35,798 nt of DNA from Gemmatimonadales bacterium (GTDB taxonomy: Bacteria > Gemmatimonadota > Gemmatimonadetes > Gemmatimonadales > GWC2-71-9). How positions within the stretch are numbered: position 1 is the first letter of the stretch; the number at the start of each line of letters is the position of its first letter. The translations under genes were made by a program, and so were the position numbers. Of the stretch, positions 1-35,798 are shown one piece after another. The stretch lies in NCBI GenBank assembly GCA_036265815.1, contig DATAOI010000035.1:1-35798 (forward strand), written 5' to 3'. The notes beneath the pieces were generated by a model that ran no database searches, was not told where the DNA came from, and saw only the letters and a list, made by a program, of their open reading frames with translations.

Positions 1-141
1 CCCGTCTGCTGCTGGGGGATACCGCCGACGCGGTCGGGCGGCGCAGCCGGCTGCCCTGCCTGTTCGTTCCCCCGCAGGGCGGCCGGCCAGAGCGGGTCAT
101 GGTGGCGGTCGACGGCTCGGAGCGGGGGATGGTGGTGCTCC
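1..141. repeat. Left copy of 141-bp exact terminal direct repeat
   Basis: Bases 1-141 are identical to the last 141 bases of the window. The repeat lies inside one gene, and the reading frame is unbroken across the join. An exact overlap of 141 bp equals a k-mer size used by common short-read assemblers, so I read it as the closure overlap of a circular contig of 35,657 bp and not as a biological repeat. A long direct repeat on a linear chromosome could give the same picture. Confidence 0.9.
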
Positions 142-479
142 AGGCCGCCGACGGCTTCGCCCGGCAGCTCGGGGCCGAGCTCCAGGCGCTCACGGTCGAG
201 CGGGTGCACCTCGGCGAGCCGGCCCACCTGGCGCAGGCCACCCCGGCCGCGCGGAGCACCCGGGCCCAGTCGCGCGCCCGCGGGAGTTTCGGCCGGGCCG
301 TCGAGGTCCGCCGCGGCGACCCTGCAGAAGAGATCCTGGCCGCGGTGGACGAGCGTCCGCCCGACGTGCTGGTGCTGGGCTGTCATCGTGGTGGACCAGC
401 CGGCGTGATCGAGGCGGGGAGCACCGCCCGGCGGGTGTCCCACACCGCGCCGTGCGCGGTGCTCACCATTCCACTCTAG
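1..479 (+). CDS. Universal stress protein, two UspA domains (3' part; gene begins at 35339)
   Basis: This is the C-terminal part of a gene whose first 319 bases are at 35339-35657. Joined across the circular junction it encodes 265 residues. Domain 1 opens with IRHIVAATDESDAG and ends SRLPCLFVP. Domain 2 opens with ERVMVAVDGSERG (around base 93) and ends with VSHTAPCAVLTIPL. Both have the Usp Rossmann-like layout with the DxS/DGS start. The nucleotide-binding loop usually seen as GxxGxxxxxxxxxGS is degenerate in both domains (GRKPRSQRTRLLLGD and GCHRGGPAGVIEAGS), so ATP binding is uncertain. It is the first gene of an operon: its stop overlaps the ribosome site AGGAGG of the DUF2892 gene 9 bases on. 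An 11-bp direct-repeat promoter lies at 35281-35313. Usp proteins act in the cytoplasm in starvation, hypoxia and redox stress; the ligand here is unknown. Confidence 0.85.
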   Translation, partial: RLLLGDTADAVGRRSRLPCLFVPPQGGRPERVMVAVDGSERGMVVLQAADGFARQLGAELQALTVERVHLGEPAHLAQATPAARSTRAQSRARGSFGRAVEVRRGDPAEEILAAVDERPPDVLVLGCHRGGPAGVIEAGSTARRVSHTAPCAVLTIPL

Positions 480-488
480 GAGGGCCCG

Positions 489-689
489 ATGAGCCGCAAC
501 ATGGGAATCACGGAGCGGCTGGCCCGGCTTATTCTGGGCGTGCTGCTCCTGGGCTTGTACGGAGCACTCACCCCCCCATGGCGTTATCTGACGCTGGTGG
601 GCTTGCTCCCCCTGGGCACCGCACTCACGGGCCACTGCCCGCTCTATGCCGCTCTGGAGTCGAAGCGCGCGATGAGGAGACAATCATGA
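489..689 (+). CDS. DUF2892 (YgaP-like transmembrane domain) small membrane protein
   Basis: The protein has 66 residues with the DUF2892 pattern: an N-terminal RNMGITERLARLILGVLLLGLYG helix, then PWRYLTLVGLLPLGTALTGHCPLYAAL. The closing GxCPLY motif is diagnostic of the family, which also forms the membrane part of the rhodanese YgaP. Two membrane helices are expected (about residues 9-27 and 33-50). A perfect AGGAGG lies just upstream, overlapping the USP stop. Its own stop overlaps the next start as ATGA, so the three genes are translationally coupled. The exact function is not known; the family often sits beside stress or sulfur-transfer genes. Confidence 0.85.
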   Translation: MSRNMGITERLARLILGVLLLGLYGALTPPWRYLTLVGLLPLGTALTGHCPLYAALESKRAMRRQS

Positions 690-1240
690 CCACCATCGGA
701 TGCACTCTTCCAGCGCGACGCCCGGTCGTCGGCGCGGCTCCCACCACGATCCGACGAGTCCTGGAGCGAATCCACGCACCCTGGCTTAAGGAAGTGGCGG
801 AGATGCTGGAGCCGACTCAGCATGAGGACGCGGGCGTCTGGAGTCGCTGGAACGCTATCCGCTACCTCAATAGTACCTTCGCTGAGCGCCTGTTACGGGA
901 GCGGACGGCACTGGCCGACGTTCCGAGGACGCTGACCGACTCGGAAGCCACGACACTCTGGGCGCTCGGAGAGCTGCTCGACCTGCTTAGCGACCACCTC
1001 CAGCACCTGGTCGGCCTCTGCCAGCATGGGGCGGAGTTCACCAGCTTCACGAGGGAGCTTCGCCAGGCGCTCGAGCACTGGTGTCACTCAACCGAGGAGA
1101 CCCTGGGCCGGGTTGCCTGGGATAAGGTCCCGAGGCAATCGCAGAAATTGCTGCTCCGGCTCGCCCAGGACGCGGCGGCGCGCGAGGCCTGCACTTCCGA
1201 TCAGCATCCCGCCCAAGAGTACCAGAGCGGGACCTGTTGA
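686..1240 (+). CDS. Protein of unrecognised family, paralogue of the gene at 10506-11033
   Basis: The product has 184 residues, is soluble and probably mostly helical, and I recognise no named domain. It is a clear paralogue of the minus-strand gene ending at 10506. Shared blocks in order are W52-x-RWNAIRY60, LWxxGEL (91-97), VGLCxHxxEF (109-118) and a late EHW (130-132), followed by a shared W-D pair near residue 145. The conserved His and Cys around VGLCxH could bind a metal or haem, but nothing proves this. The start was chosen because ATG at 686 forms an ATGA overlap with the preceding stop and has GAGGAG upstream. It is the last gene of the USP-DUF2892 operon and is followed by a terminator hairpin. 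Both family members lie behind the same type of direct-repeat promoter, so a stress role is inferred. Confidence 0.8.
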   Translation: MTTIGCTLPARRPVVGAAPTTIRRVLERIHAPWLKEVAEMLEPTQHEDAGVWSRWNAIRYLNSTFAERLLRERTALADVPRTLTDSEATTLWALGELLDLLSDHLQHLVGLCQHGAEFTSFTRELRQALEHWCHSTEETLGRVAWDKVPRQSQKLLLRLAQDAAAREACTSDQHPAQEYQSGTC

Positions 1241-1312
1241 TTCGGCCACCCAGGCCACCGCGTCGTCCTACGGCGCCATGGCGCCGATCCCGGTGACCAC
1301 CGGGCTGCGTCC

Positions 1313-1350
1313 CCCGGCCAACTGTTATGTAGTTGCCGGGTTTTGGTTTT
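1313..1350 (+). terminator. Rho-independent terminator of the USP operon
   Basis: CCCGGCCAACT (1313-1323) pairs with AGTTGCCGGG (1331-1340), giving ten base pairs with one bulged C and a seven-base loop. The run TTTTGGTTTT follows directly. It lies 73 bases after the last stop of the operon. A weaker inverted repeat (CCCGGT/ACCGGG, 1289-1304) sits just before it. Confidence 0.8.
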
Positions 1351-1920
1351 GCAGGCGCTTCTTACTCCGTGGGAAGCGAGTGGGAAGCGGTCGGTGTCGG
1401 TTCGGGCGCCGTATCCGGAGATCCGATTCGATCTGGCCGCGCTCCGACATTTTAAGACCGACGCCGTCGACGGGGACGAGATTCTTCATGAGGCGTACCG
1501 CCTGACGGCTGGAACGGGCGGGCGGCAGCGCTCGATGCTCTCTCCACGAGCGCTGTGTGGTCTCCCTCCGAGGGGATGGCGATGTAGGCACCGGGATCCA
1601 CCATCGACCGGAGCGACCCGCCGGCAAGCCGATCCAGGCGGTAGGGGAAATCAAAAACAGCCGAGAACGCTCGGGTGCGACGTTTCTTCGCGTGCCGACG
1701 CCAGTGCTCCGCGTCAGCCTGTTCCATACTTCTCGCCGTCAATTCGGCGAGCTGATCGTAGTCGACCCCCAGTTCGGCGACCGGCATGAGGGCCGAAGCC
1801 GTAATTAATACCCGCCTACGCCTAGCCCACGACCAATAGTTCCGCCACCTGCCGATGCGGAGTGGTCGATTTCGAGCGGCGGCCGGAAGAATTTCCGACG
1901 CCGGATCACGCGACGGGTAA
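1351..1920. other. Stretch without a convincing gene
   Basis: Open frames exist on both strands but none has a ribosome binding site, a recognisable protein motif or a link to a neighbour. The best is a minus-strand frame of 111 codons at 1452-1787. Together with the DUF1269-like remnant that follows, the region looks like decayed coding DNA. Confidence 0.4.
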
Positions 1921-2076
1921 CTCGCACAGTTAGTCCCTCAGACCTTGCAAATAGGCGAAAGAGCCGGAAAGATCGCCGAGCACTTCCGTGGCTACGGCGA
2001 AACGGTGCTCAGGACCACGCTCCCGACCGAGAAGGCGGAGAAGCTGGGTAAGCTGCTCGCGGCGACGTCACCTTGA
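1921..2076 (+). pseudogene. 3' remnant of a DUF1269-like gene
   Basis: After an in-frame stop at 1918-1920 the frame is open to a TGA at 2074-2076 and reads ...GERAGKIAEHFRGYGETVLRTTLP... ending KLGKLLAATSP. This resembles the C-terminal end of DUF1269 proteins (helix, then FGGEVLKTSLS-like, then an acidic/Leu helix). There is no usable start and the rest of the domain is absent. The match rests on a short segment, so the family call is tentative. The end overlaps the convergent HAF lipoprotein gene by nine bases. Confidence 0.4.
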
Positions 2077-3039
2077 AGGGTTCCGCGTCCAGAGGGTGGC
2101 CCGCCCGCCTCCGCTGTTGCCCACGACCTCGCCCGCCGGATTGAGGGCCACGGCATCCGCTACGTCCCCCTCCAATGGGACCAGTTCCGACATGACCCCC
2201 TTGTCCCACACGAACGCGCGAAAACCTGAAGTGTCGGTCGCGCTCTGACCCACGACCTGACCTGCAGGGTTAATTCCCCTGGCAAAGCTGTTCTGTCCGC
2301 CCAGGGTCCCTAGATCTCGCATGACCCCCTTCTCCCATAGGAAGGCATGGATTACGGAGTCACCTGGCAAGTAGCTCCAGCCCACTACTTGGCCGGCCGG
2401 GTTGATGTTCTCTGCCTTGCTGTAGCTTCCACCCAGCGTACCCAGGTCCCTTATTACTCCCTTGTCTAGGAGCACGGCACGCCCCCCCTGGGTTTCTCCC
2501 ACGACACGGCCAGCGGGGTTGATGCCTGTGGCCTGGCCGTTCCAGAGATCAGTCCGGACACCGTTCTGCCACAGCCAGGCCACGTGTTCCGTGGACCCCA
2601 CCACTTGGCCCGCAGGGTTGATATCCGTCGCGATTCCGACACCGAGGTCGGTGAACACCCCATCTTCCCAGAGGAACGCCTCGAATTCGACTTCCTGTGT
2701 CGCCAGCTCGGTGTAACCCACCACTTGGCCATGCGTGTTGATGGCCGTCGCGAAGCTGTAAAACCCCTCGACGTTGGGGACCTTCCCCAAGTCGGTCGGG
2801 ACGCCCTTGGTCCATGCGGCCGGATGCAAGCCATCTCGCGTGTCAATGCTGCCCACCACCTGGCCAGCGGCGTTGATGTCGGAGGCGTAGAGCAGCGGGC
2901 TGAGTGGCACGGGGGTATACGCCCGTGATGCGGAGCGATCCAAGCTAGGACTGCCCGAGGAATCCGGGGATGTTGGCTCGGAGGTGCACGCCACAATCGA
3001 GAGCGCCAGGGTGGCGCAGATTGCGCTAGATGTTCGCAT
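2068..3039 (-). CDS. HAF-repeat extracellular lipoprotein
   Basis: The protein has 323 residues. A signal peptide ends in a lipobox (LSIVAC, Cys about 18), followed by a Ser/Pro/Thr-rich linker. The body is a series of about seven repeats of the HAF type, each with [H/E]AFLWxxGVxxDLGxxGG followed by A..INPAGQVVG; for example HAFLWEKGVMRDLGTLGG near residue 230. These repeats form a propeller-like secreted fold. The protein is probably anchored in the outer membrane or at the surface; its ligand is unknown. It is transcribed alone, away from the beta-lactamase gene, and I see no 11-bp repeat promoter in front of it. Confidence 0.85.
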   Translation of the reverse strand: MRTSSAICATLALSIVACTSEPTSPDSSGSPSLDRSASRAYTPVPLSPLLYASDINAAGQVVGSIDTRDGLHPAAWTKGVPTDLGKVPNVEGFYSFATAINTHGQVVGYTELATQEVEFEAFLWEDGVFTDLGVGIATDINPAGQVVGSTEHVAWLWQNGVRTDLWNGQATGINPAGRVVGETQGGRAVLLDKGVIRDLGTLGGSYSKAENINPAGQVVGWSYLPGDSVIHAFLWEKGVMRDLGTLGGQNSFARGINPAGQVVGQSATDTSGFRAFVWDKGVMSELVPLEGDVADAVALNPAGEVVGNSGGGRATLWTRNPSR

Positions 3040-3340
3040 GGAGACGCTCCATGGACTTGCGAAAAGGGACTATTGGTCTGCCGCCGGTGCGCGGGGAATT
3101 TCCTGAAGAGGAGAGCGACACACGGCGAGCATACATAGAACATGGCGGCTGGCGTATGAAGGCGGGACGAAGCCGCGAGGACAACCTCTTTAGAGGGGCA
3201 ACCCGGCGGGCACTCGATCCCGAGCTCCCCAACCAGGTCACGTTTGGGAAGACCGGATGCGCGCCAATTCGGCACGGGCCAGGGCTGCTTGAATGCGCGT
3301 GCGGGAGGGCATCGGGATGAGAAGCTGTCGTGTCCTTGCC
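3040..3340. other. Intergenic stretch, no gene recognised
   Basis: A plus-strand frame of 96 codons (3030-3320) begins inside the HAF lipoprotein leader, has no ribosome site and shows no known motif. I treat the region as the shared upstream region of the HAF gene and the beta-lactamase gene. Confidence 0.35.
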
Positions 3341-3402
3341 GCCGTTCGTGAAGACGTTCTCACGCCTCGTTCACAGTTTCTTGTCCTCTTCCTCTGCACT
3401 GT
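3341..3402 (+). promoter_or_regulatory. 11-bp direct-repeat promoter of the beta-lactamase/ATPase unit
   Basis: Units CTCAC (3359), TTCAC (3370) and a degenerate TTGTC (3381) are spaced exactly 11 bp. Eleven bases later comes CACTGT (3397-3402), a close match to the -10 hexamers of the other sites. The 33 bases from 3341 recur at 10461 with four differences before the match fades. The segment GTGAAGACGTTCTCAC (3348-3363) is an imperfect palindrome, so a second protein or a head-to-head site is possible. Confidence 0.55.
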
Positions 3403-3535
3403 TTCCATCCGCCCTTGCGAGACCGTGCTCTAGGCGGGTCCCCGCGCTGGCGGTCACGTCTAGCCATGGGCTCGAAGCGCAGGTGATTGGTCATCTAACC
3501 ACATGCTGCAAACGTCTGTCTCAAAGGGGATCACC

Positions 3536-4801
3536 ATGCTTGACCGCTCCCTTCTTGCCCAGAGGCACGGGAACACATCCAACCGATCGTCCACGATCAA
3601 GACTCGTGGCTTCTCAAGCGCCCGGCTGGCGCGCATGCATGCCGCTCTACAACGTCATGTCGCAAGTGGCGACGTTCCCGGGCTCGTTGCGGTCGTACAC
3701 CAGCGCGGGCGAGAGCACGTGGAGGCGATCGGCACCATGGCCTTCGACAGCAACGTGCCGATGCGACGAGACACGATTTTCCGGCTCGCCTCTACGACCA
3801 AGCCAATCACGGCCGTGGGCGCCATGATCCTGGTGGAAGAATGCGAGCTCAGGCTCGACGATCCGGTCGATGAATGGCTGCCGGAACTCAGGAACCGCAG
3901 GGTCCTGCGGACGATCGACAGTCCGCTCGATGACACCGTGCCCGCGAAGCGCCCGATCACGCTACGCGACCTCCTCACGTTTCGATCGGGGTACGGCGAG
4001 GTGGGCTTCCTCTCACCAACTTGTCCGTTCCAGAAGGCACTGACGGAAGCACGCCTGCCGTTGAGCGAATGGCCCTTTGCCGGCACAGCGGACGAGTTCA
4101 TGACGCGCTTGGGCAACCTGCCGCTCGTGCATCAGCCCGGCGAGCGATGGCTGTACCACATGAGTGGCGAGATCCTGGGCGTGCTGATCGCTCGAGTCTC
4201 GGGCACGTCGCTGGGAGCTTTTCTTCGCGAGCGCATCTTCGAGCCGCTCGGCATGGTGGACACCGGCTTCCATGTTCCGGAGGCGAACCTCGATCGGCTC
4301 CCGACCTGCTACGGGAGGGACATGGTCACCGGAAAGCTCGTCATCGTGGATCAAGCGCGTGGCGGATACGCCGCGCAGTCGCCCGTCTTCGAATCCGGTG
4401 CTGGAGGGCTCGTCTCAACGCTGGACGATCTGCTCGCCTTTGGTCGGATGATGTTAGGACACGAGGTGTCCGGCGGCGAGCGCATTCTGTCGCGGCCTAC
4501 GATCGAGCTGATGACCATGGACCACCTCACGCTGGAGCAGAAGGTGGCCTCGCCGTTCTTCGAACACTTCTGGGACAGGTACGGCTGGGGCCTCGGCTTA
4601 GGGATCGTTACCGGGCGCCACGATATCGCGGATGTGCCGGGGCGTTTCGGTTGGGACGGTGCCTTCGGCACATCATGGTGGGTCGACTCGAAGGAGGAGC
4701 TGATTGGCGTCCTTATGAGCCAACGCCGTCCGGACCGGCTTGCCCTTCCCACCGTGGTTCAGGACTATTGGACCTCAGCGTACCAGTTGATAGACGACTG
4801 A
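3536..4801 (+). CDS. Serine hydrolase of the beta-lactamase / class C (PBP4*) fold
   Basis: The protein has 421 residues. The SxxK nucleophile motif is S86-T-T-K89 in FRLASTTKPIT. The Y-x-N position reads Y207-H-M-S (LYHMSGEILG), so the usual Asn is replaced. The third motif is W373-D-G (FGWDGAFGTSWW). These are the three motifs of the beta-lactamase (PF00144) family, which contains esterases and D-aminopeptidases as well as lactamases. No signal peptide is visible, so a cytoplasmic esterase or peptidase is more likely than antibiotic resistance. ATG 3536 was preferred to ATG 3503 because AAAGGGGATCACC precedes it. The gene follows a direct-repeat promoter, and a P-type ATPase gene lies 73 bases downstream on the same strand. 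Confidence 0.85.
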   Translation: MLDRSLLAQRHGNTSNRSSTIKTRGFSSARLARMHAALQRHVASGDVPGLVAVVHQRGREHVEAIGTMAFDSNVPMRRDTIFRLASTTKPITAVGAMILVEECELRLDDPVDEWLPELRNRRVLRTIDSPLDDTVPAKRPITLRDLLTFRSGYGEVGFLSPTCPFQKALTEARLPLSEWPFAGTADEFMTRLGNLPLVHQPGERWLYHMSGEILGVLIARVSGTSLGAFLRERIFEPLGMVDTGFHVPEANLDRLPTCYGRDMVTGKLVIVDQARGGYAAQSPVFESGAGGLVSTLDDLLAFGRMMLGHEVSGGERILSRPTIELMTMDHLTLEQKVASPFFEHFWDRYGWGLGLGIVTGRHDIADVPGRFGWDGAFGTSWWVDSKEELIGVLMSQRRPDRLALPTVVQDYWTSAYQLIDD

Positions 4802-4874
4802 ACGCAGGCGATCCGGGGGCCACGCTGCTGGTTAACGTTCGGGACATACACTTCGATTCGGAGAGCAAGGTGGT

Positions 4875-6821
4875 GTGACGGGTGCACTTCAGTCCGCGCG
4901 GAGGCGGAAACAAGGAGATCTCGCGGACCGGCTGATTCCGCCTGGTGCCGCGATCCTACCGGCAGGGGCACTCCTCTCCATCATCTTCGGGCTGGCTTCC
5001 CGAGTGATCGTGTCGCACGGCGTTGCCTTTCTGATCTGGTCGGGCGGGCTCGCCTTCACGGGACTGCCGGTTGTCTGGCGCACGCTGCGCGGCATGGCGT
5101 CCGGTCGCTTCGCGACAGACGTCGTGGCGATGCTCGCCATTGTGACCGCTCTGCTCCTTGGGCAGCCCCTCGCGGGGCTCATTGTGGTGTTCATGCAGAC
5201 GGGCGGGGAGGCGCTTGAGCGCTATGCTGAAGGGCGAGCCTCCCTGGCGGTACGGGAGCTCGAGGCCGCAGCCCCGCGCCTGGCGCACCGAGTCACCGCT
5301 GCGGGACTCGATGACATCGCCGCTGACGTCGTATCCGTGGGCGACGAACTCCTTCTCCGCCCCGGCGAGCTCCTTGCCTGCGATGCGGTCGTCGTCGAAG
5401 GCCAGTCGCACGTGGACGCCGCTCGGCTTACTGGCGAGCCGGTGCCGGTCACGGCGACGCCCGGCGTGCGCCTCCTGAGCGGCAGCCTCAATTTGGACAG
5501 TCCGCTCCGGGTCCACGCGACGGCGCCTGCGCGCGAGAGCCAGTACGCCCGCATCGTCGAACTCGTCCGCACTGCCCAGGAGAGTAAGGCGCCCCTTCAG
5601 CGGCTGGCCGACCGCTACGCCCGCTGGTTTACCCCGCTCACCCTGCTGGTTTGCCTCGTCGGCTATCTGCTCACCCGCGACCTCATCCGTGTGCTCGCCG
5701 TTCTGGTCGTGGCCACGCCGTGTCCGCTCATTCTCGCCACTCCGGTGGCCATCGTGGGCGGCATTAACCGCGCCGCCCGTCGTGGGATCATCTTCCGCCA
5801 CGGCTCAGCGCTGGAGCAGCTTGCAGGCGTCACGGTCGCCGTCTTCGACAAGACCGGCACGCTCACCATCGGCAGGCCCCAGGTCGCTCGGGTGCTCGCG
5901 CTGCCACCATTCACGCCGGAGCAGGTGCTCCGGCTGGCGAGCGGCGTCGAGCACGGCTCCGGCCACCTGCTCGCCCGTACCCTGATCGACGAGGCGCTCG
6001 CGCGGGGGATTGCGCTCCCCCACGGACGCGAGATCACGGAGGCCCCTGGCGAAGGGGTGACTGGTGAGGTGGAAGGCCGGTGGGTGACGGTGGGCGGCTG
6101 GTCGTTTGTGGTGCGACGCCACCCGGAGTCCGAATCCGGACTCCACACGGCCCTGGCGGCAACGGACGGTGCAGGGCTCCGCGCCTACGTTGCCGTCGAC
6201 GGGCACGGGGCGGGCGTCATCGAGTATGCCGACCGGATTCGCCCGGCGGTGCGCGAGCTCTTCGTCGCACTCCTACGCCTGGGTATTCGGCGCACGCTTC
6301 TCCTCTCGGGCGACGATCAGGCCAACGCTACGGCGGTCGGACGAGCGGTCGGCATCGATGAGGCGCATGGCGGACTACTGCCGGCCGAGAAGGTGGCGTT
6401 TGTCCAGCGGCTGGTGAAAGAGGGCGAGCGCGTGCTGATGGTGGGTGACGGGACCAATGATGCCCCAGCCCTGAGCAGCGCCACGGTCGGAATCGCCCTC
6501 GCGAGCGGCGGCGGCGGGATCACAGCGGAGGCGGCGGATGCAGTCATCCTGGCGGACGATCCGACCCGCATCGAGGAGGCGATCGCCATCAGTCATCGCA
6601 CGCTGAGGCTGGCGCGGCAGAGCATCTGGACCGGGCTCGGGCTCAGCGGCCTGGCGATGGTCGCGGCCGGCCTGGGTTACATCCCACCAGTCGCGGGCGC
6701 GCTGCTCCAGGAGGGGATTGACGTTGCGGTGATCCTCAACGCGCTGCGCGCCGCCTTCCCGCCGAGGTCCCCTGGAGCCCGCGTCGCACAGCGCTCGATT
6801 GAAGAGGTCGTCACCTTGTAA
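4875..6821 (+). CDS. Heavy-metal P1B-type ATPase with TPC transmembrane motif
   Basis: The protein has 648 residues (GTG start). It has no N-terminal metal-binding domain and begins directly with membrane helices. The actuator loop carries LTGEPVPV (TGE). The ion-site helix reads VVATPCPLILATPVA with Cys283, a TPC variant of the CPC motif of Cu/Zn pumps. The phosphorylation site is D325-KTGT, the nucleotide domain has EHGSGHLLA (SGH in place of SEHP), and the hinge is G524-DGTNDAPAL. It should export a transition metal across the inner membrane using ATP. TPC-type pumps are related to CadA/CtpD-like exporters; the ion cannot be told from the sequence. It probably shares the promoter at 3359-3402. 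A P-type ATPase (CtpF) is also part of the mycobacterial dormancy regulon. Confidence 0.9.
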   Translation: MTGALQSARRRKQGDLADRLIPPGAAILPAGALLSIIFGLASRVIVSHGVAFLIWSGGLAFTGLPVVWRTLRGMASGRFATDVVAMLAIVTALLLGQPLAGLIVVFMQTGGEALERYAEGRASLAVRELEAAAPRLAHRVTAAGLDDIAADVVSVGDELLLRPGELLACDAVVVEGQSHVDAARLTGEPVPVTATPGVRLLSGSLNLDSPLRVHATAPARESQYARIVELVRTAQESKAPLQRLADRYARWFTPLTLLVCLVGYLLTRDLIRVLAVLVVATPCPLILATPVAIVGGINRAARRGIIFRHGSALEQLAGVTVAVFDKTGTLTIGRPQVARVLALPPFTPEQVLRLASGVEHGSGHLLARTLIDEALARGIALPHGREITEAPGEGVTGEVEGRWVTVGGWSFVVRRHPESESGLHTALAATDGAGLRAYVAVDGHGAGVIEYADRIRPAVRELFVALLRLGIRRTLLLSGDDQANATAVGRAVGIDEAHGGLLPAEKVAFVQRLVKEGERVLMVGDGTNDAPALSSATVGIALASGGGGITAEAADAVILADDPTRIEEAIAISHRTLRLARQSIWTGLGLSGLAMVAAGLGYIPPVAGALLQEGIDVAVILNALRAAFPPRSPGARVAQRSIEEVVTL

Positions 6822-7164
6822 CCCTCACTCCCGCTCCGCGAGCATGCGGCAGTTCGGCAGTGACGCGCAGCGGGGCGAGGAAGCGCCGGCAGCTTACCGC
6901 CCGGTGCGGGAGTCAGATCACATAACCGATGCTGGTTCCCAGTGCGGGTCCAGCGCCTCCAATCAGGAGTAGCTCTCAAGCGGGCAGAAGGACAACCCGC
7001 GCTCGGCCGAGTCGTTGCCCAGCGTAGAGACTGCGGTACACAACACCACGCCCACGGGTACACGTTACGTACGCCGGCCTTAGCTCGCCGGGCCAATTAG
7101 ATACATGGCTGGCCTGCATTATCCAGCCCTTCTTGCAGTCGGGCCCGCCACTGCCGCTAGGCTC
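6822..7164. other. Convergent intergenic stretch, no gene seen
   Basis: This lies between the ends of the ATPase gene and the minus-strand VIT1-type gene. There is no tRNA-like fold, no frame with a ribosome site and no compact hairpin with a T-run. Confidence 0.4.
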
Positions 7165-7863
7165 TCACGCGGCCGCCGTGCCGAACAGTGTCCCGATGGC
7201 CGCGGTGAGGCCCATCGCGAGCGCGCCCCAGAACACGACACGAAGGGCACCCACCCAGGGCCGCGCCCCCCCCGTCCGGGCGGCCAGCCCGCCCAGCGCC
7301 CCGAGACAAGCGAGCGAGGCTCCCGAAACGAGGGGCACGAGTCGGTGCGTCGGGCTGAGGCTCGCCACGACCAAAGGCAAGGCAGCCCCCACCCCGAACG
7401 TCAGCGCTGACGTTATCGCCGCCTGCACCGGCCGCGCCTGCAGCGCCGCCGAGATGCCCAGTTCATCTCGGGCATGGGTGCCGAGCGCATCGTGCGCCAT
7501 CAACTGCGTCGCCACCTCAGCCGCGAGTGGAGGGGTAAGACCGTGACGCACGTAGATCGCCGCGAGCTCCGCGTGCTCCGCTGCAGGGCTGGCGGCCAGC
7601 TCGGCCCGCTCCCGCGCCAAATCGGCCTGTTCGGTATCCGCTTGGGAGCTCACCGAGACGTATTCTCCCGCCGCCATCGACATTGCGCCCGCGACGAGCC
7701 CAGCGACCCCGGCGACGAGCACGGCCGGGCGAGAGGCCTCGGCCGTAGCAACCCCCAGCAGGAGGCTCGCGGTGGACACGATCCCGTCGTTGGCTCCCAG
7801 CACGGCGGCCCGCAGCCACCCGATGCGCTCGGTCCGATGCAGTTCACGATGAAGCGTACGCAT
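7165..7863 (-). CDS. VIT1/CCC1-family iron or manganese transporter
   Basis: The protein has 232 residues. The N-terminal segment IGWLRAAVLGANDGIVSTASLLLGVATA is the family signature (GANDGIVS), followed by a helix with AGAMSMAAGEYVSVSSQADTEQADLARE, which carries the conserved GEYVSVSSQ-D/E residues of metal sites. A cytoplasmic Glu-rich segment follows and then three more helices, giving five membrane segments in all. The family moves Fe2+ or Mn2+ out of the cytoplasm by proton exchange. The start ATG 7863 follows the DUF2231 stop by five bases, so the two genes form one unit. A longer frame upstream is rejected because the family start lies here. Confidence 0.88.
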   Translation of the reverse strand: MRTLHRELHRTERIGWLRAAVLGANDGIVSTASLLLGVATAEASRPAVLVAGVAGLVAGAMSMAAGEYVSVSSQADTEQADLARERAELAASPAAEHAELAAIYVRHGLTPPLAAEVATQLMAHDALGTHARDELGISAALQARPVQAAITSALTFGVGAALPLVVASLSPTHRLVPLVSGASLACLGALGGLAARTGGARPWVGALRVVFWGALAMGLTAAIGTLFGTAAA

Positions 7864-7868
7864 GCAAG

Positions 7869-8357
7869 TTATGTGGATCTCGAGTCCATCGATTGTGGTG
7901 CAAACGCGGCCGCGCGGATCTCGTCGTGGCGTATCTGGCCGCCCTCTATGGCCGCAAGCGCGAAGAGCACGGCGCTCACCAGCAACCCGACGAGCACCAC
8001 GCCAGTGAGGCTCCGGCGTTGGGGCTGCCCACCGCGAGCGAGCCACAGCCCAGCGACGGCCACTGCGCCGGTCACCAGCACCGCAATGAGCCCGGCTTCG
8101 GCGCGCTCCTCGTGAGCCTCGACGCGCTGCTTGTCGAACCATGGCTGATTCTCGAGTTGCTCCTCGGCCGGTTCGCCGGTGAGGTAGATGGGAATGGCCG
8201 TCACCGCAAGCAGCACTGTCAGCAGCAGACCAATCTGCGTACCGTCGCGTGACCCGCGGACAAGACCCCAGAGCAGCACGAGCGGTGCGAACAGCATCGT
8301 GCCGAGCACCGGAATGTGGTTCAGCACGAGATGTAAATGAGCGGCGCTGAGGTCCAT
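7869..8357 (-). CDS. DUF2231-type four-helix membrane protein
   Basis: The protein has 162 residues with four predicted membrane helices (about 12-33, 41-58, 88-106, 118-138). The opening HLHLVLNHIPVLGTM and the YLTGEPAEEQLE...VEAHEERAEAGL stretch are typical of DUF2231-like proteins. The membrane-embedded His residues (HLH, NH, HE) have suggested haem or metal ligation in this group, but that is inference. The start has GGGAGG five bases upstream. It is followed closely by the VIT1-type transporter gene. No 11-bp repeat promoter precedes it. Confidence 0.75.
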   Translation of the reverse strand: MDLSAAHLHLVLNHIPVLGTMLFAPLVLLWGLVRGSRDGTQIGLLLTVLLAVTAIPIYLTGEPAEEQLENQPWFDKQRVEAHEERAEAGLIAVLVTGAVAVAGLWLARGGQPQRRSLTGVVLVGLLVSAVLFALAAIEGGQIRHDEIRAAAFAPQSMDSRST

Positions 8358-8496
8358 CGGAGCCTCCCAGCAGCGGTGAGATGAGGATGCCTTCTACACC
8401 CTATTCTTCCAACACCCGATCAGTCGTGGCGTCGGACCACCGCGACGACTAGGGTTGCCGGTGCAGCAGTGGACTGACCGCAACGCCGAGATGACG

Positions 8497-9153
8497 TCAC
8501 GGTCGGAACGGCGTATCTCGGCGCGGTGGAACTTGAGTAAGCAGGCTTAGGAATGTGAGGCCCCCCGCTGCCACAAGCCCGAGATCCTCCCAGATACCCA
8601 ACTGCACCGCAGCCGAAACCCCTACCGCCGACCAGAGCAACGGGATCGCGAGCACGCTCAAGGGGGGGCGCGACGACGTCAAGGCCAGGAGCCCGAGCGT
8701 CACGATAGTCGTCGGGCACGGCAGGCCGAAGGTGGGGGCGGCCGGATATTGATGACCGAGCACGAGCGTCAGGGTCGGGTACACAAGCAGGGCGTAGGAG
8801 ATAAGGGCGGCTCCGAGGAGCCCTGAAATCGTCGGCGTCCACGCGAAGCGCAGGCGGCCGAGCCACCCGCCGAAAACAATCAGGAGCACGCCCTCCAATA
8901 TGAAGAGGATTCCGAACACCACGGCAGCAGGGTTGATTGATCGGAAGAAGACCAGGTGGTAGACGACGCCCATCCAGAGCCACAGGACACCCAAAATGAC
9001 CGCGATCGTTCGATCGGATCCGCGCCGGGGCCAGAGCGCTAGGGCCACGGCGCACAACGCCGCGAGCGTGAGGGCCACCTGGGCTGGCCACACCGCGGTG
9101 TTGTACCGCACGAAAACACTGAAGAACTGGTGCGTGTCGAACGGCAGCCGCAT
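8497..9153 (-). CDS. DUF6064-type multi-pass membrane protein
   Basis: The protein has 218 residues with about six to seven hydrophobic helices. The start LPFDTHQFFSVFVRYNTAVWPAQ and the inner segment YHLVFFRSINPAAVVFGILFILEG match the DUF6064 family, whose function is unknown. It starts six bases after the stop of the 57-residue gene, inside the USP operon, and is the last gene of that unit. Confidence 0.7.
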   Translation of the reverse strand: MRLPFDTHQFFSVFVRYNTAVWPAQVALTLAALCAVALALWPRRGSDRTIAVILGVLWLWMGVVYHLVFFRSINPAAVVFGILFILEGVLLIVFGGWLGRLRFAWTPTISGLLGAALISYALLVYPTLTLVLGHQYPAAPTFGLPCPTTIVTLGLLALTSSRPPLSVLAIPLLWSAVGVSAAVQLGIWEDLGLVAAGGLTFLSLLTQVPPRRDTPFRP

Positions 9154-9159
9154 TATCTC

Positions 9160-9333
9160 TCAGGGCGCCACGGAACGCTGGGCCAGTGAGCGCTCGATGG
9201 CCTCCAAATGCCGAGCAATCTTCTCCTGCGCCAGCATCCCGCGCCACAGTGTCGTGACAACCGCGCCTACGACGAGAATCCACAGAATCCCGTATCCGAA
9301 GGCGACTCCACTCATTCCGCCGTACGGCATCAT
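9160..9333 (-). CDS. 57-residue single-pass membrane protein
   Basis: The frame encodes MMPYGGMSGVAFGYGILWIL followed by VVGAVVTTLW and a charged amphipathic tail (QEKIARHLEAIERSL). It has one membrane helix of about 20 residues and a short cytoplasmic helix. The first ATG overlaps the USP stop as ATGA, and GGAG lies eleven bases upstream. Its stop is six bases before the DUF6064 start. Tight coupling on both sides supports a real gene, although no family is recognised. Short proteins with a similar helix-plus-coil layout are common next to membrane transporters. Confidence 0.65.
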   Translation of the reverse strand: MMPYGGMSGVAFGYGILWILVVGAVVTTLWRGMLAQEKIARHLEAIERSLAQRSVAP

Positions 9334-10340
9334 CGTCTGCTCTCCTGTGTGCTTCGTGAACGCCCTGACCTGATCCGGCGCGACGTCCGACTCCTCTTGC
9401 CCCGACCGGTTGGATGGTACACCAAGACTGGAACGTCCGCGCCACGTACCACCTTGTCCGCCACACTGCCGAGCACAAGCCGGCGCACCCCCCCACGGCC
9501 GTGGGTGGCGAGCGCCACCAGAGCGACACGCTCCGGGCGTGCCAGGTCGAGAATGGCATCTGCGGCAGTCCAGGCCACCCTGGCCGCACCGCTGGCGCGG
9601 ATGCCCCGACTCTGCATTTGCTCGACGACGTCATCTAGATAATCCTGCGCCTGTGCTCGACACAGCTCGGTGAGCTCCTCGTCGTAGGAAGACGGGTATG
9701 GAAATGCCGAGCTGGTGGCCAGTAGGACCGGGCGGACCATCTGTACCAGTGTCAGTTCCGCGTCAAAGACTCGCGCGAGCGCGCCGGCCGGGTCGAGCGC
9801 TTCCTCGGCGAGGGGAGAACCATCCAGCGGTACAAGAATCCCCCCAGCACGCGCCGCGCGATCGGAAGCTCGCCCGTTCTCTTCCGGTCGGACCAGGAGC
9901 ACCGGGACGGCAAGGTTTCGGATCAGGTAATCCGCCACGCTACCCAACCAAGCGCGTCGGATTCCACCTCGCCCATGCGTGGCCATGACCACCAGGTCGA
10001 TACCCATCTCCCGGATGTATTGCGCGAGTGCCGGACCGGGGCCGGCCGCACCCGTCAGGGTCACAGCCGAGGAGAGCCGCGTGCCGGACTCCCGCAGCCT
10101 GCCTTGCATCGCCCGCAGGTACCCCCGCTCTGATTTTCGGGTCGTGAGCTCGAGGGAGGTGAACAGCTCCGCGACCGCCACATCGAGCGGAGGAGTGGGC
10201 GGCTGGTGGACGAGCGCCAGGCGCAACTTGCCTCCGGATCGTTGGGCGATGTGGCATGCCAGGGGCGTCGCCTGCTCCGCCAACGCTGAACCGTCCAGCG
10301 GCACTAGGATCGAACGAAAGGGAAATGAATTGATTACCAT
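9330..10340 (-). CDS. Universal stress protein with two UspA domains
   Basis: The protein has 336 residues. Domain 1 (about 8-152) has SILVPLDGSALAEQ and THGRGGIRRAWLGSVAD. Domain 2 (about 166-310) has GGILVPLDGSPLAEE and THGRGGVRRLVLGSVAD. Both keep the GxxGx9GS-type nucleotide loop, so ATP binding is expected, unlike the junction USP. The C-terminus is a basic tail rich in Arg and Ser. ATG 10340 is preferred because the Usp fold begins within ten residues; the ribosome site is poor. The gene leads a unit with the 57-residue and DUF6064 genes. The intergenic region upstream holds the second copy of a 33-bp repeat, but no site with correct spacing points to this gene. Confidence 0.88.
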   Translation of the reverse strand: MVINSFPFRSILVPLDGSALAEQATPLACHIAQRSGGKLRLALVHQPPTPPLDVAVAELFTSLELTTRKSERGYLRAMQGRLRESGTRLSSAVTLTGAAGPGPALAQYIREMGIDLVVMATHGRGGIRRAWLGSVADYLIRNLAVPVLLVRPEENGRASDRAARAGGILVPLDGSPLAEEALDPAGALARVFDAELTLVQMVRPVLLATSSAFPYPSSYDEELTELCRAQAQDYLDDVVEQMQSRGIRASGAARVAWTAADAILDLARPERVALVALATHGRGGVRRLVLGSVADKVVRGADVPVLVYHPTGRGKRSRTSRRIRSGRSRSTQESRR

Positions 10341-10460
10341 GCGCGGGGCCTTACAGATGGCTTGTCTGTTCTCCCGTACTGCCGTAATGAGCAGAGCGAG
10401 GTTCACCCGTACTGATTGTTGTCGGACCCACTTCCGCCCAGACCGCTCGGGCATGAAGGG

Positions 10461-10511
10461 GCTGTTTGTGAAGACGTTCTAACGCCCCGTTCATCGGCCG
10501 TCAAGTCATAG
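10461..10511 (+). promoter_or_regulatory. Second copy of the 33-bp repeat with a possible orphan promoter
   Basis: Bases 10461-10493 match 3341-3373 with four differences. On the plus strand the units CTAAC (10479) and TTCAT (10490) are 11 bp apart. The sequence eleven bases on is TCATAG, a poor -10; TACTAG at 10518 is an alternative. On the minus strand TTCAC and TTCAT are present but 15 bp apart. A plus-strand transcript from here would run antisense into the unrecognised-family gene. No protein gene follows in that direction for 1 kb. Confidence 0.35.
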
Positions 10512-11033
10512 GCTCGTTACTAGTGAGGTCGGGAGATCACTCCAGCATGGCCCTTTCTCCTTTTCAATCGAGGCAAAATCCTCCCGGACCTGCATTGACA
10601 AGTCAGTCCAGCTCATTGACCCCACAATTTCCTCCACCTCAGTGAACCAGTGCTCCACCGCTCTCAGGAGTCTGGCGGTTAAAGCAGAAAATTCACCAGC
10701 GTGATGGCAGAGCCCCACCGAGTGGCAGAGTTGCCAGCGCACCATGGCAACCAGCTCGCCGGCAGCCCAGAGCCGTGTGATTCGCTTGTCGCCCATCGTA
10801 TGGCTCAGCTGATCGGTTGCCCCACGCTCCACGTCGAACTGACCCCAAAACACCGTATCCACGTAGCGAATGGCATTCCAGCGGGGCCAGAGATCGGAAT
10901 CTCTCGCTCCGGCCTTGTCCAACACCGCCCGTAGATCCTCAAGCCATCTACGATGCAGTGGCTTGAGCCTGTCCACGAGCTGCCCCCGCGACGGGGCAGG
11001 CGGTGTTCTGGAGCCTAGTTGGGTGACGGCCAT
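10506..11033 (-). CDS. Protein of unrecognised family, paralogue of the gene at 686-1240
   Basis: The protein has 175 residues. Shared blocks with its paralogue are LWPRWNAIRY (49-57), LWAAGEL (89-94), HSVGLCHHAGEF (104-115) and AVEHW (125-129), then MSWTDL. These invariant aromatic, His and Cys residues define a small family that I cannot name. Start ATG 11033 is chosen because GAGGAGG lies five bases upstream and the length then matches the paralogue; a longer frame to 11288 has no such support. An 11-bp repeat promoter lies about 70 bases upstream. The leader of about 65 bases is longer than at most sites. Confidence 0.8.
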   Translation of the reverse strand: MAVTQLGSRTPPAPSRGQLVDRLKPLHRRWLEDLRAVLDKAGARDSDLWPRWNAIRYVDTVFWGQFDVERGATDQLSHTMGDKRITRLWAAGELVAMVRWQLCHSVGLCHHAGEFSALTARLLRAVEHWFTEVEEIVGSMSWTDLSMQVREDFASIEKEKGPCWSDLPTSLVTSL

Positions 11034-11104
11034 CTCAGCCTCCTCGCAGACGATCCCTCGATTTGCTCCAACTAACTGCCCCACTTGAGCAGCCATTGCG
11101 ATAT

Positions 11105-11137
11105 AGCCTAAGTCGGCTCTGGTGAAGAAAGGATGAA
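11105..11137 (-). promoter_or_regulatory. 11-bp direct-repeat promoter for the minus-strand unrecognised-family gene
   Basis: On the minus strand TTCAT (11137-11133) and TTCAC (11126-11122) start 11 bp apart, with TTC again one period upstream. Eleven bases after TTCAC comes TAGGCT (11110-11105) as the -10. Confidence 0.7.
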
Positions 11138-11467
11138 GGCTGGGGGAAAATGTCTTGGCGCCTACAGACAGCCGCTTTGCGCTGTGTGGCGGGGGATGCT
11201 GCACCCAATGCTCTCTGAGGTATGCAGCGCAGGCCGACGGTTTTCCGCCGTGTCGTCGCGCCGCGCTCGGTTGAAGGTCTTCTTCCAAACCTAAGTAAGG
11301 CGACGAAGGTAGCTCGGTCGAGGCCGCTCTCGCGGCAGGCTTGAACAGCCACGTTGGACGTTCTCCCTAGGGTATTTCGGCGTTTCCTCGTACGTCTCGG
11401 GGATAGCAACAGCAACTCGGAAGCGTGGGGACCGCGACACTCCAACTAAAGCGTTCCTCGCCGGACG

Positions 11468-11500
11468 TTCATCCTTCCTTCATTCGTGCAGCCCTACTGT
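11468..11500 (+). promoter_or_regulatory. 11-bp direct-repeat promoter of the MDR oxidoreductase
   Basis: TTCAT at 11468 and TTCAT at 11479 are exactly 11 bp apart. Eleven bases later comes TACTGT (11495-11500). Transcription should begin near 11507, upstream of a short leader ORF. Confidence 0.75.
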
Positions 11501-11529
11501 CCTCCATGGGGCTTCAGCCGGAGCACGCA

Positions 11530-11556
11530 ATGCCTCAGTACCGATACGCTGTGTGA
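11530..11556 (+). CDS. Eight-residue leader ORF coupled to the MDR gene
   Basis: ATG 11530 has GGAG seven bases upstream and encodes MPQYRYAV. Its TGA overlaps the GTG start of the oxidoreductase (GTGA). The main gene itself has no ribosome site, so translation may depend on this leader. It is too short for protein-level evidence. Confidence 0.45.
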   Translation: MPQYRYAV

Positions 11557-12653
11557 CGCGCGAACGTGCTATGGAAGGGCCGTGCAATCGAGTTGTTCAA
11601 CTCAGGCGCTTCGGCGGTCCCGACGAGCTAGAGGTGTTTGACGCTCCTCGGCCGACAGCCGGCCGGGGCGAGGTCCGGGTCCGCGTGCTCGCCTCGAGCG
11701 TGAACTATACGGAGGTGTTGATCCGGCGCCGCCTCTACCCCCAGACGATGCGCCTCCAGCCACCATTCGTGCTGGGCTATGACGTCGTCGGGGAGATCGA
11801 TCAGCTCGGCGACGGCGTGCGCGACTTTGAGGTTGGCGACCACGTGGCCGACATGACGGTGGTCGGGTCGAACGCGGCATATCGCACGCTCCGGGCCAAC
11901 GACGTGGCCCGCCTGCCGGCGGGCGTCGACGCGGCGGAGGCGGCCACGCTCATCCTGAGCTGGACGACCGCGTACCAGCTCCTTCACCGTTCGGCCCACG
12001 TCAAGCCAGGCCAGCGAGTGCTCGTGCATGGAGCCGCCGGCGCCGTTGGTCAGGCGCTGCTCGCGCTCGGCAGGCTGGCCGGCCTCGAGGTGTGGGGCGC
12101 CGCGCGCGGCGAGCATGCGGCGCTGATCCGCGAGCTCGACGCCACGCCGATCGACTACCAACGCGAAGACTTCGCGCGCGTCCTACCGGGCGGATTCGAT
12201 GTCGTCTTTGACGGCATCGGCGAGCACGGCTATCGCCGCTCCTTCGCGGCGCTCAAGCCGGGCGGTTTGCTCCTCGCCATCGGATTCTCGGCGAGCGTGC
12301 AGGCGCGTCAACGGATGCGCACCATCGTGATGTCGATCGCGCGCTTGTATTTTTGGCAGCTTCTGCCCGGCGGCAAACACGCCCGCTTCTACTCCATCAA
12401 TGTGATGCGGGCTCGACATCCCGCCTGGTTCCGCGAGGACCTGGAGCGGCTTTTCGGCCTGTTGGCAATTGGCGCCATTCGGCCGCGTGTCGCCGAGCGG
12501 ATTTCCTTCCATGAGGTCGCCGAGGCACACCGTCGTCTCGAGGCGGGTGGCCTGGAGGGTAAGCTCGTCCTATGCCCGAACCTCCCGGCGCGACGGGACC
12601 GGGTTCCGCCCCAGAGCGAGCTGGGCGCCCCTGCCGTCCAGGCCCAGCCTTGA
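11553..12653 (+). CDS. Medium-chain dehydrogenase/reductase, quinone-oxidoreductase/VAT-1 type
   Basis: The protein has 366 residues (GTG start; ATG 11571 is an alternative). The GroES-like domain holds GEVRVRVLASSVNYTEVLIRRRLYP and the NADPH domain has the Rossmann loop VHGAAGAVGQALLALGRLAG near residue 155. It lacks the Cys/His set of zinc alcohol dehydrogenases, which points to a zinc-free quinone or enone reductase using NADPH. FDVVFDGIGEHGYRRSFAALKPGG matches the family core. The gene is monocistronic with its own repeat promoter. Enzymes of this type detoxify reactive carbonyls or quinones; the substrate is unknown. The last 20 residues form a disordered Pro-rich tail. Confidence 0.88.
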   Translation: MTRERAMEGPCNRVVQLRRFGGPDELEVFDAPRPTAGRGEVRVRVLASSVNYTEVLIRRRLYPQTMRLQPPFVLGYDVVGEIDQLGDGVRDFEVGDHVADMTVVGSNAAYRTLRANDVARLPAGVDAAEAATLILSWTTAYQLLHRSAHVKPGQRVLVHGAAGAVGQALLALGRLAGLEVWGAARGEHAALIRELDATPIDYQREDFARVLPGGFDVVFDGIGEHGYRRSFAALKPGGLLLAIGFSASVQARQRMRTIVMSIARLYFWQLLPGGKHARFYSINVMRARHPAWFREDLERLFGLLAIGAIRPRVAERISFHEVAEAHRRLEAGGLEGKLVLCPNLPARRDRVPPQSELGAPAVQAQP

Positions 12654-13004
12654 CCTGAGGCAGCATCAGCCTTCGAGACGCTCCCGGCTGCCTCTCGAGG
12701 CCACGCACCCCATTCTCGTGACCAGCCGGCTTTGCTTAAGGCTTGCCAAAGGCTGCGGTTCGGTGCGTTGCCGGGCGGGCTGAGCTAGCAGCGTTCTTTT
12801 TCGGCGATCTGACGCTCCCCTCATCGTTGACTCTTGGCTAGCTGCGCATCACCCCATGATTGGAGCACGGGGACCGAGCTGGTCCTCACCCACCCTCGGC
12901 GCGAGGCGCCAGTGCGTGAGGACCATCGGATCGGATGGACCGACATCCTCCGTGTGCTCGACGAAGCATGGACGCATAGCCGAGGACGCGAGCGGGGTGC
13001 ACTT
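12654..13004. other. Convergent intergenic stretch, no gene seen
   Basis: An imperfect inverted repeat (CTTCGAGA/TCTCGAGG, about 12670-12700) lies just after the MDR stop but has no T-run. The remaining sequence has no supported frame. Confidence 0.35.
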
Positions 13005-14003
13005 TCAGTGGGCAAGCTGCTCCGTGAGCGGTCCGGCGACCATGATCCGTTGGGGCTCCGAAGCGGTCTCCAGCGATTCACCGAGTGTAGGGCTGAACGC
13101 GCCGGCCACTGGATTCACGACGAGCACCGGCGTGGTGGCCCCGCGAATCACCTTGTCGGCTACGCTGCCCAGGAACATCCGCTTGATCCCTCCGAGCCCA
13201 CGGGTCGCCATCGCGATCAGGTCGCACCGGTGCGCTTCCGCAGAGCTCAGAATCACCGCCGAGGGAGTCCACGCCGTGACGACCTCGTGCTCCACATGCC
13301 ACCCCGCCTTGCGCAGTGTCCAGGCGGTGCCCTCGAGGTAACGCTGGGCAGACGCCAGCCGCACCTCCGTCAGGTTCCTCCCCGCGGGGGGCAAGGGCAT
13401 TGGGGCGCCGATGGGAAAGACCTCGGCAGGAGCGACGACTCGCACCAGATGCAGCACGACCTGACTTGGCGAGAACAGGCGCGCCACCTCGTCAATCACC
13501 GACTCCGCCAGCGCTGATCCATCGAGGGGCACCAGCACCCGGACCGCAGAAGGCAACTCGCTCGTCACCGCTTTGGTCGCGGGACGGACCAGGAGGAAGG
13601 GGCAGTGTAGCTCCCGAAGGAGACGGTCGGCCACGCTGCCCAGGAAGTGACGGCTGGGCCCTGAGCGGCCGTGAGTCGTCATAACGATGAGTTCTGGTGG
13701 ATCGGCCTGGGCGTGCTCGACGATGGTAGTCGCGGCTGCGCCCTCAGGTACCGTGGTGCTCACCTCGATATGGAAACGGCCGTGCACCTGCTTCGCCAGC
13801 CCCTCCAGGTACGTCCGTGTGTACGCCCGGGACATCGCCTCGATCTCCGCCATCACGGACGCTGAGATGTCGGGATTGACCGCCGCTGGATGGACGGTCA
13901 CCAGCTCGAGCTTGGTGCCCTTGCGTCGGGCGATCGCAGCCGCAAGCCAGAGGGCGCTTTCGCCAAAACCCGAGCCGTCCAAGGGAACGAGAAGGTGACG
14001 CAT
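13005..14003 (-). CDS. Universal stress protein with two UspA domains
   Basis: The protein has 332 residues. Domain 1 begins RHLLVPLDGSGFGES and has THGRSGPSRHFLGSVADRLL. Domain 2 begins VRVLVPLDGSALAES and has TRGLGGIKRMFLGSVADKVI. Both nucleotide loops look intact. Start ATG 14003 has AGGAG seven bases upstream, and the predicted leader is about 23 bases. It is a single gene behind a well-formed direct-repeat promoter. With the junction USP and the one at 9330-10340 it makes three tandem-domain USPs, in the same size class as mycobacterial Rv2623. Confidence 0.9.
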   Translation of the reverse strand: MRHLLVPLDGSGFGESALWLAAAIARRKGTKLELVTVHPAAVNPDISASVMAEIEAMSRAYTRTYLEGLAKQVHGRFHIEVSTTVPEGAAATTIVEHAQADPPELIVMTTHGRSGPSRHFLGSVADRLLRELHCPFLLVRPATKAVTSELPSAVRVLVPLDGSALAESVIDEVARLFSPSQVVLHLVRVVAPAEVFPIGAPMPLPPAGRNLTEVRLASAQRYLEGTAWTLRKAGWHVEHEVVTAWTPSAVILSSAEAHRCDLIAMATRGLGGIKRMFLGSVADKVIRGATTPVLVVNPVAGAFSPTLGESLETASEPQRIMVAGPLTEQLAH

Positions 14004-14032
14004 GGCGTGCTCCTGAGCTGAGGTCTGCCAGA

Positions 14033-14065
14033 ACAGTAGGTGCGCGCGCGTGAAGAAAAAATGAA
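14033..14065 (-). promoter_or_regulatory. 11-bp direct-repeat promoter of the USP gene
   Basis: On the minus strand TTCAT (14065-14061) and TTCAC (14054-14050) are 11 bp apart. Eleven bases on is TACTGT (14038-14033), the same hexamer as at the MDR promoter. Confidence 0.75.
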
Positions 14066-14310
14066 AGGGCGGCGAGAATGGCTTTATGGAGTAGCGCCAG
14101 GCACTATGGAGTGCGTCAAGTAACTTTGATGCCCCACCAACTACCCTGTGCCGGCGACAGCATTCGGCTATCTCAGCCCGGAGTCTGCCCGGCGACTTCG
14201 AAGCCTTGCGAGGAAGTCATGTACCGGATTCGACCATAGACTCACCCTCGACAAGGGGACGCCTGCTCGCAGCCAGGGCCGCGTCCCTTTGACGATCCTT
14301 TGCACCGCGG

Positions 14311-14343
14311 CTCATCATTTCTTCATGCGCCGGGAGCAACGTT
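14311..14343 (+). promoter_or_regulatory. Possible direct-repeat promoter of the ferritin-like gene
   Basis: CTCAT (14311) and TTCAT (14322) are 11 bp apart, with the TTTC run before the second unit seen at other sites. The hexamer eleven bases later is AACGTT, a weaker -10. The leader would be about 190 bases. The rest of 14066-14538 holds no supported gene. Confidence 0.45.
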
Positions 14344-14538
14344 CATTACGCAGAGATTGCTCCGCAAACCGGTAAGAGGTCGTGAAGCGTCGTCGGCATA
14401 TGCCGGCCGAAGTGACAGATCGGCGCGGGTATTATCCCAATCCGTTTAGCGGGGCGTGGCGAGTCTCAGGACTATCGGGCGCTTTGCCGGGCTCGAAATC
14501 ACTCACGTAAGCACGCGTCCTGGCTTCCTGGAGGACCA

Positions 14539-15153
14539 ATGCGCAATCCAACCAACACCATCAACAGCTATATCACCGACATGCTCGCCCTCGAGGAGCA
14601 TATAGAGAAGGCCGTGTCCGGCCAGATCCGAGCCGTGGGAGACCATCCCCAGGTCGGGGCAGATCTGCAGACAATACAACGCTGGATCCAACTCCATATC
14701 GCGAATCTAAAGCAGCTGATGGGAACGCGAGGCGCGACCACGGCGACCGGCGCAATCAAGCGGGCGGGTTCCAGCGTCCTTGGACGAGCCGCGGGGGCCA
14801 TCGACCTCCTCCGTCAAGACGGACAGTCCAAGAACCTGCGTGACGATTACACCGCTTTCAGCCTGGCGGCCATCGGCTATGTGATGTTGAACACCACAGC
14901 CCTAGCGCTGGGAGACAAAGAAGTAGCCGAGCTCGCGAGCCAGCACCTTGGGAACTACACTACGGGGTTGATCGCGTTGCACTACATTATCCCGGCGGTA
15001 GTGGTGCGGTCCCTTCAGAAGGAGGGGCTCCCAGCTCGCGAGGACGTCCTCACGGACGTGTTCCGGAACGTGGAGGTGGCCTGGGCGCGCAGCCAGACCG
15101 TGCAGACCCATACCGCCAGGGCAACCACCTTCCGAGGCAGACCGAGCTCCTAG
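14539..15153 (+). CDS. Ferritin-like (DUF892-like) helical protein, uncharacterised
   Basis: The protein has 204 residues and is almost entirely helical, with a four-helix-bundle pattern. The N-terminal INSYITDMLALEEHIEKA resembles the first helix of DUF892/YciE ferritin-like proteins. The middle segment DDYTAFSLAAIGYVMLNTTALALGDKEVAELA and the later ALHYIIPAVVVRSLQKEGLP form the third and fourth helices. Candidate metal ligands are E19, E20 and H21 and later His and Glu residues, but a full di-iron set is not evident. GGAGG precedes the ATG. The family name is tentative. Its place between a USP gene and an ATP-grasp gene, behind a possible repeat promoter, suggests a stress role. Confidence 0.55.
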   Translation: MRNPTNTINSYITDMLALEEHIEKAVSGQIRAVGDHPQVGADLQTIQRWIQLHIANLKQLMGTRGATTATGAIKRAGSSVLGRAAGAIDLLRQDGQSKNLRDDYTAFSLAAIGYVMLNTTALALGDKEVAELASQHLGNYTTGLIALHYIIPAVVVRSLQKEGLPAREDVLTDVFRNVEVAWARSQTVQTHTARATTFRGRPSS

Positions 15154-15430
15154 GGCTAGGAGCAGAGCCAGCCCCCTGCAGAAGCGGCATTTGGCGGCAG
15201 AGAAGCCGACGAGTCGCTCGAGCAATCCGGCATTCTTCGCGCGTGAGCCGCTAAACCAGGCCCGCTGGATATGAACTCGACTCTGGGACAGCCTGCTACC
15301 GAACACACGAGCGCGGGCCCCACCCAAAGCCCAAGAGGCGCAGAATCTTGTTGAAGAGTCGTATGATTCGCGCGATGTTACATGCGCGTGCAGCAAAGAT
15401 GGCGGTTCCCGGGTTAAAACCTAGAGAAAT

Positions 15431-16891
15431 GTGGTGCTAACCCCCGCCGAGGAACTGGGGCTAAGCGGAGCAGCGCTGGCGAGCCGGGTACAGCGCGCGC
15501 TGCACCGGATTCCTGACGCAGTGCTTGCTGGCCTCATGCAGCGCCTACATGATGCTGCTCTCGATGAGCATTTGGTGTATCTGCACGACGGGGAGCTCGA
15601 GCCGGTCCGCATCCTTCCCTGTCCCATAACCGTCCTGCCGGATCAACTGGCCTACCTCCACCACGTTACGCTCGTCGTGCAGAACGCACTCAAGCGCCTG
15701 CCGGAGCTCTACCTCCACGATCTGGAGGTAGCAGAGATCCTTCGCCTTCCAGAGGACGAAGAGCGCTGGCTTCGGGAATGCTGGGGCACCAGTCAGGAGG
15801 AGCACAACCCGATCTTCGGCAGACTGGACGCGGTGGTCAATTTCACCACCCCAATGTGGAAGGACTCGCTCCGCTTTGTCGAGCCCAATCTGAGCGGGAT
15901 TGGTGGCCTTCATATGGTCCCAACCAGCGAACGGCTGATTGCGGGCATCATCGTACCGGCCCTCCAGGGGTACGATCCCGAACTCCAACTGCTGAGGGGC
16001 CAAGATATGCGGGATCTCCTCACTCAGGTGATTCTGGAGCACACCGCAGCTGTCGGCGTCGGACAGCGGCTCTGCTTGATCGAGCCCAAGTACTCGGGAC
16101 AGGGTCCGGACGAGCAAGGCGAGGTGGCCAGATACCTGCGCGAGCGCCACGGTCTCACGGTGATGCATGCCGACCCTTCAGAGCTCACGCTCCGGGGTGG
16201 CCGGGTCTGGTACGGTGAGGATCTGGTTGACGTGGCATACCGGGACTACAGCGTCGGCGACCTGCTGGACCTGCAGGATGAGGGCATCGACATCGAGCCG
16301 ATGCGCGTCCTTCTGCGGGAGAACCGCGTGATCTCTTCTATCGCCGCCGAGCTGGACCAGAAGAGCTGCTGGGAGATTCTCAGCGACATGCGCCTGTGCC
16401 AGCGCTACTTTACCCCTGAGGAGCGGCTGATCTTTCAGCGGCACATCCCGTGGACTCGGATCGTGTCCGATCGACGGACGATGCTCCCCGATGGCCGGCA
16501 GCGCGGCTTGCTTGAGTACGTTCGTGCGGGCTACGAGCAGCTGGTGCTCAAGCCGAACCGTAGTTACGGGGGCGAGGGTGTCGTAATCGGCTGCGCCGGT
16601 ACGCAGGCTTCGTGGGTTGCCGCTCTCGAGGCCGCGCTGGATCATCGCGAGCGCTGGGTGGTCCAGCAACTGGTGACGCTTCCGGTAGGGGAGTTTCCGG
16701 TGCTCGGGCCCGAGGATGCAGTGCACACCGAGCCCTTTTACGTCGTCATGGGCTTCGCCGCGAGCGACGACGGGATCGCCATCCTGGCCCGCGCTTCTCA
16801 GAAGCAGGTGGTGAACGTGGCGCAACATGGTGGGCTTTGCGGGGTGATGGTGAGCCACTCACGGCCACCGATCGGGGTCGCGACGGCCTGA
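15431..16891 (+). CDS. Circularly permuted ATP-grasp family ligase
   Basis: The protein has 486 residues. The pattern LIEPKYSGQGPDEQGEVARYLRERHGLTVMHADPSEL, then VDVAYRDYSVGDLLDL, then a glycine-rich ATP loop at Y379-GGEG in VLKPNRSYGGEGVVIG matches circularly permuted ATP-grasp proteins related to glutathionylspermidine synthase. Such enzymes join a carboxylate to an amine using ATP; substrates here are unknown. The start is GTG 15431 (or GTG 15434), just after GAGAAAT; ATG 15429 is in another frame and stops at once. There is no amidase, transglutaminase or alpha-E partner next to it, which is unusual for this superfamily. Expression signals upstream are not clear. Confidence 0.7.
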   Translation: MVLTPAEELGLSGAALASRVQRALHRIPDAVLAGLMQRLHDAALDEHLVYLHDGELEPVRILPCPITVLPDQLAYLHHVTLVVQNALKRLPELYLHDLEVAEILRLPEDEERWLRECWGTSQEEHNPIFGRLDAVVNFTTPMWKDSLRFVEPNLSGIGGLHMVPTSERLIAGIIVPALQGYDPELQLLRGQDMRDLLTQVILEHTAAVGVGQRLCLIEPKYSGQGPDEQGEVARYLRERHGLTVMHADPSELTLRGGRVWYGEDLVDVAYRDYSVGDLLDLQDEGIDIEPMRVLLRENRVISSIAAELDQKSCWEILSDMRLCQRYFTPEERLIFQRHIPWTRIVSDRRTMLPDGRQRGLLEYVRAGYEQLVLKPNRSYGGEGVVIGCAGTQASWVAALEAALDHRERWVVQQLVTLPVGEFPVLGPEDAVHTEPFYVVMGFAASDDGIAILARASQKQVVNVAQHGGLCGVMVSHSRPPIGVATA

Positions 16892-16941
16892 GCAACCAGG
16901 GTTCGTTCAAATCATTCCCCGGGTTCCGTTGCGCGAACACC

Positions 16942-17712
16942 TCACGAGCCGGGTGCCCCACGGCTTGATGCTTTGAGCGCCGCGCCGCGGAAATCCTCAA
17001 GGGATCTTCGGTGCTCCTCGTACTCAGGCCGGCCGACCTTCACCTCGGCATCGTAGTGCTTCATGAACCCGCTGTACGCCTGATCGAGCGCCTTAGCGTC
17101 TTTGCGAAAACGCGCGACGGTTCCCAGGATGATGTATCCGAACAGGTGCCCCGGCGTCTTGGTCAGGATGGTGTCGCCTTGGGCGCGCGCCGCGTCGACA
17201 TTGTTCGTGTGCACCTCAAGGAGGGCGGCGTGGTACCGCGCGTCGGCGTCCACCGTGTCGAGCTGTGCATAGGCCATGAGCGCCATGGGCATGAAGCGCG
17301 TGACGGTCGCCTCGTCGCCCGACTGGGCGGCCTGCATGACGCGGTTGTAGAGTCGATTGAACCGTTCCTTGGGGCTCATGTTGCTGATGTCCGGCGGAGC
17401 CTCGGCCGGTGGGCCAGCCGACTCGCTGGTGGTTACCCTCGACGGCTTCGTGTTGAGCGTCCAGAGGACGACTGCCAGCAGACCCGCCAGCGAAGCGCCC
17501 GCGATCAGCCAGGGCGTACGCTCCCCCGACCGGGCCGGCGTCCGCGAGCCCACCGCGTGCCCGCACCCGGCGCAGAACCGCGCCGTAGCAGACAGCGGTG
17601 CGCCGCAGGCAGTGCACCGCGCGCCGGTACTGGGCGCGCCACAATTTGAGCAGAACGCGCCGGTGGCAGGAGCGGCGCAGGCAGGACAAGGAGTCGGCCT
17701 TGTGCTGGTCAT
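16942..17712 (-). CDS. Zinc-ribbon membrane protein with helical repeat domain
   Basis: The protein has 256 residues. The first 55 residues hold four Cys pairs (CPAC, CSNC, CTAC, CAGC), making two zinc ribbons. One membrane helix follows (about 68-87), then a Pro/Ser linker and a TPR-like helical domain (about 110-230). The ribbons should be cytoplasmic and the repeat domain periplasmic. ATG 17712 is preferred to GTG 17721 because GTGAGG lies just before it. It is divergent from the cytochrome cluster, and no link to it is proven. Function unknown. Confidence 0.7.
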   Translation of the reverse strand: MTSTRPTPCPACAAPATGAFCSNCGAPSTGARCTACGAPLSATARFCAGCGHAVGSRTPARSGERTPWLIAGASLAGLLAVVLWTLNTKPSRVTTSESAGPPAEAPPDISNMSPKERFNRLYNRVMQAAQSGDEATVTRFMPMALMAYAQLDTVDADARYHAALLEVHTNNVDAARAQGDTILTKTPGHLFGYIILGTVARFRKDAKALDQAYSGFMKHYDAEVKVGRPEYEEHRRSLEDFRGAALKASSRGAPGS

Positions 17713-18022
17713 GATCCTCACCTAGCAGATTCCGGGATCGACTCCGTCGTTCACCGTCTCATGGCCCCCGAGCGAGCCGATGGAGGGAGGCGGGGGACGG
17801 GAACTCGCTGCGCGCGGAGTACCTATCAGATCGATTTGGAGGCAACCCACACTTCTGTGGCAGGGCGGGTTCGTCAAGACGACAATTCCGTATAGCAAAG
17901 TCGGTTAAGGTTTCTTCATAAAACGACGGTCGGCCCAGCGAATCTATTGCGTAATTCTACGGATAGCCTAAATGTACTAGGGAATCCCCCCGGTAAAAAA
18001 ACAGCAGAGCTAAGGCGGGACT
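17713..18022. other. Upstream region of the cytochrome cluster
   Basis: The region is AT-richer than its surroundings from about 17880 on. A single TTCAT lies at 17915, but the 11-bp neighbour (GTTAA) and the expected -10 are missing, so this is not counted as a regulon site. No gene is seen. The true promoter of the cytochrome cluster cannot be located. Confidence 0.4.
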
Positions 18023-19654
18023 ATGCCCATTGCCCGATTCCTCTGTGGCCAATCTTTCGGTCTCACGGCACTGGTCGTACTCGCGCTCTCCGGCTGCACC
18101 AGCGAAAAGCTCGTTTTCCGGGAGCCATTCAACCCCCCACCCGACAACACCAACAAATTCCTCGGTTACTTCACCGTTAGCGATAAGCAGACCTCCTGCG
18201 GCAACTGCCACGTCGAGAAGCAGGCCGATTGGACCACAACGAAGCACTCCCAGGCCTGGGGTGACCTCGTCGCGTCGGGGCACCAGACCGCGGCGTGCAA
18301 CAGTTGTCATACGGTGAGCGAGCGGGGGAACGCTACTGCTGCTCCAGCAGGGTACAGCGCCGTAGCCGATACCGCTTATCAGGACGTGCAGTGCGAAAGC
18401 TGCCACGGATCGGGCTTCGACCATGCCTCGAGCCCGTCGCTCGCGAACCGGCCGCTCGCGAGCATCAACGTGCCGACGGATCCAACCGCCTGGGTCGAAT
18501 CCTCGACCTGTGGCTCCTGCCACACGGGTGACTTCTCGCCGTTCGTCGAGCAGTGGAGCCAGTCGGGACACGCCGGCACGGTGAGCGAAGTGATCGAGGA
18601 GTTGGCGGCCGACAACAGCCTCAGCTGCGGTCAATGCCACGAGGCACGGAAGGTTCTCCAGGGGTGGAACGTGGCCACGAACTACACCGAAGCCGGGGAT
18701 GCGATTACCACGGAGAACGCCTTGCCCATCACGTGTGCGGTCTGTCATGACCCGCACGAGAAGAAGCACGAGGGGCAGCTCCGGTGGGCGATCGACGATC
18801 CCAATCCTGACAACAACCTCTGCATGAAGTGCCATAACCGCCGGAGCGAGCCGCAGGCCACGAGCCCGCGCGGGCCGCACGCCCCGCAAGGCGGCGTCCT
18901 TCTCGGCACGGCAGGGTACTGGCCGGCAGGCTTCGATACCACGGCGGTCGTCGCCACCCACGGAAACGTGAGCGTCAACACCCGGCTGTGCGCGGGGTGC
19001 CATGTGGCACCGTTCACGGTGACGGACGCGAGCGGCAATGTCACGTTTCAATCGACCGGGCACCTCTTCATCCCCGATCCCTGCCTGGATGCCCAAGGCA
19101 AGCCGCTGGGCGACAACACGTGTTCGCGCCCGGGGGATGCGGGCTACGCGTCGGGTTCGCGCAAGTTCAACGGTTGCAGTGCCTCGGGCTGCCACTCGAG
19201 CGAGACGGCGGCGGAGAACGCCTTCGAGGCCAACCGCAACGTCATCAGAACGCTCGCTGACCAGCTCTGGGTAGACGCCAATGGCAACCAGGTGCTGTAC
19301 GACACGACCACCTCCGCCGATCCCGAGGGCTCCGGCCTGCCCAAATCATTCGATCCCGGCGACACCGGCCTGCTCACGCAGGTGCCGGTGAGCGAGTTCA
19401 ACTACAAGGACAAGGTGATCACCGACGCCGAGGGCGTGCTCTTCAACGTGCGCCTGGTCGGCGAGAACCGCTACGCCAATGGCGACCGCTCATTCGGGGT
19501 GCACAATCCCTTCCTGGCGCAGTCGCTGTTGACCGCGAGCATCGACGCGCTGCAGGCCAGGTACGGCCTGGACGTGTCGCCGCAGGTGCGGGCGATCATG
19601 GAACGGGTCAGGGCCCGAAACCCTCGCGACAACCTTTCGCTTCGCACGAGGTGA
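18023..19654 (+). CDS. Nine-haem c-type cytochrome lipoprotein
   Basis: The protein has 543 residues. A signal peptide ends in the lipobox LSGC (Cys about 25). Eight CxxCH motifs (CGNCH, CNSCH, CESCH, CGSCH, CGQCH, CAVCH, CMKCH, CAGCH) and one CX4CH (CSASGCH) give nine likely haems. The N-terminal CGNCHVEKQADWTTTKHSQAW resembles cytochrome c554-type proteins, and the C-terminal RSFGVHNPFLAQSLL is a common end of multihaem cytochromes. The lipid anchor suggests placement at the outer membrane, possibly at the cell surface. It is the first gene of a four-gene cluster that includes a porin, so it is the best candidate for the outer terminal of an electron conduit. Confidence 0.88.
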   Translation: MPIARFLCGQSFGLTALVVLALSGCTSEKLVFREPFNPPPDNTNKFLGYFTVSDKQTSCGNCHVEKQADWTTTKHSQAWGDLVASGHQTAACNSCHTVSERGNATAAPAGYSAVADTAYQDVQCESCHGSGFDHASSPSLANRPLASINVPTDPTAWVESSTCGSCHTGDFSPFVEQWSQSGHAGTVSEVIEELAADNSLSCGQCHEARKVLQGWNVATNYTEAGDAITTENALPITCAVCHDPHEKKHEGQLRWAIDDPNPDNNLCMKCHNRRSEPQATSPRGPHAPQGGVLLGTAGYWPAGFDTTAVVATHGNVSVNTRLCAGCHVAPFTVTDASGNVTFQSTGHLFIPDPCLDAQGKPLGDNTCSRPGDAGYASGSRKFNGCSASGCHSSETAAENAFEANRNVIRTLADQLWVDANGNQVLYDTTTSADPEGSGLPKSFDPGDTGLLTQVPVSEFNYKDKVITDAEGVLFNVRLVGENRYANGDRSFGVHNPFLAQSLLTASIDALQARYGLDVSPQVRAIMERVRARNPRDNLSLRTR

Positions 19655-19698
19655 GTAGCGACGATAACGCCGTCCGCCGATAGACGCCCGCCAGCTCC

Positions 19699-21756
19699 AT
19701 GGGCATGATCCGGCTGCTCGGCGCAAGCGTACTGGCCATCGCTCCTTCTGCGGTTGTTCCGGGAGAGGCGGTGGCCGTGCCGCTTCAGACGCAGGACACG
19801 CTGACGCATCACCTCCTCGATTCGGTGGTGGTTCGCTCGCCGCTGCCGGACCCTCTTGTCCCCATCGTCCAGTGGATTTTTCAGAAGCCCGCGTGGCTCA
19901 TGGCCACCGGAATCGTGGTCGGCGTGCTGCTGGCGCTCGCGGTCGTCGTCCTGTTGTGGCGCCGGCGCCGGGCCGTGAGCACCTGGCTCATCACCCGGGA
20001 TCGCGGCGCCAAGCTCAGCTTGCTCGCGGCACTCGGCGCCGTTCTGCTCCTCACGGTGGGCTCGGGCGTCAAGGCCTATGACTACATGATGCACGACAAC
20101 GATTTCTGCAGCGGCTGCCACATCTTCGTCCCCAGTGGACAGGTGTTCGTCCGTCCGGACACTGGGACCTATCTCCTGGTCAACAAGCTGGAGGGGAAGC
20201 ACGACTCGCTCAGCTGTCATAGCTGTCACCCCTTCGAGCTGAAGGCCCAATCGAAGGAGCTGTTCTACTGGATCATCGAACGGCCGGACCGGATCCCACC
20301 CCACGCCAAGGTCCCGCGTCATGTCTGCGAGGGCTGTCATGTACAGGGCGAGGCAAGAAAGACTTGGGCCCGGATCGCGTCGACAGCCGGGCACCGGACC
20401 CACCTGGAGTCCGACTCCGCGGCACTTAAAGATGTCGCGTGTCTGACCTGCCACGCGCGAACCGCCCATCGGTTCCAGCCGGCCGACACGACCTGCGCGC
20501 AGAAGGGGTGCCATCTGACGGATGAGGTCAGGATCAAGCTCGGACGGATGGCGGCCCGCTTCACGCCCGCGAACGTGCAGCCGCTCCCCAACGAGGAGCA
20601 GCTCTACTGCAATACCTGCCACCAGTTCACGGCCGAGGCACAGTTCGTCAGCCGCGACTCCGCGTCTGGTCTCCTCACGCCCGGCTCGCGTCAGTGTTTC
20701 GGCTGCCACGAGATGCGGCAACTGCTGGCGACCTTCGATCTCGCCAAGGACCCGCATCGCGGGAGCTGCGGGATGTGTCACGACCCCCACACGGACGTCA
20801 AGCCCGCCAACGCACTCAAGTCCTGCGCCGACGCGGCGTGTCACGCTGACTGGCGGACTGTCGCATTTCACTCGGGTGCGACCCACCGCAAGGTGGCGTC
20901 GCGTTGCCAGACCTGCCACATCCCCCATGCCGCGCGGGTAGACGCGAGCGACTGCACTGGCTGTCACGAGTCCGTGCGGAAGAGCGGGGGAAAGCTGCGG
21001 CCACCACTCCCGTTTGATACGACCAAGGCCCTGCAGCAGAGCCTCCGGCTATTCGAGCCGGGCCGCGCGAGGGGTCAGGGAGCCGGGCCGCCCCCGGATG
21101 ATCCACCCGGGCAACCCACGGAGCGACGCACCGTACCCGCTGACACTTTCTCCCATAAACGCCACCGCCGACTCACTTGCATCACCTGCCACACGACGAC
21201 CTCACCGACGAGTCGCCTCACGTTCGAGCCGCCCCGCGGATGCCAGATCTGCCATCACCAGCGGCCGACCTCGGCAGAGTGCGGCAGCTGCCACGAGTCG
21301 ACCGAGCTGTCCCGGCCGGCGCTGGTCACGGTATCGGTGTCCGTGCCCCGGCAGCCGACAAGATCGCGTCCGGTCGCGTTCGACCATCGGAGGCACCGCG
21401 ACTTGGCGTGCGTCCAGTGCCACACGACCCGGGTGACCCTCGAGCCCGATTCCACTGTCACGGCCTGCACTGGCTGTCATGAGGATCACCACGTTGCGGG
21501 GCGGGACTGCGCTGCCTGTCACCGGAGCGCGGAGACCACCAAGGCTCACCAACCGCCTGTCGACGCCCACCAATCATGCGATCGGTGCCATACCGAACGC
21601 ACGGTCAAACGCCTCGAGCCGACGCGGTCTTTCTGCCTCGCCTGCCACGGGAGCGAAACCGATCATCACGCCGAGAAGGAGTGCACCGTCTGCCATCTGC
21701 AGGCCTCACCGGAGACGTTTCGGCCCCGGCTGACCAGCGCTGGCGGTCGGCCGTGA
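19699..21756 (+). CDS. Membrane-anchored 20-haem cytochrome c with NapC/NirT-like anchor
   Basis: The protein has 685 residues. A signal-like N-terminus is followed by two membrane helices: about 64-90 (PAWLMATGIVVGVLLALAVV) and about 101-120. The first haem comes right after the second helix (AYDYMMHDNDFCSGCH), the NapC/NirT arrangement for taking electrons from the quinol pool. I count 18 CxxCH and two CX4CH motifs (CAQKGCH, CADAACH), so 20 haems. A Pro/Gly-rich linker near residue 465 splits an N-terminal half from a C-terminal half with SHKRHRRLTCITCH and DHRRHRDLACVQCH repeats. Its stop overlaps the next start (GTGA). It should span from the inner membrane into the periplasm. Confidence 0.88.
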   Translation: MGMIRLLGASVLAIAPSAVVPGEAVAVPLQTQDTLTHHLLDSVVVRSPLPDPLVPIVQWIFQKPAWLMATGIVVGVLLALAVVVLLWRRRRAVSTWLITRDRGAKLSLLAALGAVLLLTVGSGVKAYDYMMHDNDFCSGCHIFVPSGQVFVRPDTGTYLLVNKLEGKHDSLSCHSCHPFELKAQSKELFYWIIERPDRIPPHAKVPRHVCEGCHVQGEARKTWARIASTAGHRTHLESDSAALKDVACLTCHARTAHRFQPADTTCAQKGCHLTDEVRIKLGRMAARFTPANVQPLPNEEQLYCNTCHQFTAEAQFVSRDSASGLLTPGSRQCFGCHEMRQLLATFDLAKDPHRGSCGMCHDPHTDVKPANALKSCADAACHADWRTVAFHSGATHRKVASRCQTCHIPHAARVDASDCTGCHESVRKSGGKLRPPLPFDTTKALQQSLRLFEPGRARGQGAGPPPDDPPGQPTERRTVPADTFSHKRHRRLTCITCHTTTSPTSRLTFEPPRGCQICHHQRPTSAECGSCHESTELSRPALVTVSVSVPRQPTRSRPVAFDHRRHRDLACVQCHTTRVTLEPDSTVTACTGCHEDHHVAGRDCAACHRSAETTKAHQPPVDAHQSCDRCHTERTVKRLEPTRSFCLACHGSETDHHAEKECTVCHLQASPETFRPRLTSAGGRP

Positions 21757-23261
21757 GCACGCCGCGGGCGGACATTCTTCTGCTCGGAATTGTGGGTCTT
21801 TCGCTGGCTGGGTCTGCGGCGGAGGCGCAGGGCTATCGCTTGCGCCTCGACTCGAGAGCGCAGCGGGTGAGCTATCGCGGAGTCGCCGAGGACAGCATTC
21901 CCAGGGCAGCGGTGGTCACCGGCCCGACGGGAGGGCTGGAGACGCCGGATGGATTCGCCGTCCGGTGTCCTGAAGGCGGGGCCTCCTGCTACTTCTTCCG
22001 CCCGGGGCGCGAGGTGCGCGGGGCGCCCATGATCTCGTCGGCCGACCTGGTGCTCTGGGGGCTCGGAGTACGGGGCCTGAGCGTCCGGATGAACGGACGC
22101 TTCGGCGTGGATCTGGGTGACAGCGAGGTGTGGCCCGGCACGGAGCCGGCCGTGCAGCTCATCGAGGCCTACGCCGAGTACGCTCACCCGTCGTTCACAG
22201 TGCGAGGTGGCCGCCAGCTGCTGACCAACCGACTCGGCGTCGTCGGCTTCGACGGGGGGCACCTGGCCGTCCGATCGGACCGGCGCGGGCTCGAGGCGGA
22301 CGTCTACGTGGGCCTCGGCCTCGCCCGCGCCACGGCCCTTCCTGTCACCAGCCCGGTGCTCAACCCGCTGGACGATTTCCAGCCGCGCCGCCGTCAGCTC
22401 CTGACCGGCATCGCGCTGATGCACAGCGGGCGTCTCGCCGACGTGCGGGCCGACTATCAGCGCGAGATCGATCGCGAGGACCGGAATTTCGTTTCCGAGC
22501 GAGCCGCGCTCGCGCTCGACCTCCGTCCGGGGCAGCGGTGGAGCATCACCGCGGGCGCGGACTACGACCTGGCCAACACCTGGTTCGGGAACGCGGAGGC
22601 GGTGGTGCGGTACACGACCCCGTGGGTCACGGTGGCGGGCGGCGCGCGCCAGTACCGTCCGTACTTCGATCTGTGGACCATCTGGGGCGCGTTTAGCCCG
22701 GTGCCCTACCACGCAGTGAATGCGGCGACCTGGGTCCGGCCGGCTCGGGGGCTCGAGCTCCGCGCCCGCTGGGAAGGCTACGAGTACTCAAAGACGGAAA
22801 CCGAGACCCCGCTGGTGGACGTGGGTCACGACGGGTGGCGCTTCGGAACGGGCGTCACCTACAGCCCGAGTCCCGCGTGGACGGTGGATGCGGGGTACCG
22901 CGAGGAGAGCGGACCGGGCGCGGCGTCGCACGGGTTCGAGGGGAGCGTCACCTTCATTTCTGGTGCGGCTCTGTCGCTGACCGGCTACGCGTCCACGCTC
23001 GATCGGCCGCTCGAGTTCCGGTTCGATGACGCGTCCGCCGACGCGTTCGGCTTCGATGCCGAGTGGCGCCCCACGGGCCGGCTGCGGATCGGGATGGGGC
23101 TCGCGCGGTACACCGAGGACCGAGCCCGCCCTGACGCGGCCGCGTTCGATTGGGACCAGACCCGCCTCAACGCGCGTGTGACCCTGCTGCTCCGGAGCGA
23201 CGCCGATGCCGTCCATGTGCCGCCCGCGCTGCGGGGGCGTTCCCGGGCGGGATCGCGGTGA
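21753..23261 (+). CDS. Outer-membrane beta-barrel porin of the cytochrome cluster
   Basis: The protein has 502 residues. A signal peptide (LLLGIVGLSLAGSAAEAQG) is followed by alternating amphipathic strands rich in Tyr, Trp, Arg and Gly, such as AEYAHPSFTVRGGRQLL and RWSITAGADYDLANTW, to the C-terminus. The length fits a barrel of roughly 20 or more strands. Its place between two multihaem cytochrome genes, with start-stop overlaps on both sides (GTGA at 21753 and 23258), suggests it sheathes a cytochrome as MtrB or PioB does. Homology to MtrB is not evident by eye; the role is inferred from context. Confidence 0.75.
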   Translation: MSTPRADILLLGIVGLSLAGSAAEAQGYRLRLDSRAQRVSYRGVAEDSIPRAAVVTGPTGGLETPDGFAVRCPEGGASCYFFRPGREVRGAPMISSADLVLWGLGVRGLSVRMNGRFGVDLGDSEVWPGTEPAVQLIEAYAEYAHPSFTVRGGRQLLTNRLGVVGFDGGHLAVRSDRRGLEADVYVGLGLARATALPVTSPVLNPLDDFQPRRRQLLTGIALMHSGRLADVRADYQREIDREDRNFVSERAALALDLRPGQRWSITAGADYDLANTWFGNAEAVVRYTTPWVTVAGGARQYRPYFDLWTIWGAFSPVPYHAVNAATWVRPARGLELRARWEGYEYSKTETETPLVDVGHDGWRFGTGVTYSPSPAWTVDAGYREESGPGAASHGFEGSVTFISGAALSLTGYASTLDRPLEFRFDDASADAFGFDAEWRPTGRLRIGMGLARYTEDRARPDAAAFDWDQTRLNARVTLLLRSDADAVHVPPALRGRSRAGSR

Positions 23262-24688
23262 GGCTCGGGTCGTTCGGTATTCTGGTGCTCTGCGCGGTCA
23301 CCCTAGCCGGCGGTGCCGCCGCGTACATGCTCCGGGACCCGTTCGATCACTGGCAGCACCGGAAGCTATTTCCGAGCTGCACCGGCTGCCACGCCGGCGC
23401 GGAGGCTGCCGGTCGCTCGCTGTGGCCCCAGCCCCCCGACTGCGCGACGTGCCACGACGACGCCATCGAGAAGCGGGTGGACTGGAGCCCGCCGGCGGAG
23501 TCGCGGCCGAGCAATCTGCGGTTCACGCACCAGCGGCACGCCGAGAAGGTCGCCCGCGCGTGGGGTGCCGACTCCACGCTCCGGTGCGCCGCCTGCCACA
23601 ATCTGCGCGGCACCGATCCGATGCAGGTCCGGCCGGCGGTCGTCCAGAGCTGCCTCGAGTGCCATGGAATCAGGACCGCCCACCTGAGCGCGCCGGATAC
23701 GGCGTGCGCCACCTGCCACGTGTCGCTGGTCCAAGCGGTGCGGCTCACCCGTGAGCGGGTCAGGGACTTCCCGACGCCGGACAATCATCGCGGGGCAGAC
23801 TTCGCATCCATGGGGCATGGGAAGCTCGCCCGGACTGGCGGAGCGCCGGTGGCGGCCTCATGCGCCACCTGCCACGCGCGAGACTTCTGCGCCGAGTGCC
23901 ACGTGAATGCACCGGAGGTCCCGGCCATCCAGGCGCTGGCTCCGGACCAAAGGTCGCTGGTGGTGGGGGCAAGGCCCGAGGCCCCGGCGAGTCATGCCGA
24001 TCCGAGCTTCCTTCGGCGACACGGCGGCCGAGCCGGGAAGGACGCAGCGCGCTGCGCCGTGTGCCACACGCAGGAGAGCTGCACCACGTGCCACATCGGT
24101 TCCCCTGCCAGCGCCCTGGCGATTCCCAGATCGGGCCCGGGCCGGGGCCGCGGCGTGGCCGTGCTCCGCCAGCGCCCCGTGTCCCACGGTCTCGACTTCT
24201 CCCGACTCCATGCGCAACCGGCCGAGGCCCGTCCTCAGAGCTGCAGCGGCTGCCACGCGCGCACCGAATGCCTGTCCTGCCACCGGCCCGACGCTGGCGA
24301 GGCGCCGCCGGGATACCATCCCAGCGGATTCCTCTCCAGCCACCCCGCCGCCGCGTTCAGCCGGGAGAGCTCCTGCAGCGAGTGCCACGAGCAGGGCCAG
24401 TTCTGCGCCAACTGCCACCTCAAGGCCGGCCTCGTCTCGCCCGGGCGGCTGCGCGGCACCAGGTATCACGATGCCAAGCAGGCGTTTCTCTTGAACCATG
24501 GACAGGCCGCGCGCCAGAGCCTGGAGAGCTGCGTCACCTGCCACTCCGAACGTGACTGCCTCGCGTGCCACTCTGCCGCGAATGGCCGCCGCTTCAATCC
24601 CCACGGGCCTGGGTTCGACGCGAGCACACTTCGCCGCAAGAACCCGTCGATGTGCACCGCCTGCCACGGCGCCGCGATTCCGGAATAG
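23258..24688 (+). CDS. Sixteen-haem c-type cytochrome
   Basis: The protein has 476 residues from a GTG start that overlaps the porin stop. An N-terminal helix (LGSFGILVLCAVTLAGGAAAYML) acts as signal or anchor. Sixteen CxxCH motifs follow, from CTGCH near residue 44 to CTACH ten residues before the end, often as close pairs (CATCHARDFCAECH, CSGCHARTECLSCH, CSECHEQGQFCANCH). Pairs of this kind resemble class III cytochrome packing. Two His-rich stretches (FTHQRH) give distal ligands. It should be periplasmic, linking the 20-haem protein to the porin. A decayed copy of its C-terminal third lies at 34846-35230. Confidence 0.88.
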   Translation: MRLGSFGILVLCAVTLAGGAAAYMLRDPFDHWQHRKLFPSCTGCHAGAEAAGRSLWPQPPDCATCHDDAIEKRVDWSPPAESRPSNLRFTHQRHAEKVARAWGADSTLRCAACHNLRGTDPMQVRPAVVQSCLECHGIRTAHLSAPDTACATCHVSLVQAVRLTRERVRDFPTPDNHRGADFASMGHGKLARTGGAPVAASCATCHARDFCAECHVNAPEVPAIQALAPDQRSLVVGARPEAPASHADPSFLRRHGGRAGKDAARCAVCHTQESCTTCHIGSPASALAIPRSGPGRGRGVAVLRQRPVSHGLDFSRLHAQPAEARPQSCSGCHARTECLSCHRPDAGEAPPGYHPSGFLSSHPAAAFSRESSCSECHEQGQFCANCHLKAGLVSPGRLRGTRYHDAKQAFLLNHGQAARQSLESCVTCHSERDCLACHSAANGRRFNPHGPGFDASTLRRKNPSMCTACHGAAIPE

Positions 24689-24847
24689 CTCGCGCTCTCC
24701 TCAAGATTCTGCAGGCAGCTTCACCTCGGCTTTACGCTGGGATCCGCCACGTCACCGGGGCCCGGCTGGACCTGGCCGAGTTGCTGGCGCGCGTGGGTGA
24801 ATGCCGCAGCACCACTTCCGGGTCGGCTATTCCGCCAAGCCAAGCGT

Positions 24848-24873
24848 GCCGCCGCAGCGCACGCCGCGGCGGC
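24848..24873. terminator. GC-rich hairpin between the cytochrome cluster and tonB-like gene
   Basis: GCCGCCGC (24848-24855) pairs perfectly with GCGGCGGC (24866-24873) around a ten-base loop. It lies between convergent genes but has no T-run on either side, so it may be a pause or RNA-stability element. Nothing else is recognised in 24689-24895. Confidence 0.35.
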
Positions 24874-24895
24874 CGCCCAAGGCACTGACCCATGC

Positions 24896-25627
24896 TCAGT
24901 GAGCCGTCACGAACCGGATCGCCTGGCGAGTGAGCTGACGAACCGGGTGCCCACTCAAGCGTGCGGGCTCGAAGATCGCGGCGGTCACGGCCGTTCGCGC
25001 GGCGGCCGAGAAAGCTTCGTGGGTGCTCTCCAGGATCCGGATGGAGGACGGCTGGACTCTCCCGACCGTGTCGATCACGAACTCGAATGCGACCCGACCC
25101 TCGAGACGCGCCGTCTCAAGGACTTGGGGATATCGAGGCGTAGGCTGGGAGACCAGAACGGCCTGATCAAACCGTGCGTCGCTCGTCGTAGCCTCATAGA
25201 TCGCGTCGAAGTCCTCCGGTACGTCCACCTTCCCCGTGCCGCCCACTACCCCGTTGGCGAGCCCACCCTCGACGCCTCGACCGGTAAAGTCGCGCGGGTC
25301 CAGGGGACGCTGGGTCAGATCCACCGGGGGAATCACGGTGGGAATGTCCTCGAGCGTCGCGACCGTCTGGAACCCCTTGGGAGGCGGCTCGGCGATGACC
25401 AGCTTGGGTGGAGTCGCTCCGGGCTTGGTCTCAGGCGGCGGGGGCTCCGGCGCTTTCGGCACGTACAGAAGGATGGCGGACTCCGGGACGACCGGTGGGG
25501 CGTCGACCGCGGCCTGAGTGGCCACGACGGCCAGCGTGATGATGATCGCGTGCGTGACAACCGAGGTGGTCACGAGCCGGGGCCTGAGCTCGAGATGCGC
25601 ACCGGAAGCGATGAGAACGTCGAACAT
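24896..25627 (-). CDS. TonB-family energy transducer
   Basis: The protein has 243 residues. One N-terminal membrane helix (about 20-40, VVTHAIIITLAVVATQAAV) is followed by a Pro-rich periplasmic span (APEPPPPETKPGATPP) and a C-terminal TonB domain (about 155-243) with PRYPQVLETARLEGRVAFEFVIDTVGRV. It should pass proton-motive energy to outer-membrane receptors, but no receptor, ExbB or ExbD gene is present here. ATG 25627 has GGAGGTGG just before it. A three-unit 11-bp repeat promoter lies upstream, back to back with that of the Hsp20 gene. Confidence 0.85.
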   Translation of the reverse strand: MFDVLIASGAHLELRPRLVTTSVVTHAIIITLAVVATQAAVDAPPVVPESAILLYVPKAPEPPPPETKPGATPPKLVIAEPPPKGFQTVATLEDIPTVIPPVDLTQRPLDPRDFTGRGVEGGLANGVVGGTGKVDVPEDFDAIYEATTSDARFDQAVLVSQPTPRYPQVLETARLEGRVAFEFVIDTVGRVQPSSIRILESTHEAFSAAARTAVTAAIFEPARLSGHPVRQLTRQAIRFVTAH

Positions 25628-25656
25628 ACCCACCTCCGGATTGAGGAAGTGGCTCC

Positions 25657-25700
25657 AAGCTACGTCGCGCTCGATGAGTTCCCGGTGAGCGTCGGATGAA
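25657..25700 (-). promoter_or_regulatory. 11-bp direct-repeat promoter (three units) of the TonB gene
   Basis: On the minus strand TTCAT (25700-25696), CTCAC (25689-25685) and CTCAT (25678-25674) are each 11 bp apart. Eleven bases later comes TAGCTT (25662-25657) as the -10. The leader would be about 23 bases. Confidence 0.7.
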
Positions 25701-25727
25701 GGTTTGTTTCGGATCGGGCCACAAACC

Positions 25728-25771
25728 TTCACAAGGCTTTCAAGGGGGGTTCATTGGCCAAGTGTTACCTT
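25728..25771 (+). promoter_or_regulatory. 11-bp direct-repeat promoter (three units) of the Hsp20 gene
   Basis: TTCAC (25728), TTCAA (25739) and TTCAT (25750) are each 11 bp apart. Eleven bases later comes TACCTT (25766-25771). The nearest TonB-gene unit is 28 bp away on the other strand. Confidence 0.8.
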
Positions 25772-25799
25772 GCGACCGCAGTTCGAACCCGGAGGTGTT

Positions 25800-26258
25800 A
25801 TGAGAGTCGCACTGCGGAACCCCATGGTGGGGAAGCTGGGTGAGGAGTTCGATCGCGTATTCGATCGGCTGCTTGCCCCCCGGTTCCTTGCGGAGCCGAT
25901 GCTGCCGCCGTTCCCGTTCGAGACCACGGGCGCGGAGTGGATGCCGGTAATGGACGTGATCGAGTCCCCGACGGAGTATGTCGTGCGGCTCGAGGTCCCC
26001 GGGATCCACAAGGAGAACCTGGACGTTAACCTCACCGGTGAGCTGCTGACGATCACCGGCACGAGGGAGTTCGCTCCAGAGGTCGAGGGTGAGGGCTATC
26101 TGGTGAAGGAGCGCGCGATCGGAAAGTTCGTCCGGACGATCCGCGTGCCGACGCCGGTGGCCGAGAGAAAGGTGACGGCGGAGTATCGGGATGGCTTGCT
26201 GGTGCTGCATCTCCCCAAAGAGACGCCGGCCGCTGCCACCAAGATCCTGATCAAGTAA
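25800..26258 (+). CDS. Hsp20 / alpha-crystallin small heat-shock protein
   Basis: The protein has 152 residues. The alpha-crystallin domain (about 45-135) reads WMPVMDVIESPTEYVVRLEVPGIHKENLDVNLTGELLTITG, with VERKVTAEYRDGLLVLHLPK-type strands at the end. It is an ATP-independent holdase that forms oligomers. ATG 25800 has GGAGG directly upstream; a longer frame to 25704 would run through the promoter and is rejected. It is a single gene with a terminator after it. It is the counterpart of HspX of the mycobacterial dormancy regulon. Confidence 0.93.
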   Translation: MRVALRNPMVGKLGEEFDRVFDRLLAPRFLAEPMLPPFPFETTGAEWMPVMDVIESPTEYVVRLEVPGIHKENLDVNLTGELLTITGTREFAPEVEGEGYLVKERAIGKFVRTIRVPTPVAERKVTAEYRDGLLVLHLPKETPAAATKILIK

Positions 26259-26281
26259 CCCCGCACTCTCTCACCTCAGTG

Positions 26282-26306
26282 GCCCGGGTTCCCACCCGGG
26301 CTTTTT
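26282..26306 (+). terminator. Rho-independent terminator after the Hsp20 gene
   Basis: GCCCGGG (26282-26288) pairs with CCCGGGC (26295-26301) around a six-base loop and is followed by TTTTT. Confidence 0.85.
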
Positions 26307-26337
26307 GTTCTCCGGCGCCGGGCTCCCTGAAGAGGTC

Positions 26338-26380
26338 TTCACGGTGCGTTCAGGTGGGTTTCACTGGCGCCCATCACATT
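26338..26380 (+). promoter_or_regulatory. 11-bp direct-repeat promoter (three units) of the PLP decarboxylase
   Basis: TTCAC (26338), TTCAG (26349) and TTCAC (26360) are each 11 bp apart. The best -10 is CACATT at 26375, ten bases on. Transcription would then begin near 26387, at or just before ATG 26388, so the first ATG would be nearly leaderless. Confidence 0.7.
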
Positions 26381-26387
26381 GGACGCC

Positions 26388-28351
26388 ATGCCCATCAACC
26401 CAGGCGAAGCCATGGGGGCCTGGTTCCTCGGGCCCCGCGCCGAGAATGCCGAACTACTCGAACGTCTCGTCGTGGAAGCCCTCCGCGACCATGTCTTCTG
26501 GCGCCGCAACTATCACCCTGAGGACGGCTTTGCCATCCGCGAGATGGACAAACGACGGGAAGGGTACGAAGAGAAGGTCGCCACCCTGACTCAGGAGCTC
26601 ATGGGCCTGCTGGCGGAGCTCAAGCGTGATGTTCCCTTCTTCAGCGGCCGCTACAAGGGTCATATGCTCGGCGAGCAGACCATCGCCGCGCAGGTCGGTT
26701 ACTTCGCCACTATGCTCTACATCCCGAACAACGTCGCCGTGGAGATCTCGCCGGTGACCACGCGGCTCGAGCTGGAGGTGGCCGGACAGCTCGCCCGTAT
26801 GATCGGCTACGAGCCGGCGGGCAGCTGGGGCCATCTGACCAGTGGCGGTACGATCGCCAACTTCGAGGCGCTCTGGCTGGCCCGCAGCGTTCGCTACCTC
26901 GCGGTGGCAGCCGCGGGTGCCGCCAACGAGCTCGGACTCGAGCTACCGGTGCGCCTTCCCGATGGTGGGGAGGCGCCGAACGTCGAGCTTCCGCTCTGGG
27001 AGCTGCTCAACGTCACCAATCATGACTCACTCGACCTGTGGGAGCGTCTCTGGGCCTCGGGATCTCGGTCAGAGGTGCAGCGCGCGGTGGCGAACCACTC
27101 GCTGGCCGCGATCGGCTATCAGGAGTACAGCCGGCGGCTCGCACTGGACTACGGGGACCCGCTCCCGGCGGGGGTGGTGCTGGTGGCGGCGACGGCGCAC
27201 TACTCCTGGGAGAAGATCGTCCGGGCGCTGGGCATCGGGTCCAACCAGCTCGTGCATCTTCCGCTCGACCGGTGGTGCCGTATGGATCCGGACGCGCTCT
27301 GGGAGCAGGTCAGCGCCCTGGCCCGGCGCCGCCAACCGATTCTGGCGCTGGTGAGCGTCTGCGGGACAACCCGAGGAGAGCGCGGTGGATCGGCTCGATC
27401 AGGTGCTGCAGGTGAGGACCCGTGCCGAGCGGGAGCTGGGTGCGACCTTCCATGTTCATTCCGACGCTGCTACGGCGGTTATGCCGCGGCGGTGACCCGC
27501 CGAGCCAACGGAACCAGACGTACAGCCGAGGAGATCAGGGCCTCGATGGGTACCGATTGGCCTTCCGACGAGTGGGTCACGGCCATGGTGGCACTGGGCC
27601 AGGCGGATTCGGTCTCGGTGGATCCGCACAAGATGGGGTACGTTCCCTACTCTGCCGGGGCTGTTCTGGTTCGGGATGGTCGAACCCGTCATCTGGTCGC
27701 AACCGACCCGCCGTACCTCTCCCCGGTGGAGGGCGCAGCACCAACCGCCGAGCGCTTCCTCGGCCGATACATCCTGGAGGGCTCGAAGCCCGGTGCAGTG
27801 GCGGCGGCGGTCTGGCTCAGTCACAGGGTGCTGCCGCTCGACGAGCGAGGATACGGTTACCTCATCGAGCGCACGGTGGCGGGCGCCAAGCATTTCCACT
27901 CGGCCCTGGCAGGCGCGGATCTCTCGCCGTACTGTGCAGTCCTGCTGCCGGTGCCGGACATCAACATCGTGTGCTACCTGGTCTGCCATGCTTCGCTCCG
28001 CTCCGCGACGTCAATAACTTCAACGAGCGGGTGTACGCGCGCATGAGCCTCGCCCGAAGCGGCGGCCAGCCGGAGTACATCATCAGCCGGACGCGGCTTC
28101 GCAGCCCCGCGTACGCCGGGGCCATGGGACCGATCCTGGAGCAACTGGCCATCGGATCGGTGGAGGAGTGGGCGGCGAGCGGCGAGGATGGCCTGGTCGT
28201 GCTGCGCTCGACCGTCATGGACCCGTTCTTGGTGGCTCCGCCGTCGGCGACCGATCACGTGAGCGGCTTCCTGGGTGCGTTCCGCCGGGCCTGTGACGAT
28301 GCACGCGAGGCAGCCGCGTCGGCCACAAGCACCGCTGCTGAGTCGGTTTGA
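26388..28351 (+). pseudogene. PLP-dependent (glutamate decarboxylase-like) enzyme with three frameshifts
   Basis: The coding sequence is recognisably a group II amino-acid decarboxylase of about 650 residues. Substrate-fold markers are TSGGTIANFEALWLARS, and the PLP lysine is in VDPHKMGYVPYSAG (Lys codon at 27630). Three breaks are visible. Near 27371 one extra C moves the frame; read one base later it gives EESAVDRLDQVLQ...HVHSDA. Near 27465 a missing base restores the first frame at YGGYAA. At 27996-28005 a tandem CTCCG duplication moves the frame again, and the C-terminus (VNNFNERVYARMSL...VVLRSTVMDPF) continues to 28351. The start may be ATG 26388 or ATG 26412 (MGAWFLGPRAENAE), the latter giving a leader of normal length. 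It is inactive if the breaks are real. The PNPOx-like gene follows 49 bases on. Confidence 0.75.
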
Positions 28352-28400
28352 CGAGCGCGGCAGCGACCATCCTTCGCAAGGGCGATTCACCGTGGCCGTG

Positions 28401-28907
28401 ATGGTTCACGCGCGTGGCTACGACAGCGACCGGATCTACGCCTCCGTGGTCCGCATTCTCGACACGAACGCGCTGTGTGCCATGGCGACGCGCAGCGAGT
28501 CGGGCGCCCTGCACATCAGTACGGCCTTCTTTTGCTTCAGCCCTGACATCGTCCTCTACTTTCTCTCGCACCCCGATTCTCTCCATTGCCAGAATCTCGC
28601 CCGCACCGCGCAAATGGCAGTCGCGGTCTTCGATAGCAGCCAGGAGTGGGGCGATCCGCACAGTGGGCTCCAACTCCACGGCCGCGCGGGTCTCACCGAT
28701 CCCGACGCGAGCCGTGAAGCCCGCGGACTCTACGGGGTGCGCTTTCCGCGCTACCGGGAGGTCATGCACCACGCCCTCGAGCTGCCCTTTCCGGACTCCG
28801 GCTTCCGAGATCTCAAGTTCTATCGATTCGTGCCGCAACGAGCGCAGATTCTGGACGAGTGGGAATTCGGGGAGGAGGTGTTCATAGGAGCCACGGTTCT
28901 CCGATGA
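28401..28907 (+). CDS. Pyridoxamine 5'-phosphate oxidase-like flavin-binding split-barrel protein
   Basis: The protein has 168 residues. The core NALCAMATRSESGALHISTAFFCFSPDIVLYFLSHPDSLHCQNLARTAQMAVAVFDSSQEW is typical of the FMN-binding split barrel: strand, substrate loop, then HCxNLxxxxxMAVAVFD. It may bind FMN, F420 or haem; a role in redox stress is inferred. The start is uncertain (ATG 28401, GTG 28392 with AAGGGCG upstream). It sits downstream of the broken decarboxylase gene and could be read from its promoter. No clear repeat promoter of its own. Confidence 0.75.
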   Translation: MVHARGYDSDRIYASVVRILDTNALCAMATRSESGALHISTAFFCFSPDIVLYFLSHPDSLHCQNLARTAQMAVAVFDSSQEWGDPHSGLQLHGRAGLTDPDASREARGLYGVRFPRYREVMHHALELPFPDSGFRDLKFYRFVPQRAQILDEWEFGEEVFIGATVLR

Positions 28908-28937
28908 GAGGTCTGCCAACGGGTATCGAAAGGAGAC

Positions 28938-28981
28938 TTCACACGTGCTTCACCGCCGATTCAGCCGCCCCGCCGCATCTT
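28938..28981 (+). promoter_or_regulatory. 11-bp direct-repeat promoter (three units) of the CBS gene
   Basis: TTCAC (28938), TTCAC (28949) and TTCAG (28960) are each 11 bp apart. Eleven bases later comes CATCTT (28976-28981). The leader would be about 21 bases. Confidence 0.8.
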
Positions 28982-29008
28982 GTTCTCGTACCCTACAGCG
29001 AGGACACC

Positions 29009-29410
29009 ATGACAGTCGGCGAGCTCATGCAGCGCAACGTCAGGACAGTCCGGAGTGAGGCCACTGTCGCCGAGGCGATCGTGGCGCTGGCGGACGCGCA
29101 TATCTCGGGCATGCCGGTGGTGGATGGAAGCGGGAGAGTGATCGGCGTCCTCTCGACCACCGACCTGCTGACGGCGGAGGCCGAGACAGACGATCCGGCG
29201 GCTCGCCAGTCGCTGTGGGAGAATACGGCGGTGCGGGAGCTCATGACACCTCGCCCGTTCACCGTCGGGCCAGGCGAAGACATTCGAGCCGCCGCGCGCC
29301 AGATGCTGTACGCCGACGTGCATCGTCTTTTCATTGCCGAGGGCGACCAAGTAGTCGGAGTCATTTCAACGACGGACATTGTCCGCGCAGTCGCCACCGG
29401 CAGGGTGTGA
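29009..29410 (+). CDS. Two-CBS-domain protein (Hrp1-like)
   Basis: The protein has 133 residues and is made only of a CBS pair. CBS1 (about 1-58) has MTVGELMQRNVRTVRSEATVAEAIVALADAHISGMPVVDGSGRVIGVLSTTDLL. CBS2 (about 75-133) has VRELMTPRPFTVGPGEDIRAAARQMLYADVHRLFIAEGDQVVGVISTTDIVRAV. Such pairs bind adenine nucleotides or S-adenosyl compounds. Size and layout match mycobacterial Hrp1 (Rv2626c), a DosR-regulon protein. GAGGA lies before ATG 29009. A terminator follows. Confidence 0.9.
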   Translation: MTVGELMQRNVRTVRSEATVAEAIVALADAHISGMPVVDGSGRVIGVLSTTDLLTAEAETDDPAARQSLWENTAVRELMTPRPFTVGPGEDIRAAARQMLYADVHRLFIAEGDQVVGVISTTDIVRAVATGRV

Positions 29411-29460
29411 TCTCCACGACGGGGATCAGGAGAGTCCTGGTTTGACCCCAGGAGGGAAAT

Positions 29461-29495
29461 CGGTCGCCGCTAACGCGGCGACCGTTCTTGGTTCT
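29461..29495 (+). terminator. Terminator hairpin after the CBS gene
   Basis: CGGTCGCCGC (29461-29470) pairs perfectly with GCGGCGACCG (29475-29484) around TAAC, then TTCTTGGTTCT. The stem is strong; the T-run is interrupted. Confidence 0.75.
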
Positions 29496-29589
29496 CGTCG
29501 CGCTGGGCACGCCGCAGGGCGAATCAACGTGCTCGTGCAGGCTTTTCTTCGTTCTTCGCGTCGGGCCCTAAGCGTCTCTGCATGATGGC

Positions 29590-29622
29590 TTCACGTCGGT
29601 TTCATAGACGACGGCCTACCTT
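29590..29622 (+). promoter_or_regulatory. 11-bp direct-repeat promoter of the YceI/BON unit
   Basis: TTCAC (29590) and TTCAT (29601) are 11 bp apart; TGCAT lies one period upstream. Eleven bases later comes TACCTT (29617-29622), the same hexamer as at the Hsp20 promoter. Confidence 0.78.
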
Positions 29623-29695
29623 CTTCCTGTTGTCCTCGGCCGGCAGACAGCCAATCCAGCGGTGCGAGCTCCACGGTGACATTCAGGGGGTAACT

Positions 29696-30331
29696 ATGAC
29701 AATGCGCCTTGCAGGAATGGTCGCCAGGAGCCTGGCCGCCATGACTTTGATGGTGGCTCCGGCCGCGGCAGCTCAAGCGGTCGTCGACGTCTCTATCGGT
29801 GCTCCGGCGAAGGAGTCGAAGTGGGTCGTGGACATGGTGCACTCGCAGGTCGATTTCGGGGTCCGACATTTAGTCGGGCGGGTGCGCGGCACCTTTACCA
29901 AGTGGTACGCCGTACTCGCGGCGAAAGAGGGAGACTGGAAGCTCGGCACGGTAAACGTCGCGGTTCAGACCGCCAGCTTGAACACCGGCAATGCATACCG
30001 CGATGCCGACCTCCGCTCGGACCGGTTCTTCGCGGTCGACCGCTATCCGAGAATGACGTTCCAGGGGACCGGGTTCGCGGCGACCGACAGTACCGTCGAA
30101 GTGAGCGGAATCCTCACCATCAAAGGCCATTCGAAACCCGTGATACTTACGGGGCAATACCGGGGGATCGCGAAGGACAGTGACGGTCATGAGCGAATTG
30201 CGTTTGAGGCGGCCGGCGAGGTGGATCGGCGAGACTTCGGCATCGACTGGAATGAGACCGTTGGCGGCACGGAATTGATTGGAAACAACGTGGAGATCAC
30301 GATCGGCATCGAAGCGGTGCGAGCCGACTGA
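29696..30331 (+). CDS. YceI-family periplasmic lipocalin-like protein
   Basis: The protein has 211 residues. A signal peptide (MRLAGMVARSLAAMTLMVAP, cleavage after AAA) is followed by the YceI barrel: WVVDMVHSQVDFGVRHLVGRVRGTF, then DADLRSDRFFAVDRYPRMTFQGTGF, VSGILTIKGHSKPVILTG and DRRDFGIDW near the end. The family binds isoprenoid or amphiphilic ligands in the periplasm. ATG 29696 has AGGGGG upstream. A BON gene follows 35 bases on, so the two probably share the promoter. Confidence 0.9.
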   Translation: MTMRLAGMVARSLAAMTLMVAPAAAAQAVVDVSIGAPAKESKWVVDMVHSQVDFGVRHLVGRVRGTFTKWYAVLAAKEGDWKLGTVNVAVQTASLNTGNAYRDADLRSDRFFAVDRYPRMTFQGTGFAATDSTVEVSGILTIKGHSKPVILTGQYRGIAKDSDGHERIAFEAAGEVDRRDFGIDWNETVGGTELIGNNVEITIGIEAVRAD

Positions 30332-30366
30332 AGCAGGGGGTGCCGGTATCGGAAGCGAGGTATGCA

Positions 30367-30846
30367 ATGTCTCATTCTCTTGAGCTGACGGCGCGGGTGG
30401 TGGTGGAACTCGAGTGTGAGCCACGGGTAGACCCCGCCCTCATCAGGGTGACCGTTGATAACGGCCTGGTGACGCTGAGCGGAGTGGTCAGCTCCTACGC
30501 GCAGAAGGTGGTCGCGGAGCGCGCCGTCAAGCGCGTCCCAGAGGTTAAGGCTGTGGCAAGCAATCTGGAGGTCCGCCTTCCGTTCACCGCGTGCCCCAAG
30601 GACAGCGAGCTCGCACAGGCGGTCGCGTCAGGGTTGGAATGGGACGTCATGCTGCCGGACGCTTCTGTGCAGGTACGGGTTGCCGATGGGTGGGTCACCT
30701 TGGAGGGTCAGCTGGCCACCGAGCGCCAGCGCGCCGCGGCACAAGGGGCGGTGGCTCGGGTCACCGGGGTTCGTGGGGTGTCCGATCTTATCCGAGTCGA
30801 ACCGATCAACTCGCCGACCGATCTTCCGGGACGCGTATCCCGGTAG
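30367..30846 (+). CDS. Two-BON-domain protein
   Basis: The protein has 159 residues. BON1 (about 5-75) has RVVVELECEPRVDPALIRVTVDNGLVTLSGVVSSYAQKVVAERAVKRVPEVKAVASNLEV. BON2 (about 84-150) has VRVADGWVTLEGQLATERQRAAAQGAVARVTGVRGVSDLIRV. BON domains bind phospholipid or associate with the envelope. No signal peptide is seen, so it may be cytoplasmic. GAGG lies eight bases before ATG 30367. Confidence 0.88.
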   Translation: MSHSLELTARVVVELECEPRVDPALIRVTVDNGLVTLSGVVSSYAQKVVAERAVKRVPEVKAVASNLEVRLPFTACPKDSELAQAVASGLEWDVMLPDASVQVRVADGWVTLEGQLATERQRAAAQGAVARVTGVRGVSDLIRVEPINSPTDLPGRVSR

Positions 30847-30894
30847 CCCCGTCCAGGCATCCCCTGGCCTTGTGACCTGACAACGCGTCCGGCC

Positions 30895-31902
30895 TCAGCT
30901 CACGAGTACCGCTTCGAGCGGCCGGCGCGGCGAGCGACGCCATCCCCCAGATCGGGACGCGCCGACGCGGAAGAGCTGCTGCGGTATCCATGCACGCTTG
31001 GGAAACAACCTCGCTACATGGGCGCGAATCTCGGGAACCTGCATCGTCCGACTCATCGGCTGAATGTTCAGACCGAGCGCTGTGGCCGTGAGCCAGAGGC
31101 GCTCCAGGAGTTGGCCTGTGCGTAGGTGAGCGACGTGATTGTCCTCGCGCGAGCTGATGAGTCCAACTGATGCGGCGCTGTCTAGAAAGGCACGGTCCTG
31201 CCTCGCGATCGCCCGGCCAAGGTCCAGGCGTGAGAGGACTTGGCGACCGAGTCGCGAGATCGACCGCGAGGTTCCAAATACCCCGGCGCCCACCGAGGAA
31301 GCCAGCTCTCGGCGGAATTCCCGACTGGCGAAGGTCTGGAGGTCCGCCTCCGTCATGAGCACCTCAATGCACTGTCGAGTCGGCCAATCCTCAATGAGAT
31401 CCAACCGAAGGTCGTTTTCAATGCAGCACTGTTTCAGGCGCCCCCACTGGTGGTCGTCGATCAGGGTCGGGCGGTACGAACGGCTGTCACTGCTCCGGCG
31501 GAGAATCGTGCGTAGCGGAATGGTCTTCCTAACAGCTGATCGGGTTCCTCCGGGCGCAAACGCGATGCTCGCGACCGGCTCCTCGTTGTCGTGCTGCGGG
31601 AAGACATTCACCTCGTGCTCGAGGCCGAAGTGTTCTGCGGCAACCAGGAGGTTCTCCAGTGCGCAGCCAAGACTCATGTAGAGTTCCCTCGCATGCGGAT
31701 CGGCGACCGGCTGGATCCGGGTGAGATCGGCGAGGAGGTGGACGGTTCGATCTTCCAAGGCAAACTGCCATGGCTGACTATTCCGGGCTGAGGGGGCTAG
31801 AATCGCGTACTGCAAGAGAAACCGGAGCTGCTCGGTGATCGACAGCCACCGGGGGAAGTCCTGCTCGCGAATCTCCCATGCCTTTCTGGAGGACACCGTC
31901 AT
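30895..31902 (-). CDS. Acg-type nitroreductase-fold protein
   Basis: The protein has 335 residues. The N-terminal RFLLQYAILAPSARNSQPWQFAL is the FMN/phosphate-binding start of the nitroreductase fold. The duplicated fold with LPLRxxxRRSSDSRSYRP and a late HLRTGQLLERLWLTATALGLNIQPMSRTMQVPEIR matches the long Acg group (Rv2032 of the DosR regulon), in which one active site is often covered by a lid. It may store FMN and not act as a reductase. Start ATG 31902 has GAGGTG upstream. It is convergent with the BON gene and has its own three-unit repeat promoter. Confidence 0.85.
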   Translation of the reverse strand: MTVSSRKAWEIREQDFPRWLSITEQLRFLLQYAILAPSARNSQPWQFALEDRTVHLLADLTRIQPVADPHARELYMSLGCALENLLVAAEHFGLEHEVNVFPQHDNEEPVASIAFAPGGTRSAVRKTIPLRTILRRSSDSRSYRPTLIDDHQWGRLKQCCIENDLRLDLIEDWPTRQCIEVLMTEADLQTFASREFRRELASSVGAGVFGTSRSISRLGRQVLSRLDLGRAIARQDRAFLDSAASVGLISSREDNHVAHLRTGQLLERLWLTATALGLNIQPMSRTMQVPEIRAHVARLFPKRAWIPQQLFRVGASRSGGWRRSPRRPLEAVLVS

Positions 31903-31952
31903 CGGACACCTCGCACCGGTGTGGGGCTGCGCGTGGGCGACCTTCTGCCTTC

Positions 31953-31996
31953 AGAGTACTCCCCGTGCGTTGAAGTCCCGCTGAATCCGGCGTGAG
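31953..31996 (-). promoter_or_regulatory. 11-bp direct-repeat promoter (three units) of the Acg-type gene
   Basis: On the minus strand CTCAC (31996-31992), TTCAG (31985-31981) and TTCAA (31974-31970) are each 11 bp apart. Eleven bases later comes TACTCT (31958-31953). Confidence 0.8.
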
Positions 31997-32061
31997 GCTC
32001 CCTTCCGAAACGCCGCCAGCGGCACCCCGTAGCCAAATCGGTTTGGAGACATGAAGGATCC

Positions 32062-32105
32062 TTCAATGATGGCTCAGCATCCCTTCACAGCTTCGCCGAC
32101 ATCAT
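32062..32105 (+). promoter_or_regulatory. 11-bp direct-repeat promoter (three units) of the PycTM-like gene
   Basis: TTCAA (32062), CTCAG (32073) and TTCAC (32084) are each 11 bp apart. Eleven bases later comes CATCAT (32100-32105). The leader would be about 28 bases. Confidence 0.75.
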
Positions 32106-32139
32106 TGTGACGTAGACCCATCGCGATCCGGAGGTCACC

Positions 32140-32880
32140 ATGGCAGCTGGACATGCCGGCACGGTCGAGCGAGCAGCGCCAGCTGTAGACGAGATGACCG
32201 CAGCGTCTGGTGGCGCTCTGCGTCCTGAGCCCACCGCGGTTACCGGAGAGAGCGATAGGCAGGAGCGCAAGTCGCGAAAGCGAGAGACGAAACTCCGCCG
32301 GGAATCTGAGCGGCCGCCGGACAGCTTCGAGCGATTCCGCATTTTGATGGAGATGGTCAGCGAAGGCCGCCAGGTGGTTGCTCTGGCGGACCACAAGGCA
32401 CGCTACGCCCTGGTAGTCATGGGGGTGCTGAATGCCGGCATCTTCTTTCTGATGTCGCCCGCGCACCTCATTGTTTCGCTGCCGCAGTCCATCAAGCCGT
32501 GGCTTGTCGGTTCTTTGATCGCGTATGCGGCGCTGAGTTGCGTCTTCGTGCTGCACGCAATCGATTGCCTGAGGCCGCGTCAGCTGCACTATTCCCAGCT
32601 TCTCTCCAGCGCCACGGGGCCGTCGGCCCGCGGCGGCCAGGGTGGGCTCATGTACTGGGAGGCGACTGCCGGCTACGAACTCGAAGCGTACAGACACGCC
32701 TGGGACACGGTTCACATGGATCAGATCAACGGCGAGGTCGTGGTCATCGCACACCGGCTGGCGCTTCTGATTCGGGCGAAGTATGCGGCACTCGGCAAGC
32801 TCTACGCCGGGCTCGTCGTTCTCGTCGTGCTGGCCGGTGTTCTTCTCGCAGTGTATACCGTGTTCGCCCTCGCTGCGTAG
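32140..32880 (+). CDS. PycTM-like (DUF5706-like) membrane protein
   Basis: The protein has 246 residues. A charged, probably disordered N-terminus (1-60) precedes the motif A83-D84-H85-K86-A87 at the head of the first membrane helix, the signature of Pycsar TM effectors and DUF5706. Further helices lie at about 89-106, 119-140 and 221-245, and the stretch before the last one (QINGEVVVIAHRLALLIRAKYAALGKLYAGL) matches the family end. GGAGGT precedes the ATG. In Pycsar defence this domain is paired with a pyrimidine cyclase, but no cyclase is present here, so a general envelope-stress role is possible. The match rests on visual motif recognition. Confidence 0.55.
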   Translation: MAAGHAGTVERAAPAVDEMTAASGGALRPEPTAVTGESDRQERKSRKRETKLRRESERPPDSFERFRILMEMVSEGRQVVALADHKARYALVVMGVLNAGIFFLMSPAHLIVSLPQSIKPWLVGSLIAYAALSCVFVLHAIDCLRPRQLHYSQLLSSATGPSARGGQGGLMYWEATAGYELEAYRHAWDTVHMDQINGEVVVIAHRLALLIRAKYAALGKLYAGLVVLVVLAGVLLAVYTVFALAA

Positions 32881-33105
32881 GATCACTCTCCATCGCCGAA
32901 TCACTCTCCCCGAGCATCACGCACCCCGACGGAGCGTCGAGAAGGCCGGTGACGTGGTGCTGGCGCCGGCGGCTGTGCCGCGACGACTCTGCGCCACATG
33001 CCCTTCCACTTATCCACCGAGGCCACGTGGAGACAACAAGAAACAGCTTGGCTGGATGATCTCCCCCCCTCGTATTGCGTTTCATCCGATCTGGATGACA
33101 CCCTG

Positions 33106-34824
33106 ATGTCCGAGGCTCGCTACCTGCTCGACGTCCTGATTCTCCTGATCGCGGCGGTCGCGATCGTGCCGGTATTCCGTCGCTTCCGCGCGAATGCGGT
33201 CCTTGGGTATCTGGTGGCGGGTGCACTGATCGGTCCGCACGGGCTCGACCTGCTTCGGGACATCAGTGGGACTGAAGTGCTGGGCGAGCTCGGCGTCGTT
33301 TTCCTCCTCTTCTCCCTGGGGCTCGAGCTGTCGATCGAGCGCATAACCGCCCTCTGGAATTATGTCTTCGGGCTCGGGACCGTCCAGCTCGTGGTTACCG
33401 GGCTGGTAATCTGGACGGCCCTCCGGGCGTTCGGGCTGCCGAGCGGTAGCGCACTGGTGCTCGGTGGAGGGTTCGCGCTCTCGTCCACCGCCGTCGTCCT
33501 TCAAATGCTGACTCAGCGCCGAGAAACCGGAAGCCCACACGGGCGGATCGCCGTCGCGGTGCTGCTGCTCCAGGACCTGGCGGTTCTTCCGCTGCTCACC
33601 TTGGTCCCGCTCCTCGGCCGGCCGGAATCGGGCATTCTGTCAGCGCTTGCCTCGGCCTTTCTCAAGGCCGTGGTGGCATTTCTGATCATCGTCGTGGCAG
33701 GCCGGCTCGCACTACGTCCGCTGCTCCGCACAGTCACCCGCAGCGGCGACCCGGAGCTATTTACCGGAATCGCTCTCCTGCTGGTGCTGGGCGTCGGCTG
33801 GCTCACGCAGCGCGCCGGGCTCTCCATGGCCCTCGGCGCATTTCTGGCCGGCCTCCTCATCGCCGAGACCGAATACCGTCCCCAGGTCGAGGGCGACATT
33901 CGGCCGTTTCGCGGGCTCCTGCTGGCGTTGTTCTTCATGACCGTCGGCATGAGGATCAATCTCAGTCTGCTGGGCGACCGCGGTCCGCTGTTGGTTGGCC
34001 TCCTGGTCACGCTCCTCCTGATGAAAGCGGGCATACTCACCCTCATATCACGAGGCTTCGGCTTGGCCTTGTCCGGCGCAGCCTCCGTCGGTGTGATGCT
34101 GGCGCAAGGAGGGGAGTTCGGCTTCGTGCTGTTTGCGCTCGCTCGGGAGCGCGGGGTACTCACTCCGGAAACCGAGCAGCTCGCGGTTCTCGTCGTGGGG
34201 CTCAGTATGGCGGTGACTCCGCTCCTAATTGTGGCGAGCAGGGCATTCACACGACTGCTTCCCGCTGGCGGGCACGGGACGGACGATGTCGTGGGGGGCG
34301 AGCTCCGTGATCACGTGCTCATTGCCGGGTTCGGCCGCGTGGGACAGACGTTGGCGTTGCTGCTCGAGTCGCGCTACGTGCCCTACGTCGCGCTCGATCT
34401 TGACCACGAGCGAGTCGCCGAGGCGCGGCGCAGGGGTCTCCCGGTGTTCTTTGGTGACGCCAGCCGCGTGGATGTACTTCGGGCGATCGGCGTGGAGCGC
34501 GCGCGGGTCGCGGTGATCACGCTCGACCAGCCTGACTCGGCCCGCGGGACCCTGCAGGTGCTACGCCGGCTGCTCCCGGAGCTTCCGATCCTGCTTCGCG
34601 CCCACGACATCGCCCAGTGCGAACAGTTGGCACTGGCGGGAGCCACCGACGTGGTGCCCGAAGTCGTGGAGGGGAGCCTGCAGCTCGGCGGGAGCCTGCT
34701 CCGGCAGCTCGGCGAATCGCGGGAGAAAGTCGAGCAGATGTTGGAGGAGTTCCGGCGGGCGACCTACTCTCGGCTGGGGGAGATCATCGTCGGTCGGTCG
34801 GGCACGCCTGGTGTGTTGCCATGA
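33106..34824 (+). CDS. KefB-type CPA2 cation/proton antiporter with TrkA-N domain
   Basis: The protein has 572 residues. Residues 1-385 form about 12-13 membrane helices with FALSSTAVVLQML, LLLQDLAVLPLL (the conserved QD ion site) and MLAQGGEFGFVLF. A linker is followed by the NAD-binding Rossmann domain (about 400-520) starting DHVLIAGFGRVGQTLALLL, as in KefB/KefC. It should exchange K+ or Na+ for protons across the inner membrane with nucleotide gating. ATG 33106 is chosen as the start of the membrane domain; its ribosome site is weak. It lies 225 bases after the PycTM-like gene and may be read from the same promoter. Confidence 0.9.
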   Translation: MSEARYLLDVLILLIAAVAIVPVFRRFRANAVLGYLVAGALIGPHGLDLLRDISGTEVLGELGVVFLLFSLGLELSIERITALWNYVFGLGTVQLVVTGLVIWTALRAFGLPSGSALVLGGGFALSSTAVVLQMLTQRRETGSPHGRIAVAVLLLQDLAVLPLLTLVPLLGRPESGILSALASAFLKAVVAFLIIVVAGRLALRPLLRTVTRSGDPELFTGIALLLVLGVGWLTQRAGLSMALGAFLAGLLIAETEYRPQVEGDIRPFRGLLLALFFMTVGMRINLSLLGDRGPLLVGLLVTLLLMKAGILTLISRGFGLALSGAASVGVMLAQGGEFGFVLFALARERGVLTPETEQLAVLVVGLSMAVTPLLIVASRAFTRLLPAGGHGTDDVVGGELRDHVLIAGFGRVGQTLALLLESRYVPYVALDLDHERVAEARRRGLPVFFGDASRVDVLRAIGVERARVAVITLDQPDSARGTLQVLRRLLPELPILLRAHDIAQCEQLALAGATDVVPEVVEGSLQLGGSLLRQLGESREKVEQMLEEFRRATYSRLGEIIVGRSGTPGVLP

Positions 34825-34845
34825 GATCTAGTCGCTCTAGCGCTC

Positions 34846-35230
34846 CGGAATCGCGGCGCCGTGGCGGGCGGTGCACATCGACGGGTTCTTGCGGCGCAGC
34901 GTTCCTGGATCGAAGCGGGGGTTGAATCATCTGCGACCCTCGTCCGAGAGGCAGGTCAGCCAGTCTCGCTCCGAGTGGTAGGACACGCGGCTCTCCAGAC
35001 TCTGGCGCGTCGCCTGATCATGATTGAGCAGGAAGAACTACTGGGCGGCGCCGCCTCGAAGCCGGCCGGGCGAGAGCAGGCCGATGCTCAGTTGGCGGCT
35101 GGCGCAGAACTGCCCCTGGTCGTGGTATCGCTGTAGGAGCTTTCCCGGTTGTAGGCCGTAGCCGGTTGATGAGGAAGTCCCCAGGTGGTAGCCAGGCGTC
35201 GCATTGGCGGCATCCTGACATGCGGGAACA
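34846..35230 (-). pseudogene. Decayed copy of the 16-haem cytochrome C-terminus
   Basis: On the minus strand the sequence aligns along its length with the end of the 16-haem gene (about 24255-24685). Shared stretches include CAGGGGCAGTTCTGCGCC, CGCCAGAGTCTGGAGAGC and CGCAAGAACCCGTCGATGTG. The haem sites are lost: CANCH is CASRQ, CVTCH is RVSYH, CLACH is WLTCL, CTACH is CTARH. Stops (TAG, TGA) interrupt the frame. Identity fades beyond about 35230. It lies tail to tail with the antiporter gene and next to the USP promoter. It shows that a second cytochrome copy existed or was moved here. Confidence 0.8.
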
Positions 35231-35280
35231 ATAGGGCCAGTGCCGCAACCCCCGAAACCCCTGGGGAGTTTCGAGCCCGT

Positions 35281-35313
35281 TTCATCGTTTCTTCACCGCC
35301 GCCCGGCTAGCCT
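35281..35313 (+). promoter_or_regulatory. 11-bp direct-repeat promoter of the junction USP operon
   Basis: TTCAT (35281) and TTCAC (35292) are 11 bp apart, with TTCGA one period upstream (35270). Eleven bases later comes TAGCCT (35308-35313). The leader to ATG 35339 would be about 20 bases and holds GGGGGGAG. Confidence 0.8.
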
Positions 35314-35338
35314 CCTTCTCAACGATGGGGGGAGATCC

Positions 35339-35798
35339 ATGCTGATCCGACATATCGTGGCAGCGACGGACGAGTCCGATGCCGGACGGCAGGCGGTCCG
35401 GACGGCCCTCGAGCTGGCGGCCCGGACCGGGGCGCGGGTCACGGCCCTGCGGGTGCTGCCGTTCGAGGGCACGGGCTCGGGGCCCGCGCTGGAGCGCCTG
35501 CAGCAGTGGGTGGAGTCGGACCTGCCGCCGCTGGATCCGCTGCCGCCGATCAGCTATGCGGTGGCCTACGGGATGCCGGGCATCGAGATCGCTCGCTTCG
35601 CCGAGCAAGCACACGCCGACCTGCTGGTGCTCGGCCGGAAGCCGCGCTCCCAGAGGACCCGTCTGCTGCTGGGGGATACCGCCGACGCGGTCGGGCGGCG
35701 CAGCCGGCTGCCCTGCCTGTTCGTTCCCCCGCAGGGCGGCCGGCCAGAGCGGGTCATGGTGGCGGTCGACGGCTCGGAGCGGGGGATGGTGGTGCTCC
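35339..35798 (+). CDS. Universal stress protein, 5' part (continues at base 1)
   Basis: ATG 35339 follows GGGGGGAG and opens MLIRHIVAATDESDAGRQAV, a Usp start. The frame is open to the window end, where the last 141 bases equal bases 1-141, and continues there to 479. The full product is 265 residues with two Usp domains, the first having a degenerate nucleotide loop. See the 3' part for the rest. Confidence 0.85.
   Translation, partial: MLIRHIVAATDESDAGRQAVRTALELAARTGARVTALRVLPFEGTGSGPALERLQQWVESDLPPLDPLPPISYAVAYGMPGIEIARFAEQAHADLLVLGRKPRSQRTRLLLGDTADAVGRRSRLPCLFVPPQGGRPERVMVAVDGSERGMVVL
35658..35798. repeat. Right copy of 141-bp exact terminal direct repeat
   Basis: This is identical to bases 1-141; see the left copy. 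Removing one copy gives a 35,657-bp circle with an intact gene across the join. Confidence 0.9.

Follow-up and report, generated by a model that had tools for sequence, protein, structure and literature searches.

Four adjacent genes in a contig of a Gemmatimonadales bacterium, three for multihaem cytochromes and one for a beta-barrel, raise the question of whether their products carry electrons across the outer membrane and, if so, by what route. We analysed the whole stretch of 35,798 nucleotides (the window), contig C35 in a host genome of 4.59 Mb and 99% completeness. With a probability of roughly three in four, we read the four genes as encoding a complete conduit of the porin-cytochrome kind, one that connects the quinol pool with the cell surface in the outward direction.

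Gene layout and haem sites

The genes, here called A, B, P and D, lie in that order on one strand between positions 18023 and 24688.

18023-19654, + strand: A, lipoprotein cytochrome of 543 aa with 8 CXXCH and 1 CX4CH (9 haem sites)
19699-21756, + strand: B, membrane-anchored cytochrome of 685 aa with 18 CXXCH and 2 CX4CH (20 haem sites)
21753-23261, + strand: P, GTG start, 502 aa, signal peptide and beta-barrel, 0 haem motifs
23258-24688, + strand: D, GTG start, secreted cytochrome of 476 aa with 16 CXXCH and without a lipobox
21753-21756, + strand: GTGA start/stop overlap of B and P
23258-23261, + strand: GTGA start/stop overlap of P and D

Haem sites sum to 45 (42 canonical CXXCH and 3 CX4CH), which confirmed the counts of 9 for the lipoprotein, 20 for the anchored protein and 16 for the last gene in the original prediction, and its GTGA junctions between the last three genes were found at both places listed. 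The true starts of P and D are the GTG codons within these overlaps, and longer reading frames from ATG 21576 and TTG 23150, respectively, were discarded. Between A and B lie 44 bp, and only B, P and D are joined by overlaps. Chance CXXCH motifs were ruled out by their uniqueness in the window, where only A, B and D carry at least 2 per open reading frame, together with the invariant haem Cys and His residues in homologue alignments. All four genes diverge fastest at third codon positions (4/4), and comparison with a same-genus genome, which holds all four at 45-66% identity (BLAST), gave dN of 0.26-0.53 and dS of about 1.5-2.3 (saturated), values consistent with purifying selection.

Scans of the whole window for Rfam families and tRNAs returned no matches. 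The cluster is surrounded by stress and housekeeping genes, among them those for a DUF892 protein, an Hsp20-like protein, a TonB-like protein and a Na/H antiporter, and no evident redox partner was present among the window genes around it. Beside the cluster, positions 4875-14003 encode a P-type cation ATPase, a VIT-family protein and two double universal stress proteins. A pyridoxal-dependent decarboxylase (glutamate-decarboxylase-like) at 26379-28351 is split over overlapping frames (26379-28046 and 27422-28351) and looks frameshifted, either as a pseudogene or through an assembly error.

The barrel and its fixed cytochrome partner

P was modelled with AF2 as a single chain (pLDDT 85, pTM 0.78). 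The DSSP string of this model contains 22 strands when residues 78-102 are taken as one long strand, and the model has no plug domain and bears long loops opposite the side that carries both termini. Fold searches with VIA-align returned 22-strand TonB-dependent receptors, matched end to end (Z 16-19 over 350-370 residues), although such receptors carry a plug and P does not; other matches were Occ porins and ushers, and the best ones are generic large barrels. MtrB appeared at rank 43 of the Foldseek matches (TM 0.41) and outside the 50 listed VIA-align matches, which speaks neither for nor against a distant relation. The lumen is about 29 A by a geometric estimate, and an MtrA-like wire would take up about 24 A; with 22 predicted strands P is thus predicted to be wide enough for a chain of haems, contrary to the case of too narrow a barrel that had been named as fatal to a conduit.

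Sequence comparisons gave P no family. An assignment to MtrB/PioB (TIGR03509), the check proposed with the original prediction, was rejected at 12.2 bits compared with a curated cut-off of 240 bits, and profile-profile comparison with the same family gave a probability of 30% over 144 columns. The entire host genome contains no match to the MtrB/PioB family; the model does match in 25 of 298 Gemmatimonadota in the same search, so its absence from the host is informative. A search of PDB sequences returned only unrelated weak matches, no solute-porin family was found by sequence, and a weak GSU2204-family match reached 14.7 compared with 350 bits. By sequence profile, then, P falls outside every conduit family tested, a set that does not extend to Geobacter Pcc (OmbB/OmaB/OmcB), ExtABCD, OetABI and DFE_0448-0451/0461-0465. 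One genome of the phylum (G063:C5) has an MtrB/PioB-family barrel at 375232-377112 and a P-family barrel at 387752-389209, about 12 kb apart, and therefore two unrelated conduit types.

The partner of P is D, which begins with a 5-haem part that is c7/HmcA-like by profile match and continues with five two-haem modules of the form H-x7-9-H ... CXXCHX4-5CXXCH, followed by a last single haem. No match to the MtrA/DmsE model TIGR03508 (cut-off 192 bits) was found, and Foldseek with the D model, whose second half is poorly predicted, returned nothing below E 0.9. Haem Cys and His residues are invariant across aligned homologues (21-28 in each of the alignments of A, B and D). Homologues of D have haem/pair counts of 16/5 (78 cases), 18/6, 14/4, 12/3 and 9/4, with a few truncated, such that the haem number shifts mainly by whole two-haem modules. 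Short forms keep the C-terminal part, which is for that reason the likely site of contact with P.

Of 101 relatives, 41 have a P relative, and a profile search placed P in 116/395 Gemmatimonadota genomes and 66/138 genera, counts that cover this phylum, phyla beyond it being sparsely sampled. In a scan of genome contigs with a profile built from a 15-row alignment, the nearest named relatives by P are MAGs of Gemmatimonadales. Some close same-genus relatives are without P, which marks the system as accessory. Among 104 distinct P loci, five stop inside P or directly beyond it; at all of the other 99, those with downstream sequence, a D-type gene follows next on the same strand (99/99). Upstream of P, among 64 loci with at least 4.5 kb of sequence, A and B were both present in 44, one of them in 11 and neither in 9, and some loci keep P and D but lack A or have another gene in its place. 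The proposed check of gene order in other genomes thus bore out the cluster, with a fixed core of P and D and a looser association of A and B.

This distribution bears on whether P is an unrelated solute porin lying amid periplasmic cytochromes, with no electron path through the outer membrane. Such a porin would be compatible with P matching only generic barrels in fold and no family model in sequence, but adjacency to D at every such locus across the phylum, the GTGA overlaps seen here and a plug-free barrel of 22 strands, an unusually large size for a diffusion porin, make this reading highly improbable. A small solute porin was ruled out by the strand number and the fixed cytochrome partner, and no porin family free of cytochrome association, the other outcome named as fatal, emerged. 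A barrel gene fixed beside a gene for a secreted multihaem cytochrome is one of the traits that define porin-cytochrome systems, and P-D has it; the other, a cytochrome that sits in the barrel and takes electrons across the outer membrane, is the predicted role of D. We take D to be the likely barrel insert and an obligate partner of P. The original prediction had ordered the parts as anchor, periplasmic wire, barrel and lipid-anchored cytochrome; the conduit plan is supported by the P-D pairing, but anchor and long wire proved to be one protein, B, with D as a second wire.

Several loci depart from the common form. One contig (L121, G324:C25) has P-D pairs at 4673-6127 (+) and 12732-14168 (-), opposite facing and less than 10 kb apart, and two loci (L053 and L118) each have two tandem A-type genes, which indicates that the module has been duplicated locally. 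Two contigs in a Candidatus Kuenenia stuttgartiensis bin (L103 and L122), broken inside a P gene with 42-46% identity to the window's P, are probably mis-binned Gemmatimonadota. A 275 kb contig of a Krumholzibacteriota MAG (L125) carries A-B-P-D with a P identity of about 28% and may reflect transfer, shared ancestry or mis-binning.

Proposed routes to and from the barrel

B carries hydrophobic segments at about 63-90 and 102-127 (hydropathy), the second just ahead of haem 1. Its head (positions 92-155) matches the NrfH profile 2j7a_C (E 3.7e-11), its middle is weakly MtrA/DmsE-like (TIGR03508, 24.0 bits, short of the 192-bit cut-off), and its c7/c3-like tail of 9 haems matches the 12-haem GSU1996-type protein 3ov0 (E 1.3e-12). 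The architecture is thus an NrfH/NapC-like 4-haem head followed by 16 further haems. The NapC/NirT hallmark, a membrane helix and then a four-haem NrfH-like domain, is present, and PF03264 (NapC/NirT) gave no match to B at E up to 1, so that the head is a divergent relative and we term B NrfH-like rather than a NapC/NirT member. Most homologues have both hydrophobic segments and members of one family (f3) have the second only; haem Cys and His residues are invariant except for one homologue with CX2CH at the second CX4CH site. From these matches B is a putative quinol dehydrogenase and periplasmic wire in one polypeptide, and it may span the periplasm alone.

At loci such as L045, L046, L049, L050 and L114, a 19-haem protein of 940-1110 aa stands directly ahead of P in B's place. 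The protein at L045 contains a cytochrome b561 domain, several of the others share matching hydrophobic segments, and we liken these proteins to CbcL-type quinone-linked proteins. Genes for CcmF (11 loci), cytochrome b (10) and Rieske proteins (7) recur near the cluster and, together with the b561 variants, link P-D with quinone chemistry and with the assembly of cytochrome c.

A has the lipobox LSGC with the lipid-bearing Cys25, which is invariant together with the haem sites in an alignment of 21 homologues, bearing out its reading as a lipoprotein. By the E. coli rules, a residue other than Asp after the lipid Cys directs a lipoprotein to the outer membrane; in A this residue is Thr. Profile matches, which between multihaem cytochromes owe part of their strength to the CXXCH motif, include 6qvm, OcwA (6i5b), MtrA (6r2q_A), cytochrome c554 and hydroxylamine oxidoreductase, and A scored below the MtrA/DmsE cut-off (TIGR03508, 34.8 compared with 192 bits). 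OcwA-like surface cytochromes have nine haems, a c554 part fused to an NrfA-like part and a C-terminal three-helix bundle. Weak matches at low identity are collinear over most of OcwA, both proteins have 9 haems, and the matches include the C-terminal GVHN motif, which lies outside every haem site. A is, on these features, likely an outer-membrane, surface-facing relative of the OcwA / cytochrome c554 / NrfA-HAO group. Separately, a zinc-ribbon protein with one hydrophobic segment is encoded at 16942-17721 (-), divergently from A, and has relatives close to the cluster in several other genomes, its family occurring at 7 loci.

This grouping would also suit an outer-membrane respiratory enzyme, in which A passes electrons at the surface to an acceptor in solution and B, D and P serve as its supply line, as DmsEF does for DmsAB. 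OcwA itself reduces nitrite and hydroxylamine besides its role as an electrode-facing reductase (PMC6703420), but the catalytic haem motif CXXCK is absent from A, and A is lost or replaced at some loci where P-D stays; we consider such an enzyme quite improbable.

The conduit path that we infer has quinol as its donor, runs outward, threads D through P and ends with A exposed at the surface. B, in the inner membrane, would oxidise quinol via its NrfH/NapC-like four-haem head and send the electrons down its remaining 16 haems into the periplasm. D, as a chain of two-haem modules, would sit inside the 22-strand P, the AF2 models being of single chains without haem, and carry electrons through the outer membrane to A, which would hand them to an external acceptor such as a mineral, a humic substance, an electrode or a soluble compound.

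The same parts could in principle work inward: A would draw electrons from Fe(II), Mn(II), an electrode or a partner cell, and P-D and B would relay them to quinone or the oxidases. In favour of this are the symmetric architecture, the inward-running MtoAB and PioAB, which have related parts, and the several haem-copper oxidases of the host. Heads of the NrfH/NapC type are, on the other side, typically quinol oxidising, and autotrophy is not indicated, as the host has no full RuBisCO match but a partial one at 71 bits (positions 1-143 of 299), neither point being decisive. This partial match to the RuBisCO large family (G000:C28, 97323-97739, in a 388 aa frame) is perhaps a RuBisCO-like (form IV) protein. 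The host also has CcmF/CcmC-type genes, and its sole other tandem-CXXCH locus, by a spacing-limited pattern, reads as alternative complex III. Oxidases and Ccm genes without a full RuBisCO favour outward flow in a heterotroph, and an aerobic heterotroph that sheds electrons outside when oxygen is short fits the host best; we regard inward use as unlikely.

Comparison with known conduits

Soils and sediments commonly harbour Gemmatimonadota, and the literature found credits the phylum with no more than scattered multihaem or Cyc2 genes; one survey lists 1 CbcL-type and 2 ImcH-type homologues and no CymA for Gemmatimonadetes (PMC6295460). No description of an A-B-P-D cluster was found in the literature searched, which excluded the figures and supplements of a survey of porin-cytochrome clusters in karst MAGs (PMC13264449) and of a set of about 2000 multihaem neighbourhoods, 440 of them without FeGenie homologues (PMC11475568), either of which may include these loci. 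If the conduit reading is true, roughly 30% of the genomes sampled and close to half of the genera would hold a conduit, extracellular respiration (or uptake) would be a phylum-level trait, and P-D would provide marker genes missed by MtrB/MtrA models. The one-polypeptide wire of B and the modular D would make the tuning of wire length to barrel and envelope directly testable.

The cluster shares the porin-cytochrome plan (PMC4245776, PMC7198977) with MtrCAB, MtoAB and PioAB, namely a barrel, a multihaem periplasmic insert, in Mtr a surface lipoprotein cytochrome, and feeding by a NapC-type quinol dehydrogenase. MtrB/PioB are barrels of 26-28 strands (26 in MtrB; PMC7198977) round a decahaem cytochrome, whereas P has 22 predicted strands and a 16-haem partner; MtrA has 10 haems and D has 16 in modular form; the surface cytochrome of Mtr is MtrC, whereas A is OcwA-like; and the anchor CymA has 4 haems compared with 20 in B. 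The N-terminal region of B resembles NrfH and CymA in its hydrophobic segment followed by four haems, to which B adds 16. OcwA of Thermincola potens sits on the surface of a Gram-positive cell and has no barrel partner; A is encoded in one cluster with a barrel.

Geobacter Pcc (OmaB-OmbB-OmcB) and OetABI likewise combine a porin, a periplasmic cytochrome and an outer lipoprotein cytochrome (PMC4245776, PMC10553843); their haem numbers differ from those of A-B-P-D, a separation made by description rather than sequence, and the accessible parts of both papers do not name Gemmatimonadota. PCC3 and PCC4 of neutrophilic iron oxidisers (PMC5566968) are also very haem-rich porin-cytochrome clusters proposed from genomes, but contain a conserved five-helix inner-membrane protein; none is encoded between 18023 and 24688, which holds only A, B, P and D, and its counterpart here is an NrfH-like head fused to a wire or the b561/19-haem variant. 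The original view that the components are unlike the MtrCAB and PioAB families holds for P, with the refinement that A and the head of B have recognisable relatives in the OcwA/c554/NrfA-HAO group and in NrfH, respectively. Set beside these systems, we lean towards P-D being a separately evolved conduit family characteristic of Gemmatimonadota, with a wire of two-haem modules tuned from 9 to 18 haems, docked to exchangeable quinol modules (NrfH/20-haem or b561/19-haem) and needing as few as three cytochromes from quinol to the outside.
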